Source of the DNA: an uncultured Clostridia bacterium
GTDB lineage: Bacteria > Bacillota > Clostridia > UBA1381
Assembly: GCA_947624165.1 (NCBI GenBank)
Contig: CANQJC010000011.1
Location: forward strand, 1 to 60,246
Length of the DNA: 60,246 nt
Direction of reading: 5' to 3'
The position numbers and the translations under genes were made by a program. Below are positions 1 to 60,246 of the stretch, one piece after another; within the stretch, counting starts at the first letter, position 1, and the number at the start of each line of letters is the position of its first letter. A model generated the notes under the pieces. The model was not told the origin of the DNA and searched no databases. It worked only from the letters and a program-made list of their open reading frames with translations.

Positions 1-696
1 CACTGTAACGGCAATCCACCTCATCAGCATAATGAAGACGGATCCTGCCCGTATAAAGAAACCGAAAAAGCTGTAAGCGAACCGAAATCGGCTTCATACT
101 CAACTGTAACACCTAAGCCTGAGCTTCATATTCAAACTCCAAACCCGTTAACGCCTACGCTCGCTCCGGCACAGAGATCTCTTTCGTCTACCTCTGCGCC
201 CGTCAAAACCGATCGTTCCTCGCATAGCGTGATACCTGTTATAATCGTTTCTGCGATACCGTTTATAATAATCTTTTGTGTGACATCTCATTACATAGAA
301 AAATATAGATCCAAAAAACAAGGTTATGAAGTAAAGGTAAAGGAACTTGTACAACGAAAGCAAAGATTAGAAAGCGAATATGAGACTTTAAAATCGGAAT
401 ACATGAAAAAAGAAGAGCACAGAGTTTCCGCCGCGTGGAAAATGCTTTATGACGTGCTCGCCGACAAGAAAGCGTCCAATCCCACAATGGCAAAGGTATT
501 GTCAGATTATGAATGGTATTTGACAAAGCGTGTATCTCAACATTTGAAAACAAAGAAAAATCGCGCACCTAAAGCCGCTGAAGCGGTAGAAAAATTTGGG
601 AAACGTAACAAAGAGCTTGTCGAAAAGCTGAAAAAAACGGAATATGAATTTGAAAATTATAAGGTCACTCACCCTGACGAGTTGTCCGACAAATAA
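1..696 (+). CDS. Membrane protein with coiled-coil C-terminus, 5'-truncated
   Basis: The frame is open from the first base of the window to the TAA at 694-696 (231 codons), so the start lies to the left. The visible part has a Cys/His-containing stretch at the edge, a Pro/Ser/Thr-rich linker (about codons 25-75), one membrane helix (about codons 77-96, containing VIPVIIVSAIPF) and a charged, Lys/Glu-rich coiled-coil-like tail. A GTG at 229 could be an internal start but would discard an uninterrupted upstream frame. It precedes the integrase and probably belongs to the same integrated element. I do not recognise the family and assign no function. Confidence 0.6.
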   Translation, partial: HCNGNPPHQHNEDGSCPYKETEKAVSEPKSASYSTVTPKPELHIQTPNPLTPTLAPAQRSLSSTSAPVKTDRSSHSVIPVIIVSAIPFIIIFCVTSHYIEKYRSKKQGYEVKVKELVQRKQRLESEYETLKSEYMKKEEHRVSAAWKMLYDVLADKKASNPTMAKVLSDYEWYLTKRVSQHLKTKKNRAPKAAEAVEKFGKRNKELVEKLKKTEYEFENYKVTHPDELSDK

Positions 697-704
697 AAAA
701 ATCC

Positions 705-727
705 CCCGACTGCCTCTCACAGTCGGG
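705..727. terminator. Hairpin between the truncated gene and the integrase
   Basis: An 8-bp perfect stem (705-712 with 720-727) has a 7-base loop. An A-run lies on its left side, so the U-tract needed for intrinsic termination exists only for minus-strand transcription. For the plus-strand gene it may be just a 3' hairpin. Confidence 0.5.
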
Positions 728-818
728 AGATATGGCGGTTATGATATAACCAAAACCAGTACCATGTTTAGTATATCATAGCACCGCCGCATTGTCAAGA
801 AAGGACGGTGTTATTTTT

Positions 819-1979
819 ATGCCGATTTATAAAACAGGCGGCAAAAAAGACGGTTTGCAGAAATACCGAGTGCGCGTAAACTACGTTGACAGTTTCGGCG
901 CATATAAGCAGATTGAGCGTGTCGCTTACGGCAAGGATGCGGCAAAAGAACTTGAAAGCCGTCTCGTTCGCGATCTTAATAACGAGGACGTCTCAATGAA
1001 GATTACGGTAACAGACCTATGTAATGAGTATATTCGGGTTAAAAGAAACGAAGTCCGCGAAAGCACCTTAGACAAGCAGGTAAAACATCTGAATAAGTAT
1101 GTTATTCCTTTTTTCAACTCGACGCGCCTGTCAAAGCTGACCGTGCCGCAACTACAGCGGTGGAAAACACACATCGAGGATCTACGAACCACAAAACAAG
1201 AACCGCTGTCGTTATCGTATAAGCAAAAACTGTTTTCGGCGTTTCGGTCTGTGTTAAACTACGCCGTAAAAATGGAGTACATCGACAAAAACCCGCTTTC
1301 AAAGTTGGGAAACTTCAAGGATGCTAACGCCGTCAAGCATGATATGGATTTCTATACGGTTGACGAATTTTTGAAATTTATTGCCGCCGCGCGCGAGCAA
1401 GCCGAGCAGTCGGAACAGGCATTCGGCAGCCTGTACGAGTGGAATTTCTATGTGTTTTTCAATGTCGCGTTTTACACAGGTATGCGTAAGGGCGAAATAA
1501 ATGCACTGAAATGGACGGATATATCGGATAATACAATTCATGTAACGCGCAGCATTGCGCAAAAGTTAAAGGGCGGCGACCGCGAAACGCCGCCAAAAAA
1601 TAAAAGCTCCGTGCGCGATATACAAATACCGCTGCCGCTGAAAAACGTGCTGACCGAACATTATAATCGGCTGAAAATGCTTGACGGATTTTCGGACGAC
1701 CGGTGGATATGCGGCGGCGTTAAATGCTTACGTGACAGCACGATTGAAAAACGCAACCAAAAATACGCATCTGCAGCAGGACTAAAGAAAATCCGCATAC
1801 ACGATTTCAGGCATAGCCATGCTTCCCTTCTCGCCAATAACGGTATCAATATTCAGGAAATTGCCCGCCGGCTCGGTCACAGCGATATTAAAATGACGTG
1901 GAACACCTACTCACATTTATATCCGAAAGAAGAAGAACGTGCGCTCACTGTACTGAACAAAATTAGAGCAAAAATATAA
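819..1979 (+). CDS. int: Tyrosine-type site-specific integrase
   Basis: A phage/ICE-type tyrosine recombinase of 386 residues. The N-terminal ~60 residues resemble an arm-type DNA-binding domain, followed by a SAM-like core-binding domain (about 65-165) and the catalytic domain. The catalytic residues are visible: Arg in YTGMRKGE (about 223), His and Arg in HDFRHSHAS (about 328 and 331), His in LGHSD (about 354) and the Tyr nucleophile in NTYSHLY (about 364). I chose the ATG at 819 because AAAGGACGG sits about 11 bases upstream; an in-frame TTG at 792 has no such site. The gene ends 75 bases from the 3' end of a tRNA-Ala gene, the usual place for a tRNA-targeting integrase. All catalytic residues are present, so it may be active. 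Confidence 0.93.
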   Translation: MPIYKTGGKKDGLQKYRVRVNYVDSFGAYKQIERVAYGKDAAKELESRLVRDLNNEDVSMKITVTDLCNEYIRVKRNEVRESTLDKQVKHLNKYVIPFFNSTRLSKLTVPQLQRWKTHIEDLRTTKQEPLSLSYKQKLFSAFRSVLNYAVKMEYIDKNPLSKLGNFKDANAVKHDMDFYTVDEFLKFIAAAREQAEQSEQAFGSLYEWNFYVFFNVAFYTGMRKGEINALKWTDISDNTIHVTRSIAQKLKGGDRETPPKNKSSVRDIQIPLPLKNVLTEHYNRLKMLDGFSDDRWICGGVKCLRDSTIEKRNQKYASAAGLKKIRIHDFRHSHASLLANNGINIQEIARRLGHSDIKMTWNTYSHLYPKEEERALTVLNKIRAKI

Positions 1980-1990
1980 ATTTCCAGTAA

Positions 1991-2012
1991 AATTCGGGGA
2001 TAATTCGGGGAT
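1991..2012. repeat. Tandem 11-bp direct repeat at the element end
   Basis: AATTCGGGGAT occurs twice in perfect tandem (1991-2001 and 2002-2012), between the integrase stop codon and the tRNA 3' end. The position fits integrase or excisionase arm-binding sites, but that is inference. Confidence 0.55.
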
Positions 2013-2017
2013 ACAGA

Positions 2018-2049
2018 AAAACAAACCGCATAAATACGCGGTTTGTTTT
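2018..2049. terminator. Bidirectional terminator between int and tRNA-Ala
   Basis: A 12-bp perfect stem (2018-2029 with 2038-2049) has an 8-base loop; A-rich and T-rich flanks allow termination in both directions. It would separate integrase transcription from the opposing tRNA transcript. Confidence 0.8.
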
Positions 2050-2054
2050 CGTTT

Positions 2055-2090
2055 TGGTGGAGATGAGGGGATTCGAACCCCTGGCCTGTT
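2055..2090. other. Probable attachment site (3' half of tRNA-Ala)
   Basis: Tyrosine integrases commonly recombine in the T-arm/3' end of a tRNA and leave that end as a direct repeat at the far junction. Here int lies directly beside the tRNA 3' end. The exact core and the second copy cannot be seen because the element runs off the left edge. Confidence 0.45.
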
Positions 2091-2130
2091 ACATGCGAAG
2101 CAACCGCTCTCCCATCTGAGCTACACCCCC
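2055..2130 (-). tRNA. tRNA-Ala (anticodon CGC)
   Basis: Read on the minus strand, the 76 bases fold as a complete cloverleaf. The acceptor stem pairs GGGGGTG with CATCTCC, the D-arm is GCTC/GAGC, the anticodon loop is TTCGCAT (anticodon CGC, reading GCG), the T-arm has the TTCGAAT loop, and CCA is encoded. The 3' end faces the integrase, making it the probable attachment site of the element to the left. A promoter lies just upstream at 2140-2168. Confidence 0.95.
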
Positions 2131-2139
2131 GTGACATAC

Positions 2140-2168
2140 AGTATAACATATAACAATAATATTTGCAA
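2140..2168 (-). promoter_or_regulatory. Promoter of tRNA-Ala
   Basis: On the minus strand, TTGCAA (2168-2163) and TATACT (2145-2140) are separated by 17 bases, just ahead of the tRNA 5' end at 2130. Confidence 0.7.
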
Positions 2169-2194
2169 GCAAAAATTTATTTTTTTACTGACAA

Positions 2195-2956
2195 TTATTC
2201 CGTACGCCGTTTTTTTCCGCACGCCGCGCAGTCCGGCGAAGCGTTCGGCAGCTTGATTTTTCTGAATTCTGTTCGAAGCGCGTTATAAACGAGCAAATAT
2301 CCCGTAAGCAGTTCTCCCGCTCCCGTGATATACTTTATCGCCTCCATCGCCTGGAGACTTCCTATTACTCCCGGCAGCGCGCCGACGACGCCCGAAAAAG
2401 CGTCGAGCGCGTCTTTGGGCGGCGGGTCTTTGAACACGCATCTGTAACACGGTCCCGCGTTCGGCACATACGTCATGAGCTGACCCTCGAATCCGCGTAT
2501 ACCGGCGTGGGTAAACGGTATTTGCGCCGCCGCGCACGCGTCGTTTATTAAAAATTTCGAGTCAAAATTGTCCGTGCAGTCAAGCACGAAGTCATAATCC
2601 TTTATTATTTCGTCTATATTCCCGCGCGAAACAAACGTTTCGTATACTTCTGCGTTCACATCGGAATTTATCGATTCCATACGCTTTTTTGCGGATAAGG
2701 TCTTTGCCCTGCCCACGTCCGCGCGGGAATGGATGATCTGTCTTTGAAGATTTGACAAGTCCACTTTATCCGCGTCGGCGATCCCTATCCTTCCCACTCC
2801 CGCCGCGGCAAGATACATCGCCGCGGGAGAACCGAGACCGCCCGCGCCGATCACAAGCACGCTACCGCTCAAAAGCTTTTTTTGCCCTTCCTCGCCGATT
2901 TCTTTAAGCACGGTATGGCGCGCGTAACGCTGAGCCTGCTCGTCGGTAAGCTTCAT
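2195..2956 (-). CDS. ThiF/MoeB/HesA-family E1-like adenylyltransferase
   Basis: A 253-residue E1-like enzyme of the ThiF/MoeB group, which adenylate the C-terminal Gly-Gly of ThiS/MoaD-type sulfur carriers. It has the nucleotide-binding GAGGLGS (about 37-43), the LSNLQRQ segment, DCTDNFD, and two CxxC zinc pairs (CYRC and CAAC). GVIGSLQAMEAIKY aligns exactly with MoeB. At the position of the conserved ThiF/MoeB cysteine (TCVEAG in E. coli MoeB) this protein has LDAFSG, placing Asp where Cys is expected. AGGAGG lies 8-9 bases before the ATG. No thi or moa genes are nearby, so the partner and pathway cannot be named. Confidence 0.85.
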   Translation of the reverse strand: MKLTDEQAQRYARHTVLKEIGEEGQKKLLSGSVLVIGAGGLGSPAAMYLAAAGVGRIGIADADKVDLSNLQRQIIHSRADVGRAKTLSAKKRMESINSDVNAEVYETFVSRGNIDEIIKDYDFVLDCTDNFDSKFLINDACAAAQIPFTHAGIRGFEGQLMTYVPNAGPCYRCVFKDPPPKDALDAFSGVVGALPGVIGSLQAMEAIKYITGAGELLTGYLLVYNALRTEFRKIKLPNASPDCAACGKKRRTE

Positions 2957-2997
2957 TTATTATCCCTCCTGCCGCCGCGGACGATTTTTGCCGCGAT

Positions 2998-3015
2998 ATG
3001 ATATAATTATATCAT
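2998..3015. promoter_or_regulatory. 18-bp perfect palindrome over the thiF-like promoter
   Basis: ATGATATAATTATATCAT is a perfect palindrome that contains the -10 of the minus-strand promoter, so it could be a repressor operator. AT-rich -10 sequences are also often palindromic by chance. Confidence 0.4.
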
Positions 3016-3033
3016 AAAGACCCGATAAATCAA
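3006..3033 (-). promoter_or_regulatory. Promoter of the thiF-like gene
   Basis: On the minus strand, TTGATT (3033-3028) and TATAAT (3011-3006) have a 16-base spacing, about 50 bases upstream of the ATG at 2956. Confidence 0.65.
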
Positions 3034-3123
3034 CAATAATTTACAAATAAAAAAATTTATGACAAAAATTTATATACGCCGAAGATTTAAAGCCGCAAGA
3101 CTGATAATTATGCAGAAAAACAG

Positions 3124-3152
3124 TTGACAATCATGTGTCGGGCTGATAAAAT
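3124..3152 (+). promoter_or_regulatory. Promoter of the ilvBNC operon
   Basis: TTGACA (3124-3129) and TAAAAT (3147-3152) are spaced by exactly 17 bases. The start site near 3159 gives a leader of about 190 bases before ilvB. Confidence 0.8.
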
Positions 3153-3178
3153 AGTATGGTACGATATTATAATTGTAT

Positions 3179-3313
3179 CATACTTGAAGCCGATACACGG
3201 CTTAAGTATGCAGCACCATCGTTTCAATAAAGCGAATGCTTTTAGAAAAATTCGGTTTTCCACAAGACAAATCTGAACAAGATGGTTTTGCGGCGCGGAT
3301 AATCGGCGCGCCG
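3179..3313 (+). promoter_or_regulatory. Structured leader of ilvBNC
   Basis: The ilv leader holds two stem-loops. The first (3179-3192 with 3198-3210) is a 13-bp stem with one bulged G and a 5-base loop. The second (3291-3297 with 3307-3313) is a 7-bp GC-only stem just before the ribosome binding site. No T-tract follows either and no T-box sequence is seen, so this is not a classic T-box or terminator. The rest of the gap 2957-3349 holds the two promoters only. Confidence 0.45.
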
Positions 3314-3349
3314 GTATGTTAAAAACTAAAATTTAAAGGGGGAATTTTT

Positions 3350-5026
3350 TTGAGATTGACCGGTGCTGAAATGGTTGTTAAAACCTTGGAGAAAAACGGC
3401 GTCAAAATCGTGTTCGGATACCCCGGCGCGGCAAATTGTCCTATTATAGACAAGCTGTCGTTTTCTTCAATAAAGCATATTCTCACGCGTAACGAGCAGG
3501 GCGCGGCGCATATGGCGTCCGGCTATGCGAGAGTTACGAGACAAGCGGGCGTTTGCACCGCTACGTCGGGTCCGGGTGCGACTAACCTTATAACGGGTAT
3601 AGCCACCGCGTATATGGACTCCATTCCGATGATCGCTTTGACGGGACAGGTTGCCACAAATCTTATCGGCAAGGACGCGTTTCAGGAAGTCGATATCACC
3701 GGCGCGACGCTGCCTTTTACAAAGCACAGCTACCTTATCAAAGACGGATTGGACATTCCCAGGGTCGTGAACGAAGCTTTTCACATCGCCACCACGGGAC
3801 GACCCGGTCCCGTTCTTATCGACTTTCCTATGGATATCCTCAAAGCGGAATTTGATTATCCCGACGAGGACGAGGAGGTTAGTATCAGAGGTTACAAGCT
3901 CGTCGCGCGTGCCAACGAATCACAGGTAAAGAAAGTGGCGGAAGCGATAAGGAGCGCGAAAAAGCCGGTTGTCCTCGCGGGCGGCGGCATCGTTATTTCC
4001 GACGCGACCGCAGAATTCAGAAAATTTGTCAAGGAAACGGATATCCCCGTCGTATCTACAATGATGGGTATAGGAACCGTGCCGACAAATTCTCCGCGTT
4101 ATTACGGTATGATAGGCTCGCACGGAGCAAAACGCGCGAATATGATTTTCAACCGCGCGGATCTTGTTATCGTTATGGGCTCGAGACTCGGCGACAGAAC
4201 GGTCGCGAACGTAAAAGGACTTGAGGACAGCGGCAAGCTTATACATATTGACGTTGACCCCGCCGAGATAGGTAAAAATGTCCAGCCGCATATTCCCGTT
4301 GTCGGGGATATCAAAGACGTTCTGGAGCAGCTCACTCCTCTGCTGAAGGATTACAAAGCGGACAAGAGCTGGACGGACGAAGCGGACGAGCTTAAGAGAC
4401 GCTTCACCCACGAGCCTTCGGGAGAGGACAACGGATTTATAAATCCGAAATATTTCCTTTCCAGACTTGCGGAAAAAACAAAGTCCGACGTTTACCTCAC
4501 TACCGAGGTGGGACAGAATCAGATTTGGTGCGCGAATTACTTCACGTTCCTTTCACCCGAAACGCTGCTCACGTCCGGCGGCTTCGGCACAATGGGTTAC
4601 GGTCTTCCCGCAGCGATAGGCGCAAGTGCCGCGCTCGGAGGAGCGAAGCCCGTTATAGCGGTCATGGGCGACGGTTCCTTCCAGATGGATCTGCCGGAAA
4701 TGGGTACCATGGCTCAATGGGATATACCCGTAAAAATGGTACTGTTCAGAAACAACCGTCTCGGTATGGTACATGAGCATCAGTTCCTGCTCTACAAATC
4801 GAATTATCAGGCTGTTTCGATCGAGGGCTCTCCCGATTTCGAAATGCTCGCGAAGGCTTACGGATTCGACAGCGCGACGATAAAAGAAAACAGTGAAATA
4901 GACGCGGCGATCGACAAAATGCTCGCTGCGGACGGTTCTTATCTGTTGGTTGCGGACGTAAGTCCGTTTGAGCCTACGGGCGACGCGCTTAATGAATCTA
5001 TTCTTCCGAAAAAGGAGGACAATTAA
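3350..5026 (+). CDS. ilvB: Acetolactate synthase large subunit
   Basis: Acetohydroxyacid synthase catalytic subunit (558 residues, normal length). It makes 2-acetolactate or 2-aceto-2-hydroxybutyrate from pyruvate for Val, Leu and Ile synthesis. The three ThDP-enzyme domains are present: an N-terminal pyrimidine-binding domain with the catalytic Glu in NEQGAAHMA (Glu49), the central domain, and a C-terminal domain with the ThDP/Mg motif beginning GDGSF and followed by RNNRLG. The start is TTG; AAAGGGGG lies just upstream and no better start is in frame. The TAA abuts the ilvN ATG, whose AAGGAGG lies inside ilvB, so the two are translationally linked. First gene of ilvBNC. Confidence 0.96.
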   Translation: MRLTGAEMVVKTLEKNGVKIVFGYPGAANCPIIDKLSFSSIKHILTRNEQGAAHMASGYARVTRQAGVCTATSGPGATNLITGIATAYMDSIPMIALTGQVATNLIGKDAFQEVDITGATLPFTKHSYLIKDGLDIPRVVNEAFHIATTGRPGPVLIDFPMDILKAEFDYPDEDEEVSIRGYKLVARANESQVKKVAEAIRSAKKPVVLAGGGIVISDATAEFRKFVKETDIPVVSTMMGIGTVPTNSPRYYGMIGSHGAKRANMIFNRADLVIVMGSRLGDRTVANVKGLEDSGKLIHIDVDPAEIGKNVQPHIPVVGDIKDVLEQLTPLLKDYKADKSWTDEADELKRRFTHEPSGEDNGFINPKYFLSRLAEKTKSDVYLTTEVGQNQIWCANYFTFLSPETLLTSGGFGTMGYGLPAAIGASAALGGAKPVIAVMGDGSFQMDLPEMGTMAQWDIPVKMVLFRNNRLGMVHEHQFLLYKSNYQAVSIEGSPDFEMLAKAYGFDSATIKENSEIDAAIDKMLAADGSYLLVADVSPFEPTGDALNESILPKKEDN

Positions 5027-5527
5027 ATGGAAAGATACACTTTATCCGTCCTTGTCGAGAATAATCCGGGCGTGCTTTCAAGAGTTGTCGGACTGTTTTC
5101 AAGAAGGGGCTTCAACATTCATTCTCTTTCGGTCGGCACGACGCAGGATCCGCACGTATCGCGTATCACGATCGAAGTAAACGGCGACGCGCAGACTGTG
5201 GAGCAGGTTTCGAAGCAGCTCTCCAAAATTATGGAAGTAATAAAGATAAAGACGCTTCGCGACAGCGAGATAGTGAAACGCGGTCTCGCGCTTGTGAAGG
5301 TGAAAGTCACTTCAAAAACAAGAAGCGAAGTCATCGAGATAACGTCCGTATTCAGAGCAAACATCGTCGATATTTCTTCAAATACGCTTACGGTCGAAAT
5401 TACCGGTCATGACAGAAAAATCGGCGCGTTCCTCGAGCTTGTCGAACCTTACGGCATAGAGGAAATTTCGCGCACGGGTATGACCGCGCTCGAAAGAGGT
5501 ACGAATACTCTCAAAATAGACAAATAA
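5027..5527 (+). CDS. ilvN: Acetolactate synthase small (regulatory) subunit
   Basis: Regulatory subunit of acetohydroxyacid synthase (166 residues). An N-terminal ACT domain (about 3-75, VLVENNPGVLSRVVGLFSRR) normally binds valine for feedback inhibition, and a C-terminal domain contacts the catalytic subunit. The ATG follows the ilvB stop without a gap and has AAAGGAGG about 8 bases upstream. The symbol ilvH would be equally valid. Confidence 0.96.
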   Translation: MERYTLSVLVENNPGVLSRVVGLFSRRGFNIHSLSVGTTQDPHVSRITIEVNGDAQTVEQVSKQLSKIMEVIKIKTLRDSEIVKRGLALVKVKVTSKTRSEVIEITSVFRANIVDISSNTLTVEITGHDRKIGAFLELVEPYGIEEISRTGMTALERGTNTLKIDK

Positions 5528-5636
5528 AGCTACGCGCTCTCACACGGCGCAATCTGCGGCGTACAGCGTACGCAAAATCAAAAATACGATAAATAAATTA
5601 TTATTTATAAAAATTAAAAGAAACGGAAAGAGGTAA

Positions 5637-6680
<1,044 letters not shown>

Positions 6681-6732
6681 TAAAGTACGATTCGATTTCC
6701 GTTTAATACACGTTTAAGCTGAAAACGTAATA

Positions 6733-6769
6733 ACGAGGTTCTTATTACAAATAAGAACCTCGTTTTTTT
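6733..6769 (+). terminator. Terminator of ilvBNC
   Basis: A 12-bp perfect stem (6733-6744 with 6752-6763) with a 7-base loop is followed by seven T residues. Confidence 0.92.
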
Positions 6770-6859
6770 GCGCCCGCCGAAAAAACGTGACTTTCTTTCA
6801 TTCACGCGCGGAAAGTATTCGGCATATAATACATCAGAAAATTTAAGGAGGCAAAGAAA

Positions 6860-8713
6860 ATGTGCGGAATATGCGGATTTATAAATTTTAAGACAAACCT
6901 TGTAAAAAACGACGCAAAGAACAGAGAGACCGCTTACGCAATGGCAAAATGTCTGCGGCACAGGGGTCCCGACTCACATGGCGAATGGGTCGGAGAACAC
7001 ACGGTTTTCGCCCACAGCAGATTGGCTGTTATAGACGTGGAAAAGGGACTTCAGCCGATGAAGCGCACAGTGGCGGGACATGAGTTTGTAATTACATATA
7101 ACGGCGAATTGTATAATACGGAGGATCTGCGTAACGACTTGATATCCTACGGCTATGAATTTACCACCGCGTCTGACACCGAGGTGCTTCTGTACGCATA
7201 TATACACTACGGCGAAAAATGCGCCGAAATGCTGAACGGCATATATGCGTTTGCGATATGGGATTCGATGCGTCAGCGCGTTTTCGCCTGCCGTGACAGG
7301 TTCGGCGTGAAGCCGTTTTTTTATACCGTTAAGGACGATGTTACGATATTCGCTTCGGAGATCAAAGCACTCTTTAAATATTCCGGCGTCGAACCCGCGC
7401 TCGACAGAACGGGTCTATGCGAATTGTTCGCGCTGAGCCCCGCCAGGACCGGCGGCGTGGGAGTATTTAAAGACGTATTCGAGCTGCGTCCGGCGCGGTA
7501 TATGATCATAAACCGCGGCGGTATGAAAATCAAAAAATACTGGTCTCTCGAAAGCCGCGCCCACACGGACGATTATGAAGAAACGATTCGTCGGGTACGC
7601 TCTCTCGTGTACGATTCCGTAACTCGTCAGCTTGTTTCCGACGTACCGATTGCAACATTTCTCTCCGGCGGTCTCGATTCAAGCATAATAAGTGCGATCG
7701 GCGCAATTGAAAAGGCGAAAAACGGCGAGCGTCTTTCGACTTATTCCTTTGACTATGAAGGCAACAATAAGTATTTCAAGGCTTCAAGCTTTCAGCCCGA
7801 CAGCGACAGCGTATGGGTACCGCGCATGGTCGAAGCCTTCGATACCGACCATACATACCTCGTATGCCCGAACAGCGCGCTCACCGAGCTTTTGGAGGAA
7901 ACGCTCAAAGCAAAGGATCTGCCGGGTATGGCTGACGTGGACGCGTCGCTTCTTTATTTCTGCCGCGAGGTAAAGAAAAACCATACCGTTGTTCTCTCGG
8001 GCGAATGCAGCGACGAGATTTTCGGCGGGTATCCGTGGTTCCGCGATAAAAAAGCGTTTGAAACGCCCGCGTTTCCATGGTGTTACGATTTATCGCTTCG
8101 CAAAAACATATTGCGGCAGTCCGTGAAAGACGAGCTTGACCTCGACGCTTATTCGCGTATGCGTTACGATGAAAGTATCGCGGAGGTTCCCGTGTTCGAC
8201 GGCGACAGCGCGGAAGAAAAACGCCGCAGAGAAATTTCGTATCTCAATATAAACTGGTTTATGACGAATCTCCTTGACAGAAAGGACAGAATGAGTATGG
8301 CAAGCGGTCTGGAAGTCCGCGTTCCCTTCTGCGACCACAGACTTGTCGAATACGTATGGAACATACCGTGGGAAATGAAAAACAAAAACAATGTTTCAAA
8401 GAATATACTGCGTGAAGCGGCGCGCGGTATTTTACCTGAGGACGTAAGGCTGCGCCGTAAAAGTCCGTACCCGAAAACGCATAATCCCCGCTACGAGGAA
8501 GCGGCCAAGGAATTGCTCGACAGCGTAATTTCCGACCCGAACGCGCCGATACTCTCGCTTTGCGATAAGGAAAAGCTGCGTTCTCTCCTTAACGGTTCAT
8601 CGGATTACGGGAAGCCGTTTTTCGGTCAGCTTATGGCGGGACCTCAATTTATCGGATATATTTTGCAGGTAAATTATTTATTAAAGGATTATCATGTGAA
8701 AATAACTCTGTAA
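6860..8713 (+). CDS. asnB: Asparagine synthase (glutamine-hydrolysing)
   Basis: Makes asparagine from aspartate, ATP and glutamine-derived ammonia. The N-terminal class II glutaminase domain starts MCGICG, exposing the nucleophile Cys2 after Met removal, and has HRGPDS and YNGELYN. The C-terminal synthetase domain has the PPi-loop SGGLDSS (about residue 269). The 617-residue length matches the Gram-positive AsnB/AsnO type. AAGGAGG is 8-9 bases before the ATG. It is a single gene between two terminators; a TATAAT-like element at 6825-6830 may be its -10. The family also contains amidotransferases that modify peptides or glycans, but nothing here suggests that role. Confidence 0.92.
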   Translation: MCGICGFINFKTNLVKNDAKNRETAYAMAKCLRHRGPDSHGEWVGEHTVFAHSRLAVIDVEKGLQPMKRTVAGHEFVITYNGELYNTEDLRNDLISYGYEFTTASDTEVLLYAYIHYGEKCAEMLNGIYAFAIWDSMRQRVFACRDRFGVKPFFYTVKDDVTIFASEIKALFKYSGVEPALDRTGLCELFALSPARTGGVGVFKDVFELRPARYMIINRGGMKIKKYWSLESRAHTDDYEETIRRVRSLVYDSVTRQLVSDVPIATFLSGGLDSSIISAIGAIEKAKNGERLSTYSFDYEGNNKYFKASSFQPDSDSVWVPRMVEAFDTDHTYLVCPNSALTELLEETLKAKDLPGMADVDASLLYFCREVKKNHTVVLSGECSDEIFGGYPWFRDKKAFETPAFPWCYDLSLRKNILRQSVKDELDLDAYSRMRYDESIAEVPVFDGDSAEEKRRREISYLNINWFMTNLLDRKDRMSMASGLEVRVPFCDHRLVEYVWNIPWEMKNKNNVSKNILREAARGILPEDVRLRRKSPYPKTHNPRYEEAAKELLDSVISDPNAPILSLCDKEKLRSLLNGSSDYGKPFFGQLMAGPQFIGYILQVNYLLKDYHVKITL

Positions 8714-8715
8714 AA

Positions 8716-8744
8716 ACAAGGGGACGGATATGCCGTCCCCTTGT
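8716..8744 (+). terminator. Terminator after asnB
   Basis: A 12-bp GC-rich stem (8716-8727 with 8733-8744) with a 5-base loop is followed by a T-rich stretch. Confidence 0.85.
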
Positions 8745-8774
8745 TCGCATTTTCTTATGAAGCTTCCGTGAAAG

Positions 8775-8852
8775 CTACCTTTTTTCGTTTACTCTCAGTA
8801 CCAAAAGCATCGCCGCCCCCGCACTGAGAAAAACCGAACCCAATATAACCAT
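8775..8852 (-). CDS. 25-residue hydrophobic membrane peptide
   Basis: A short minus-strand gene with an ATG at 8852-8850 and TAG at 8777-8775. A strong GGGAGG (8866-8861) lies 8 bases before the ATG. The peptide is one hydrophobic segment (MVILGSVFLSAGAAMLLVL) with a basic tail ending RVNEKR. It lies 79 bases downstream of rodA. An 11-bp inverted repeat (8842-8852 with 8881-8891) pairs the start codon with upstream sequence and leaves the SD in the loop. Size and layout resemble type I toxins or single-helix regulators such as KdpF. No homologue is recognised and translation is unproven. Confidence 0.5.
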   Translation of the reverse strand: MVILGSVFLSAGAAMLLVLRVNEKR

Positions 8853-8891
8853 AATATCGTCCTCCCGTAAAAGTTTTATCATGGTTATATT
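8842..8891 (-). promoter_or_regulatory. Start-codon-sequestering inverted repeat
   Basis: AATATAACCAT (8842-8852) and ATGGTTATATT (8881-8891) are perfect reverse complements 28 bases apart. In a transcript reading through from rodA, the ATG of the small peptide would be base-paired. A TATAAT on the minus strand (8894-8889) overlaps the upstream arm, so a transcript from that promoter would lack most of the arm and escape the structure. Confidence 0.5.
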
Positions 8892-8931
8892 ATATAAAAT
8901 TCACTGTCCGATAAACAGGACTTTAAATGTC

Positions 8932-10065
8932 TTAATACACATCGAATACGCTTCGCGGTTTATTATGATACGCTACGCTCATGACCAGTCCGATCGAGAT
9001 CATATTGACGACGAGCGACGTACCGCCGTAGCTTAAAAACGGCAGCGGAATACCTGTAACGGGCATAAGTCCGACGCACATTCCTATATTTTCAAAAACG
9101 TGGAAAAGCATCATCGCGCCCACTCCGACGCAGATGTATCTTCCAAAGGCGTTGTCCGCTTTCTGCGCGGTCTTGAAGCATTTGTATATTATAAAAAACA
9201 GTACGCCGGCTACAAGCAAGGCACCGATAAACCCAAGCTCCTCGCATATTATGCTGAAGATAAAGTCGGTATGTTTTTCGGGCAGGTATCCCATTTGATT
9301 TTGTATGCCTTGCATATAGCCCTTGCCCCACAGCTGACCCGATCCGACCGCAATTTTTGACTGTATTACGTGGAAACCCGTGCCGCTCGCGTCGCTTTCG
9401 GGATTAAAAAACGAAAGTATACGCTTTTGCTGATATTCCTTCAATACATATTTATAAATAAGCGGCAGCGACGCGCTCACGAGCACGCCCGCGGGGATAA
9501 TATACTTGTACGAGATTTTCGCCGTAAACATGAGACATATGAATATAAATACGAACACCATCGCGCTTCCGAAGTCCGGCTGGAGCGCGATAAGCGCGAG
9601 AAGCACGCCGATATGCAGCAGCAGTCCGAGAATAACAAGCGGCTTGTTTATGTCGTCATGAACCTTTGAAAGGTGATAAGAAAAAGTCACGACGAAACAT
9701 ACCTTCGCGATTTCCGACGGCTGAATACCGACGGGACCGAAACGTATCCAGCTTTTTGCGCCCCATTCGTTCGTGCCGATACCTATTAAAAGCACCAGCA
9801 CAAGTATAGCCACCGAGAAAATATATATCGGTTTGATCAGATTTTTAAGCTGCTCATAGTCAAAAAAGCACGTTACCATCATCAACGCGCAGCCTATGAC
9901 GAGCGCGCCGGACTGTACGAGCACGTTTACGTTCGTACCGAGCGAGCGCGTCGCGGAATATATCATCACTATTCCGAAAACGGCAAGGCAAATTGTTACG
10001 GTAAACAAAAGCCAGTCGAACTCCATAAGCATTACGGACTTTTTTGCTACGCTTTTCATTTTCAA
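8932..10065 (-). CDS. rodA: Rod-shape SEDS peptidoglycan glycosyltransferase RodA
   Basis: SEDS-family polymerase that builds lateral-wall glycan strands from lipid II with a class B PBP. It is a polytopic membrane protein of about 377 residues with QPSEIAK, the catalytic-Asp motif QPDFGSA, GKGYMQG, LPEKHTDFIF and the C-terminal GIPLPFLSYGGTS. GIPLPF with LPEKHTDF favours RodA over FtsW. I chose TTG at 10065, 5 bases after GAGGTGA; the ATG at 10059 is nearly as good, and a GTG at 10074 overlaps the ribosome site. No mreBCD genes are adjacent; it follows purA. Confidence 0.88.
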   Translation of the reverse strand: MKMKSVAKKSVMLMEFDWLLFTVTICLAVFGIVMIYSATRSLGTNVNVLVQSGALVIGCALMMVTCFFDYEQLKNLIKPIYIFSVAILVLVLLIGIGTNEWGAKSWIRFGPVGIQPSEIAKVCFVVTFSYHLSKVHDDINKPLVILGLLLHIGVLLALIALQPDFGSAMVFVFIFICLMFTAKISYKYIIPAGVLVSASLPLIYKYVLKEYQQKRILSFFNPESDASGTGFHVIQSKIAVGSGQLWGKGYMQGIQNQMGYLPEKHTDFIFSIICEELGFIGALLVAGVLFFIIYKCFKTAQKADNAFGRYICVGVGAMMLFHVFENIGMCVGLMPVTGIPLPFLSYGGTSLVVNMISIGLVMSVAYHNKPRSVFDVY

Positions 10066-10192
10066 ATGTATCACCTCTGAATTTATTGTGTACTCTTTCG
10101 GACACCTTCCGAGAGTACGGCTGGAAAATCAAATGCGGGATATCTTGCGTAAAATACGCTTGCCGCCGCGTTTGAGCCGTTTTGACGAAAAC

Positions 10193-10225
10193 AAGACCGC
10201 GCGCGTTTTTGTACGGCGCGGTCTT
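10193..10225. terminator. Hairpin between purA and rodA
   Basis: A 10-bp GC-rich stem (10193-10202 with 10216-10225) is followed by a short T-run on the plus strand and a weaker one on the minus strand. A second hairpin (10228-10235 with 10250-10257) is adjacent. They probably mark the end of the purA transcript, although the orientation is ambiguous. Confidence 0.5.
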
Positions 10226-10318
10226 TTCCTCCGAAATACTGTCCCTTCGGAGGGTTTCGTCAAAATTCCATATTATACGTTTTATTACGTCGTCATGACG
10301 ATCTTTGTCTTATACGGA

Positions 10319-11593
10319 TTATCTTAAAATAATATCCTCTCTGCTCGGACCGTTTGACACGATTTTGATCGGCACTTCAAGCTCTTTTTCGACAAATTCG
10401 ATATAGCTGCGGCAGTTTTCGGGCAGATCCTCGTACTTTTTGATTCCGCGTATATCTGTTTTCCAGCCCGGAAGAGTTTTAAGCACCGGCTTCGCTTTTT
10501 CAAGCTTCGCGGTGGTCGGGAAATCGCGCGTTACCTCGCCGTCGATCTCATAACCCACGCACACGGGGATCTCGTCGAGATAGCCCAGTACGTCGAGAAC
10601 CGTAAAAGCGACCTGCGTCGTACCCTGCACGCGGCAGCCGTAACGCGACGCAACGCAATCGAACCAGCCCATGCGTCTCGGTCTGCCGGTTGTCGCACCG
10701 TACTCGCCTCCGTCGCCGCCGCGTCTGCGAAGCTCGTCGGCTTCGTCGCCGAATATCTCGGAAACAAACGCGCCCGCGCCCACAGCCGACGAGTACGCCT
10801 TTACGACGGTTATAATTTCTTTTATCTCATAAGGCGGGATACCCGCGCCGACCGCGCCGTAGCCCGCGAGCGTCGAAGAAGACGTCGTCATCGGGTAAAT
10901 ACCGAAATCGGGATCTTTAAGCGAGCCGAGCTGTCCCTCAAGAAGAATATTTTTACCCGATTTTATCGCATCATGCATAAACGACACGGAATCTATCACA
11001 TACGGTTTTATCATCTCTCCGTATGATCTAAGCTCATTGTACAATTCTTCCGCATCGATAAGCGGCTTATGATAAATGTATTCAAGCATGAGATTTTTTA
11101 CTTCAAGCACATTGTCTATTTTTTCCCTTAATGCCTTATCCCCAAAAAGCTCCCATACCTGAAAACCTATCTTGGAGAACTTATCCGAGAAAAACGGAGC
11201 GATACCCGATTTTGTGGAACCGAACTGACGGTCGGAAAGACGCTCCTCCTCGTATTGGTCGAAAAGCTTATGATAAGGCATGAGCACCTGCGCGCGCTCG
11301 GAAACAACAAGGTTCGGCTTGGGAACGCCGCGTTTTACGACCTCGTCCATTTCCTTGATAAGCTCGGGAATATCGAGAGCGACTCCGTTGCCTATCATAT
11401 TGGTAACGTTCTGATTGAACGATCCCGACGGAAGAAGATGCAGAGCAAATTTTCCGTACTCGTTTATGATCGTGTGTCCGGCATTCGCGCCGCCCTGGAA
11501 ACGAATAACTATATCGCTGTCGGCGGCAAGCATATCGGTGATCTTGCCCTTGCCCTCGTCTCCCCAATTTGCGCCCACTATTGCCTTAACCAT
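10319..11593 (-). CDS. purA: Adenylosuccinate synthase
   Basis: Joins IMP and aspartate with GTP hydrolysis to give adenylosuccinate, the first committed AMP step. The 424 residues include the N-terminal GDEGKGK (GTP and catalytic Asp), NAGHTI, a GQLGSLKD region (canonical enzymes have GAQGTLLD) and TTGRPRR. GGAGG lies 8 bases before the ATG at 11593, favoured over an upstream in-frame start. It is grouped with purB and purC on the same strand; PurB uses its product. Confidence 0.95.
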   Translation of the reverse strand: MVKAIVGANWGDEGKGKITDMLAADSDIVIRFQGGANAGHTIINEYGKFALHLLPSGSFNQNVTNMIGNGVALDIPELIKEMDEVVKRGVPKPNLVVSERAQVLMPYHKLFDQYEEERLSDRQFGSTKSGIAPFFSDKFSKIGFQVWELFGDKALREKIDNVLEVKNLMLEYIYHKPLIDAEELYNELRSYGEMIKPYVIDSVSFMHDAIKSGKNILLEGQLGSLKDPDFGIYPMTTSSSTLAGYGAVGAGIPPYEIKEIITVVKAYSSAVGAGAFVSEIFGDEADELRRRGGDGGEYGATTGRPRRMGWFDCVASRYGCRVQGTTQVAFTVLDVLGYLDEIPVCVGYEIDGEVTRDFPTTAKLEKAKPVLKTLPGWKTDIRGIKKYEDLPENCRSYIEFVEKELEVPIKIVSNGPSREDIILR

Positions 11594-11632
11594 TTTTTTA
11601 TCCTCCAAATTCTATTGCGTTAAAATTGTGTT

Positions 11633-12589
11633 TTAATTAAGGTTAAATACGATTTTTACCGTGTCTCCCGAGATTGTGGCTTTACCCTCGTGCGGCGTCC
11701 ACGCATAGTCGATACAGTTATATGAGTCGCCGAAGGTATCGATAACGTTTCCGTCGGCGTCGAGACAGCTGAACAATGCCGTTACAACACCGCCGCCGCC
11801 TTCAAAGAACGTCTTTAAAGAGAATGTAATATCATACTTGCCCTCGGCGTTTTTCTGTGCGGTCAAAAGCTGGAAATCACGAAGGCTGTGCGACTCGCGC
11901 TCGTTTGTGTCGTCATACGTAATGGGCAGAGCCGTATTGTCGCTGACAGAAGGTGGGTTGTCCGGCGTTGCGGGCTGCGCCTGCGGATCCTGAGAAGGCG
12001 GCAGCGTGGGCTGTCCGTTCTCATCAAGCGGCGCGTCCTGAGCGGGCGACGAGGGTCCGGGTCCTGTCTGCGTTGCCGGATCCGGCGTGGTTTCCGGCAT
12101 AGCGGGACCGGGGCCGGTCATAATTTCAGACGGAGACGTTATCAAAACCTTTCTCGCTTCGCCGTCCCAGTCTACCTTGTAATTGCTCATTTCGCCGAGA
12201 GCGCGCAAAGGAACAAATGTGAAATCGTCTATGATTTGCGCGGGAACGTCAAACGCAACCGTCTTGACGGCTGTTTCTGTATTTGTGTCGGCAGTATTTG
12301 TAAGCGTGGCTTCCGATTTGCCGATCACCATATCGAGCTTAATATCGCCCTTTACACCGGTTACGGTCTGCGTCGCGCCGTCCCAGTCTACCGAGTAACC
12401 GAACGCTTCAAAAATCGCGCGGAACGGTACCAAAGTGAAATCGTTTATGATTCTCGGCGGTGCTTCGAATCCGATTTCTTTGTCGTCAAGAAATACCTTT
12501 ACGTCCTCGCCCGCGCCTTGTACCGCGCTTGCCGCGCACAGCGTCATTGACGACGCCAAAATAATTGATAATAATTTTTTTGCTTTCAT
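11633..12589 (-). CDS. Secreted copper-amine-oxidase-N-like domain protein
   Basis: A 318-residue exported protein. A signal peptide (about 1-25, MKAKKLLSIILASS) is followed by two copies of the copper amine oxidase N-terminal-like repeat (about 30-95 and 95-155), each with the (I/V)(I/V)(N/D)DFT(L/F)VP(F/L)RA signature and a WDG motif. A Pro/Gln/Asp-rich linker (about 160-215) and an unrecognised C-terminal beta-rich domain (about 225-318) follow. In Clostridia such repeats are common on surface proteins and do not imply oxidase activity. AAGGAGG is well spaced before the ATG. Its place between purA and purB is probably incidental. Confidence 0.8.
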   Translation of the reverse strand: MKAKKLLSIILASSMTLCAASAVQGAGEDVKVFLDDKEIGFEAPPRIINDFTLVPFRAIFEAFGYSVDWDGATQTVTGVKGDIKLDMVIGKSEATLTNTADTNTETAVKTVAFDVPAQIIDDFTFVPLRALGEMSNYKVDWDGEARKVLITSPSEIMTGPGPAMPETTPDPATQTGPGPSSPAQDAPLDENGQPTLPPSQDPQAQPATPDNPPSVSDNTALPITYDDTNERESHSLRDFQLLTAQKNAEGKYDITFSLKTFFEGGGGVVTALFSCLDADGNVIDTFGDSYNCIDYAWTPHEGKATISGDTVKIVFNLN

Positions 12590-12714
12590 GTTTTCCTCCT
12601 TATAATTACATTAAATTTATTTTTCCGACATTATCGTTTGTGCCGCGTCACGCCGCACTTTGACGCCGTTTTACGCAGACACTGAAATTTTTATAAGCCG
12701 ACACCTCCTAAAAA

Positions 12715-14148
12715 TTATACGTTGATCTCAACCTCTACGCCGAGCAGATCCTTATTCTTTTCAAGCATCGGTTTTACGTATTCCGCGAGGAAATCCTCCA
12801 CCTGTTCGGGCGCGCGTCCGACGTAATTTTCGGGCTTCATGACCGCATTTATCTCGTCGAGCGTCAGTCCGAACGCGGGATCAGCCGCGATAAGCTCGGC
12901 AAGGTTGTTTTCTTTACCCTCGACCTTGACGGTCTTGCCCGCTTCCATAGAGTATACGCGGATTTTCTCGTGCAAGTCCTGTCTGTCGCCGCCCTTTTTG
13001 ACGGCGTCCATCATGATGTTTTCGGTAGCCATGAACGGTATTTCGCGCATGAACTGCTGATATATGACCTTGTCGTAGACTACAAGTCCGTCAACGACAT
13101 TGATGTACAGATTGAGTATAGCGTCGACCGCCAAAAACGCTTCGGGAACGGATATGCGTTTGTTCGCGCTGTCGTCGAGCGTTCTTTCGAACCACTGAGT
13201 AGCCGCCGTGATAGCGGGGTTCAGCGCGTCGACTATGACGTATCTTGCGAGCGAGCCTATTCTCTCGCTTCTCATCGGGTTGCGCTTGTACGCCATCGCC
13301 GACGAGCCTATCTGCGACTTCTCAAACGGCTCCTCTATCTGCTTCAAATGCTGCAAAAGACGGATATCGTTCGAGAATTTGTACGCGCTCTGCGCGATAA
13401 GGCTCAACGTGTTTAGCATCTGCGAATCGAGCTTTCGCGGGTACGTTTGACCGCTCACGGAGAACGTATCGGAATATCCCATTTTAGCGGCTATTTTTCT
13501 GTCAAGCTCCTTGCATTTCTCATGGTCGCCCTCGAAAAGCTCCATAAAGCTCGCCTGCGTGCCTGTCGTGCCCTTGCAGCCCAAGAGCTTTGCCTTAGAA
13601 AGCTGATAGTCCACGTCCTCCAGATCCATCATCAGATCCTCGAGCCACAGTGTCGCGCGTTTTCCGACGGTGGTCGGCTGCGCGGGCTGGAAGTGGGTAA
13701 ACGCAAGCGTCGGCAAGTCCTTATTGGCTTCCGCGAATTTCGCAAGTTCGCCGATAAGACACACGAGCTTTTTCTTCACAAGCCGCATAGCTTCGGTCAT
13801 GATTATGATGTCGGTGTTGTCGCCGACGTAACAGCTTGTCGCGCCGAGATGTATGATAGGCTTCGCGTCGGGACACTGTACCCCGTACGCGTAAACGTGC
13901 GACATAACGTCGTGGCGCACCTCTTTTTCGCGCGCCTTCGCAACGTCGTAGTTTATATCGTAGATATGCTCCTTCATTTGAGCGATCTGCTTGTCGGTTA
14001 TGTCAAGCCCCAGCTCCTGCTCACTCTCCGCGAGAGCGATCCATAATTTACGCCATGTGGAAAATTTCTTGTCCGGCGAGAAAATGTACTGCATCTCCTT
14101 CGACGCGTAACGGGAATTTAACGGACTTTCGTATGTGTTTGTAGCCAT
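12715..14148 (-). CDS. purB: Adenylosuccinate lyase
   Basis: Cleaves SAICAR to AICAR and adenylosuccinate to AMP, releasing fumarate. The 477-residue fumarase/aspartase-superfamily protein carries the signature SSAMAYKRNP (catalytic Ser loop), HLGATSCYVGDN and THFQPAQPTT (catalytic His). The ATG at 14148 has AAGGAG about 7 bases upstream; the upstream in-frame extension lies inside purC. It follows purC by 10 bases, and its ribosome site overlaps the purC stop, so the two are coupled. Confidence 0.96.
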   Translation of the reverse strand: MATNTYESPLNSRYASKEMQYIFSPDKKFSTWRKLWIALAESEQELGLDITDKQIAQMKEHIYDINYDVAKAREKEVRHDVMSHVYAYGVQCPDAKPIIHLGATSCYVGDNTDIIIMTEAMRLVKKKLVCLIGELAKFAEANKDLPTLAFTHFQPAQPTTVGKRATLWLEDLMMDLEDVDYQLSKAKLLGCKGTTGTQASFMELFEGDHEKCKELDRKIAAKMGYSDTFSVSGQTYPRKLDSQMLNTLSLIAQSAYKFSNDIRLLQHLKQIEEPFEKSQIGSSAMAYKRNPMRSERIGSLARYVIVDALNPAITAATQWFERTLDDSANKRISVPEAFLAVDAILNLYINVVDGLVVYDKVIYQQFMREIPFMATENIMMDAVKKGGDRQDLHEKIRVYSMEAGKTVKVEGKENNLAELIAADPAFGLTLDEINAVMKPENYVGRAPEQVEDFLAEYVKPMLEKNKDLLGVEVEINV

Positions 14149-14158
14149 GTTTTTCTCC

Positions 14159-14866
14159 TTACAGACCAAGCCTCTTAAATACTTCCTCATACGCTTCCTC
14201 CACGTTGCCTAAATCTCTGCGGAAGCGGTCTTTATCGAGCTTCTCATGTGTTGTCGCGTCCCAAAGGCGGCAGGTATCGGGCGAAATCTCGTCCGCTAGA
14301 ATGATCTGACCGTCGGGCGTTTTACCGAACTCAATCTTAAAGTCAACGAGCTCGATATTGATACTCTCGAAATACGCCTTCAAAACGTCGTTTACCTTGA
14401 ACGTCAGATCCGCGATAGTGTCGAGATCCTCTTTCGTCGCCGCGCCAATCGCGATTATCTGAAGGTCGTTTATCATCGGATCGCCGAGCGCGTCGTCCTT
14501 TAAGCAGTATTCGAGCGTAGTGCAGTTGAGCTTTTTACCCTCCTCAACGCCGAAACGCTTTGAGAACGAGCCCGCCGCAATGTTTCTTATAATAACCTCG
14601 AGCGGCACGATCTCAACCTTTTTAACGACCGTTTCTCTGTCGGAAATTTCCTCGACAAAATGCGTCGGGATGCCCTTCTTCTCCATGATCTGCATCAGGA
14701 AATTCGACATCTTGTTATTCACAACGCCCTTACCGGCAATCTGTCCCTTTTTGAGACCGTTGAACGCCGTCGCGTCGTCCTTGTAATCCACTATGTATAA
14801 ATTTTCATTATCGGTCTTAAAAACCTTCTTTGCCTTTCCTTCATAAAGCTGTTCGAGTTTTTTCAT
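14159..14866 (-). CDS. purC: SAICAR synthetase
   Basis: Phosphoribosylaminoimidazole-succinocarboxamide synthase, which adds aspartate to CAIR; PurB then cleaves the product. The 235 residues match the normal family length, with the N-terminal [10 protein letters not shown], the family stretch [20 protein letters not shown] and [15 protein letters not shown] chose the ATG at 14866, behind AAGGA, because starting at 14899 would add an 11-residue extension with no ribosome site. Confidence 0.96.
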
Positions 14867-14907
14867 CGTTTTCAGATCCTTCCTTGCAAACATATTCATC
14901 TGACTAT

Positions 14908-14936
14908 ATTTTACTATAAAATATATGTAAAATCAA
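14908..14936 (-). promoter_or_regulatory. Promoter of purC-purB
   Basis: On the minus strand, TTGATT (14936-14931) and TAAAAT (14913-14908) are 17 bases apart, immediately upstream of purC. Confidence 0.7.
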
Positions 14937-14969
14937 GCCCAAACAGAAAATTATACATTCAAAACGGAA

Positions 14970-14994
14970 AAAAGACGGTATGAAACCGTCTTTT
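14970..14994 (-). terminator. Terminator of the MATE gene
   Basis: A 10-bp stem (14970-14979 with 14985-14994) with a 5-base loop is followed on the minus strand by a T-run. Confidence 0.85.
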
Positions 14995-14997
14995 CAT

Positions 14998-16335
14998 TTA
15001 TACAAGCTTTTTTTCGCGCCATCTGCCCGAATAATACCTCGCCACAGGTACTGCCGCGCCCGCCGCCCATGCGAGCGGGGTCGCGATCCATATTCCCATA
15101 TATCCCAGCGGTCCGACCAGGACATACGCAAACAAAATTCTCGCGCCCAATTCCGTCATGCCCGACACCGCCGAGGTATTCACGTCGCCCGCGCCGCGCA
15201 GGACGTTTAAATAGCTCCGCATAACTGCGGCGACAAGATACGCCGTACTTACCACCGTGAGATACTGACCGCCTATTTTTATGGCTTCGCCCGCCGTATT
15301 TTTGTCGAGGAACAGTCCCAAAAGCTGCGTCCTGAACATTACTATCGCGGCGGCGATAACTACACATATTCCCATAAGCGCGGCAAGAGTGCGGTAAAGT
15401 CCCGTTTTTATCCTGTCAATATTCCCCGCGCCCATGTTCTGACCTGTGAATACGGACAGCGACATTCCCACCGAAACGACCGGCATAATGGCTATCGAAT
15501 CGATACGCGTCGCGGCGGTGTACGCCGCCATAGTCGTCGCGCCGAAGGAATTGACGAGACGCTGTACGCTCATCGTTCCGAGCGAGATCAGGCAGCTCTC
15601 GAGCGACGCGGGAAGTCCCGTGCGGAATATTTTAAATACGGTATCCTTATCCGCTTTCCATGTCATACCCTCAAGATTCAAAAGTTTTCTGTTGCGTACT
15701 ATATGTATTATGCAGAATACCGCGCTTATCATCTGCGCTATTACCGTCGCCCACGCCGCGCCGGCGACTCCCATACGGAACGCGACGACAAACAGCAGAT
15801 CCATACCGACGTTCAGTACGGCGGAAATAATGAGCGCGACGAGCGGTGTTTTGCTGTCGCCGAGACTTCGCAGGATCGCTCCCGAAGCATTATAGGCGGC
15901 GGTCGTGGTCATAAACGCAAATATAATCGTTACATAACGTACCGATTCGTCTATTACGCCGTCGGGAGTGTTCAGAATACGAAGCACGGGTCGCGCGAGC
16001 ATTACGCCCGCCGCGGACGTAAACGCCGCCATAACGACTATTATATACACAAGCGTTGATACGGTCGTCCGAAGCTTGTCGTAATCGCGCTTGCCGAAAC
16101 ACTGAGATATAATAATTCCCGCGCCGTTCGTCATGCCCATCATAAAACATATCGCAAGTGTCATAAGCGTGGACGTCGCGCCGACAGCGGCGAGAGAATC
16201 CGCTCCGACGAATCTGCCAACCACAGCCGCGTCCACAAAGTTGTAAACCTGCTGGAACACATTCCCGATAAGCATCGGCAGAGAAAACGACAATATCATG
16301 CCAAGCGGTTTGCCTTTTGTCATATCATGTATCAT
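14998..16335 (-). CDS. MATE-family efflux transporter
   Basis: A 445-residue polytopic MATE transporter, which exports drugs or cationic metabolites against Na+ or H+. It starts MIHDMTKGKPLGMILSFSLP, then LPMLIGNVFQQVYNFVDAAVVGRF, a typical MATE TM1 signature. About twelve hydrophobic helices follow in two homologous halves, with LRSLGDSKTP in the first and LRGAGDVNTS in the second. The substrate cannot be inferred. AAAGGAAG precedes the ATG at a somewhat long distance, so the in-frame ATG four codons later is possible. It has its own promoter and terminator. Confidence 0.9.
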   Translation of the reverse strand: MIHDMTKGKPLGMILSFSLPMLIGNVFQQVYNFVDAAVVGRFVGADSLAAVGATSTLMTLAICFMMGMTNGAGIIISQCFGKRDYDKLRTTVSTLVYIIVVMAAFTSAAGVMLARPVLRILNTPDGVIDESVRYVTIIFAFMTTTAAYNASGAILRSLGDSKTPLVALIISAVLNVGMDLLFVVAFRMGVAGAAWATVIAQMISAVFCIIHIVRNRKLLNLEGMTWKADKDTVFKIFRTGLPASLESCLISLGTMSVQRLVNSFGATTMAAYTAATRIDSIAIMPVVSVGMSLSVFTGQNMGAGNIDRIKTGLYRTLAALMGICVVIAAAIVMFRTQLLGLFLDKNTAGEAIKIGGQYLTVVSTAYLVAAVMRSYLNVLRGAGDVNTSAVSGMTELGARILFAYVLVGPLGYMGIWIATPLAWAAGAAVPVARYYSGRWREKKLV

Positions 16336-16371
16336 TCCGTATCAGCTCTTCCTTTCATAAATTTAACAAAC

Positions 16372-16400
16372 ATTATAGACCAAGATAATATTTATGTCAA
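16372..16400 (-). promoter_or_regulatory. Promoter of the MATE gene
   Basis: On the minus strand, TTGACA (16400-16395) and TATAAT (16377-16372) have 17-base spacing, a full consensus match. It lies back to back with the next promoter. Confidence 0.85.
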
Positions 16401-16404
16401 CAGG

Positions 16405-16433
16405 TTGAAAAAATTTTATTGCTTTGATATAAT
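16405..16433 (+). promoter_or_regulatory. Promoter of the glycosyltransferase gene
   Basis: TTGAAA (16405-16410) and TATAAT (16428-16433) have 17-base spacing; the two -35 boxes of the divergent pair are 4 bases apart. Confidence 0.8.
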
Positions 16434-16489
16434 AATATTGTCTCCCCGCCGGACGGCGGTATTTAAAAATACATAAGGAGGGCTTTGCC

Positions 16490-17635
16490 ATGAGGGTATT
16501 GCTGCTGTCCGTAAAAGCGGGATACGGTCATCACTCCACCGCGAAGGCAATAATGGAATATTTTGAAAAAAACGGTCATGAATGTAAAATGCTCGATATT
16601 TTCGATTACATAAATCATCGTCTGGGAAATTCCATACAGGACGGTTATCTCATGTCTACAAAATATCTGCCGAAAGCATACGGCAAGGCTTACGGCAAGC
16701 TGTCTCAAAAGGACGAGCCGTACGACAGACTGTCTCTTATGGCACTGTTTTCGCGTTTTATATCAAAGCGTCTCGGCAAGTTCGTAAAAGAATACGCGCC
16801 CGATTTAATGATAGGCACGCACAGCTACGCGGGAGTATGTATGAGTCTTTTGGAGGACAAAGGAGCGGCGTCGTGTCCGACAATAGGTATTGTGACGGAC
16901 TTCACGGTGCATCCCTTCTGGGAAAGCACTTTTCTCGATTATTACGTTATACCCGACGAGCTGCTTTCGTTTGAAATGCGGAAAAAGGGCATAGCAAAGG
17001 AAAAGCTTCTGCCGTTCGGCATACCCGTCCGAAGCCGTTTTTCCGTCAGGCTCGACAAAAAAGAAGCAAGAAAAAAGCTCGGCATAAAAGATAAGCCGAC
17101 CTTGCTCGTGATTATGGGTTCCATGGGATACGGAAACATAAAAAGCCTGCTCGAGGAAACGGATTTGAACGAAAATGATTTTCAGGTTTTATGCGTATGC
17201 GGGTCTAATAAAAAGGTAAAAGCGGCGGTCGATGAATTTGAATGGACAAAAACGGTATATAGCTACGGATTCGTCGATAACGTCGATATAATGATGGACG
17301 CCGCGGATTTTATAATTTCAAAACCGGGCGGTCTTACAACGTCGGAAGCTCTGGCAAAAGGTCTGCCTATGGTAATAATAAATCCCATACCGGGTCAGGA
17401 GGACAGAAATCTGAACTTCCTCGTAAACAGCGGCGCGGCTGTCATGGTCAATTCCGATTACCGCGTGAGCGACGCGCTCAATCTGATGTTCGGCTGTCCA
17501 TGGAGGACCGAGCTTATGAAGGAAAGCATACGCCGTCTGGGTAAGCCGGACGCCGCTCAGAAACTTTATGAGTTTTCTGCGGAAAAGCTCTGCGCGAACG
17601 GCACGGGTATTTCAAATTCGCTTCCCGTCAGATAA
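16490..17635 (+). CDS. MGDG-synthase/UgtP-like glycosyltransferase (GT28 type)
   Basis: A 381-residue GT-B glycosyltransferase of the monogalactosyldiacylglycerol synthase / processive diacylglycerol glucosyltransferase group, which transfers sugar to diacylglycerol and supplies glycolipids or lipoteichoic acid anchors. The N-terminal acceptor domain has KAGYGHHSTAKAI (about 8-20), and the C-terminal donor domain has the SKPGGLTTSEALAKGLP signature (about 281-297) and NPIPGQE. AAGGAGG precedes the ATG. Its 3' end overlaps the convergent pseudouridine synthase gene by 70 bases. The sugar and lipid are not determined by sequence. Confidence 0.88.
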   Translation: MRVLLLSVKAGYGHHSTAKAIMEYFEKNGHECKMLDIFDYINHRLGNSIQDGYLMSTKYLPKAYGKAYGKLSQKDEPYDRLSLMALFSRFISKRLGKFVKEYAPDLMIGTHSYAGVCMSLLEDKGAASCPTIGIVTDFTVHPFWESTFLDYYVIPDELLSFEMRKKGIAKEKLLPFGIPVRSRFSVRLDKKEARKKLGIKDKPTLLVIMGSMGYGNIKSLLEETDLNENDFQVLCVCGSNKKVKAAVDEFEWTKTVYSYGFVDNVDIMMDAADFIISKPGGLTTSEALAKGLPMVIINPIPGQEDRNLNFLVNSGAAVMVNSDYRVSDALNLMFGCPWRTELMKESIRRLGKPDAAQKLYEFSAEKLCANGTGISNSLPVR

Positions 17636-18489
17636 CCGAGCGTACCGCCGTCGTCCTTGAAATCGAATCGCAGCTTGTACGCCGTAAGCATCAAGGGGCA
17701 TTTGCTTTTCGAGCCGTATTTCACATCGCCCGAAAGCGGATGGGAGATATGCGCCATGTGGGCGCGTATCTGGTGGGTGCGTCCCGTTTCTATTTCAACT
17801 TTCACGAGCGATTTTCCGTTTTTTGCGGCAAGCGTTTTATAATTTGTTTTTATGAGTTTTGAATCTTCATCGAAAACGTCTTTTACGAACGACATTTTTT
17901 CGCCGCGCGTAAGATAAGCGGTCAAAGAGCCGCTTTTTTGCGTGATTCCGTCCACGACGCATAAATAAAATTTCTTTATTTCGCGCCGTCTGATTTTTTC
18001 GTTTACCCCTCTCAGAGCGGCGGCGTTCTTCGCGCCGATTATCAATCCCGATGTATTGCGGTCGAGCCGATTGCAGAACGCGGGCGCGAAGCTGTGCTCT
18101 TTTTCGGGACGGTATTCGCCCTTTTTGTACAGATAATCCGTCATTCTTCCGAGCAGCGTGTCCGTACTGCCTTTGTCGTCCGCATGTACGACTATCCCGC
18201 GCGGCTTATTTATTATAATTATATTTTCGTCCTCGTATACAACGTCTATATCGCCTTTGTCCGACGACACAAACTGAACGTTCGGGAAAAATTCATCGGG
18301 AAAATAGAGCCGCAGCGCGTCGCCTTGGCTCAGTATATATTTACCGTCGCGGACATGCACGCCGTTGACGCGGACGCAATTTTTTCTCAGACCCTTATAA
18401 AGCATACCGCGCGGTATTGTAGTGTATTTCGCAAGAAACTTGTCAAGACGCTGTGACGCGTCGTTTTCGTTTATTATGATTTCTTTCAT
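17566..18489 (-). CDS. RluA-family 23S rRNA pseudouridine synthase
   Basis: A 307-residue RluA-type enzyme, which isomerises uridine to pseudouridine in rRNA. It has an N-terminal S4 RNA-binding domain (about 10-65) and a catalytic domain with the motif NRLDRNTSGLII, in which the Asp of RLD is the nucleophile (the family usually has His before RLD). GRTHQIRAH follows. It is closest in layout to RluC/RluD, but the target uridines cannot be told. It starts 5 bases downstream of the capA-like gene, suggesting cotranscription. Confidence 0.9.
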   Translation of the reverse strand: MKEIIINENDASQRLDKFLAKYTTIPRGMLYKGLRKNCVRVNGVHVRDGKYILSQGDALRLYFPDEFFPNVQFVSSDKGDIDVVYEDENIIIINKPRGIVVHADDKGSTDTLLGRMTDYLYKKGEYRPEKEHSFAPAFCNRLDRNTSGLIIGAKNAAALRGVNEKIRRREIKKFYLCVVDGITQKSGSLTAYLTRGEKMSFVKDVFDEDSKLIKTNYKTLAAKNGKSLVKVEIETGRTHQIRAHMAHISHPLSGDVKYGSKSKCPLMLTAYKLRFDFKDDGGTLGYLTGSEFEIPVPFAQSFSAENS

Positions 18490-18494
18490 ATCCG

Positions 18495-19541
18495 TTATCT
18501 GAAATTAAGATTTTGCAGACCAAACTGTGCGGACGCGTCGAGCAGTTTGTTCTGTATTGCCGTTTTTCTTTCTCCCGAAGCGATAGACGGCTGATAATCG
18601 TTATATTCGTCGTGTCCCGAAATCGTTGCGGGAATGAGGACCATATTGTCGTCGTCCTGCAAAACGCCCTCCACAAACGTGAATACCTGTCGGTATATGA
18701 CGGTATCCTTGTCCGAGGGATTGTTGTTGCCGCCGAAGCAGAAGTTGCCGAGACTGTACGCGATATACCGTCCGTTGTATTTTTCTATACCCTGAAGAAC
18801 GTGCGGGTGCGTGCCGATTACAAGGTCGGCTCCCAAGTCTATCGCTTTATGCGCGATCTCCTTCTGCGCGTCGTTCGGCTCCGTTTCCTTTTCGTCGCCC
18901 CAATGAACGCTTACTATCACAAGCTGCGCGCCCAGCTCCTTTACGGAACCTATTGCCCGTTCAAGCTTGGCGGCTTCCGTTTCGTTGAGCGCGTTTATTC
19001 CCACAAGTCCCACTGAGATACCGCCCACGTTGCGTATCGCGGTGTTCGTGCCGGCAAAATTCGATATTCCGGCTTCGTTGAGATATTTTATTGTATCGGT
19101 AAGGCTCACGTCGCCGTAGTCCGAGCTATGGTTGTTCGCGAGATTCGCCGCCTCGACGCTCGACGATGTGAGTATCTGCACATATTCGGGCTTGCCGCGG
19201 AACGCGAACTCCTTATCCGCTCTCTGACCGCCGTTGGAAAGCGTACCCTCAAAATTTACTATCGTTATATCGTCTTCCGCAAAAATCGGCGCGACGTTTC
19301 TGAAGAAATACGAATAATCGTCGCCCTCCTGAGAAGCGTAAGCGTTGAAGCTGCCTGTCTGGGACGCGTAAGCGTCGGTCGCAAGAGTGCAGTCGCCGAC
19401 GGCGGTGACCGTTACGGTCTGTACCGACGGCATATACTCTTCGGCTTCTTTCTTTTCTCTGAGCCTCCCCGAAACGCCGAAACCGACAGCCGCCGCGAAA
19501 AGCGCAGCGGCGAGGAAAACCGTTAATTTTCTTATACTCAT
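18495..19541 (-). CDS. CapA-family membrane-anchored protein
   Basis: A 348-residue protein with an N-terminal signal or anchor helix (about 5-25) and a CapA/PgsA-type metallophosphatase-fold domain. Visible motifs are VGDCTLATD, NFEGTLS, NNHSSDYG, VSVHWGDE and THPHVLQG, covering the metal-binding Asp, Asn and His residues. CapA proteins take part in poly-gamma-glutamate capsule synthesis, but many stand-alone members have no proven role and no capBC genes are seen here. It has its own promoter at 19631-19659 and is followed closely by the RluA-type gene. Confidence 0.87.
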   Translation of the reverse strand: MSIRKLTVFLAAALFAAAVGFGVSGRLREKKEAEEYMPSVQTVTVTAVGDCTLATDAYASQTGSFNAYASQEGDDYSYFFRNVAPIFAEDDITIVNFEGTLSNGGQRADKEFAFRGKPEYVQILTSSSVEAANLANNHSSDYGDVSLTDTIKYLNEAGISNFAGTNTAIRNVGGISVGLVGINALNETEAAKLERAIGSVKELGAQLVIVSVHWGDEKETEPNDAQKEIAHKAIDLGADLVIGTHPHVLQGIEKYNGRYIAYSLGNFCFGGNNNPSDKDTVIYRQVFTFVEGVLQDDDNMVLIPATISGHDEYNDYQPSIASGERKTAIQNKLLDASAQFGLQNLNFR

Positions 19542-19630
19542 TATACAAATTACTCCCGTATGATTTGTTTGTATCGATCCGCTCGCGGTAAAAGGTCAAT
19601 ACCGCGCGGAGTCTTTCGGAATCCTTCTTA

Positions 19631-19659
19631 ATTTTATTCTATGACAACAATTTTGTCAA
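19631..19659 (-). promoter_or_regulatory. Promoter of the capA-like gene
   Basis: On the minus strand, TTGACA (19659-19654) and TAAAAT (19636-19631) have 17-base spacing. Confidence 0.75.
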
Positions 19660-19686
19660 TATAATTTTACAATTTAATATCATACC

Positions 19687-19715
19687 TTGACTAATCGCGC
19701 ACATAGGTATAAAAT
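19687..19715 (+). promoter_or_regulatory. Promoter of hppA
   Basis: TTGACT (19687-19692) and TAAAAT (19710-19715) have 17-base spacing, shortly before the ribosome site. Confidence 0.65.
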
Positions 19716-19749
19716 GGTATCGGATATTATAAAAGGAGGGATTGTTCAT

Positions 19750-21846
19750 ATGAATAATTTTGAAACGATTGCGCCGTTCGCGGTACTTTTATGTGCGCTT
19801 GTCGCGCTCGTATTCTCGTTTATAAACTTCTATTCGGTAAAAAAGAAGCCCGAGGGTACGGACACGATGAAGAGCATAGGTGAAAAGATACGCAAGGGCG
19901 CGATGGCGTATCTGAAGCGTCAGTATAAAACGGTAGGCGTTTTTTTCGCAATAATGTTCGTGATACTGCTCATACTCTCTTTCACGGGATTTTTGACAAA
20001 ATTCGTTCCGTTCGCGTTTTTGACGGGAGGATTTTTCTCGGGTCTTTCGGGATTTATCGGAATGAAGATCGCAACATACGCGAATACGAGAACGGCGAAC
20101 GGTGCGCAGCAGGGTCTCAATAAGGGTCTTAAAATAGCGTTCGCGTCAGGTTCCGTCATGGGACTTACGGTAGTGGGTCTCGGATTGTTCGATATAAGCG
20201 TGTGGTTTATACTCTTGAAATTTGTATTTAAACTCGGCGTTGAAGACATCATGGCGGCGATGCTCACCTTCGGTATGGGCGCAAGCTCCATGGCTCTGTT
20301 TGCACGCGTGGGCGGCGGTATATTCACAAAGGCTGCCGACGTGGGCGCGGACCTTGTCGGTAAGGTCGAAGCGGGCATCCCCGAGGACGACCCCAGAAAC
20401 CCCGCTTGTATTGCGGATAACGTAGGCGACAACGTAGGCGACGTTGCCGGAATGGGCGCGGATCTTTATGAATCATACGTAGGCTCGATAATCTCGTGCG
20501 GCGCGCTCGCCGCGGCGGCGGGACTTGGCTTTAACGGCGTGCTTGTTCCGATGCTTATCGCGGCGATAGGTATTCTGGCGTCGATCGTCGGTACGTTTTT
20601 TGTTTCGACAAAGGAAGGCGCGGATCAGAAATCGCTTCTCGGTTCGCTCAGACGCGGAACATACGCTTCGTCCATTCTCAGCGCGATAGGCGCGGCGGTG
20701 CTTATATTCACTCTTCTGCCCGAAAATTCCAACGTGTTCTGGGCGGTCATCTCGGGACTTGTGGCGGGCGTTCTGATAGGTTTCTTCACGGAGTATTACA
20801 CGTCCGATTCATATAAGCCGACCAAAAAGCTTTCCGCTTCGTCGGAAACAGGCTCCGCCACGATAATAATCGACGGTATCGCGCTCGGTATGTCGTCGAC
20901 GGCTATACCAGTAATAATTATAGGTATTTCGATAATAATAAGCTTCTTTACGGCGGGCGGCACCATATCCGGCGACGGATTCGCAAGCGGACTTTACGGC
21001 GTAGGACTCAGCGCGGTAGGTATGCTTTCGACGCTCGGGATCACGCTGGCTACCGACGCTTACGGTCCCGTTGCGGACAACGCGGGCGGTATTGCGGAAA
21101 TGTCGGGTCTTCCCGAAGTTGTCCGCGAAAGAACGGACGCTCTCGATTCTCTCGGCAACACGACGGCGGCGACGGGTAAAGGCTTCGCGATAGGCTCGGC
21201 GGCTCTGACGGCTCTCGCGCTCATCGTTTCGTACACGGATAAGGTCGAAGCACTCGGAATGAAATTAAATCTTTCCGTAACAAATCCCGCCGTTCTTATC
21301 GGCTTGTTCGTCGGCGCGATGCTTCCCTTCCTGTTCAGCGCAATGACTATGCAGGCGGTCGGACGCGCGGCGCAGAAAATCGTCGTTGAAGTAAGACGTC
21401 AATTCAGAGAAATCAAGGGACTTATGGAAGGAAAAGCGGATGCGGATTATGAAACCTGCGTGGATATATGCACAAAATCCTCGCTTAAAGAAATGATCCT
21501 TCCGGCGGCTCTCGGAATCATAGCACCCATCGTAGTAGGCTTCGCGCTGGGCTGCAACGGCGTTGTCGGCATGCTCGCGGGCGCGCTTATTTCGGGCTTC
21601 GCTCTGGCAATCATGATGGCGAACTCCGGCGGCGCGTGGGATAACGCGAAAAAGTACATAGAAGCCGGCAACTTCGGCGGCAAGGGCAGCGAAAATCATA
21701 AAGCGGCGGTCGTGGGCGATACCGTCGGCGACCCGTTTAAGGATACGTCGGGACCGTCTGTCAACATACTCATAAAGCTTTTATCAATGGTTTCCATTGT
21801 TTTCGCCGCGATAATAGTATCTTACGGCGGTATGGGACTGTTCTGA
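19750..21846 (+). CDS. hppA: Membrane ion-pumping pyrophosphatase
   Basis: Integral-membrane pyrophosphatase (698 residues, about 16 helices) that couples PPi hydrolysis to H+ or Na+ pumping. The PPi-binding motif [13 protein letters not shown] (about residues 198-210), DNVGDNVGD and the second acidic motif [11 protein letters not shown] are intact, as is the C-terminal [32 protein letters not shown] has Ala where K+-independent enzymes have Lys, indicating a K+-dependent type. H+ versus Na+ specificity cannot be called safely. I chose the ATG at 19750 behind AAAGGAGG; an upstream in-frame TTG is part of the promoter. It is monocistronic. Confidence 0.95.
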
Positions 21847-21937
21847 TGTATCAAAGCGAAAAACGACGATTTTAACTTGAGACTTGAAAAAGTTAAATGC
21901 CGTCCCGATGTGTAAAATATTCGGTTTGCAACGTATA

Positions 21938-21969
21938 AAAGAGCGTATCGAACGATACGCTCTTTTTTT
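21938..21969 (+). terminator. Terminator of hppA
   Basis: A long stem (21938-21950 with 21953-21965, the innermost pairs opening as the loop) is followed by a run of seven T. The rest of the gap 21847-22185 holds the next promoter and a short leader hairpin (GCGGC/GCCGC) and nothing else that I see. Confidence 0.9.
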
Positions 21970-22059
21970 GTTCGCTCGTCCTTCGAGTACCGTCCGGCGG
22001 CTTTTCCCGAACGTGCTTGTTCAAAGGCGTTTTGGGATAAGTAAAATGTGTGATTTATC

Positions 22060-22088
22060 TTGACAAATTCGCCGACAAGCGGTATAAT
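22060..22088 (+). promoter_or_regulatory. Promoter of the ABC importer operon
   Basis: TTGACA (22060-22065) and TATAAT (22083-22088) with 17-base spacing are a perfect consensus match. Confidence 0.88.
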
Positions 22089-22185
22089 ATCCATATATAT
22101 GTTTATATAACAAATGACGTTCAAACACCGATATCGGCGCGGCAAAACGCCGCGTGGAAATAAATAAAGAAAAGAGGATAAGTTT

Positions 22186-23184
22186 ATGAACATCAAAAAA
22201 TTATCGGCAATTGTCATCGCCGGAGCGATGGCGGTAACGGCTCTCGCGGGCTGCTCGAACGAACAGGGCGGCAGCACGGAAAAGGCGGCGCAGGGTGACA
22301 AGGTTTATAAAATAGGACTTTGCCAGCTTGTTCAGCACGACGCTCTTGACAAGGCGACGGAAGGTTTCCAGGACGCTTTGAAGGAAAAGCTCGGCGACAA
22401 TGTTGAGTTTGACCTCCAGAACGCCGCCGGCGACAGCGCGACATGCGCAACGATCGTGAATCAGTTTGTTTCTTCGAACGACGACTTGATTTTCGCAAAC
22501 GCTACTCCCGCGCTTCAGGCTGCGGCTGCGGCTACGTCGGATATCCCCGTTGTCGGCACGTCTATCACGGACTATGCCACCGCGCTCGATATTGACGACT
22601 GGACAGGCACAACGGGCAGAAATATCACAGGTACAGCCGACCTCGCTCCTCTTGCGGAACAGGCCGCTATGTTTAAGGAGCTGCTTCCCGATGCGAAGAA
22701 TATCGGTCTTCTCTACTGCTCAAGCGAGCCGAACTCGAAGTACCAGGTCGACATCGTTTCCGAGGAGCTTACAAAGCTCGGCTACAACCCCGTAATGTAT
22801 CCGTTCGCAGACTCGAACGACGTTGCGGCTGTTACGACTACCGCCTGCGGCGAAAACGACGCGCTCTATATCCCCACGGATAACACAGCCGCCGCAAACG
22901 CCGAGATCATAGCGAACATCGCCAATCCCGCAAACATTCCCATCATCGCGGGTGAAGAGGGTATATGCCAGGGCTGCGGTATTGCTACGCTGTCGATTTC
23001 TTATTACAGCATAGGTCAGGTAGCCGGCGAAATGGCTTATGACATTCTTGTAAACGGCAAGGATCCCGCCGAGATGGAGATCCAGTATGCGTCGGATTTG
23101 ACGAAGAAGTTTGTCAAGGATCGTGCGGAGAAGCTTGGAATCACCGTTCCCGAAGGATATGAGGAGCTTGCTCCCGCCGAATAA
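22186..23184 (+). CDS. ABC importer substrate-binding lipoprotein (COG2984/TrpX-like)
   Basis: A 332-residue lipoprotein with a signal peptide and lipobox LAGC (Cys23), then an ABC_sub_bind-type two-lobe binding domain that starts YKIGLCQLVQHDALDKA. The family, with the permease and ATPase that follow, is the COG2984-COG4120-COG1101 cassette. Streptococcal members are implicated in tryptophan uptake (TrpXYZ) and others are annotated for different small molecules, so the substrate is open. It is the first gene of the operon; an intercistronic hairpin follows, which may keep its mRNA level above that of the membrane subunits. Confidence 0.9.
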   Translation: MNIKKLSAIVIAGAMAVTALAGCSNEQGGSTEKAAQGDKVYKIGLCQLVQHDALDKATEGFQDALKEKLGDNVEFDLQNAAGDSATCATIVNQFVSSNDDLIFANATPALQAAAAATSDIPVVGTSITDYATALDIDDWTGTTGRNITGTADLAPLAEQAAMFKELLPDAKNIGLLYCSSEPNSKYQVDIVSEELTKLGYNPVMYPFADSNDVAAVTTTACGENDALYIPTDNTAAANAEIIANIANPANIPIIAGEEGICQGCGIATLSISYYSIGQVAGEMAYDILVNGKDPAEMEIQYASDLTKKFVKDRAEKLGITVPEGYEELAPAE

Positions 23185-23201
23185 TTACCGAAATTATAAC
23201 G

Positions 23202-23277
23202 CTTAACCGAAATTGCAACGGGGCAAAACCGCTCCGTTGCAATTTAGATTACGGAACAATCGGGAATTTCGGTTAAG
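23202..23277 (+). promoter_or_regulatory. Nested intercistronic hairpins
   Basis: A 12-bp stem (23210-23221 with 23234-23245, 12-base loop) lies inside a 13-bp inverted repeat (23202-23214 with 23265-23277). Bases 23210-23214 belong to both, so the two pairings compete at their junction. No T-tract follows, so this is not a full terminator; it probably sets mRNA stability or partial readthrough between the binding protein and the permease. Confidence 0.55.
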
Positions 23278-23304
23278 ATTTTGCAGTACGGAAGGAGAAT
23301 GAAA

Positions 23305-24210
23305 ATGCTGAATTTTCTTAGCTCTATGCCGGGCGCGGTAGCCCAAGGTATAATTTGGGGTATCATGGCAATGGGCGTATATATTACATTCCGCATACTT
23401 GACGTTGCGGATCTTACGGTAGACGGCTCTATGGCGACGGGAGGTGCGACGATGGTCGTGTGCATGACAGCCGGTATGAACGCCGGTACGGCTATGCTGA
23501 TCGCCTTTGCGGCGGGTTGTCTCGCCGGACTTCTGACAGGTATATTCCATACAAAATTCGGAATACCCGCCATCCTGTCGGGAATACTTACACAGCTTAT
23601 CCTATATTCCGTCAATCTGCGCATCATGTCGCAGAAGGCGAATCTGCCGCTATCGGTGGAAAAATACGATCTGCTGCTTTCGCTTCGCGATTTGCGCGGC
23701 GCGATCATTGTCGGCGTGATATTCGTGGCGGTGATCATTGCGGTCATGTACTGGTTCTTCGGAACGGAGCTGGGTCATTCTCTCCGTGCTACCGGCTGCA
23801 ATCAAAATATGGCGAGAGCAAACGGGATCAATACCGATACCAACAAGATAATCGGTCTTGTGCTTTCGAACGGTATCGTGGCAATATCCGGCGCGCTCCT
23901 CGCGCAGTATCAAGGATTTGCGGACGTAAACATGGGACGCGGCGCGATAGTAATAGGTCTCGCGGCGGTTATCATAGGCGAAGTGCTTCTGAGCAGGATA
24001 TTTAAAAACTTCGCGCTCAAGCTCCTGGCAGCGGTCATAGGCGGTATTATATACTATATAGTAATAACTCTCGTACTTAAAGCGGGTATGAACGCAAACG
24101 ATTTGAAGATGTTCTCCGCGCTTGTCGTTGCGGTATTCCTCGGTATCCCCTTCTGGAAACGCAAGATATCCGAAAAGAGAACCGCAAAGGAGGCTGCGTC
24201 AAATGCTTAA
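23305..24210 (+). CDS. ABC importer permease (COG4120/TrpY-like)
   Basis: A 301-residue BPD_transp_2-type permease with about eight hydrophobic helices. Features include AVAQGIIWGIMAMGVYITFRI near the N-terminus and the cytoplasmic loop GHSLRATGCNQNMARANGI, typical of this importer class. I chose the ATG at 23305, 7-8 bases after AAGGAG; the ATG six bases earlier is too close. The gene overlaps the ATPase gene by 8 bases. Confidence 0.9.
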   Translation: MLNFLSSMPGAVAQGIIWGIMAMGVYITFRILDVADLTVDGSMATGGATMVVCMTAGMNAGTAMLIAFAAGCLAGLLTGIFHTKFGIPAILSGILTQLILYSVNLRIMSQKANLPLSVEKYDLLLSLRDLRGAIIVGVIFVAVIIAVMYWFFGTELGHSLRATGCNQNMARANGINTDTNKIIGLVLSNGIVAISGALLAQYQGFADVNMGRGAIVIGLAAVIIGEVLLSRIFKNFALKLLAAVIGGIIYYIVITLVLKAGMNANDLKMFSALVVAVFLGIPFWKRKISEKRTAKEAASNA

Positions 24211-24997
24211 AGTAAACAATATCTATAAGACATTTAACAAGGGTACCATAAACGAAAAACGCGCATTGAACGGCGTCGATTTGGAGCTTAACGAGGGTGA
24301 TTTCGTTACGATAATCGGCGGCAACGGCGCGGGTAAATCGACGCTTCTCAACAGCATATGCGGAGTTTTCCCCGTAGACAGCGGTTCTATTGTGATAGAC
24401 GGTACGGACGTTACGCGTCTGCCCGAGCATAAAAGAGCAAAATATCTGGGCAGGGTATTCCAGGATCCGATGATGGGTACGGCTGCGGATATGTGGATAG
24501 AAGAAAATCTGTCGCTTGCATTCAGACGCGGTAAGCCGCGCGGACTTAAATGGGCAATTACAAACAAGGAACGCGCAATGTATAAGGAAATGCTTTCTCA
24601 TCTCGGTCTGGGACTTGAAAACAGACTTTCAAGCAAGGTCGGCTTGCTGTCGGGAGGTCAGAGACAGGCTCTCACCCTTCTCATGGCTGTAATGCAGAAA
24701 CCGAAGCTGCTCCTGCTTGACGAGCACACCGCCGCTCTCGACCCGAAAACAGCGGAGACGGTGCTTAATCTGTCGGATAAATTTATCGCGGAAAGCAATC
24801 TTACGGCGATGATGATCACACATAACATGAAGGACGCGATAACCCACGGCAACAAGCTGATAATGATGCACGAGGGACGTATAATTTACAGCGTCTCCGG
24901 CGAGGAAAAATCCTCGCTCACGGTTGACGATCTGCTTAAGAAATTTGCCGATATAAGCGGCGAAGAATTTGCGAACGACCGCGCGCTTCTTAATTAA
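24203..24997 (+). CDS. ABC importer ATP-binding protein (COG1101/TrpZ-like)
   Basis: A 264-residue nucleotide-binding subunit. Walker A is GGNGAGKST (about 39-47), the signature is LSGGQRQ, Walker B is LLLLDEHTAALD with catalytic Glu, and the H-loop His is in MMITHNM. The ATG at 24203 has AAGGAGG about 9 bases upstream within the permease gene, and the 8-base overlap indicates coupling. A terminator follows at 25010-25040. Confidence 0.93.
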   Translation: MLKVNNIYKTFNKGTINEKRALNGVDLELNEGDFVTIIGGNGAGKSTLLNSICGVFPVDSGSIVIDGTDVTRLPEHKRAKYLGRVFQDPMMGTAADMWIEENLSLAFRRGKPRGLKWAITNKERAMYKEMLSHLGLGLENRLSSKVGLLSGGQRQALTLLMAVMQKPKLLLLDEHTAALDPKTAETVLNLSDKFIAESNLTAMMITHNMKDAITHGNKLIMMHEGRIIYSVSGEEKSSLTVDDLLKKFADISGEEFANDRALLN

Positions 24998-25009
24998 ACA
25001 AGAAAATAA

Positions 25010-25040
25010 AGGCTGCCGTACTGCGGGCAGCCTGTTTTTT
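25010..25040 (+). terminator. Terminator of the ABC importer operon
   Basis: An 8-bp GC-rich stem (25010-25017 with 25026-25033) with an 8-base loop is followed by TGTTTTTT. Confidence 0.88.
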
Positions 25041-25068
25041 CGGCAAAATGTATTTTGGGGATAATTAT

Positions 25069-28000
25069 ATGGAATTATATGATTTGAAAACAGACGGCAT
25101 GATAACGCCGATCGGCGTCGATACGACCCGCATAGCTTTTTCATGGAAAATATCTTCCGAAAAACGCGGCGCGGCACAGACTGCGTACAGACTTGTGATA
25201 CGTGATGAAAACGGCGTCGTGTACGACAGCGAAACGGTGCAAAGCGACCAATCGACATATGTCGAATACGACGGGAAGCCTCTCGAATACGGCGCGCGCT
25301 ATTTTTGGAGCGTGACGGTATGGGACGGAGAAACGAGCGCGTCATCATCGTCGTGGTTTGAAACGTGTCTCGGATACGGCGCGGCGGCATGGAGCGGCGC
25401 GAAATGGATCGGCTCGCCCGCGCGCGGCATAAACACCGCCGCCGTCGATGACTTTTCCGTTTCCTTTTCTTATAAAAGCGATAAGCTCCGTCTTGCGGTT
25501 TGCGTACGCGACAAGGACAATTTCATATTATTCGAAATCACCGACGCGTCCGTAGACGTATACGATGTGTCCGATGGCGCAGCGGAGTATTCGGAAAAAT
25601 ATAAAAGGAAAGCTGCGTCACATATTTGCCGTCTCGGCGGCGGCGAGCATACGCTTCTGCTGCGAATGAACGAGGGAAAGGCTTCGCTCGCCGTCGACGG
25701 AAAAAGCATAATGTCCGACGAACGTATCCTTCCGCGCGACACGTCGCTCAAGCCGCGCAGACTTCCGATGTCGTCCGTCGGATTCGACCAACGGGACAAC
25801 GCCGCGGTCATTAAAAATCTGAAAATCGAAACGCGCGGGATCTTGCTGTTCGGAGATGATTCGCTCTCCGAAGCGTATCCGAAATTGGGGGAAAAGGACG
25901 GCAACGCGCGAATAATAGAAAACGATTTCGCGCTTATATGTCCCGTCGCCGCAGTAAATCTCAGGAAAAGATTCACAGCCGACAAAAATATTAAATCCGC
26001 TCGGCTGTACGCGTCCGCGCGGGGTATGTACAACGCGTATATAAATGGCAATCGTGTCGGCGAGGATTTTTATTCGCCCGGATTCACGGACTTTAACGTG
26101 AGGATACAATATCAAACATACGATGTGACCGATATGCTCAGGAACGGGACAAACACCTTGAGCGCGGTCGTCGGTAAAGGTCATTATTCGGGATACTGCG
26201 GTTACAGCGGAGCGATGATATACGGCGAGGAAAATTCTTTTATCGCAAAGCTTGTCGTTAAATACGAAAACGGGGATGAAAAAGTAATCGTGACCGACGG
26301 CATGTGGGAATATACCGCCGACGGCGCGCTCTGCGACAGCGATTATTTTGACGGCGAACGATACGACGCGCGCCGCGAGTACGACCCATGCGACGCGGCT
26401 GACAGCCGTTGGATAAAATGCGGCGTAAAGGATACGGACACGAGCACCCTCTGCGCGCAAAAAGGCGAAAGCGCGCGAATCGTAAAAACGCTTAACGCAA
26501 AATTTGTCCGCGAAACGCCCGAAGGCGGATTTATTTTCGATATGGGAGAAAATATGGTCGGAGCCGTCCGTGTGAAGCTGAACGGCAAACGCGGCTGTAC
26601 GATAAAAATACGTTACGGCGAAATGCTTGAAAAAGGACGCTTATATGTAAAAAATCTGCGGTCGGCGGCTAATACCGACGTATACACGCTTCGCGGCGAA
26701 AACGACGTATATGTTCCGTCATTTTCGTCGCACGGCTTCAGATACGCCGAAATCAGCGGATGCGGAGAAAAAATCGACATAAAAGTCATTACCGAGGTCA
26801 CAGGACTGACGATATCCAACATAAGCCGAACGACCGGTCTTTTTGAATGCTCCAATCCGCTTGTAAACAGACTTTACCGAAACATATTAAACAGTCAGCG
26901 TTCCAATTCGCTGCTTGTGCTTACGGATTGTCCGCAACGAAACGAGCGTATGGGCTGGACGGGCGACGCGCAGGTATTTGCGCGTACAGGCGCGTACTGT
27001 GCGGACACAAAGACCTTTACGGAAAAATGGCTCGCAGACTTATCTGACGCGCAGAAGGTCTATAATAAAAACGGAGCCGTGCCTGATACCGCGCCGCTCG
27101 GCGGCGACTGCCGTGCCGACGGCTGCGGCGGCTGGGGCGACGCTGCCGTTATCGTCCCGTGGGAAATGTACCGCGCCTACGGCGATAAACGTATTCTCGA
27201 ACGCTGTTACTACATGATGAAAAAGTGGGTGGATTATCAAAGCAGAGCGGACAGGCAAAATTGCGGGCTTCGTATCGTGGACGGCAAGGAGGTCCCCGAG
27301 CAGTCCGACATGTCCTCCGAGCCGTTTCTGCAAGTTCAGCAGCGGCGCGGCGACCACTTGGCATACGACTGTTCAACGCCGTATATCTATACGGCAACGG
27401 CTTACGCGGCACATTCCTCAGACTTACTTTCACGCATAGCGGGAATATTGAAAAAAACAGACGATGAGGTAAAATATCGTAAACGATTCGAGGATATACG
27501 CCGAGCGTTCCGCGAAGCCTGGGTCAAAGAGGACGGCTCGATAGCGTATCACGGCGAAATGAGCGCGAAAACGCCGCATTGCGGCGAAGCCGTGTCGACA
27601 GACGGAAGCGTTACGCGATACACGTATTACTCCGAAAATTCGCCCTCAAAACCAAGTCAGACGGCATACGCGCTCGCAATAGCGTTCGACCTTTTACCGA
27701 AAGAGACGCTTGCGGCTTCGGCGGGATTTTTCAACGAAAGCGTTGTCCGCGCCGGCTGCAAGCTGACCGTGGGATTTCTCGGAATATCTCATCTCGCGCC
27801 CGCGCTCACAAAGGCTGGGTTCCCCCAAACAGCGTTTCGGCTGCTCGAGCAGGAGGAAAATCCGTCGTGGCTGTACAGTGTAAAAAACGGCGCGACGACC
27901 ATATGGGAGCGGTGGGATTCATACATCGCGGAAAGCGAAACCTTTTCGGACGCGTCGATGAATTCGTTCAATCACTATGCTTACGGTTCTGTCGGCGAAT

Positions 28001-28278
28001 GGCTTTTCGATACGGTCCTCGGTATAAAGCCCATGGAAGCCGGATATAAAAAATTTATGCTCGCGCCCGTGATAGGCGGCACGCTCACGTTTGCGAACGG
28101 AGAATACGAATGTCCCTACGGACGAATAAAATCATCATGGAAGCAAAACGGCGGCTTTACGGAATATGAATTTGCCGTACCGCCGAACACAAGCGCGCTC
28201 GTTTGTTTTCCCGACGGAGAAACGCTGACGCTTGTAAGCGGGAAATATCGTTTCCGTCGTGAAAATACCAATAAATAA
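25069..28278 (+). CDS. GH78-type alpha-L-rhamnosidase
   Basis: A 1069-residue bacterial alpha-L-rhamnosidase, which releases terminal L-rhamnose from plant or microbial glycans. It has an N-terminal beta-domain with the family opening (WKISSEKRGAAQTAYRL), a rhamnosidase N-domain with YINGNRVGEDFYSPGFTDF, and the (alpha/alpha)6 catalytic region with DCPQRNERMGWTGDAQ (about residues 625-640), whose Asp and Glu match the catalytic-motif region. AATTIWERWDSY-like and EWLFDTVLGI segments mark the C-terminal part. There is no signal peptide, so it is likely cytoplasmic and acts on imported oligosaccharides. I prefer the ATG at 25069 to one at 25048. No rhamnose pathway genes are adjacent and no strong promoter is visible, so it may depend on readthrough. 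Confidence 0.9.
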   Translation: MELYDLKTDGMITPIGVDTTRIAFSWKISSEKRGAAQTAYRLVIRDENGVVYDSETVQSDQSTYVEYDGKPLEYGARYFWSVTVWDGETSASSSSWFETCLGYGAAAWSGAKWIGSPARGINTAAVDDFSVSFSYKSDKLRLAVCVRDKDNFILFEITDASVDVYDVSDGAAEYSEKYKRKAASHICRLGGGEHTLLLRMNEGKASLAVDGKSIMSDERILPRDTSLKPRRLPMSSVGFDQRDNAAVIKNLKIETRGILLFGDDSLSEAYPKLGEKDGNARIIENDFALICPVAAVNLRKRFTADKNIKSARLYASARGMYNAYINGNRVGEDFYSPGFTDFNVRIQYQTYDVTDMLRNGTNTLSAVVGKGHYSGYCGYSGAMIYGEENSFIAKLVVKYENGDEKVIVTDGMWEYTADGALCDSDYFDGERYDARREYDPCDAADSRWIKCGVKDTDTSTLCAQKGESARIVKTLNAKFVRETPEGGFIFDMGENMVGAVRVKLNGKRGCTIKIRYGEMLEKGRLYVKNLRSAANTDVYTLRGENDVYVPSFSSHGFRYAEISGCGEKIDIKVITEVTGLTISNISRTTGLFECSNPLVNRLYRNILNSQRSNSLLVLTDCPQRNERMGWTGDAQVFARTGAYCADTKTFTEKWLADLSDAQKVYNKNGAVPDTAPLGGDCRADGCGGWGDAAVIVPWEMYRAYGDKRILERCYYMMKKWVDYQSRADRQNCGLRIVDGKEVPEQSDMSSEPFLQVQQRRGDHLAYDCSTPYIYTATAYAAHSSDLLSRIAGILKKTDDEVKYRKRFEDIRRAFREAWVKEDGSIAYHGEMSAKTPHCGEAVSTDGSVTRYTYYSENSPSKPSQTAYALAIAFDLLPKETLAASAGFFNESVVRAGCKLTVGFLGISHLAPALTKAGFPQTAFRLLEQEENPSWLYSVKNGATTIWERWDSYIAESETFSDASMNSFNHYAYGSVGEWLFDTVLGIKPMEAGYKKFMLAPVIGGTLTFANGEYECPYGRIKSSWKQNGGFTEYEFAVPPNTSALVCFPDGETLTLVSGKYRFRRENTNK

Positions 28279-28280
28279 AA

Positions 28281-28314
28281 AAGCGTATCATTTTCATGAT
28301 ACGCTTCTTTTTTT
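28281..28314. terminator. Bidirectional terminator between rhamnosidase and ilvE
   Basis: A 10-bp perfect stem (28281-28290 with 28297-28306) with a 6-base loop, A-rich on the left and T-rich on the right, serves the two convergent genes. It overlaps the end of ilvE. Confidence 0.88.
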
Positions 28315-29380
28315 AATCAATTTTGACCGTCCAGCCGAATTCGTCCTTTATCTTGCCCCACTGAATACCTGTTAAAGTATCGTAGCACATCTGCGATACG
28401 GGACCGATCTCGCCGTTGTTTACTGGCATTACGAGGTCGCCGTACTTAAGCTCGCCGATAGGCGAAATAACGGCGGCAGTACCCGTACCCCACGCTTCCT
28501 CAAGCTTGCCGGACTTAAACGCGTCGACAAGCTCGTCTATTGAAAGTCTGCGCTCGGATACCTTGTAGCCCTTCGCCTTCAAAAGCTCTATGATCGACAT
28601 TCTCGTGATACCGCCCAGAATCGAACCAACAAGCGCGGGAGTGATAACTTCGCCGTCAATCTTAAAGAACACGTTCATCGAGCCTACCTCCTCGATGTAC
28701 TTTCTCTCCACGCCGTCGAGCCAGAGCGTCTGGATATAACCCTGCTCCGCGGCTTCCTCCTGACCTTTAAGGGAAATAGCGTAGTTCGCGCCCGCCTTTG
28801 TGAAGCCCGTGCCGCCGACAACCGCGCGGACATACTTCTGTTCAACGTAGATAGGAACGGGAGCAAGTCCCTGCGGATAGTACGCGCCGACGGGCGAAAG
28901 GATTATTGCGAAGATAAGATGCTCCGCAGGATGAACGCCAATATGAACATCATTTGCGAAAATGTAAGGTCTTATATAAAGAGACGTGCCTTCGGCGGAA
29001 GGAACCCAGTCCTCGTCTATCTTAACAAGCGTCTTTATCGCTTCTATGGCAAATTCCTCGTCTATCTTAGGAATACAAAGTCTGTCGCATGACACGTTCA
29101 TTCTCGCCATATTTTTTTCGGGTCTGAAAAGCTGTATCGAGCCGTCGGCTGTACGATATGCCTTCAATCCTTCGAAAATTTCCTGCGCGTAGTGGAGAAC
29201 CATGCTCGCGGGATCAATTTCAAACGGCGCATACGGGACTATCCTGGGGTCGTGCCAACCCTGTCCCTCGTCATAGTTCATTATGAACATATGATCGGTA
29301 TAATATTGTCCGAAACCAAGCTTCGACTCATCTGTCGGCTTTTGCTTCGGATTTGCTGTTTTCGTAATTGAAATCTCCAT
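28313..29380 (-). CDS. ilvE: Branched-chain amino acid aminotransferase
   Basis: PLP-dependent fold-type IV aminotransferase (355 residues) that performs the last step of Val, Leu and Ile synthesis. Characteristic segments are IFEGLKAYR, YIRPYIFA, GGTGFTKAGANYA (the Lys carries PLP), YIEEVGSMN and EAWGTGTAAVISP. I chose the ATG at 29380, 7-8 bases after AAAGGAGCG; a longer in-frame start adds 16 basic residues without a ribosome site. It complements ilvBNC at 3.3-6.7 kb but is separately transcribed. Confidence 0.95.
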   Translation of the reverse strand: MEISITKTANPKQKPTDESKLGFGQYYTDHMFIMNYDEGQGWHDPRIVPYAPFEIDPASMVLHYAQEIFEGLKAYRTADGSIQLFRPEKNMARMNVSCDRLCIPKIDEEFAIEAIKTLVKIDEDWVPSAEGTSLYIRPYIFANDVHIGVHPAEHLIFAIILSPVGAYYPQGLAPVPIYVEQKYVRAVVGGTGFTKAGANYAISLKGQEEAAEQGYIQTLWLDGVERKYIEEVGSMNVFFKIDGEVITPALVGSILGGITRMSIIELLKAKGYKVSERRLSIDELVDAFKSGKLEEAWGTGTAAVISPIGELKYGDLVMPVNNGEIGPVSQMCYDTLTGIQWGKIKDEFGWTVKID

Positions 29381-29433
29381 TGTGAACGCTCCTTTTACTT
29401 TTCTTTTATGAAATAACTTCATTTGCAACTTAT

Positions 29434-29462
29434 ATTATACTGCTTTTTTTTTACATTGTAAA
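29434..29462 (-). promoter_or_regulatory. Promoter of ilvE
   Basis: On the minus strand, TTTACA (29462-29457) and TATAAT (29439-29434) have 17-base spacing. Confidence 0.7.
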
Positions 29463-29503
29463 GTATTATGACGCAATTTTTGGTGCTTTTTTGCATTAAA
29501 GCG

Positions 29504-30763
29504 TTAAAAAACATCCTTCTTCTTTTTGATATGTCGTCTGATAAGTATAACGAGCGAAGCCGCCACGCACAGAGCCATGAATACCGGCACGATAAGCCTG
29601 TTTGACGTTTCCTCCTCGGACGATTTCATTTCCGTCCAGAGCGTCTGCATTTCAAGATTGGCTTCGTCGGACAGGTTGCGGAAGGTGGTCGTGTGATTTT
29701 CCAGAAACTCGTCGTCGGGGTACGATATATCGTCCTCCTTGACCTCGTCGTCCAGAAGCTCGAACGCGCCCTCGTTCGGCGTGGAATAACCTATGTAATC
29801 AGCCACCGCGTACGCAATATCAGACTCGCACAGGAAGTTTATATACATCTCAGCCGCGCGCTTATTCGTGCAGCCTTTAGGTATACACACCGCGTCAAAA
29901 AACAAATTCGTGCCGCTTTCGGGTATAACAAAGCTAAGGTGGTCGTACTCGTCCATCAGCGTCACCGCGTCGCCTGCGTAATACGGAGCCAAAAGAGCTT
30001 CGCCCGCGCCCATTTTATCGAAAATCTCGTCCATGACATACGCTTGAACGAGCTTTTTCTGCTCCTTCAAAAGCTCGGCACAGGCGCGGAGTTCCTCGCT
30101 GTCCTCGGTGTTAAGGTCATAGCCGAGCATTTCCTCCGCGATAGCGAACGCGTCGCGCGGATTGTCAAACATCAGTATATTACCCGCGTACCGTTTGTCC
30201 CACAGTGTTTCCCAGCCGATATTTTCCGCTTCCTCCTCGGTAAACGCCGTGTTGTCGTACAGTATACCGACCGTTCCCCACGTGTACGGCACGGAGTAGA
30301 CCGAGCCGGGGTCGTATTCGGGGTCTTTGAATTTATCCATTATATTCTTAAAATTCGGGATATTGTCCATATCGAGCGGTTCGAGCATATCCTCTTTGAT
30401 CATACGCGAAATCATGTAATCCGACGGTATGATTATATCGTACGACGCGCCGCCGCTTTTGAGCTTGGCGTACAGCTCCTCGTTCGTCGCGTAGGTGGTA
30501 TAATTCACCTTTATGCCCGTAAGCTCCGTAAATTCGGCGTTGAGGTTTATCGTTTCACCGTCCGCGCCGTCGGGAATGTACTCGCCCCAGTTATAGACGT
30601 TTATCGTCACATTGTCGTCCTTAAGAGCGGAATAATACTCCTCGTCCTTTTCGTATACGACCGTATCTTCCTCCTCGACCGCTTCGTCCTCGTCCTGTAT
30701 GTGCGAACACGCGCAGGTAAAGAAAACGGCGAGCGCGGCAATAAGCGTTAAAAGCTTTTTCAC
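29504..30763 (-). CDS. potD: Spermidine/putrescine-binding lipoprotein with C-terminal membrane anchor
   Basis: Polyamine-binding component of the PotABCD importer. The 419-residue protein has a signal peptide with a Cys-containing lipobox (FTCAC, about Cys17-19), an acidic linker, and a PotD domain (about 50-370) with NVYNWGEYIPDG and YDIIIPSDYMI. Unusually for PotD (about 350 residues), an extension of some 50 residues ends in a hydrophobic helix (VPVFMALCVAASLVILI) and a basic KKKK tail, so the protein may be held at both ends. The ATG overlaps the potC stop by 4 bases. Last gene of potABCD. Confidence 0.92.
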   Translation of the reverse strand: MKKLLTLIAALAVFFTCACSHIQDEDEAVEEEDTVVYEKDEEYYSALKDDNVTINVYNWGEYIPDGADGETINLNAEFTELTGIKVNYTTYATNEELYAKLKSGGASYDIIIPSDYMISRMIKEDMLEPLDMDNIPNFKNIMDKFKDPEYDPGSVYSVPYTWGTVGILYDNTAFTEEEAENIGWETLWDKRYAGNILMFDNPRDAFAIAEEMLGYDLNTEDSEELRACAELLKEQKKLVQAYVMDEIFDKMGAGEALLAPYYAGDAVTLMDEYDHLSFVIPESGTNLFFDAVCIPKGCTNKRAAEMYINFLCESDIAYAVADYIGYSTPNEGAFELLDDEVKEDDISYPDDEFLENHTTTFRNLSDEANLEMQTLWTEMKSSEEETSNRLIVPVFMALCVAASLVILIRRHIKKKKDVF

Positions 30764-31557
30764 TTTATAGCACCCCGCTTTCTCAAATTACGGCGTTCGA
30801 TAACGTTATTGATGACAAGCACCGCCACCACAACAAGGAAAATAATCGTCGAAAGCGCGTTGATCTCGGGGCTTACCTTACGCCGCGTCATGGAATAAAT
30901 CGTTATCGGGAGCGTCTGCGTCGTACCGCTCGTGAAGTAGCTGACAACAAAATCATCGAGCGAGAACGTGAACGACATCAAGAATCCCGATATAATACCC
31001 GGCATGATCTCCGGCAGCACGACCTTGAAGAACGCCGAAATCGGTCCGCACCCCAAATCCTGCGCCGCCTCGTACAAATTCGGATCCATTTGCCGAAACC
31101 GAGGTATTATGTTCAGTATGACATACGGCACATCAAACGTGATATGCGCTATGATAAGCGTCGCAAATCCCATTTCGAGGTTCATACGCGCCATAAAGAA
31201 CACGAACAGCAGCATAAGCGACACGCCCGTTACGATTTCGGGATTCATTATCGGAATGTTCGTGCCGTGCATAATAAGCGCGCGCGGCAAACGTTTTACA
31301 TTCGTTATTCCGATCGCCGCTGCCGTTCCGAGAATTGTCGCAAGCACCGACGCCGCGACGGCGATGATCAGCGTATTCCAAAGCGAGCTTAATATCAGCT
31401 CGTTATGGAACAGCCGCACGTACCAGTCAAGCGTGAAACCGCTCATTACGGAACGGCTTTTTGTCGTGTTAAACGAAAACACGATAAGCACGAAAATCGG
31501 CGCGTACAAGAACAGCATCACAAGCACGAGGTACAATTTTGACAAATATTTTTTCAT
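30760..31557 (-). CDS. potC: Spermidine/putrescine ABC transporter permease PotC
   Basis: Inner-membrane permease (265 residues, six helices) of the polyamine importer. It has the BPD_transp_1 domain with the EAA-loop region AAQDLGCGPISAFFKVVLPEI. AGGGGG precedes the ATG at 31557; a GTG one codon earlier is possible. Its stop overlaps the potD start by 4 bases, and it starts 12 bases after potB. Confidence 0.93.
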   Translation of the reverse strand: MKKYLSKLYLVLVMLFLYAPIFVLIVFSFNTTKSRSVMSGFTLDWYVRLFHNELILSSLWNTLIIAVAASVLATILGTAAAIGITNVKRLPRALIMHGTNIPIMNPEIVTGVSLMLLFVFFMARMNLEMGFATLIIAHITFDVPYVILNIIPRFRQMDPNLYEAAQDLGCGPISAFFKVVLPEIMPGIISGFLMSFTFSLDDFVVSYFTSGTTQTLPITIYSMTRRKVSPEINALSTIIFLVVVAVLVINNVIERRNLRKRGAIK

Positions 31558-31569
31558 CACCGCACCCCC

Positions 31570-32376
31570 TTACATAAGCACCCTGTTCTCATCATCATCG
31601 AACTGGTTAAGCAGCGTCATGATGAGCAGGATGATAACCATCAGCACGAGCGAGATCGCCGCGCCGAGGTTCGGGTTATAGGAGTTGCCTAAAAACTGCA
31701 TTTCAATAAGGTCGCCGATAAGCAGATTGGAGCCGCCGCCGAGCATACGCGAAATTATAAACGTGCTTATCGCCGGCACGAACACCATCGTAATACCCGA
31801 CATAACGCCAGGCATACTAAGCGGCATAATCACCTTGACGAACGTCCTCGAATTGTTGCAGCCCAGATCGTGCGCCGCGTCGATAACGCTCTTGTCGATT
31901 TTCACGATAACATTGTAAAGCGGCAGTATCATAAACGGCAGGTAGTTGTACACCATACCGAGCACGACCGCGCCCTGCGTATTCAAGAGCCTGAACGGTC
32001 CCAAGCCGAACAAGCCGAAAAGCATGTTTATAAGACCGTTGTTGCCGAGCAGCGTCATCCACGCGTACGTTCTCAAAAGAAAATTCATCCACATCGGCAG
32101 CATCACTATCATCAGCACCGTACTCTGAAAGCTCACGTCAATACGCGCGAGTATCATCACGAGCGGATACGCGATAATCAGGCATATAACCGTCGCGATC
32201 GCCGCCAGATATATAGAGCGCGCGAAAATATTTGCGTACTGTGAAACAGCCGCAAGATTGTCGAACGTAAGCGCGCCGTCGGCTGTCGTGACGGCAAAAT
32301 ACGCCACCATGAGCATCGGCACGATTATAAACACAGCCATCCAGACAAGATAGGGGGACAAAAGCATTTTTTTCAT
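31570..32376 (-). CDS. potB: Spermidine/putrescine ABC transporter permease PotB
   Basis: First permease subunit (268 residues). It has an N-terminal helix, then the BPD_transp_1 fold with the EAA-type loop [20 protein letters not shown] that contacts PotA. GGAGG lies 7 bases before the ATG, which overlaps the potA stop by 4 bases. Confidence 0.93.
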
Positions 32377-33422
32377 CGCCGTTCCTCCATCTTATTCATA
32401 ATATGTATATCGTAGGGGTCGAACGTCAGACCCACCGTGCCGCCCTGTTCGGCAGCCTTCGTGGAATGTACGAGCCAAGTATGGTCGTAGGATTCGATCT
32501 GCATTTCATAATGCACGCCCTTGAACGTCACGGACTTCACAACGCCCGTGATATGCGCCGCGTCCGGCTCGACGAGTTTTATATCCTCGGGACGAATAAC
32601 GACGTCCACGGGAGTGTATTCGCCGAAGCCTTTATCAACACATTCAAACTGCTTGCCGCTTATTTCCACGAGCAGATCCTTCACCATGCGTCCGTTCAGA
32701 ATGTTGCTCTCACCGATAAAATCGGCGACGAAAGCGTTTTTCGGTTCGTTATATATGTCGACCGGCGAGCCAACCTGCTGAATATCGCCGTCCTTCATTA
32801 CGGCAACGGTGTCGCTCATGGTAAGAGCCTCCTCCTGATCGTGCGTAACATAAACAAACGTAATCTCAAGGCTCTGCTGTATACGTTTAAGCTCTCTCTG
32901 CATTTCCTTACGAAGCTTCAAATCAAGCGCGCCCAAAGGCTCGTCGAGAAGAAGTACCTTAGGTTCGTTTACAAGAGCGCGCGCGATAGCTACTCTTTGC
33001 TGCTGTCCTCCCGACAAACGATCGACGGAACGTTTCTCGAATCCCTTCAGATTCACAAGCTCAAGCATCTCTCCCACTCGTTTTTGAATATCTTTGTCGG
33101 GAAATTTCTTGACTTTAAGCCCGAACGCGATATTGTCAAAAACATTCAAATGCGGAAAAAGCGCGTAACGCTGAAAAACAGTGTTGACATTACGTTTATA
33201 AGGCGGTATATTCGTTATATCCTTATCGTCGAATTTCACCGTACCGTGCGAGGGCATGAGAAAACCGCCGATAATACGGAGCGTCGTCGTCTTTCCGCAG
33301 CCGGACGGTCCCAGCAGCGTGACAAATTCTTTGTCCCTTATATCAAGGTTGATATCGTTAAGAACCTTTTCGTCGTCGAATGACACGCCTATATTTTCAA
33401 GACTTATGATATTTTTGTTCAA
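32373..33422 (-). CDS. potA: Spermidine/putrescine import ATP-binding protein PotA
   Basis: ATPase of the polyamine importer (349 residues). Walker A is GPSGCGKTT, the signature is LSGGQQQR, Walker B is [11 protein letters not shown], and the switch is [11 protein letters not shown]-terminal TOBE-type regulatory domain (about 270-345) follows. The start is TTG at 33422, placed 7 bases after GGGGAGG; an upstream in-frame start would add an unlikely hydrophobic extension. First gene of potA-B-C-D, with a promoter at 33473-33501. Confidence 0.95.
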
Positions 33423-33472
33423 TTCTCTACCTCCCCAAATTATAAAATTTATTTCGCTAAAGCGGTAAAAAA

Positions 33473-33501
33473 AGTATATCATATAACCGACGTTAAATCA
33501 A
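33473..33501 (-). promoter_or_regulatory. Promoter of potABCD
   Basis: On the minus strand, TTGATT (33501-33496) and TATACT (33478-33473) have 17-base spacing. Confidence 0.7.
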
Positions 33502-33517
33502 TATAAAAAACCGAGTT

Positions 33518-33949
33518 TTACATCTTCCATTTAAACAGCAGCACGCCGCCTATCATAAACGCCATACCGACAAGCTTGTTCCAGCCGAACGCGATTTTTT
33601 CGCTGTCCATAAGTCCGAATGCGTCTATAAGCGCGGCGACAAAGAGCTGAGATATGAGAATGACGGATATCGCCACGGTAGGGCTGAGTTTGCCTATGCC
33701 GAGCATGACCGTCACCGTTATCACAAGTCCGAGCACGCCGCCCAGAAGGTACAGCTTGTTTACCTCGGATATGGCGCGGAAGCTGCCCTTACCCATTATC
33801 CATAATGCGATAAGGGACAGCGCGAACGCCGTACCCTGAACGAACGCATTTGACTCATATAAACCTATCTTATCCGACAAGCGCGTATTCATCACGCCCT
33901 GTACGCTCATAGCCGCGCCCGCAATTATACTGAAAATTATTCCCGACAT
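33518..33949 (-). CDS. YdcZ/DUF606-type DMT-superfamily membrane protein
   Basis: A 143-residue protein of five hydrophobic helices that matches the DMT_YdcZ (DUF606) family, with SIIAGAAMSVQGVMNTRLSD at the N-terminus and the ISVILISQLFVAALIDAFG segment. Such small proteins are thought to be half-size transporters acting as dimers or with a paralogue; the substrate is unknown. AAGGAGAGG precedes the ATG. Upstream lies a promoter, a structured RNA and a terminator (34024-34168), which may be its leader or a separate RNA. Confidence 0.85.
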   Translation of the reverse strand: MSGIIFSIIAGAAMSVQGVMNTRLSDKIGLYESNAFVQGTAFALSLIALWIMGKGSFRAISEVNKLYLLGGVLGLVITVTVMLGIGKLSPTVAISVILISQLFVAALIDAFGLMDSEKIAFGWNKLVGMAFMIGGVLLFKWKM

Positions 33950-34023
33950 TTATTTCCTCTCCTTTTTACGTTTACTTACAGTATAACCGAAAATTAACAT
34001 AATATGAAAAAAGGCGCAGCATA

Positions 34024-34133
34024 ACAAAAAAAGCACTCTCGGTAGTGCTTTTTTCGTTTTGCTATGTATAGGATAAAAGGGTAGAATGTAATTTCATTAT
34101 ATGTGTAAATATTTACACACTTGCTCTTCTACA
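34024..34133 (-). ncRNA. Candidate small structured RNA or attenuator leader
   Basis: A consensus minus-strand promoter would start an RNA near 34133 that runs to an intrinsic terminator (stem 34031-34037 with 34044-34050, extended by A/T pairs) about 110 bases later. The RNA begins with GUAGAA (34132-34127), which pairs with UUCUAC (34086-34081). Between these lies an 18-bp DNA palindrome (34102-34119) that folds as a hairpin. It carries no credible reading frame with a ribosome site. Either it is an independent sRNA or a riboregulator ending before the YdcZ-type gene. I recognise no known riboswitch class. Confidence 0.5.
34102..34119. repeat. 18-bp perfect palindrome
   Basis: TGTGTAAATATTTACACA is a perfect palindrome inside the candidate small RNA. 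As DNA it could be a dimeric-regulator operator about 14-31 bases downstream of the predicted start site; as RNA it is a hairpin. Confidence 0.6.
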
Positions 34134-34139
34134 TTTCCT

Positions 34140-34168
34140 ATTATAGCATAAAGATTAAAGATTTGCAA
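34140..34168 (-). promoter_or_regulatory. Promoter of the candidate small RNA
   Basis: On the minus strand, TTGCAA (34168-34163) and TATAAT (34145-34140) have 17-base spacing, and no gene start lies within the next 180 bases. Confidence 0.7.
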
Positions 34169-34191
34169 TAGTTTTTTATAAATTTTTTGGA

Positions 34192-34887
34192 TTACTTGCC
34201 GTAAATTTCTGTCGCGGCAAGTGAAAGTATGATATTCAGGTTGCCGTTACGGCAGCGAAGCTCGTCGATAAAGGCTTTTTCGTCCGCGTCGCGCGCCATC
34301 ACGACCGAATATGTAAGCTCGTAAAGAGAGCCCAAATCAGCCGTTCTGACACGTGTGAGCGAGTAATCGGACGTGTATTTTTCAAGTATCTCGTCGAAAA
34401 TCCCCTCGTAATCGAGATTCTCGGGAATCGTTATGCGAAGCTTTTTCGCTTCGGTTTTGGGCTTTGCGAAATTGAGCTTGGATATAACAAGCATAAACAA
34501 GCACAGCACCGCGACAAAGAGCGCGCCGTAACCGATAAGTCCCACGCCGCAGGCAAGACCGGCGGCGATATCAAAAAAGATATATCCTATATCCTCGGGG
34601 TCGCCCGGCGCGCTGCGGAAGCGTATGATAGAAAGCGTGCCGGCAAGCGAAAACGCACGCGCAACATTACTGCCGACAAACATGATTATAACCGTCAAAA
34701 TGACCGGCAGCATGGTAAGCGTTACGGCAAAGCTTTGCTGTAAACGGTTCTTATGCGTTACTATATACGTAAGGCTTATAACAAGCCCGAAAACGAGCGC
34801 GACGCCGAGAGCGATGAGCGCGGATGTGAGCGTAAGCGAAGACGCGTCCGCCGCCGCGCCTGTCGTCGTATTTATTATATCATTCAT
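34192..34887 (-). CDS. DUF4956 membrane protein, partner of VTC polymerase
   Basis: A 231-residue membrane protein with four hydrophobic helices in its first ~150 residues and a soluble C-terminal domain. The signature FSLAGTLSIIRFRSAPGDPEDIGYIF matches the DUF4956 family. This family is frequently encoded beside VTC-domain polyphosphate polymerases, as here (22 bases downstream), so a role as the membrane or translocation partner is inferred. AAGGAGG is about 8 bases before the ATG at 34887. Confidence 0.85.
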   Translation of the reverse strand: MNDIINTTTGAAADASSLTLTSALIALGVALVFGLVISLTYIVTHKNRLQQSFAVTLTMLPVILTVIIMFVGSNVARAFSLAGTLSIIRFRSAPGDPEDIGYIFFDIAAGLACGVGLIGYGALFVAVLCLFMLVISKLNFAKPKTEAKKLRITIPENLDYEGIFDEILEKYTSDYSLTRVRTADLGSLYELTYSVVMARDADEKAFIDELRCRNGNLNIILSLAATEIYGK

Positions 34888-34909
34888 TTCGATATCCTCC
34901 TTAAACAAA

Positions 34910-35680
34910 TCATACCGCGTGGACCATACCCGTCCTGACAGCGGGGATATATATTTTCTTTTCGCGGCTTTGCGCGAGCATATGTTTGTATTCCGTACCG
35001 TATTTCGAGAAGCTTGAATCCTTCAAATCAAGCTCGGCAAGCATATCGCAAAGCCAAACGGGTTTCGCGAAGCTCGTTTTGATCTCCATTATCCACATTC
35101 CTTCCTCGAGCAGCCTTTCGCCGTAGTCGCCCGCTTCAAGCGCGACGTTGTCGCGGCGCGTTCGGATATTCGTGTCAAACGAGATCCTCAAATCATCGTT
35201 ACCCTTTTCAAAGTACGCAAGGCGGTCGTAAGCTATATAGACCTTAGGCATCAGGTCATGGATCTTCAGGAAATACTCAAGCTCATGGACCACCTGCTTG
35301 TTCATGTAACGATGCATTTCCGGCATCTTTCCCGTATCGAGAAATTCATACGCTTCGCCCAGACGCAGGGCGGTGCGGCGTTTGTTGACAAGTCCGCAGA
35401 ATTTCTTCTTTATTTCAAGATAGACCGTATCGTTTTGATTCGGTACTCCGTAGGAACGCAGACGAAGCTTTTCCTTATAAGCCGGCTTTGAAAGCGATTC
35501 GCGTATAAGCGAATTGTCCGCCGTGTCGTAATAAATATTCGCTATTGTGTACAGACCGTGATTCGTACCACAGTGTTTATCGGGGGTCATATGCCGATCG
35601 AGCGTCAAAAGAACTTTTTCCAGCGTCGCGTCGTCGACCTTGTACTTATGCTCAAATCTGTTAAAAATTTCGATAGCCAT
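34910..35680 (-). CDS. VTC-domain polyphosphate polymerase
   Basis: A 256-residue soluble protein of the VTC catalytic domain family (CYTH-like tunnel fold) that makes inorganic polyphosphate from nucleoside triphosphate in yeast VTC4. Basic and acidic tunnel residues are visible: RFEHKYKV, the EKLRLRSYG strand, YLEIKKK, KRR, and MEIKTS near the C-terminus. No membrane helix is present; the adjacent DUF4956 protein probably tethers it. AAGGAGAG precedes the ATG at 35680; an upstream in-frame start lacks a site. Confidence 0.87.
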   Translation of the reverse strand: MAIEIFNRFEHKYKVDDATLEKVLLTLDRHMTPDKHCGTNHGLYTIANIYYDTADNSLIRESLSKPAYKEKLRLRSYGVPNQNDTVYLEIKKKFCGLVNKRRTALRLGEAYEFLDTGKMPEMHRYMNKQVVHELEYFLKIHDLMPKVYIAYDRLAYFEKGNDDLRISFDTNIRTRRDNVALEAGDYGERLLEEGMWIMEIKTSFAKPVWLCDMLAELDLKDSSFSKYGTEYKHMLAQSREKKIYIPAVRTGMVHAV

Positions 35681-35814
35681 TTTCTCTCTCCTTGTTTCTT
35701 TGTTAAATTGATTATACATGATAATCCTTAAATGAACCTTAAAGAGAAAAACTTTTTCGCAAAAATATATTTTTTTTGTTTATCCGCGGCAAAGCCGCCT
35801 GATATGAATACAAA

Positions 35815-35844
35815 AAAAGAACCGATCTTTCGATCGGTTCTTTT
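35815..35844 (-). terminator. Terminator of the S-layer gene
   Basis: A 13-bp perfect stem (35815-35827 with 35832-35844) with a TTTC loop is flanked by A and T runs. It lies just beyond the S-layer stop codon and can work in both directions. Confidence 0.9.
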
Positions 35845-35880
35845 ATTTTCAGAAATTATATTTTAAACCGTGGTCTAAAA

Positions 35881-38802
35881 TTATTCCTCGTTAACTATCA
35901 GGTAGATTTCCTGAACTTCGTCATCGTTGATAACTCTTGCGAGAGCGAATACGATGCTGTCATTTACCTCTGTGTTGGAGAGGTTAAGGAGCGTATCATC
36001 GGACTCACGAGCGTTCTTCGGGCTGGGCGTTACCAGCATACCGTTGTCAGCTATTACTCTCGAAGCCTTGCTGCTGTTTACACCATAGTCATATGTGTAA
36101 ATCTTAGCGTTGCTTATGTCATACTCAGCACCGATGTAGTTAGCAAGATACTTGTCGCCGCTCTTTGTAACCTTATCGGAGATTACAATGCTTGAACCGT
36201 TTCTGTCAACTACCGGACCGAATACGAGCGTTACGTCGTCGAAGCTGTCTGTGAGGTTTTTCTCAAGAGACTTGTTAACGATGTTCTTGTCGCCGTTTGC
36301 AACGAGCTCATCAAGAACTGTCTTCTTGAACGAGTTGTAAGATGTTCCGTTAAGAACGTTCTCACCGTCATCCAAAGCGAATACGTTGTAAACGTCTGTG
36401 ATGTAGCCGGCAGCGTTTGTAGCGTAAACGATTACGTCACCTTCTGCATAGTTACCAACCTCAACATCGTCGCTGAGAAGAACTGTCTTCTCTTCGCCGT
36501 CTACTACGAGATGATAAGCGTCTCTATCCTCGTCGCCGTCCTCTTCTACGGAAGTACCGTTGAAGATTGCAAGCTGAGTTGTGGAGTTAACGCCGCCAAC
36601 ACCGTCGATAAGAACGAATCTGTGCGTACCGTCGCTCTTCGACTTGTCATAGCCGTAAGCTGTGTACTCTTCGCCGTCTACAAGGCTATCCTTGTTGACG
36701 ATTCTGATTTCGTTGTCATCAGCGTCTGTGATGTCGATGATTACCGATGCGTCAGAAAGCTTAACCGAACCGATTCTGCCGCTGTTTGCTCTGTACTCAG
36801 CAGCTTCAGGCTTGTTGTTCGAATCAACCTTACTTGCTGTGTAATCAAGAACGTCGCTGTCAGCGATAGTGATCTTGTTGGAGCTTGTGCTTACCTTGTA
36901 CTCAATTACCTGCTTCGGATAATTCTCGTTCTTTGTTACAGTGTCTGTGTACTTTTCAACTGCAAGAGCCTTGTAAGCAGCTGCATTCTTCTCGTCTACG
37001 TTGTAGTCGATCTCCTGACCTTCCTTCGTGATAACAACCGCAACTGTCTCGCCGTTGTTCTTGTCGTATACCTGCTTAAGGATACCGAGCTTCTTAGCAG
37101 CCGAATCCTCGTCGAGGTAAGCGATTCTTCCGAAGTGGTCAAGATATACTGTGTAAGATACCGAAGTCTCGGGAGCTTCGATCATCGGGTTGTCGGACTC
37201 GTCAGCCAACTTGTATTCCTTGTCGCCGATCGTGTACTCGCCCTTTGAAACGTTCGCGCTCGTGCACTTACCTTCAGCTGTGTCTCTCGATACGATTACA
37301 TCATAGAATGTCGACTTGTCGAAGCCTGCGCTTCTGTCGAACGAAATGCTGAGTACGTCGTTCTTCTGGAGATCTGTCGGCTCGATTTCCTCACCGTCGA
37401 GCTTGAAGCTGTAAGTGATCGTATCGTCGTCGTTCTCAACTCTGAGCGACGTCTTGCCGATTACGTCTGTGTAAGCCAAGAAGTTAATAGCTGTGTAGCT
37501 TGACTTTTCAACAACTTCTTCTACAACCGCCGTCTCATAAGTTGTTATAAGAATCATGTTGTAGTTTGAACCTGTGCTTGTCGAGCCTGAAGCTGTTTCC
37601 TTCTGGAGAGTTACGGAAGCGGTCGGATTGGATATAATGTAATCCTGAAGAGCCGTCTCGTCGAAGAGACCCATTCTTACGCCGTTTACATAGTATTCAG
37701 CATCGTCCGCTATGTTGTATCTCTGTGAATTTCTTGTTGTGCCTGCCGGATAGAAGTAGATAACGCCGCTGCTGATACCGCTGAGCGATCTTGTGTCATC
37801 AACATCTTCAGCCGCAACGGTTACCGACTTGTTGGCAGCAGCCGCTGTGATTGAAAGGATCGTGAACTCGTCGTCATCGTTCTTCTGGATAAGAGCCTGA
37901 GCATATGTTCTCAGCATATCCGGAGCATTTGTGTCGCCGAAGTACATATCTTCGGGATCACGAGGATCGTCGCTTGTCTTGTATGTAACATCGTCAAAGT
38001 TGTCTGCTCTTTCAACCTGGAAAGAAACCTTGTCGTTGTCCAAACCGTCAGTCTTGCTCGTGCCTGTTACACGACCGTATACTTTGTAAGCCTTGTGATA
38101 ATATGTGAACATTGTCTGATAGTTCTTGTTCGACTTATTAAGCTGCTCATATACGGGATAACCGAATGTATATGTCTGGATTCTCGTTATAGGAGCGTCC
38201 ATGGCATTGTCGATCATCTGTGCAACCTGACCTCTTGTAAGCTGCTGATCTGTGCTTGTTACGCCTTCAACGCCGTCTATGATACCGAGCGTAGCGGCAT
38301 ATGTCTGATAACCCGAAGGCCATCCGCCCTGCTGCTGTGCATATCCGTCGTAACCTGCCGCAGCAACAAGCATCTTCTGCGCCTGTACGAATGTTACGTT
38401 GTCATCGGGACCAAATTCGGTATCGCTGTAACCGCTTATCCAACCGTCAGCAACACCCTGGTTGATGTAACCTCTTGCCCAGTGACCGTCTGTACCTGCA
38501 TTGTTAACGTCCGCAAACTTCGAAGAACCGGCCGATGCCTGAGCAGGCGTGCCTTCGTTTCTGGCGTCAACAATCATCTTTGTAATTTCCGCTCTTGTTA
38601 CAAGCTGATCCGGCTTAAATACGATATCGCCGCCTTCTTCAATACCACTGATTACGCCTAATGCAGAAAGTTCCGAAACTGCCTGAGCATAGCTTGCTGT
38701 TTCCTCTACATCAGGGAAATCAACGGCAAGAGCAGCAACGCTTGAAGCCGATAAAGCAAGAGCAGCAACTGCTGAAATTACCTTTTTGAGATTTTTGTTC
38801 AT
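35881..38802 (-). CDS. S-layer protein with N-terminal SLH domains
   Basis: A 973-residue secreted surface protein. A signal peptide (about 1-26) is followed by three SLH domains (about 28-80, 95-150 and 160-215; FPDVEETASYAQAVSELSAL, FADVNNAGTDGHWARG, TLGIIDGV with TRGQVAQMI), which anchor to secondary cell-wall polymer. The remaining ~750 residues are acidic, Asp/Thr/Val-rich and beta-rich, as in S-layer bodies. Codon choice differs from the neighbours (fewer CGC- and GCG-type codons, more CTT, GTT and TCT), as expected for a highly expressed gene. The expression signals are a strong promoter, AGGAGG and a long regulatory region upstream. It is likely the major or a major S-layer subunit. 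Confidence 0.9.
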   Translation of the reverse strand: MNKNLKKVISAVAALALSASSVAALAVDFPDVEETASYAQAVSELSALGVISGIEEGGDIVFKPDQLVTRAEITKMIVDARNEGTPAQASAGSSKFADVNNAGTDGHWARGYINQGVADGWISGYSDTEFGPDDNVTFVQAQKMLVAAAGYDGYAQQQGGWPSGYQTYAATLGIIDGVEGVTSTDQQLTRGQVAQMIDNAMDAPITRIQTYTFGYPVYEQLNKSNKNYQTMFTYYHKAYKVYGRVTGTSKTDGLDNDKVSFQVERADNFDDVTYKTSDDPRDPEDMYFGDTNAPDMLRTYAQALIQKNDDDEFTILSITAAAANKSVTVAAEDVDDTRSLSGISSGVIYFYPAGTTRNSQRYNIADDAEYYVNGVRMGLFDETALQDYIISNPTASVTLQKETASGSTSTGSNYNMILITTYETAVVEEVVEKSSYTAINFLAYTDVIGKTSLRVENDDDTITYSFKLDGEEIEPTDLQKNDVLSISFDRSAGFDKSTFYDVIVSRDTAEGKCTSANVSKGEYTIGDKEYKLADESDNPMIEAPETSVSYTVYLDHFGRIAYLDEDSAAKKLGILKQVYDKNNGETVAVVITKEGQEIDYNVDEKNAAAYKALAVEKYTDTVTKNENYPKQVIEYKVSTSSNKITIADSDVLDYTASKVDSNNKPEAAEYRANSGRIGSVKLSDASVIIDITDADDNEIRIVNKDSLVDGEEYTAYGYDKSKSDGTHRFVLIDGVGGVNSTTQLAIFNGTSVEEDGDEDRDAYHLVVDGEEKTVLLSDDVEVGNYAEGDVIVYATNAAGYITDVYNVFALDDGENVLNGTSYNSFKKTVLDELVANGDKNIVNKSLEKNLTDSFDDVTLVFGPVVDRNGSSIVISDKVTKSGDKYLANYIGAEYDISNAKIYTYDYGVNSSKASRVIADNGMLVTPSPKNARESDDTLLNLSNTEVNDSIVFALARVINDDEVQEIYLIVNEE

Positions 38803-38898
38803 TGTCTCAAATCCTCCCTTTTATATCTTTGTTTCGAAGGGTTTCCCTTACGCTCCGCCGCAGCCCTTCACTCCGCGGTAAAGCAATCTTCCGCATTG

Positions 38899-38928
38899 AT
38901 TATAACACACTTTCGGCGCGTAAGTCAA
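38899..38928 (-). promoter_or_regulatory. Promoter of the S-layer gene
   Basis: On the minus strand, TTGACT (38928-38923) and TATAAT (38904-38899) have 18-base spacing, giving a 5' leader of about 90 bases. Confidence 0.75.
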
Positions 38929-38963
38929 TGCAGTATTACAGTTGTAAATAAACTGTAATTCTA

Positions 38964-39166
38964 TTACACAAAACCGATTCCTGCCTCGCTTTTGTGTAAC
39001 AATATTACGGTAACAATTTTCAACTAACGCTTCTACCCAATTATTCGAAAACTGCTACTGAATATTTTACTATCTCATAATGCGCTTGTCAACAACTTTT
39101 TTGTGCCAAATTAACCATTTTTTTAAATTTTATGCAATTACACAAATTTCGGTGGATTACACAAAA
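38964..39166. repeat. Four copies of TTACACAAA upstream of the S-layer gene
   Basis: TTACACAAA occurs at 38964-38972, 39138-39146 and 39157-39165 on the plus strand and once inverted (reverse complement at 38991-38999). The first and the inverted copy form a 10-bp inverted repeat; the last two are 19 bases apart, close to two helical turns. This arrangement suggests binding sites for one regulator. Confidence 0.55.
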
Positions 39167-39277
39167 TTTTTTGGTTAATTTTGTTAATATTGACGTGTCG
39201 TATTATGTTTTACATATAGTTAGACGAAGAGAAAATGCGAAAAGTTCCGTTTTTTTTAAAATTTTTTTATTTTTTTA

Positions 39278-39305
39278 TTGAAATTGTTTCTTTTTTCTGT
39301 ATAAT
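39278..39305 (+). promoter_or_regulatory. Promoter of rnhA
   Basis: TTGAAA (39278-39283) and TATAAT (39300-39305) have 16-base spacing within a very A/T-rich stretch. Confidence 0.65.
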
Positions 39306-39399
39306 ATTATGTAAATATTCATTACGGTGCGGTATACGCCCGCGATAAACGCGCCGTTTTTCGTAAGTAAGCGCGGGCGGAAAAGGATCGGAAAGCGTT

Positions 39400-40005
39400 A
39401 TGGCTAAATTTTACGCCGTCAAGAACGGATACAACACGGGAATATATAACACCTGGGAGGAATGCCGCAAACAGGTGAACGGTTACGGCGGCGCGCAGTA
39501 TAAAAGCTTCTCCCGTATCGAGGACGCCGAGGAGTACCTGGGGGTCAACCGACAAATAAGCTTGTTCGATTCGCCCGCGGACGAACCGAACACCGCGGTC
39601 GCTTACGTTGACGGAAGCTACAACCAAGACACGAAGGCTTTCGCGTGCGGAGTCGTTATTTTCCATAACGGTACGGAAAGGACGTTCTCGGAATGTTTCC
39701 ATAACGACGATGAAGCGCAGATGCGAAACGTCGCCGGAGAGATCCGCGGCGCGATGAAGGCGATGCGTTACTGCGACGAAAACAATATAAAAGAAATCGA
39801 TATCTATTACGATTACGAAGGAATTGAAAAATGGTGTACCGGCGCATGGAAAACAAACAAGGACGGTACCGCCGCATATAAACGCTTTTACGACGACGTG
39901 TCGAAGCGGGTGAAGGTGAATTTTGTCAAGGTCAAGGGTCACAGCGGCGACAGGTATAACGATATGGCGGACAGGCTTGCAAAGGAAGCCGCCGGGATCA
40001 AATAA
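39400..40005 (+). CDS. rnhA: Ribonuclease H1 with N-terminal hybrid-binding domain
   Basis: Degrades RNA in RNA-DNA hybrids. The 201 residues comprise an N-terminal RNase H hybrid-binding domain (about 1-45, MAKFYAVKNGYNTGIYNTW with the conserved aromatic and Gly positions) and a C-terminal RNase H fold. The catalytic acids are visible: Asp in YVDGSY (about 70), Glu in VAGEIRGAM, Asp in YYDYEGIEKW and Asp in YNDMADRLA, with the His loop KGHSGD. AAGGATCGGAAAG precedes the ATG. It is monocistronic with its own terminator. Confidence 0.95.
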   Translation: MAKFYAVKNGYNTGIYNTWEECRKQVNGYGGAQYKSFSRIEDAEEYLGVNRQISLFDSPADEPNTAVAYVDGSYNQDTKAFACGVVIFHNGTERTFSECFHNDDEAQMRNVAGEIRGAMKAMRYCDENNIKEIDIYYDYEGIEKWCTGAWKTNKDGTAAYKRFYDDVSKRVKVNFVKVKGHSGDRYNDMADRLAKEAAGIK

Positions 40006-40007
40006 AG

Positions 40008-40034
40008 AAGGACGCTTTCACAGCGTCCTTTTTT
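40008..40034. terminator. Terminator between rnhA and the hypothetical gene
   Basis: A 9-bp stem (40008-40016 with 40022-40030) with a 5-base loop and a T-run serves rnhA and, on the other strand, the convergent gene. Confidence 0.88.
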
Positions 40035-41235
40035 AATACTTTTTCAATTCGCAGTATACGCGTATCCATCCTGCGGGAAGTTCCTTCGCGGGTACGTCAT
40101 GCCATACGTATACAAGCTCGTTTTCGACCTTCATGCTGCCGTTATGTATTTTGCCGTTGTCGGACTCTGTAAGGATCATCGAATCCGGATCGAATTCAAT
40201 ATAATACGCCGTTTTTTTCTCATCGTCCGTATCGAACGCATAATCGAACGGGGTGCTGTTCTCGCGGTCGTTTATGATGCGCATACCGTTCGGATAGTAG
40301 TAGTACGCGCCGTTATAGCGAACGATGGACGCGCCGAATGTTTTGCCGGCGTCCTCCATGGACGCTTCTTCCACGAAGTCCCTCCAGTCCCACGCGGCAA
40401 GCTCGTATTTGCCGTTTATGCCGCCGTCGGCTATCAGCGGAGCCACATCGTCATGTCCGATTATATCTATTATAAACGGCGCGTAAGCACTGTTGTCCCA
40501 CAGAGAAGTCGGATTCGACTTTACCGTCAGCCGCGCCTGTCCCGCGCGCGTCATGTCGAGCTTGTCCGCAATTACCGTGTAGCGGCTTCTCGGAAGCTCC
40601 TCTCGCGCGCCGCCCGCGTAAACAGCCGTCACCTTTAAATTTCGTATTACCTTGTCCGCTTCCGCGCCGGAGAAGAACATCTTCTGCGGCGACGACGTGT
40701 CGAGGGAGTCGTTCTGGTAATATGTGTCGGGTCCGCTCACCGACAGGTACGCTATTCTTTCAGCCGCGATCGGACGCTGCGTCACATCAACGCTGATGCT
40801 CGGCATAACCGAAAAACGCAGCTCCTGAGCGTTGATATCCTTGTGACGTTTGCATATTATAGACAGCTTTTCGTCGCCGGTGCGTATGTAGTAATCGGAC
40901 GACGGGTATTTGTCGCTTTCGCCCGTCTTTTCGTTGATCGTATTCATAAGCTTTTGATAATTTCCGTTTGCGATAAGGTCGTGCAGGTACGTGCCGCCGG
41001 ACGACGTTTCCGCTTCCATTTCGCTGCCGAGCAGGCTCACGATTTTCTTCATATGTATTTCGCAGGCGGCTTTGTTACGGTTTATGACGCATTGAACCAC
41101 CGATGGGACTATTATAAGACATACAAGCAGCAAAACAACGGCTCCGACAAGCGCGTCGACCGGCCTTATTTTCCGCGCTGCGGAAAGAATCGTATTTATT
41201 TTTAATTCTTTGCGACGCGGTTGTGTCTGCCGCAA
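40033..41235 (-). CDS. Unrecognised membrane-anchored protein
   Basis: A 400-residue protein with a basic N-terminal stretch, one long hydrophobic helix (about 30-50, GAVVLLLVCLIIVPSVV) and a large extracytoplasmic region. The helix followed by an amphipathic segment (RNKAACEIHMKKIVSLLGSEM) recalls type II/IV pseudopilins, but the prepilin cleavage signature is absent. The distal part is rich in Tyr, Asp and Asn with WDWRDFVEEA and YYYYPNGMRI. The start is TTG at 41235 behind GAGGTGAT. It lies 14 bases downstream of the HIRAN gene and is probably cotranscribed. No function assigned. Confidence 0.7.
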   Translation of the reverse strand: MRQTQPRRKELKINTILSAARKIRPVDALVGAVVLLLVCLIIVPSVVQCVINRNKAACEIHMKKIVSLLGSEMEAETSSGGTYLHDLIANGNYQKLMNTINEKTGESDKYPSSDYYIRTGDEKLSIICKRHKDINAQELRFSVMPSISVDVTQRPIAAERIAYLSVSGPDTYYQNDSLDTSSPQKMFFSGAEADKVIRNLKVTAVYAGGAREELPRSRYTVIADKLDMTRAGQARLTVKSNPTSLWDNSAYAPFIIDIIGHDDVAPLIADGGINGKYELAAWDWRDFVEEASMEDAGKTFGASIVRYNGAYYYYPNGMRIINDRENSTPFDYAFDTDDEKKTAYYIEFDPDSMILTESDNGKIHNGSMKVENELVYVWHDVPAKELPAGWIRVYCELKKY

Positions 41236-41249
41236 GATAATCACCTCTA

Positions 41250-41609
41250 TCAATCAAACAATTCTTCCAGATCCTCAAGCTTTTGGCGTATCTCTTCGCC
41301 GAGCTTTTTTGAATCTCCTTCTTCTACGCGGCATATTATTTTGCTCTGCGTGGTGAACATCACTCTTATGAAGAAAATGTCCTCGACCTTATCATAGATC
41401 CTTCCCGCGCTTATCGTGCCGCCCGCCATGGTCGTAGGCGAATTGGATATGTAACCCACCTTACCGATAAGCGGAGAACATACCTTTATCGCTTCGGAAT
41501 CGTATTTGTTGGACGGGTCCTTCTTGCACACGAGTAAATTGCCTATCGTAAAAGGCATCTTGTGATAGTAGTGGGAGAACCCCGTCACCGTAACGTATAA
41601 ATCGTCCAT
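41250..41609 (-). CDS. HIRAN-domain protein
   Basis: A 119-residue protein that is essentially one HIRAN domain: VTVTGFSHYY, then KKDPSNKYDSEAI, the hallmark D-x-x-N-x-x-D-x-x-A-(I/V) segment, then IGKVGYIS. HIRAN domains bind DNA ends or single-stranded 3' ends in repair helicases such as HLTF; stand-alone bacterial forms are of unknown role. An acidic C-terminal helix (KLGEEIRQKLEDLEELF) could mediate partner contact. GGGGGCGGG precedes the ATG. It is first in a two-gene unit with the unrecognised membrane protein. Confidence 0.78.
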   Translation of the reverse strand: MDDLYVTVTGFSHYYHKMPFTIGNLLVCKKDPSNKYDSEAIKVCSPLIGKVGYISNSPTTMAGGTISAGRIYDKVEDIFFIRVMFTTQSKIICRVEEGDSKKLGEEIRQKLEDLEELFD

Positions 41610-41640
41610 TGTCCCGCCCCCATAGCTTTAATATACTATA

Positions 41641-41669
41641 ATTATATCATTGTCGCCGCGTTTTGTCCA
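41641..41669 (-). promoter_or_regulatory. Promoter of the HIRAN unit
   Basis: On the minus strand, TGGACA (41669-41664) and TATAAT (41646-41641) have 17-base spacing. Confidence 0.65.
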
Positions 41670-41685
41670 TATGTTTATTTTTCTA

Positions 41686-42435
41686 TCATATAATTACATT
41701 TTTTACGCGCGAAACATATATTTTCCTTATGCTTTCATACTCGCCCAAGCCGCGCAGGTCGCATTTTACGGAAAATTTTTTCTTTTCAAGCGCGTTTTTC
41801 CATTCGACCGAGATATCGTTTTTCGCGTGCTCCCCCGCGACGAGCATAAGGGGGGAGAGTATGACGTTTTTATACGCGGTTTTTTCCGCGTTTTCGAGTG
41901 TTTTATCCAAATCGGGACGACCCTCCACAGTGCCGACGAGAACGTTGTCAAAGCCCCGTTCCCATAGCTTTTTCTCAAACGCCGAATAAATCGGATCGCT
42001 TTCGTGCTCCGTGCCGTGACCGACAAGAATATGTAATACGCCGTCGTTTTTTATATTAAGCGCGTCTATTACCTCCGCAAAAGCGTCCGAGGAATGAAGC
42101 AGCGGCTTTGTGATTTTTATTTTCATTTTATCCGCGTATTCCGATACCGCGCTGCAAACCTTTTCGTATTCAAAGCCGCCGATAATATGCGTCGGAACGC
42201 AGACAACCTCGCCAAATCCCTCGTCCGAAAGACTTGCAAGCGCGGTTTTTATGCCGTCAATTTCAATTCCGTAAACGTTTTTTAATTTGCGTATGATCAT
42301 ACCGCTCGTAAACGCGCGGCGTACCTCGTATTCGGGAAATTCGTCCGCGATCGCGCGCTCCGTCGGAGCGATACATCTTTCAATAACTTCGGGATAACTC
42401 GTCCCGAAGCTTACAACGAGAATCGCTTTTTTCAT
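41686..42435 (-). CDS. cbiK: Sirohydrochlorin cobaltochelatase
   Basis: Inserts Co2+ into sirohydrochlorin in the anaerobic (early-cobalt) cobalamin pathway. The 249 residues include the N-terminal KKAILVVSFGTSY, VPTHIIGG, the active-site VGHGTEHESD and the second metal His in LMLVAGEHAKND, the CbiK two-domain chelatase pattern. It has no signal peptide, so it is cytoplasmic. Its start overlaps the precorrin-2 dehydrogenase stop by 4 bases. Last gene of the riboswitch-controlled operon. Confidence 0.94.
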   Translation of the reverse strand: MKKAILVVSFGTSYPEVIERCIAPTERAIADEFPEYEVRRAFTSGMIIRKLKNVYGIEIDGIKTALASLSDEGFGEVVCVPTHIIGGFEYEKVCSAVSEYADKMKIKITKPLLHSSDAFAEVIDALNIKNDGVLHILVGHGTEHESDPIYSAFEKKLWERGFDNVLVGTVEGRPDLDKTLENAEKTAYKNVILSPLMLVAGEHAKNDISVEWKNALEKKKFSVKCDLRGLGEYESIRKIYVSRVKNVII

Positions 42436-43028
42436 TTTATTATCCTCCGCACGTCCCTTTCGAACGCCTGTATGTCCTTCTTGCCCGTTTCAAGCATTTC
42501 GTCTGAAGCGATTGCGCGCAAAAGCGCGTTTTTCGCGTCCGCGCTTATATTCCTTGAAAGTATTTCCGTACGCGCTTTTTTCAGAACGGAGCAAATTTTA
42601 TCGTAAGCTTCAATATCGATCTCGGAACGGATTTTTTGCGCAAGCAGGGGGTACGCGCCGTTTGTCGAGACAGCCGCCGTTATATTGCCGCTTCGAGTGT
42701 ACGCCATAGGGATAAAATCCGAATTCGTTGAATCGGACGCGTTGAGCGAAAGAATACCGAGCTTCGCCGCGTCGGACGCGATTTGGCGATTCAGTTCCTC
42801 GTCGTCCGTTGCGGCGATTGCTATAAACGCAGCGTTTAAATCGGTTTTTTCATATGTTTTCGGGATATGTTTTATATCGAGTTCCGAAAAATCCGCGTTA
42901 AGTTCGGGGCTTATGATATTCACCGCCGCGCCCTCTCTCACAAGTGCTGCCGCCTTGATACGCGCGGCTTCGCCGCCGCCGATTATGACGCATACGCGGT
43001 CCTTTACATTAAGCATTACGGGGTACAT
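42432..43028 (-). CDS. Precorrin-2 dehydrogenase (SirC/CysG-N type)
   Basis: NAD-dependent oxidation of precorrin-2 to sirohydrochlorin. The 198-residue protein has the Rossmann motif VIIGGGEAARIKAAALVREGA (positions 14-34), AATDDEELN and STNGAYPLLAQKIR, as in the N-terminal part of CysG/Met8. It supplies the substrate of CbiK. A 75-base gap separates it from hemB; nothing but its ribosome site is visible there. Confidence 0.92.
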   Translation of the reverse strand: MYPVMLNVKDRVCVIIGGGEAARIKAAALVREGAAVNIISPELNADFSELDIKHIPKTYEKTDLNAAFIAIAATDDEELNRQIASDAAKLGILSLNASDSTNSDFIPMAYTRSGNITAAVSTNGAYPLLAQKIRSEIDIEAYDKICSVLKKARTEILSRNISADAKNALLRAIASDEMLETGKKDIQAFERDVRRIIK

Positions 43029-43103
43029 TTTATTCCTCCATTTGGTTTGCGCCGGAAATGCAGCGGGCTGCTCGCCTAAAAATCGGGCGAACGCGCTTCG
43101 CCC

Positions 43104-44057
43104 CTACACCCATTGTGCGATTTCCTTCGCGTAATACGTGATAATAATTTTCGCGCCGGCGCGTTTCATCGCGGTCACGCACTCCATAACGACCGCCTTC
43201 TCGTCGAGCCAGCCGTTTTGCGCGGCGGCTTTTATCATCGAATATTCGCCGCTCACCTGATATATCGCAAGCGGCTCGTTGAATTTTTCTCGCATGGTTT
43301 TGGCGACGTCGAGATACGCAATACCCGGCTTTACCATGATAATATCCGCGCCCTCCTCTATATCAAGCTCCGTTTCGATTATCGCCTCGCGCGCGTTGCG
43401 GTGATCCATCTGATACGTTTTCCTGTCGCCGAACGACGGCGCGCTGTCGGCGGCGTCGCGGAACGGTCCGTAAAACGCCGACGAATATTTCACACTGTAC
43501 GACATAATAAGCGTATTTTCAAACTCGTTTTTATCAAGCTCCGCGCGGATAGCACCCACTCTGCCGTCCATCATGTCCGACGGCGCGATAATATCCGCTC
43601 CCGCCCTCGCGCACGAGAGTGCCGCCTTTGCGAGCAGCGGCAGCGTTTTTTCGTTCACAATACACCCGTCCTCGACCACTCCGCAATGACCGTGCGACGT
43701 GTACTCGCAAAGACAAATATCCGCGATTACTATTAGATTCGGATGCGTTTTCTTAATCATACGGATCGCGCGCTGAACAACTCCGTTGTCGTCGTACGCG
43801 CCGCTTCCAAGCTCGTCCTTATGCGCGGGTATGCCGAACAGCAGCACCGCGTTTACGCCCGCCGACACGACCTCGTCAACGGCGGTCGGGAAATCGCCGA
43901 GCGAATACCGCTTTATCCCAGGCATCGACGCTATTTCCTCCGTTTCGCCCTCGGTCACGAACATCGGGTATACCAAGTCGGTGCGGTCTATCGACGTTTC
44001 GTGGACAAGGTCGCGTATCGCCGCGCTCACTCTGTTTCTTCTCGGTCTTTTATTCAT
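43104..44057 (-). CDS. hemB: Porphobilinogen synthase
   Basis: Condenses two 5-aminolevulinate molecules to porphobilinogen. The 317 residues contain the cysteine-type metal site DICLCEYTSHGHCG (three Cys, suggesting Zn), APSDMMDGRVGAIR, the active-site Lys in SVKYSSAFYGPFRDA and the Schiff-base Lys in IMVKPGIAYLD. It starts 2 bases after the CobA-HemD gene. It uses the product of HemL, encoded on the other strand at 49.4 kb. Confidence 0.95.
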   Translation of the reverse strand: MNKRPRRNRVSAAIRDLVHETSIDRTDLVYPMFVTEGETEEIASMPGIKRYSLGDFPTAVDEVVSAGVNAVLLFGIPAHKDELGSGAYDDNGVVQRAIRMIKKTHPNLIVIADICLCEYTSHGHCGVVEDGCIVNEKTLPLLAKAALSCARAGADIIAPSDMMDGRVGAIRAELDKNEFENTLIMSYSVKYSSAFYGPFRDAADSAPSFGDRKTYQMDHRNAREAIIETELDIEEGADIIMVKPGIAYLDVAKTMREKFNEPLAIYQVSGEYSMIKAAAQNGWLDEKAVVMECVTAMKRAGAKIIITYYAKEIAQWV

Positions 44058-44059
44058 GC

Positions 44060-45502
44060 TCAGTCCTCCAAAATACGATTTATTAAACTTTCAGCCGTCG
44101 GTTTTTCGGCGGTTTTGTAAATATTTATCCCGTATTTTCCCGCGGCTTCCGTTGTTTTTGCTCCTATTGAAATGATTTTCGCGCCCGTTTCGATTTCCAT
44201 ATCGCAGAAAGCTTTAGCCGCCGAGCCGCTCGATAAAATTATGTAATCGGCTTCCGCAGCGTAAACGGCGAGCGCGTCTTTTTTTGAAAAGTCCGTTTCC
44301 GTTTTATACAGCGCAAGATCCGTATACGGCACATTTTTTTCTTCAAGCATATCCGTAAGAGCCGCCGACGCTCCCTCCGCGCGCAGAAGCAGAACATTGT
44401 CTTTTTCCGTCAGCCGCTTTTTCAGCTTTGCCGCGAGCGATTCGCTGTCAGCTTCACGCGGCACACAGTCCGCGTATACGCCGCGTTTTTCGAGAGCCGC
44501 CGCCGTCCTTTCGCCGACGACCGCGAATTTCACAGCTGCGAGCGTTCGTATGTCCGCGCGCGTTTTTGCGAGATGATCGAAAAAAATATCGACTCCGTTC
44601 GCGCTCGAAAAAACTATGTACGTGTAATCGGATAAATTTATTTCCGCGAATTTTTCGTAATTTATCGGCATGGTTTTTATAACGCTCAGCTCTGTAATTT
44701 CCGCGTTTCTTTCCCTCGCCGCTTTTCGCAGACTGGCGAGAACCGTTTCTGTTCCCGTCGCGAGAATTTTTTTACCCGACGGTTTAAACCAATCGATTTT
44801 ATCGTGTAAATCAACGACGTCTCCGACGACTATCACCGCCGGCATAGCGCAGTTTTCCGCTTTTTCCGCGATATCCCCGAGCGTACCGAAAATGCTCGTC
44901 TGGTTCGGCAGCGTTCCGTTTGAGATCACCGCCGTCGGAGTGCTTACCGATTTTCCGTTTTTGATAAGGCGGTCGGCTATCTCCTTGATTTTTGCCGCGC
45001 CCATCAGAAATACGAGAGTGCCGTCAAGCTTCGCAAGCGCGCCGTAATCGACGCTGTTTTTCCCTTTTTTCTCATGCGCCGTTATAACGTGGAACGACGA
45101 CGCAAAATCGCGGTGCGTGAGCGGAATTCCCGCGTAAGCGGGAACGCTGTAACACGAGGAGATACCCGAAATTATTTCAAAATCAATTCCTTCCTCCGCA
45201 AGTGCCGCCGCTTCCTCGCCGCCGCGCCCGAACACAAACGGGTCGCCGCCCTTGAGCCGCGCAACACATTTGCCTGCGCGCGCTTTCTCTATGATGAGTG
45301 CGGTGATCTCCTCCTGTTTTAAATGGTGATTTCCCGAAATTTTTCCCGCATAGATCAGCTCGCAGTCCTGTTTTGCGTAATTTAAAAGCGTTCCGTTTAC
45401 GAGGTGGTCAAAAATTATAACGTCGGCCGATTTTATGCGTTCGGCGGCGCGAAACGTAACAAGTCCGCAGCCGCCCGGTCCCGCGCCTATCAGATATACC
45501 AT
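44060..45502 (-). CDS. cobA-hemD: Uroporphyrinogen-III C-methyltransferase / uroporphyrinogen-III synthase fusion
   Basis: Two enzymes in one 480-residue chain. The N-terminal half (about 1-235) is SUMT: the start MVYLIGAGPGGCGLVT, then LKGGDPFVFGRGGEE, then GIPLTHRDFASS. It methylates uroporphyrinogen III to precorrin-2. The C-terminal half (about 245-480) is HemD: VFSSANGVDIFFDHL, VVGERTAAAL and ILSSGSAAKAF. It cyclises hydroxymethylbilane. Such CobA-HemD fusions are common in Clostridia. AAGGAGG precedes the ATG. HemC, which makes the HemD substrate, is absent from the window. Confidence 0.93.
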   Translation of the reverse strand: MVYLIGAGPGGCGLVTFRAAERIKSADVIIFDHLVNGTLLNYAKQDCELIYAGKISGNHHLKQEEITALIIEKARAGKCVARLKGGDPFVFGRGGEEAAALAEEGIDFEIISGISSCYSVPAYAGIPLTHRDFASSFHVITAHEKKGKNSVDYGALAKLDGTLVFLMGAAKIKEIADRLIKNGKSVSTPTAVISNGTLPNQTSIFGTLGDIAEKAENCAMPAVIVVGDVVDLHDKIDWFKPSGKKILATGTETVLASLRKAARERNAEITELSVIKTMPINYEKFAEINLSDYTYIVFSSANGVDIFFDHLAKTRADIRTLAAVKFAVVGERTAAALEKRGVYADCVPREADSESLAAKLKKRLTEKDNVLLLRAEGASAALTDMLEEKNVPYTDLALYKTETDFSKKDALAVYAAEADYIILSSGSAAKAFCDMEIETGAKIISIGAKTTEAAGKYGINIYKTAEKPTAESLINRILED

Positions 45503-45522
45503 TTTTACCTCCTTGAAACACG

Positions 45523-46221
45523 TTATTTAACGGTTTGATTTTTCTTTATTATTATTGTAGTGAAATATCCGATCTCGCCGCGTCCGACCTCGCCTATATA
45601 CTCATTATCCATACCGACGCGGCTTGCGGCGCACGCGTTCGGCAAAAGACCGCGTTCGTCCAAAAGCTTATATATTTTGTCCATATGCCCGCCGGCTTTC
45701 ATTATCACAATATTATCGAACGTGTCAAGCACGCGCCCTATCTCCTCTGTTTCACGCGCGGCGGGTATCACGGCGAGCGTCTCGCGTCCTTCGCATAAGC
45801 TTATCCCCGCCCGTGACGCGGACGCACAGAAAGACGGCACGCCCGAAACTATCCGCGCCGCACAGCCGCGCGTCTCAAGCTCCCGTAGAACGTAGGAGCA
45901 AGTGCTGTACAGGGACGGGTCGCCAAGCGTTATCATCGCGACGCTTTTATCCTCGCGGAGCAATTCAAAAACCGCGTCCGCTGCCGCCGCGCGTGATTTT
46001 TTTCGTTCGGTTTCGCTGCGGCTCATCGGAAATTCCAGCGTTATTATTTGTTTTTTATTTGTGCACGCCGCGTCCGACGTAAGCGTAAGCGCGACGGATC
46101 TCTCATCCGCGCTTTTCGACGGAACGGCTATCACATCCGCTTCTTCAAGTACGCGTTTGGCTTCGAGCGTGATATATTCGCCGCCCAAGCCTATACCTAC
46201 CGCATAAAATATACCTGCCAT
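45523..46221 (-). CDS. cbiL: Precorrin-2 / cobalt-factor II C20-methyltransferase
   Basis: SAM-dependent methyltransferase (232 residues) that methylates C20 of the corrin precursor after CbiK. It has VGIGLGGEYITLEAKRVLEEADVI (start), LGDPSLYSTCSYV and SGVPSFCASASRAGI, the CbiL/CobI pattern rather than the other corrin methyltransferases. With CbiK present, the cobalt-factor II (CbiL) form is more likely. GGGAG precedes the ATG. The later cbi genes are not in the window. Confidence 0.92.
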   Translation of the reverse strand: MAGIFYAVGIGLGGEYITLEAKRVLEEADVIAVPSKSADERSVALTLTSDAACTNKKQIITLEFPMSRSETERKKSRAAAADAVFELLREDKSVAMITLGDPSLYSTCSYVLRELETRGCAARIVSGVPSFCASASRAGISLCEGRETLAVIPAARETEEIGRVLDTFDNIVIMKAGGHMDKIYKLLDERGLLPNACAASRVGMDNEYIGEVGRGEIGYFTTIIIKKNQTVK

Positions 46222-46252
46222 TTTTTTGCTCCCGTTATTTATATTCGACGTC

Positions 46253-47104
46253 TTACAGTATCGTATCCGTACGTATCAGTTTCAGCAGTTCTCGGCGCGC
46301 CGCCGATATCGTGGATTTTGAAAAATCCAGATCTATTCCGTCCGCTTTGTTGAGTACCTCCAAAAGATGCGCTATTCTCGGCAAACGCAAATTATGTGCG
46401 CGCAGCGCGTCGGGGTCCCTGAAAATCTCCTCCGGCGTGCCGCCCTTCAAAACCTCGCCTTTATCGAGTACATATATATAATCGGAATATACCGGCACAA
46501 CGTCGATGTCATGAGTGGATATTATAATTGTGGCTCCCTCGCTTCGGCATATGTCCTTTAAAAGTCCCATGAGAGAGCTTACGCCCATAGGATCGAGACC
46601 CGCCGTCGGCTCGTCAAGAATGATGACTTCGGGACGCATAACGAGTATACCGGCAATCGCCGCGCGTTTTTTTTGTCCGAAGCTGAGCGCGTGGGTGGGA
46701 TTGTCTTTGAGATGTTCTATACCCACGCGTTTGAGCGCGCTTTCAGTGCGGCTGATAACCTCGCTGCGGTCGAGCTTTAAATTCATCGCGCCAAAGGATA
46801 CGTCTTGAAATACCGAAGCGGAAAAAAGCTGATCGTCGGGGTCTTGAAAGACTATCCCCACCCTTCTGCGAAGCTCGTTGAGCGACTTTTTATCATATTT
46901 GATATCCTCTCCGCAAAAGCGTACCTTTCCGTTCGTCGGATGCAGAACGCCGTTCATATTAAGAAAAAGCGTGCTTTTACCCGCGCCGTTCGCGCCGAGT
47001 ACCGAGGTTATGCGGCCCTTTTCGAATGTGAGATCTACGTCCCGAAGGGCGTATGAGCCGTCGTCGTATTTATAAGATAATTTTTCCGTTTCAATTATGT
47101 TCAT
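46253..47104 (-). CDS. cbiO: Cobalt ECF transporter ATP-binding protein
   Basis: ATPase of the CbiMNQO cobalt importer (283 residues). Walker A is GANGAGKST, the Q-loop is FQDPDDQLF, the signature is LSFGQKKR (CbiO-type), and Walker B is VIILDEPTAGLD. The ATG directly follows the cbiQ stop without spacing. A C-terminal extension (about 235-283) is typical of CbiO. Confidence 0.94.
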   Translation of the reverse strand: MNIIETEKLSYKYDDGSYALRDVDLTFEKGRITSVLGANGAGKSTLFLNMNGVLHPTNGKVRFCGEDIKYDKKSLNELRRRVGIVFQDPDDQLFSASVFQDVSFGAMNLKLDRSEVISRTESALKRVGIEHLKDNPTHALSFGQKKRAAIAGILVMRPEVIILDEPTAGLDPMGVSSLMGLLKDICRSEGATIIISTHDIDVVPVYSDYIYVLDKGEVLKGGTPEEIFRDPDALRAHNLRLPRIAHLLEVLNKADGIDLDFSKSTISAARRELLKLIRTDTIL

Positions 47105-47884
47105 CTAAATCCCCGCCTTTCCCGCAAATAAAGCCGCGGCGGTAACCGTTAAAATGTATGCTGCCGAAAAGACGCAAAACCGCGCGCTTATTTTTTGTCT
47201 TTCCGATATTACGTTTATTTCGCCTTCATAGCCGCGCGAAGCAAGCGCGGTATACGTTCGGTCCGCTTGACGGAACGCGCGCATAAAAAGATTTGAAGCA
47301 AGCTGCGCCGTGGAGCGGTAGCTCGTTTTGAGCGTCGCATAACCCAGGCGCGTTTCCTGCGCGATACGGATACGCTCCGCAGCGTCGAACAGAACGAATA
47401 TGTATCTGTAAATAAGCTCCGCTATCTCCGCTATAAAATCCGGCAGAGGGCTTTTGCGCAGCAGAGAAAACAAGTCCGTCATGGGAGTCGTGAGCGAAAG
47501 AAAATACATACAGCTTACCGCGCCCAATGCCTTTGCGGACGTCCGCGCGGCTGCCGCGATTCCGCTCGCGCTCACGCCCAGATACGCGCCGCCGATTTTA
47601 ACGGCGCAAATCATCGCCGAGCTGTCCGAGCCTATCGAGACGACTATTGCCGCCGCGGACGCCGCGATAAAAATTACGGGTATGCACATAAGCTTAAATA
47701 CGTTTTTCGCGCGCGTTCCTCCGACGCGTATTATCATAAAAAGCATTACCGCCGCAGTAAGCGCGCTTATGGCGAAGCTGTTCGCCGCGATACAGATTAT
47801 CATGGCTGCCGCCGAGAAAATAAGCTTCTGCACGGCGGCGATCGTCCTCAGGCGCGACGCGTATGCGAGAGAATCTATGATCAT
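47105..47884 (-). CDS. cbiQ: Cobalt ECF transporter transmembrane protein CbiQ
   Basis: T-component of the cobalt importer (259 residues). It has about five to six hydrophobic helices and the two Ala-Arg-Gly-type coupling motifs, AQETRLGYATL and TALASRGYEGE, which contact CbiO. Its start overlaps the cbiN stop by 4 bases (ATGA). Confidence 0.93.
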   Translation of the reverse strand: MIIDSLAYASRLRTIAAVQKLIFSAAAMIICIAANSFAISALTAAVMLFMIIRVGGTRAKNVFKLMCIPVIFIAASAAAIVVSIGSDSSAMICAVKIGGAYLGVSASGIAAAARTSAKALGAVSCMYFLSLTTPMTDLFSLLRKSPLPDFIAEIAELIYRYIFVLFDAAERIRIAQETRLGYATLKTSYRSTAQLASNLFMRAFRQADRTYTALASRGYEGEINVISERQKISARFCVFSAAYILTVTAAALFAGKAGI

Positions 47885-48171
47885 GCTTTTTCTTCCTTAT
47901 TCTTTTTGGACGTTATTCTGCCGAGCGCGAAACCGACGATCCCCGCGCCTATTGCCGATTGTATACAGAAAAACAGTGATTCGATTTCACTTGAGGGCGG
48001 TTCGTAAAACGATTCGAACCAAGGCTCGTAATTTTCATCTATTTCGCTTATCGCTTCTTCGGCTTCGCCGTCCGAGCCGCCGAATTCGCTGCCGCCTTTG
48101 AAAAGCAGCGGTACGGCGATAATAAGAACGAGCAAAACCGCCAATATCGTATTTTTGATCCATAGCTTCAT
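47881..48171 (-). CDS. cbiN: Cobalt transport protein CbiN
   Basis: A small membrane subunit (96 residues) with two helices (about 6-24 and 68-85) around an acidic extracytoplasmic loop with EFGGSDGEAEEAI. It helps CbiM load cobalt. It sits in the standard M-N-Q-O order, 4 bases after cbiM. Confidence 0.93.
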   Translation of the reverse strand: MKLWIKNTILAVLLVLIIAVPLLFKGGSEFGGSDGEAEEAISEIDENYEPWFESFYEPPSSEIESLFFCIQSAIGAGIVGFALGRITSKKNKEEKA

Positions 48172-48175
48172 AATC

Positions 48176-48922
48176 TTACGCCTCCTTTTTTATAACACCC
48201 AAAGCTGTAAGCTCTGTGCGACAGTTCTTTTCCAGTATGTTAAAGATTATAACGGACAAAAGTCCTTCCGCCATCGCTATCGGAAGCTGCGTCGGCGCGA
48301 ATATTCCCATAAACTTTATAAGCGAAGCAAAAAAGCCTTGGTCGGGAAAAGCGAGAGCGAGCTGTGCGGACGTTACGCAGTATGTGAACAAATCTCCTAT
48401 CGTTGCCGCAAGAAATACGGCAAGTCCCGAAGGGGCTTTAAGCTTTTTCATAAGCTTAAAAATACCGAACGAAACGAACGGACCGGCTATCGCCATGGAA
48501 AACGTGTTTGCGCCGAGAGTTGTCAGACCTCCGTGCGCCAGCAAAAGAGCTTGAAACAGCAATACGATTATGCCGAGGATCGACATTACCGACGGGCCGA
48601 ACAGTATCGCGCCCAAACCCGTGCCGGTAGGGTGCGAACAGCTTCCCGTAACCGACGGGATCTTCAGCGACGACAGAATAAATACGAACGCGCCGGAAAG
48701 CGCGAGCAGTATTTTGACCTTGCCTTCGCCGCGCATCTGCTTCTGCATACCGATCCCTCCGAAAATCAGGAACGGTATACATACCGCTCCCCACGCGACA
48801 CAGTGCGGCAAGGGCAAATACCCCTCCATGATATGCATCGCCGACGCGTATGTCGCCGGAAGCAGAAGCAGCGTCGAAAGAGCCGCTACCGATAATTTTG
48901 TCTTTTTGTTTGCTAAGAACAT
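48176..48922 (-). CDS. cbiM: Cobalt ECF transporter substrate-binding protein CbiM
   Basis: Cobalt-binding S-component (248 residues). A signal peptide (about 1-28, ending ATYASA) precedes the mature N-terminus MHIMEGYLP, in which Met and His ligate Co2+. [22 protein letters not shown] is the conserved second metal site. AAAGGAGAG precedes the ATG. It is the first gene after a cobalamin riboswitch, so import is expected to be shut off when B12 is plentiful. Confidence 0.95.
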
Positions 48923-49025
48923 AAAAATCTCTCCTTTAATATTTATTATGTTTTTAGCACATTGTCTTTCGGTGATAGTTTATGAAGCCGTTATGGTACA
49001 ATGAAAACTTTTGATTTTCCGTACC

Positions 49026-49062
49026 AAAAAAAGCCGAGAGGATCTTTGTGTCCTTTTGGCTT
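49026..49062 (-). terminator. Riboswitch expression-platform terminator
   Basis: On the minus strand a stem AAGCC...GGCTT with an inner AGGA/TCCT helix and a seven-T tail lies between the aptamer and cbiM. It probably forms when cobalamin is bound. Confidence 0.75.
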
Positions 49063-49080
49063 AAAATCATAACAGATTTC

Positions 49081-49215
49081 GCCATCTTCCCATCGCTCGT
49101 AGGCAAATGCGCTCTTTTTCGGTCGGCGATCCGACTATGACGGTAGCGTGACTGCGGAGGATTTTCACCTCGCTTCTCCGTTTAAGAATACGGCTTGCGT
49201 ACTGCACACCGTATC
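49081..49215 (-). promoter_or_regulatory. Cobalamin (B12) riboswitch
   Basis: On the minus strand this holds the conserved cobalamin aptamer core: ACGGTGTGC near 49211, CTTAAACGGAGAAG, then GAGGTGAAAATCCTC followed by the GCAGTCACGCTACCGTCA core. It ends in a B12-box-like AGCGATGGGAAGATGGC near 49098-49081. A terminator and cbiM follow, giving transcriptional repression of the cobalt/cobalamin operon. The B12 box is a weak match, so I rely mainly on the core and the gene context. Confidence 0.82.
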
Positions 49216-49226
49216 CGCCGAAAAAG

Positions 49227-49243
49227 GATATTATCATAATATC
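49227..49243. promoter_or_regulatory. Palindrome over the riboswitch promoter
   Basis: GATATTATCATAATATC is a perfect 8+1+8 palindrome covering the -10 of the cbi promoter. It resembles a metalloregulator-type operator in size, but the regulator is unknown. Confidence 0.4.
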
Positions 49244-49261
49244 ACTCTGATTTTATCACAA
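49233..49261 (-). promoter_or_regulatory. Promoter of the cbi operon
   Basis: On the minus strand, TTGTGA (49261-49256) and TATGAT (49238-49233) have 17-base spacing, just upstream of the aptamer. Confidence 0.6.
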
Positions 49262-49283
49262 TAAAATCAAAAAAGCAAGAGAA

Positions 49284-49313
49284 TTGACAATATATTACGG
49301 CGGGTGGTATAAT
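49284..49313 (+). promoter_or_regulatory. Promoter of hemL
   Basis: TTGACA (49284-49289) and TATAAT (49308-49313) have 18-base spacing, divergent from the cbi promoter. Confidence 0.78.
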
Positions 49314-49353
49314 TATATATAATTCTTTGATTTTCTGTATTGGAGAGATTGAA

Positions 49354-50640
49354 ATGGAAACAAAAAAAAGCTCTTCGGCGTTTGCCGAGGCGCAAAAATA
49401 TATACCCGGCGGCGTAAACTCTCCCGTGCGCGCGTTTGGAAGCGTCGGTAAAAAGCCGCTCTTTATCTCGCGCGCAAACGGAAGCAAAATTTACGATATC
49501 GACGGAAACGAATTTATCGATTACGTCGGCTCGTGGGGTCCGATGATTTTGGGACATAACGCGCGGTGCGTAAGAGACGCGCTTATAAAGACTGCCGAAA
49601 ACGGACTTTCCTTCGGCGCGCCGTGCGAAGCGGAAACAGAGCTTGCGAAAAGAATTTGTTCGGCTGTAAAGGGCGTGGAAAAAGTACGTATGGTAAACTC
49701 AGGCACCGAAGCGACCATGTCCGCGGTACGGCTGGCGCGCGGCTTCACCGAAAGAGACCTCATAATCAAATTTGAGGGCTGTTATCACGGTCACAGCGAT
49801 TCCATGCTTATAAAGGCAGGCTCGGGCGCGGCGACGTTCAACGCCGTTTCCTCGGCGGGCGTGCCGAAGGATTTTGCGCGGCACACGCTCGTGCTGCCCT
49901 TTAACGATATTACAGCTCTTGAAAACGCGTTCAAAAAATACGGAAACAAAACCGCCGCCGTTATTGCGGAACCCGTCGCGGGAAATATGGGGGTCATACC
50001 TCCCGCCGAGGGTTTCCATGATGCGATACGCCGTCTTACAAAAGAATACGGAGCGTTATTCATATCGGATGAAGTAATGACAGGCTTTCGTCTTTCGCCC
50101 TCCGGCGCGGACGGGCTGTACGGCATAGACGCGGATATTGTGACTTTCGGTAAAATCATCGGCGGCGGTATGCCGGTAGGCGCGTTCGGAGGAAAAAAGG
50201 AAATTATGGATTTTGTCTCCCCTTCGGGTCCCGTGTACCAGGCGGGTACTCTTTCCGGCAATCCCCCGTCGATGGCGGCGGGAAACGCGCAGCTTAAATA
50301 CTTGTCCGAGCATACGGAAATATACGACGAGCTCGAAAGAAAAGGCGCGTATCTTGAGGAAAGCTTTTCGCGTCTCGCCGAACGCAGCGGCGTGGACGTG
50401 CGCGTAAACAGGGTAGGCTCGATGATAAGCGTATTTTTTACAAGGGACGACGTGACGGATTTTGCGTCGGCGAAAAAAAGCGACGTAAAACGATTTGCGA
50501 AATATTTTAACGAAATGCTTGCGCGCGGAGTGTATCTCGCCCCATCGCAGTTTGAATCACTTTTCATAAGCGCGGCGCATACCGAAAAGGATTTGGAAAA
50601 AACAGCGGACGCTTTCGGCGAGGTTATGAAGATATTATGA
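49354..50640 (+). CDS. hemL: Glutamate-1-semialdehyde 2,1-aminomutase
   Basis: PLP enzyme (428 residues) that converts glutamate-1-semialdehyde to 5-aminolevulinate, the HemB substrate. It has PGGVNSPVRAF (about 19-29), GSWGPMILGH, MVNSGTEA, FISDEVMTGFR and the PLP Lys in TFGKIIGGGMPVGAFGG. I chose the ATG at 49354, 7-8 bases after GGAGAG; a longer in-frame start at 49327 has no site. It is divergent from, and not under, the riboswitch. Its stop overlaps the next gene by 4 bases. Confidence 0.95.
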   Translation: METKKSSSAFAEAQKYIPGGVNSPVRAFGSVGKKPLFISRANGSKIYDIDGNEFIDYVGSWGPMILGHNARCVRDALIKTAENGLSFGAPCEAETELAKRICSAVKGVEKVRMVNSGTEATMSAVRLARGFTERDLIIKFEGCYHGHSDSMLIKAGSGAATFNAVSSAGVPKDFARHTLVLPFNDITALENAFKKYGNKTAAVIAEPVAGNMGVIPPAEGFHDAIRRLTKEYGALFISDEVMTGFRLSPSGADGLYGIDADIVTFGKIIGGGMPVGAFGGKKEIMDFVSPSGPVYQAGTLSGNPPSMAAGNAQLKYLSEHTEIYDELERKGAYLEESFSRLAERSGVDVRVNRVGSMISVFFTRDDVTDFASAKKSDVKRFAKYFNEMLARGVYLAPSQFESLFISAAHTEKDLEKTADAFGEVMKIL

Positions 50641-51554
50641 CGAATCACAAAAATTTTTCTCTCGGCTATAAATCGTGCGTTCTCTGCCCGCGCAGATGCG
50701 GCGTTGACAGAAGTCTCAATAAAGGCTACTGCGCCATGGGAGACAAGCTGCGCGCGGCAAAAGCGTATCTGCATAAATGGGAGGAGCCGTGTATATCAGG
50801 CAAAAACGGCAGCGGCACCGTGTTCTTTTCCGGCTGCAATCTGCGCTGCGTATACTGCCAAAACAGAGAGATAATATCACAAGACGCGGGATTTGAAATA
50901 ACGCCGCGTCGTTTGTCGGAAATTTTTTTCGAGCTTGAGGACAAAGGCGCGGAAAATATAAACCTTGTCACTCCGACGCACTTTGCGCCGCATATTGCCG
51001 CCGCGCTAGACTTGTCGCGCGGAAGGCTTAAAATTCCCGTCGTCTATAACTGCGGCGGTTATGAAAGCGCGGATATTATCAAAATGCTCGACGGATACGT
51101 AGACGTTTATATGCCCGATTTCAAATACGCGGACAGCAGCATCGCAAAAAAATATTCATCGGCAGCCGACTATCCCGAAGCGGCGAAAGCAGCCTTAAGC
51201 GAAATGACGCGTCAGGCGCGCAGCTGCGAATTTAACGAGCGCGGTATTATGACGAAGGGCGTTTTGGTACGTCACCTCGTTCTTCCGTCGCACACGGAAA
51301 ATTCCAAAGCGGTCATAGAATATCTTTACAAAACATACGGAGACAGCATTTATATGAGTATCATGAATCAGTACACTCCCATGCCTTTTGTGAAGGATCT
51401 CCCCGAAATAAACCGCCGCGTTACGCGCAGGGAATACGACGAGGTGCTGTCGTTCGCGATCGAGCTGGGAGTGAAAAACGCCTTTATACAAGAGGGCGGT
51501 ACCGTAAGCGAAAGTTTTATCCCGTCATTTGACGGAGAAGGAATAATATATTAA
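50637..51554 (+). CDS. PflX/COG1313-type radical SAM protein
   Basis: A 305-residue radical SAM enzyme with the [4Fe-4S]/SAM motif CNLRCVYC (about 70-77) inside SGCNLRCVYCQN, preceded by an extra cysteine cluster (CVLCPRRCG...GYC) typical of the COG1313 PflX-like group. The reaction of this group is not established; it resembles activases of glycyl radical enzymes, but no such partner is nearby. The ATG overlaps the hemL stop (ATGA), so the two are coupled, and a heme/tetrapyrrole connection is possible but unproven. Confidence 0.87.
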   Translation: MTNHKNFSLGYKSCVLCPRRCGVDRSLNKGYCAMGDKLRAAKAYLHKWEEPCISGKNGSGTVFFSGCNLRCVYCQNREIISQDAGFEITPRRLSEIFFELEDKGAENINLVTPTHFAPHIAAALDLSRGRLKIPVVYNCGGYESADIIKMLDGYVDVYMPDFKYADSSIAKKYSSAADYPEAAKAALSEMTRQARSCEFNERGIMTKGVLVRHLVLPSHTENSKAVIEYLYKTYGDSIYMSIMNQYTPMPFVKDLPEINRRVTRREYDEVLSFAIELGVKNAFIQEGGTVSESFIPSFDGEGIIY

Positions 51555-51590
51555 AAAACCGCGTTTTGTTTTTCACAAAACGCGGTTTTT
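51553..51590. terminator. Bidirectional terminator between the radical SAM gene and the FG-GAP gene
   Basis: A 14-bp stem, mostly GC in the core (51555-51568 with 51576-51589), has a 7-base loop and A/T tails on both sides; it ends both convergent transcripts. Confidence 0.9.
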
Positions 51591-51592
51591 GT

Positions 51593-54499
51593 TTACAGTT
51601 TTATGTTCAGCGTGTCCGCTTTGCCGTACTTGCGGAAAATCGTCATGTTATTTTGCTGTGTGGTTTCCCAGCCCTTTGAATCGGTTTTTGCCGCTCCGCT
51701 TACGCACACGCTCATCATACCTCCGTCAAGGAAGCGTATACGCGCGCCCTTGTCGTTTTTACTTATTTTTGCCGGAAGATTTACGGACATAATATTTATA
51801 TCGTTGCTGCTCGACGTCTTGGAAATGCGCGCGCCGTTCGTAAGAGAAACAAATATGCAATTGCTCCTTTTATAATAAACGTCCGCGTCCACGCAGAATT
51901 CCTCCGCCAAAACGCCGTCGGCAAGCGTTATTTTGACGCCCACGGCGTCTTGATAATTTTTGTCGTAAAGCGGTATGTCCGTTTTCTCGGGTACCGCGCG
52001 CAGCGAAAGTCCGTTGTTCTCCCATACCGCGTCCACGCGCGTATTGTACGCCGCCGCGGTCATTTTTGCAAGCTGATCCTCCTGTACGAAAATGTATCCG
52101 TAATCGTTTACTATCGCGTCGGCTTTTTTTATCTTTTCATCCTCCGCCTGCCTGTCCGCATATACGTAATCACAATGATTATAGAAGAGAAGCGGCGAGA
52201 AATATTTTGCGGCTATGTTTGAATAAATACTGTTGCCGTTCGGCGTGTTGCACGGCTGAAGCATCAGCTGACCGTTATTGAGATAAAACGGGATCGGGAT
52301 CGCGTTTTCCGCGCTCACCTCCGGCACCGCCGTACTGTCCGGCGTTTGAGAACCGCTGTTCCAGTACAGACCCGCCTCCATCTGCGCCCGATACGTGCCG
52401 TCGTAACCCGTCGTGTTGTCATAATGGGTATCATATCCGATTTTACTCGTGCGCCACGTATGCTGATTTGCTCCGTTTCCCTCGAACGGCAGTCCGTAAA
52501 ATTCAAACGCCGCCTTATGATACGCAAGCTCGCGCTCGTCATGGAACGCATCCGCGTATTCGTGGGAAAGCGAATGTACGCCTACGTAAATATCGCGTTC
52601 TTTAAACCCGTCAAGCTGCGAGCGAAGCTTCTCCCCATAAGGAAAGTATTCGCTGTCGATAGGCACCGCCATGCCGTATTCAAGAGATCCGGCGATGAGG
52701 TCCGCCGCGCCGTCGCCGTTTATGTCGAAAAATCTCGGTACGCAGTTCGTGCCGAATTTAAGATGCGTATTGCCTTTATAATTGCATTCGTTTCCCTCGA
52801 TATATCCGTCAAACGTCAAATCGGGCGCGTAACGTATAATATATCCGTCAAACGTTCCCGCGTAAAGCTCCGCAAAACCGTTGCCGTCGGTATCGGCGAT
52901 ACACGGCGCGTAAAACGGCTGACCGCTCTCGACGGTCACAAAATCGTTGTATTCAACGCCGTAAACGCCGAGCGTTCCATAATAAATTCTGAGATCGCCG
53001 CCGCGCGAACCCACGGCGATATCCGTCATTCCGTCGCCGTTAAGATCGCCCGCCGCAGGCATGGAATCCACAAGACCCGTATTGATTATCACGCCCAGAT
53101 CCTCAAGAACCATACTGTCCTTGTCCGTGCGCGCAAAGCAGCGTATCAAGCCTTCCGCGCTGCCGCATATTATTTCATCCTCGCCGTCAAGATTTATGTC
53201 GGCGGTCTGCGGCGAGGAGTATTCTCCGACAGAGATCGGGTCCCCTTCCCCGTTCGTGAACACCGTAGACGCGCTCAGCTCATAATTCGTCTTCATTCCG
53301 TAGCCTTCATAATAGTACAGAACGCCGTCGGAGCTGCCGCATATCAAATCCATAACGCCGTCGCCGTTGAAATCGACGGGACACGGGTACGCGCGTTTTG
53401 TATAATCGGGGCTTTCAAGAAAATAGCTTATCGTATTATCGTCATAAGCGAGTGAAAGCCATTTCTTCGACGAGACAAAGTGCGTACCCGACGAATAAGC
53501 GTTTTCGTAAGGATCCATAGCGAACGCGCCGTTATCGTTAACGGCATACGTCACGCTTTCCGCTCGTCTGAACCACACGTAAGGATTACGTACGAGCGTG
53601 AAGGACGGTACTTGTCCGTAATTTTCGCACATCTCCTCGAATATTTCCGCAGAACCGTTTTCTATGCCCGTTATGTCCTCGTAATGACACTCCCACGACG
53701 CGGCGGGAGAGCCGTAATTGCCGATTATAAGTTCGGTCGAATATCCGTATTTTTTCATCGAAACAAATTCCGCAATATAATCGCGCAGCAGCTTGTTCGC
53801 GCCGACGGTCGTCGCCGAAAGATATTCGCCTTTATCCTCGGGCGAAAGATTGTTTACGGAAAATATGTTGGGCAGAAGCGGATTCGTAAAAAATACATAT
53901 CCGTTTCCGTATTGATTTATCGTGTAAATTCCCGCGCCGTCTTTAACGGCGATACACTGAGCCGTTGACGGAACGACGCCCACTCCGTAATCAAGCTGCG
54001 AAAGCGTGTCGAAGTCGGAATAGTTTTTATAAAGCTTGCAGAAATCGGAAATAAGCTCCTGTATTTTCTGCGTGTCCCTGTCGGCGGCGGGATATTCCAT
54101 ATCGACGGGACAGCCGTTTACGCTTACAAACTCCGAGGCTCCGACAAAATCATAATCAAAATAATTATAAAGCTCGTTGTCAAGCACCGCGCTCGCGCCG
54201 CCGTCCGATACGAGCGGTTCTATAACCTTCGCGTCAAACGACGGAAGATCGACCGCGCTTTTATCTATATAAAAAATATCGTATTCCGACAGTGCCGACG
54301 GATCCGACATGTCGATCATGTCCACCGTGAGCGCGGCGGCGGTAGATTCGCCCAGCAGACTGTACGCGTTCCTCGCGCTTACGCTGTCCGACGAGCCGAT
54401 GACAGCCGCCCTCAGCGTGTCGGGATTTTCAATCTCCTTTTGCTCGGCGCATGACGTCAGACAGAGCGCGGCAAGAAGCAGCGGTATAAGTTTTTTCAT
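51593..54499 (-). CDS. Large FG-GAP/VCBS beta-propeller lipoprotein
   Basis: A 968-residue surface lipoprotein (lipobox LTSC, Cys17). Residues ~25-370 are an unrecognised N-terminal region. At least five FG-GAP/VCBS-type Ca-binding blades follow near 376 (DFNGDGVMDL), 434 (DINLDGEDEI), 485 (DLNGDGMTDI), 537 (DTDGNGFAEL) and 592 (DINGDGAADL). Downstream, HSLSH (about 642-646) resembles the metal-binding HxxxH motif of NodB-type polysaccharide deacetylases, but the other NodB motifs are not evident. A beta-rich C-terminal part ends the protein. Its AAGGAG overlaps the stop of the DltX-like gene, so it is translated from the same operon. I infer a glycan-binding or glycan-modifying role in the acylation system; no family name is claimed. 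Confidence 0.75.
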   Translation of the reverse strand: MKKLIPLLLAALCLTSCAEQKEIENPDTLRAAVIGSSDSVSARNAYSLLGESTAAALTVDMIDMSDPSALSEYDIFYIDKSAVDLPSFDAKVIEPLVSDGGASAVLDNELYNYFDYDFVGASEFVSVNGCPVDMEYPAADRDTQKIQELISDFCKLYKNYSDFDTLSQLDYGVGVVPSTAQCIAVKDGAGIYTINQYGNGYVFFTNPLLPNIFSVNNLSPEDKGEYLSATTVGANKLLRDYIAEFVSMKKYGYSTELIIGNYGSPAASWECHYEDITGIENGSAEIFEEMCENYGQVPSFTLVRNPYVWFRRAESVTYAVNDNGAFAMDPYENAYSSGTHFVSSKKWLSLAYDDNTISYFLESPDYTKRAYPCPVDFNGDGVMDLICGSSDGVLYYYEGYGMKTNYELSASTVFTNGEGDPISVGEYSSPQTADINLDGEDEIICGSAEGLIRCFARTDKDSMVLEDLGVIINTGLVDSMPAAGDLNGDGMTDIAVGSRGGDLRIYYGTLGVYGVEYNDFVTVESGQPFYAPCIADTDGNGFAELYAGTFDGYIIRYAPDLTFDGYIEGNECNYKGNTHLKFGTNCVPRFFDINGDGAADLIAGSLEYGMAVPIDSEYFPYGEKLRSQLDGFKERDIYVGVHSLSHEYADAFHDERELAYHKAAFEFYGLPFEGNGANQHTWRTSKIGYDTHYDNTTGYDGTYRAQMEAGLYWNSGSQTPDSTAVPEVSAENAIPIPFYLNNGQLMLQPCNTPNGNSIYSNIAAKYFSPLLFYNHCDYVYADRQAEDEKIKKADAIVNDYGYIFVQEDQLAKMTAAAYNTRVDAVWENNGLSLRAVPEKTDIPLYDKNYQDAVGVKITLADGVLAEEFCVDADVYYKRSNCIFVSLTNGARISKTSSSNDINIMSVNLPAKISKNDKGARIRFLDGGMMSVCVSGAAKTDSKGWETTQQNNMTIFRKYGKADTLNIKL

Positions 54500-54510
54500 T
54501 TTCTTCTCCT

Positions 54511-54618
54511 TTAAAACGCTTCGTATATAAATGTTCCGTTGCCCGTGAAAAAGATGCAGACAAGAATGAACATCACGACGTAAAGCGCGAATGTCAAAAT
54601 TTTTTTCAGTATCTTCAT
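54511..54618 (-). CDS. dltX: DltX-like microprotein (35 residues)
   Basis: An ATG at 54618 with GGAGG 7-8 bases upstream opens a 35-codon frame ending TAA at 54513-54511. The peptide has a basic start (MKILKKILT), one membrane helix (FALYVVMFILVCIFF) and the C-terminus GNGTFIYEAF. The short single-helix architecture and terminal FIYxxF are hallmarks of DltX, whose conserved tyrosine has been proposed to accept the acyl group from DltB. It is encoded between the SGNH protein and the lipoprotein rather than at the head of the operon as in most dlt loci. Confidence 0.82.
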   Translation of the reverse strand: MKILKKILTFALYVVMFILVCIFFTGNGTFIYEAF

Positions 54619-54673
54619 TATTTTACCTCCGGCGCGCGGGCGGAATGTTCGACCGCCGCGCGGCGCAATATAT

Positions 54674-55537
54674 TTACAGCCACTCGTCCGTGATTTTGAT
54701 AAACTGCGGAGTACCCACGTCGTAATTCAGATGCCCGGTGTCGTAAAACGCGCCCGCAGTAAATTCTGTTTCCAAATCAAGCGTTTCCACATTGTATTTG
54801 TTTAAAACCTCGTCCGCCATGGCGCGTACCTCGCCCAATAACGGCGGCTGCTCATACTTCGGATTCCACGGCATCCATACGGCGCGGACGCGTATATCGT
54901 TTTCTTGACAGTAAACGATGACCTTCTCAAGCGCGTCCATATTCTTTTCAAACTTCTCCGTCGGAAGGCTGAAATACAGCTCGTTGTATTTCTCCATGCT
55001 TTCCGCAAGCGATCTGTCCGACAGCGCGCCGTGATAAACATGCTTTTCCTGCGGAAGATATTTGTACGGCAGCGGGTTTTGTCCATGAAGCAGCTTGTCG
55101 AAACCGTCGGTGATCATCGGGTAAAAACGGTCTCGTTCAAAATACGCGTACGGAACGTATATATCCTTATGCCAAATATACGTCGGATTCGTGTCAAATT
55201 CGTCGTACAGCGTCAGATAATTAAGACCTATCACAAGCTCCGAGCCGATATTTATATGATGTTTTTTTATCATGTCCCATAAATCCGTGACAACGCCGTA
55301 ATCAAGACCGAGATTTATGTATCCGCTCTCGCTCATATCCTCGTCGAAAGCGGAAATGACGACGCTGTTTCCGAAAAACACTTTGTCCCAGACCTTTTCG
55401 GGGTGGCGGCATTGAGTAATTTCAAAATCATTTTTCACGAAATAATCACTGTTGACGATGAAATTATTGTACGTCAGCGCGAAATCGCAGAATAGTGCGG
55501 CTGCCAACACCGCCGCTATCGCTATAATCTTCTTCAT
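54674..55537 (-). CDS. Membrane-anchored SGNH-hydrolase-like protein (DltD position)
   Basis: A 287-residue protein with an N-terminal signal anchor (about 3-23) and an extracytoplasmic SGNH-type domain. The nucleophile block reads FFGNSVVIS (Ser about 58) and the C-terminal catalytic dyad block reads FYDTGHLN (Asp and His about 266-270). It occupies the place of DltD in dlt operons and of AlgX/PatB-type proteins in alginate or cellulose acetylation systems, which pass the acyl group from the MBOAT enzyme to the polymer. Overall it does not read as canonical DltD. GAAGGGA precedes the ATG at 55537. A 55-base gap separates it from the dltX-like gene. Confidence 0.75.
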   Translation of the reverse strand: MKKIIAIAAVLAAALFCDFALTYNNFIVNSDYFVKNDFEITQCRHPEKVWDKVFFGNSVVISAFDEDMSESGYINLGLDYGVVTDLWDMIKKHHINIGSELVIGLNYLTLYDEFDTNPTYIWHKDIYVPYAYFERDRFYPMITDGFDKLLHGQNPLPYKYLPQEKHVYHGALSDRSLAESMEKYNELYFSLPTEKFEKNMDALEKVIVYCQENDIRVRAVWMPWNPKYEQPPLLGEVRAMADEVLNKYNVETLDLETEFTAGAFYDTGHLNYDVGTPQFIKITDEWL

Positions 55538-55556
55538 GACCGTTCCCTTCCGCAAA

Positions 55557-56705
55557 TTATAATATTGTGAATCCCTTTAATATATCAATAAACTGTTCCG
55601 TCGTGACAGTCATAAGCAGCGTGTTCAGCGCGAAAAGCGCGTTTACGATAACGCACCTTGTCACATACACGGCTTTATTCATTTTCCTTTTATCCGCAGC
55701 GGTAAGCCCCAGGAGATTTTCCATGCCGAGACATATGCCGTTATACACGCCGCCTATCACATACGGAAGCGTGAATCCGTGCCACATGTCCATTATAAAC
55801 ATGACCGCAAAGCCGACGCCCGCAGACGCAAGCCTGCCGAGTCTCTTTCCGTTTAAAACCACAAATATATGCTCTCTGACCCAGTCTGACAACGTTATGT
55901 GCCAGTTGCGCCAGAATTGTGTGAAAGACGCCGCAGCCCACGGTTTTCTGAAGTTTTCCGGCACGGTATAGCCCATGACCGAGCCTGTCGCGACAGCGAT
56001 ATCGCTGTATCCCGATAAATCGAAATACAAAAGAAAATAACTGGTTATTACTGTCAGGACGCTTATATACCAATGCTTCTCGCTTCCCGTCAAATATGCA
56101 AAAAAGGTTGAGACGAAATAAAGCACAACCATTTTTTTGAACATGCCTTTTATGAATCTTTTCGTATAATTTATGAATCTGTCCGCGCTGAGCGGCACGG
56201 GATTGTCGTATACCTTGCGGAAATCTCTGTAACGAAAAATCGGTCCCGAAGTGAACGTCGGGAAAAAGAGTATGTAATTCGCGTATGTGAGGAATGGGAT
56301 CTTCTCCTCGGTATAATATACGAAGTACATCGCGTCAACGGCTTTAAGCATATGATACGCAATTCCCACAAAAGATATCAGCACGGGAAGCTGCGGAAAA
56401 AACTCCGTCATTCTTCCGTATAAAAACGGTACGGTACAGAGTATACAGAAAAACACGAAGAAAAACCGCCTTGTTTTTTTCAGCGGTCTCAAAATCCGTG
56501 CGAATATAAACGTAATAAGCGCGTAGCCCGCGCTCCACAGCGCAAGCTGCCACGAAACATAAGAAATAACGGCTAAATCAGCCAATATCAGGACCTTCGG
56601 TGCCAAATCCTTCTTAAATATAAGACGCGTGACTCCCGAGATAAGCATTATAGAGCCGCAGGCAATAAGCAGCCTGAACAATACGTCAGTCTGTAAATAC
56701 CACAT
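55557..56705 (-). CDS. dltB: DltB-like MBOAT acyltransferase
   Basis: A polytopic membrane-bound O-acyltransferase (382 residues) that moves the activated acyl or aminoacyl group from the carrier protein across the membrane. It contains YILFFPTFTSGPIFRYRDF, DLSGYSDIAVATG, WRNWHITLSDW and the catalytic His in MDMWHGFTLPY, all typical of DltB/AlgI. GGGGAG lies 7 bases before the ATG. It follows the carrier gene by 23 bases. Confidence 0.92.
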   Translation of the reverse strand: MWYLQTDVLFRLLIACGSIMLISGVTRLIFKKDLAPKVLILADLAVISYVSWQLALWSAGYALITFIFARILRPLKKTRRFFFVFFCILCTVPFLYGRMTEFFPQLPVLISFVGIAYHMLKAVDAMYFVYYTEEKIPFLTYANYILFFPTFTSGPIFRYRDFRKVYDNPVPLSADRFINYTKRFIKGMFKKMVVLYFVSTFFAYLTGSEKHWYISVLTVITSYFLLYFDLSGYSDIAVATGSVMGYTVPENFRKPWAAASFTQFWRNWHITLSDWVREHIFVVLNGKRLGRLASAGVGFAVMFIMDMWHGFTLPYVIGGVYNGICLGMENLLGLTAADKRKMNKAVYVTRCVIVNALFALNTLLMTVTTEQFIDILKGFTIL

Positions 56706-56728
56706 TTCACTACTCCCCGTTCAAATTA

Positions 56729-56971
56729 TTAAAGCTTGCTTTTCACAACCTCCGCGATTTCCTCGACAGTATTCATCGGATAAAGCGTGATATCCTTCTG
56801 GGTGATTTGAACGTTATACGTCTGCTCGATGAAATGAATAATTTCAACCGCGCCGAACGAATCGACAAAGCCCTCGTTAAACAGATGCACGTCGTCCGTG
56901 AAATCGGGGTCGTCTCCTATCTCAAACGTTTTACATATAAATTCTCTGAGCGTGTTCTTGATTTCTTCCAT
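56729..56971 (-). CDS. dltC: DltC-like carrier protein
   Basis: An 80-residue acyl-carrier-type protein. The phosphopantetheine attachment Ser is in GFVDSFGAVEII (about 39). It is the same length as typical DltC (about 78-80). It would receive aminoacyl groups from the two adenylation enzymes upstream and deliver them to DltB. GAAGGAG lies inside the end of the preceding adenylation gene; the gap is 3 bases. Confidence 0.92.
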   Translation of the reverse strand: MEEIKNTLREFICKTFEIGDDPDFTDDVHLFNEGFVDSFGAVEIIHFIEQTYNVQITQKDITLYPMNTVEEIAEVVKSKL

Positions 56972-56974
56972 TTT

Positions 56975-58510
56975 TTATTCTCCTTCAATATAAGATTTTC
57001 TAAGTCCCGTTCTGTCGATTTTTCCGCTTGGCGTATGCGGGAAATGTTCCATTGTCACAATACGCGCGGGAACCATATATTTCGGTATATATCCCTGCAA
57101 GGTCATTTTAAATTTACGCGCGTTTATCTGCGCATCGGTTTCGATAAACAATACGATCTCCTGTTTCGGCGCGTCAAAGAGGGCGCACGCGCTTTTTATT
57201 CCTTCGACCGCCGCGGCCGCCGCTTCGATATCGCCCATTTCGATCCTGTTTCCTCTGAGCTTTATCTGGCTGTCGCGTCTGCCAAGGAATATGATATTGC
57301 CCTCCTCGTTTTTATACACGAGGTCGCCCGTGCGGTAAATACGCTCGTTATAGTACGGGTTCAGCGGGTTTTGCACAAACACCTTTGCGGAAAGATCCGG
57401 CGCGTTCCAGTACCCAAGAGCAATTCCGCTGCCGCCTATACAAAGTTCGCCCTGCTCGCCTGTTTCACACATTTTATTTTCATCGTTCAAAATCAAAGCT
57501 TTCATGTTCGCGCACGGAATACCTATCGGCAGGACCTCATGATTTTCATAGTCGCGGTCGACTATATAATATGTTGCGATATCCGTCGACTCGGTAGGTC
57601 CGTACATATTGACGTACATACAGCGCGGAAGATGCTTGCGCCAAATGTTAAGCTGTGTGTTCGGCATGACTTCGCCGGCAAACAGTATCAGTTCAAGATC
57701 GGGCAGCGGCGTTTTTTCGAGCGCGCCGCTGTTCGCGACGTTTATCATTACGGTCGGTACCCAGAATATGACCGATATTTTTTCATCGGCGAGAAACTCC
57801 GTCAGTTTATCCGGGTACATGAACAGAGCTTCGGGGATCAGATACGTTTTCGCGCCGGTGTAAAGAGCCGCGAACATATCGAACACCGAATTGTCAAAAT
57901 GAAACGCCGACTGCATTCCTATCACGCTTTTTTCCGTAACGGGGAACGTGTCAACGATCCATTCTATATAATCTATAACTCCTCTGTGCGAAACGGTAAC
58001 TCCCTTCGGTACGCCGGTGGAGCCTGACGTGTGCATTATGTACGCCGGATCAAGGTCGCACACATTACGCAGTACGCGGTCAATGCCGTCGTCGTCGCGA
58101 GGTGTTTTTACAAGCTCGTCAAACAGGAATATTTTCACGTCGAGCGGCGTGTCCGAAAGCTTATCCGCCCCCGCCTTATCCGTTATGATTGCCGACGGCT
58201 TTAAATTTTCCGTGATTTTGGCTATACGCGCCGCGGGCGCGTCATAATTCACCGGCGCGTACGGCGAACCGGCGTACATTATGCCCATAAAACATTCGAT
58301 CGCGCCGACCGTTTTCGGCATCAGTACGATTATCGGATGTTCGCAGCCAGTTTTTACGGATTTCATAAGACCGCTTGCTACGCTTCTCGCGCCGAGACGA
58401 AGCTCGTTAAACGATATCGAATTTTCCGCGTCCTCAAACGCTGTTTTGTCTCCGAATTTTTTCGCCGCGTTTTCCACAAAATGCACGGCACTTATCAATG
58501 TCTTTTCCAT
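56975..58510 (-). CDS. DltA-like amino-acid adenylation enzyme 2
   Basis: An ANL-superfamily amino-acid:carrier ligase (511 residues). Core motifs are HTSGSTGVPKGVT (A3), FHFDNSVFD (A4, with the Asp that binds the substrate alpha-amino group), NMYGPTE (A5), YRTGD (A7), GNRIEMGDIE (A8) and SGKIDR with the catalytic Lys (A10). It activates an amino acid as aminoacyl-AMP and loads the DltC-like carrier 3 bases downstream. Canonical DltA uses D-alanine; whether this copy does is unknown. I chose the ATG at 58510 behind AGGTGG. It is clearly paralogous to the gene just upstream. Confidence 0.88.
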   Translation of the reverse strand: MEKTLISAVHFVENAAKKFGDKTAFEDAENSISFNELRLGARSVASGLMKSVKTGCEHPIIVLMPKTVGAIECFMGIMYAGSPYAPVNYDAPAARIAKITENLKPSAIITDKAGADKLSDTPLDVKIFLFDELVKTPRDDDGIDRVLRNVCDLDPAYIMHTSGSTGVPKGVTVSHRGVIDYIEWIVDTFPVTEKSVIGMQSAFHFDNSVFDMFAALYTGAKTYLIPEALFMYPDKLTEFLADEKISVIFWVPTVMINVANSGALEKTPLPDLELILFAGEVMPNTQLNIWRKHLPRCMYVNMYGPTESTDIATYYIVDRDYENHEVLPIGIPCANMKALILNDENKMCETGEQGELCIGGSGIALGYWNAPDLSAKVFVQNPLNPYYNERIYRTGDLVYKNEEGNIIFLGRRDSQIKLRGNRIEMGDIEAAAAAVEGIKSACALFDAPKQEIVLFIETDAQINARKFKMTLQGYIPKYMVPARIVTMEHFPHTPSGKIDRTGLRKSYIEGE

Positions 58511-58531
58511 AATTGCCACCTGTTTCGCCCG

Positions 58532-60070
58532 TTATTCCTCCAGGCTTTTTTTCAGCGTTACCCTGTCTATTTTGTCATTGGCAGTATGCGGAAGCTTGTC
58601 CACGACCGTAAGAGCCGCAGGAAGCATATAAGACGGTATATATTTTTTTAGCTCCATATTGAATTTACGGAGCTTAAATTCCGCATCGCTTTCCACAAAC
58701 AGGACTATGCGCTGTTTCTTTTCATCAAATACGGCGCACGCGCCTTTTACGTCCGGCACGCACATCGCCGCGTTTTCTATCTCGCCGAGTTCTATCCTGT
58801 TACCTTTTACTTTTACCTGGTTATCTATTCTTCCTATATATATTATAAGCCCTTCGTCGTTTATATACGCAAGGTCGCCGGTACGATAAATAATCTCGCG
58901 GTAATACGGATTAACGGGATTTTGTACAAAGGCTTTGTCTGTGATCTCGCGATTGTTCCAATAACCCAGCGACACGCCCGTGCCTATAACGCATATCTCG
59001 CCCTGCTCGTTCGTTTCGGCAATTTCATTTTTTTCATTGAGTATCAAAATGCGCATATTGCGGCACGCTTTGCCGATCGGCAGAGGGTCGCTGTCCTTAA
59101 ACGGACGGTCTACAATATAATATGTGCATACGTCCGAGATCTCCGTCGGACCGTAGAGATTTGCGTAGGTACAATTCGGCAGCGCGGCGCGCCATATGTT
59201 AAGCTGAGTGTTCGGCATTACTTCGCCGCAGAACACAACATTTTCAAGCTTCGGCATTTTGATTTCGGAAAGCGCGCCCGAATTGGCTACATTTATCATT
59301 ACAGTAGGTACCCAGAAAATTGTTGTGATATCGTTGTCACGGACAAATTCCGGCAGCTTAATGGGAAACATAAACAAGGATTCCGGGATAATGACCATTT
59401 TCGCGCCGGAAAGCAGACAGCTGTATATATCGAATATGGAATTGTCAAAATAAAACGGAGCCTGATTGCCGAGCACCGAGTTTTCGTTTATTTTAAATGT
59501 GTCGCACACCCACACGGCATAGTCGATAACTCCTCTGTGCGGCACGGTAACGCCCTTCGGCGCGCCCGTTGAACCCGATGTGAACATTATATATATCGGA
59601 TCCGTATCGACCGCGCCCGAAAGAGCTTTGTCAACGAGCGCGTCGTCCGTTTCGGTTTCTGTTATTTCATTATATATATGTATTTTGATCCCCTTCGGGA
59701 TATCCAATTCTTCAAGTCTTTTTTTACCATCTTCATCTGTGATTATGTGTCCCCTGCCGCAAAGACTGCTTATGATTTTGCCTATTCGGCTCACAGGCAT
59801 ATCGTAAGCCGTGGGAACGTAAGGGTTCGCGCTGTACATCGCGCCCATAAAGCATACAAGACATGAAATGCTTTTCTTCAGATACACCATAACGGGAGAC
59901 GGCATGTAACCTTCGTCGGAGGATTTGATAAGAGCCGTTCCGACCGATCTGCCTGTTTTTCTAAGCTCGTTAAAGCTTATTTCGCCCCATTCGTCGGAAA
60001 CGGCAGTTTTATCGCCGTATTTTTGCGCGGCTCTCTCGAGCAGTTTCACAGCAGAATTTAAATGTACCAT
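58532..60070 (-). CDS. DltA-like amino-acid adenylation enzyme 1
   Basis: A 512-residue paralogue of the next gene with the same domain layout: FTSGSTGAPKGVT (A3), FYFDNSIFD (A4, amino-group Asp present), NLYGPTE (A5), YRTGD (A7), GNRIELGEIE (A8) and NDKIDR with the C-terminal Lys (A10). The two proteins share long identical runs (for example PTVMINVANSGAL and GEVMPNTQLNIWR) but differ around the substrate pocket (FYFDNS against FHFDNS and flanks), so they may activate different amino acids. GGAGG lies 5-6 bases before the ATG at 60070. It is the first gene of the operon, behind a consensus promoter. Confidence 0.88.
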   Translation of the reverse strand: MVHLNSAVKLLERAAQKYGDKTAVSDEWGEISFNELRKTGRSVGTALIKSSDEGYMPSPVMVYLKKSISCLVCFMGAMYSANPYVPTAYDMPVSRIGKIISSLCGRGHIITDEDGKKRLEELDIPKGIKIHIYNEITETETDDALVDKALSGAVDTDPIYIMFTSGSTGAPKGVTVPHRGVIDYAVWVCDTFKINENSVLGNQAPFYFDNSIFDIYSCLLSGAKMVIIPESLFMFPIKLPEFVRDNDITTIFWVPTVMINVANSGALSEIKMPKLENVVFCGEVMPNTQLNIWRAALPNCTYANLYGPTEISDVCTYYIVDRPFKDSDPLPIGKACRNMRILILNEKNEIAETNEQGEICVIGTGVSLGYWNNREITDKAFVQNPVNPYYREIIYRTGDLAYINDEGLIIYIGRIDNQVKVKGNRIELGEIENAAMCVPDVKGACAVFDEKKQRIVLFVESDAEFKLRKFNMELKKYIPSYMLPAALTVVDKLPHTANDKIDRVTLKKSLEE

Positions 60071-60113
60071 AATTTCCTCCATAGCGCAGATTTTTGCATA
60101 CAAATTCATTCTA

Positions 60114-60142
60114 ATTATAGCATTTTCATACACGGGTGTCAA
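60114..60142 (-). promoter_or_regulatory. Promoter of the dlt-like operon
   Basis: On the minus strand, TTGACA (60142-60137) and TATAAT (60119-60114) have 17-base spacing, a perfect consensus. The start near 60107 gives a short leader of about 37 bases. Confidence 0.88.
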
Positions 60143-60175
60143 GGGCGGCGAATATATGACAAAAAGTTATTCAAC

Positions 60176-60212
60176 AAAAAGCCCGCCGAGCCAAAGGTAT
60201 GGTTCGGCGGGC
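60176..60212 (-). terminator. Terminator of an upstream minus-strand gene outside the window
   Basis: A 12-bp GC-rich stem with one G-T pair (60181-60192 with 60201-60212) and an 8-base loop is followed on the minus strand by a T-run. It shows that a separate minus-strand unit ends just right of the window and that the dlt-like operon starts at its own promoter. Bases 60213-60246 are too short to interpret. Confidence 0.75.
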
Positions 60213-60246
60213 AGTGATCAAGAATATGAAGAAGCGAGCAGGATAT

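Follow-up and report, generated by a model that had tools for sequence, protein, structure and literature searches.

Lipid A glycinylation by the Vibrio AlmEFG system depends on a stand-alone adenylation enzyme and a carrier, which supply an envelope acyltransferase; no MBOAT, SGNH protein, or microprotein is known to take part in it. The Dlt system (DltXABCD) comprises an adenylation enzyme, a carrier, an MBOAT without fused motif, a separate FxYxxF microprotein, and an SGNH transferase, with DltX at the head of the operon. PatA/PatB and other MBOAT-SGNH acetyltransferase pairs also associate these two enzymes with an FxYxxF tyrosine motif. According to one study, PatA is an acetyl-CoA user with its motif fused to the MBOAT, FxYxxF is the acyl-shuttle motif, and the combination of MBOAT, SGNH protein, and acyl-Tyr relay is, in the described systems, a route to extracellular envelope polymers (PMC12148441). 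An additional extracellular protein can be encoded alongside the acylation machinery, as in the Lactiplantibacillus operon pbpX2(dltE)-dltXABCD, where, according to its description, DltE (pbpX2), annotated as a serine-type carboxypeptidase, is actually a D-Ala esterase (PMC10241514). No multi-ligase Dlt-like operon was recognized in a literature survey of titles and abstract openings that covered few subscription papers, and a full-text search of similar coverage never returned "dlt operon", "FG-GAP", and "lipoprotein" together.

Here, we describe an operon from an uncultured Clostridia bacterium which probably encodes a Dlt-like trans-membrane aminoacylation system. All the Dlt component types listed above are found in it; on the other hand, it encodes two ligases (three in one relative), its microprotein X lies between D and LP and not at the head, and the FG-GAP lipoprotein LP comes in addition. 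The motif that is fused to the MBOAT in PatA is carried here by the separate X. LP can be likened to DltE as an additional extracellular protein encoded with the machinery, although one is an FG-GAP protein and the other a D-Ala esterase.

Organization of the Operon

The window, i.e., the whole stretch of DNA analysed (60,246 nt), corresponds to an entire contig of 60246 bases, and the sequence upstream of the operon stops at the contig end. Seven genes were confirmed on the minus strand, in the reading order A1, A2, C, B, D, X, LP, together with their putative signals:

60114..60142, minus strand: promoter TTGACA-17-TATAAT with extended TG, 12/12 consensus positions
58532..60070, minus strand: A1, stand-alone adenylation enzyme, 512 aa (Pfam AMP-binding; Cys at the DltA Cys268 column)
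56975..58519, minus strand: A2, second stand-alone adenylation enzyme, 514 aa, GTG start (Pfam AMP-binding; Ala at the DltA Cys268 column)
56729..56971, minus strand: C, acyl/peptidyl carrier protein, 80 aa (Pfam PP-binding, 33.3 bits, cut-off 20.8)
55557..56705, minus strand: B, MBOAT acyltransferase, 382 aa, DltB-like, no C-terminal FxYxxF (Pfam MBOAT, 91.2 bits, cut-off 27)
54674..55537, minus strand: D, SGNH protein, 287 aa (GNS, GLN, and DTGH motifs; inspection suggests a membrane anchor at the N-terminus)
54511..54618, minus strand: X, DltX-type microprotein, 35 aa, C-terminal FIYEAF (FxYxxF motif, conservation)
51593..54499, minus strand: LP, lipoprotein, 968 aa (lipobox by inspection; Pfam FG-GAP)
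51554..51590, minus strand: intrinsic terminator hairpin at the end of the operon (16-bp stem, U-rich 3' arm)

A preliminary description had proposed a Dlt-like aminoacyl operon with one promoter and tight spacing, and this organization is borne out by the perfect promoter, the gaps of 3-55 nt, and the terminator. By coordinates, the gaps from A1 to LP are of 12, 3, 23, 19, 55, and 11 nt. The promoter (TTGACA-N17-TATAAT at 60142-60114, with a TG ahead of the -10) ranks first among 21 promoter-like sites in the region; as shuffled sequence averages 13.1 sites, the weaker ones carry little weight. The terminator hairpin (51590-51554) has a free energy of -22.9 kcal/mol and a z of -7.5. It is absent from the output of the pattern scan that listed the promoter. 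No gene naming an acceptor polymer was seen in the operon flanks when the ORF lists were inspected by eye.

The Carrier, the Proposed Membrane Relay, and the SGNH Protein

None of the six proteins A1, A2, B, C, D, and X reaches a curated Dlt cut-off, and membership in canonical Dlt was thus rejected. Judged from the sequences, the predicted system works like Dlt yet is not Dlt proper, and its proteins are either distantly related to the Dlt proteins or analogous to them in function. In the preliminary description, the term SGNH-like agrees with the SGNH motifs, whereas the names DltB and DltC hold at the level of the MBOAT family and the PP-binding domain, but not at that of the curated DltB and DltC models. 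Indeed, C, which by inspection has a DSF phosphopantetheine site, obtains 31.2 bits with the DltC model NF003464 (cut-off 68) and 25.4 with TIGR01688 (cut-off 52.35), and a higher score, 43.8 bits, with an ornithine-lipid carrier model (cut-off 130). B obtains 162 bits with the DltB model TIGR04091 (cut-off 375); the two histidines that align with those of DltB are conserved (FWRNWH, MWHG), and its C-terminus is short and DltB-like. A C-terminal FxYxxF is found in none of the 7 B proteins and none of 4 DltB, versus 7/7 of the other MBOATs compared, and the tree splits B and DltB from the fused-motif MBOATs with a support of 99/99. B was therefore rejected as a PatA-type fused-motif acetyltransferase. 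A second MBOAT of the same genome, on contig C4, carries the fused motif FLYFRF.

X ends in FIYEAF or FIYEGF in 22/22 family copies, among which 15 of its 35 residues are invariant. All pairwise comparisons of 19 of these copies (three were left out) give 1418, 678, and 3174 differences at codon positions 1, 2, and 3. These differences and the invariant residues argue that X is a real gene and not a chance ORF. The preliminary description had seen in it a relocated DltX: an FxYxxF microprotein does stand away from the operon head, but it has no match to Pfam DltX PF12459, with which the control DltX of L. crispatus scores 57.9 (cut-off 25).

D probably starts with the ATG at 55537, the start position of most relatives, and the motifs GNS, GxN, and DTxH are invariant across 9 aligned rows. 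Against Pfam, nothing exceeds the cut-off, and DltD (PF04914) gives no match for the window protein; the orthologues of G035 and G037 match this family below threshold (21.8 and 19.5 versus 22.7). The predicted model is moderate (pLDDT 64.6) and its fold matches are SGNH/DltD/PatB-like, including DltD 3bma and 7dxm and PatB 7tlv, with TM-scores, taken over the query length, of about 0.3-0.45; the DltD chains matched are of 387-394 residues, versus 287 aa for D. The profile of D has no significant match among PDB sequences.

The Two Adenylation Enzymes

The likely start of A1 is the ATG at 60070, preceded by GGAGG; an earlier choice, TTG 60142, falls inside the promoter and was rejected. A2 has an alternative ATG three codons downstream of its GTG. 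In both window proteins, the P-loop and the C-terminal Lys motif are intact. The preliminary description had called them two DltA paralogues. Two adenylation enzymes with consistently different pockets are indeed the rule (two genes in 19/19 family loci not interrupted by a contig end), but both stay below the curated DltA cut-offs, i.e., 302.9 (A1) and 283.0 bits (A2) with NF003417 (cut-off 476), and 284.5 and 271.2 with TIGR01734 (cut-off 559.85).

The Cys268 column of DltA holds the Cys that excludes L-Ala and gates the enantiomer. Where the DltA pocket has Leu, Met, and Cys, the enzymes described here have Asn and Phe in place of Leu and Met, and the Cys in A1 only; apart from this Cys of A1, the side-chain positions inspected do not match DltA. 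These pocket differences, as well as the three adenylation genes of G420, a genome of another family, suggest more than one substrate, without proving it.

The Lipoprotein

LP consists of an N part, which looks Rossmann-like in a poor model, an FG-GAP propeller at about 370-600, a segment with a weak NodB-like motif, and a beta-rich C-terminus. Its AF2 model is poor (pLDDT 46.1, six input sequences), which is why its fold matches, mostly propellers, add nothing beyond Pfam. Its profile finds repeat or propeller matches among PDB sequences, the top one being 8w20, a secreted esterase, aligned on its repeats. With DUF2334, 3/20 members matched (best E 0.00098); run singly, 1/10 matched, with 15 bits for a cut-off of 26. 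By hhalign, the piece 598-830 gives probabilities of 61 with NodB-type rows and 44 with DUF2334 rows, versus 39 and 23 for the whole LP and at most 2.5 for three other pieces. In plasmid records, LP has matches in three Nostoc records only, over the propeller part.

Distribution in the Family and Beyond

The co-conservation of the gene set expected by the preliminary description was found. Among 70 family genomes (21 with a B orthologue and 49 without), 10 carry all seven genes in the order A1-A2-C-B-D-X-LP, and 8 more keep A1-A2-C-B-D together, as far as the contigs reach, with X-LP at separate places. X is present in 21/21 genomes with a B orthologue, versus 1/49 without. It was not found in 25 non-family genomes of the same order, nor in 27 of the 28 genomes of the order of G420, whose own X ends in FIYEGV, the final Phe being replaced. 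The best plasmid match of A1 is an enzyme of a Paenibacillus cluster (39-40% identity); this cluster was rejected as a relative of the whole system, since none of B, D, X, and LP matches anything in it significantly.

LP is strongly associated with the system yet separable. G007 has A1-A2-C-B-D-X without LP, and an altered A2 pocket, while 7/49 genomes without B have LP matches, often fragmented; therefore, the lipoprotein varies in part independently, and its description as dedicated to the operon holds for the association only. G015 and G018 keep D, with the block III Asn lost, and an adjoining LP, while A1, A2, C, B, and X are missing.

Proposed Relay and Alternative Explanations

From the observed gene set, motifs, conservation, and co-occurrence, we infer the following catalytic steps, substrates, acceptor, and role of LP. 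In the cytoplasm, A1 and A2 would activate amino acids as adenylates and charge holo-C with them in thioester linkage; A1 would probably take a D-residue and A2 another residue or enantiomer. B would transfer the aminoacyl group from C across the membrane to the Tyr of the X FIYEAF motif, X would pass it to the serine of D, and D would form the ester with hydroxyl groups of a glycopolymer outside the cell, for which a glycerol-phosphate (lipo)teichoic-type polymer is the likeliest candidate. At the surface, LP may bind or edit the acylated polymer, being perhaps analogous to, and not homologous with, DltE. In favour of this proposal, an LtaS/GacH-type phosphoglycerol transferase is encoded in the genome to which the window belongs. 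Against it stand the curated cut-offs that no protein reaches, the pocket positions unlike DltA, the moderate and poor models of D and LP, the flanks without a gene naming the polymer, the separability of LP, the deviating loci of G007, G015, and G018, and the operon carrier G049, which lacks the CDP-glycerol transferase family present in 7/8 carriers. Two amino acids may reach one polymer, as the preliminary description had it. In a bolder version, one carrier is charged with different amino acids by two or three adenylation enzymes that are interchangeable (A1 for a D-residue, A2 for an L- or other residue), and a single relay writes a mixed aminoacyl pattern that LP reads or trims; this version is tentative, and we consider it rather unlikely.

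It is conceivable, if somewhat doubtful, that A1 and A2, whether redundant or used differently, serve one and the same amino acid (e.g., D-Ala), the operon being an ordinary Dlt analogue with a duplicated ligase. Five inspected pocket positions are common to both enzymes (Asp, Asn, Phe, Phe, and a later Asp), most other differences are conservative, and a single carrier and a single MBOAT serve both. Yet the two enzymes differ almost invariably at the enantiomer-gating column (Cys in 18/18 family copies of A1, Ala in 18/19 of A2), they fall into two distinct clades, each with support (17 A1 and 15 A2 rows), and the three genes of G420 show three pocket patterns. That the aminoacyl group of the thioester ends up not on a teichoic-type polymer but elsewhere, be it on a lipid, on LP itself, or on a small molecule that is secreted, seems improbable to us: the operon is devoid of acceptor genes, C scores higher as an ornithine-lipid carrier than as DltC (both under the cut-off), and the Paenibacillus cluster pairs an A1-like enzyme with no significant B match, but relays of this composition, in the described systems, lead to extracellular envelope polymers (PMC12148441).

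LP may also be an adhesin or polymer-binding lipoprotein outside the acylation pathway, co-transcribed with it and later separated, which we hold to be possible but not the likelier case. Its FG-GAP propeller and the poor catalytic-motif match (the second His of the NodB-like HxxxH is present in 15/20 rows) fit such a role, as do G007 and the LP matches without B. Against it, LP adjoins X in the 8 genomes where X stands apart from the remaining genes, adjoins D in G015 and G018, recurs in the G420 operon, and is full-length and unbroken without B only in G018 and G043.

Significance

If the proposed Dlt-like aminoacylation relay is correct, the acyl-tyrosine microprotein relay of teichoic acid D-alanylation would be more widely used, and the ligase module could be multiplied, giving a broader surface chemistry. 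The proposal predicts that A1 and A2 charge their common carrier with different residues. The uncultured Clostridia of this group may bear aminoacyl decorations beyond plain D-Ala.

Operon Organization

The preliminary description had read this locus as a variant Dlt operon. We recovered all seven of its genes on the - strand (51593-60070), namely two adenylation enzymes (A1 and A2), a carrier (C), an MBOAT (B), an SGNH protein (D), a 35-aa microprotein (X) and an FG-GAP lipoprotein (LP). Two elements flank them:

60142-60114, - strand, perfect sigma-70-type promoter preceding A1
51590-51554, - strand, strong hairpin whose 3' arm is U-rich, 3' of LP

The TTG first taken as the A1 start falls inside the -35 box, and the ATG at 60070 is a likelier start; the start of D should be 55537. 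The window being one entire contig, the genome is readable upstream of the operon no further than the contig end. The adjoining region (48176-51554) encodes a membrane protein similar to CbiM (by eye), a radical SAM protein, and a class III aminotransferase resembling glutamate-1-semialdehyde aminomutase.

A Dlt-Like Anatomy

The usual dlt operon is described as dltXABCD (PMC5541007). No protein of this operon passes the curated test for its Dlt counterpart. C has a PP-binding domain and, by inspection, a DSF site. B scores 91.2 bits as an MBOAT; among the curated NCBIfam models DltB fits it best (162 bits vs. a cut-off of 375), and DltB provides its only matches among PDB sequences at E ≤ 0.001. 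The eight named records matched in the B search are all metagenome-assembled genomes (uncultured Clostridia, Clostridia, Clostridiales or Oscillospiraceae), one of them from goat ileum. D matches no family above cut-off; its SGNH motifs GNS, GLN and DTxH do not vary over nine rows, its predicted model, of moderate quality (pLDDT 64.6), matches SGNH hydrolases, DltD (3bma, 7dxm) and PatB (7tlv), and the D proteins of two relatives match Pfam DltD under the cut-off. Judged by this anatomy, the operon would work like Dlt.

In the account of PMC12148441, DltB passes D-Ala from DltC to the Tyr of the C-terminal FXYXXF of DltX, which then gives it to DltD, and a closely similar motif ends the chain of other bacterial MBOATs themselves. 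By inspection, X consists of a short basic N-terminal stretch followed by a single hydrophobic helix and a terminal FIYEAF; its C-terminus reads FIYEAF or FIYEGF in 22/22 family copies, and FIYEGV in G420, a genome of another family. We compared 18 hand-picked proteins, i.e., seven non-Dlt MBOATs (three from compared genomes, four from named plasmid records), seven B and four DltB. The C-terminal FxYxxF was found in 7/7 non-Dlt MBOATs (including FLYFRF of the window's genome), 0/7 B and 0/4 DltB. The tree of these proteins, with a midpoint root only, splits the non-Dlt set from B plus DltB (support 99/99) and places B in a separate clade beside DltB. X supplies the motif absent from B. Since the Pfam DltX model does not match X yet recognizes a control DltX, X is either an analogue of DltX or related to it very distantly. 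Elsewhere in the window's genome (L033, G000:C4, 7223-9807), an ordinary MBOAT ending in FLYFRF adjoins a DHHW/AlgX-like SGNH protein; this pair is a fused-motif counterpart within the same genome.

Two Adenylation Enzymes

A1 and A2 are predicted to be stand-alone amino-acid adenylation enzymes. With the general amino acid adenylation model (cut-off 317.4), A2 scores 350 bits and A1 309, just under; both are far under the cut-off of the DltA models. They are present together in 19/19 uncut family loci, window included, two further loci being cut. Cys268 of DltA is reported to clash with L-Ala and not with D-Ala (PMC8972799). In our alignment rows, this column is Cys in 18/18 A1 and Ala in 18/19 A2. 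The sole A2 exception is G007, with FGAE instead of FAGE; this A2 (L080, G007:C4, 9593-11125) has further changed pocket residues and an intact P-loop, and G007 is the only genome having a B orthologue but no LP (A1 through X).

The pattern at these pockets fits different substrates or enantiomers for A1 and A2, and identical substrates are still conceivable. The window's A1 and A2 have in common several pocket positions unlike DltA (Asn and Phe after Asp, Phe before WVPT, Asp after GPTE), and therefore Ala itself is not assured as substrate. The A2 of G034 also deviates after GPTE, and A2' and A3 of G420 present other pocket combinations. In Paenibacillus cellulosilyticus (L102, 9882-14600; a record carrying no annotation), an adenylation enzyme with 39-40% identity to A1 has carrier-like ORFs nearby (by eye), and no MBOAT match was found in this cluster.

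The Lipoprotein and a Possible Acceptor

LP has a lipobox by inspection, a clear lipobox being missing in some relatives, and its one assigned domain is an FG-GAP propeller. Its invariant residues over 20 rows include W269, E274, D275, H642, H680 and H775. Around H642, a short segment is similar to the HxxxH helix found in NodB/DUF2334 deacetylases, the second His being absent in 5/20 rows; DUF2334 itself is matched by three of the 20 members, at a best E of 0.00098. Profile comparisons used 18 of 25 protein loci (10 DUF2334 rows and 8 judged NodB-type by eye). The piece 598-830 gave probabilities of 44 (DUF2334) and 61 (NodB-type), the whole LP 23 and 39, and three other pieces at most 2.5. 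We regard a role as editing hydrolase as a lead. The best functional parallel would be DltE, described as a D-Ala esterase encoded alongside dltXABCD (PMC10241514).

Two transferases are encoded in the window's genome: a 684-aa phosphoglycerol transferase, a relative of GacH and LtaS, and a CDP-glycerol-type glycerophosphotransferase whose family is present in 7/8 operon carriers tested, G049 being the exception. These genes make glycerol-phosphate polymers plausible as acceptors, though as evidence they are not specific.

Distribution and Co-occurrence

Among the 70 family genomes, LP occurs in 28 (E ≤ 1e-3), or 27 leaving out G013 (weak partial match, 29% over about 107 residues). A B orthologue (at least 66% identity) occurs in 21; of the rest, 45 have distant MBOAT matches only and 4 no match. 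X was found in 22/95 genomes of the order, every one within the family. B and X agree in 69 of the 70 genomes (21 both, 48 neither; X alone in 1), and B and LP occur together in 20, with 1 B only, 7 LP only and 42 neither (Fisher p of 6e-17 and 1e-10, respectively, both ignoring shared ancestry).

The order A1-A2-C-B-D-X-LP is found in 10 genomes, window included, and an eleventh (G029) keeps it from A2 onward, a contig end cutting the remainder. Eight genomes, all of one genus (G033, G035, G036, G037, G038, G039, G046, G047), have A1-A2-C-B-D, as far as contigs reach, at a place separate from X-LP, which form a pair; in G034, a member of that genus too, the seven genes lie together, and the contigs of G042 end too near to show whether X-LP is separate. 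G043 has X-LP only. The genomes with LP and no B orthologue are G015, G017, G018, G019, G020, G030 and G043; LP is full-length and unbroken in G018 and G043, and in the others it has breaks or gaps or runs into a contig end.

In G015 and G018 (L035, L037), D-LP remains next to heme-biosynthesis genes (named by inspection), the same ones as in G014. This place lacks A1, A2, C, B and X, and neither a B orthologue nor X was found elsewhere in these genomes (completeness 77 and 84%). In both, Ser replaces the block III Asn of D, and the G015 LP is broken. This natural deletion may reveal the function of D and LP on their own.

A sample of 391 genomes of the class gave LP matches in 10 (E ≤ 1e-10) and D matches in 12 (E ≤ 1e-6), 4 of the D matches being weak (E of 2.7e-10 and above). 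Outside the family, a strong occurrence was seen in G420 alone:

L116 (G420:C43), 8334-18438, operon of the same kind as the window's, in another family

Its order is A1-A2'-C-A3-B-D-X-LP, with one carrier for three adenylation enzymes whose pocket patterns all differ; X was found in 0/27 other genomes of its order. Among the papers listed by our literature searches, none described this multi-ligase Dlt-like operon. We conclude that the operon is a Dlt-like system in its own right, whose distribution centres on one family; its ligase module is multiplied, and an FG-GAP lipoprotein is associated with it.
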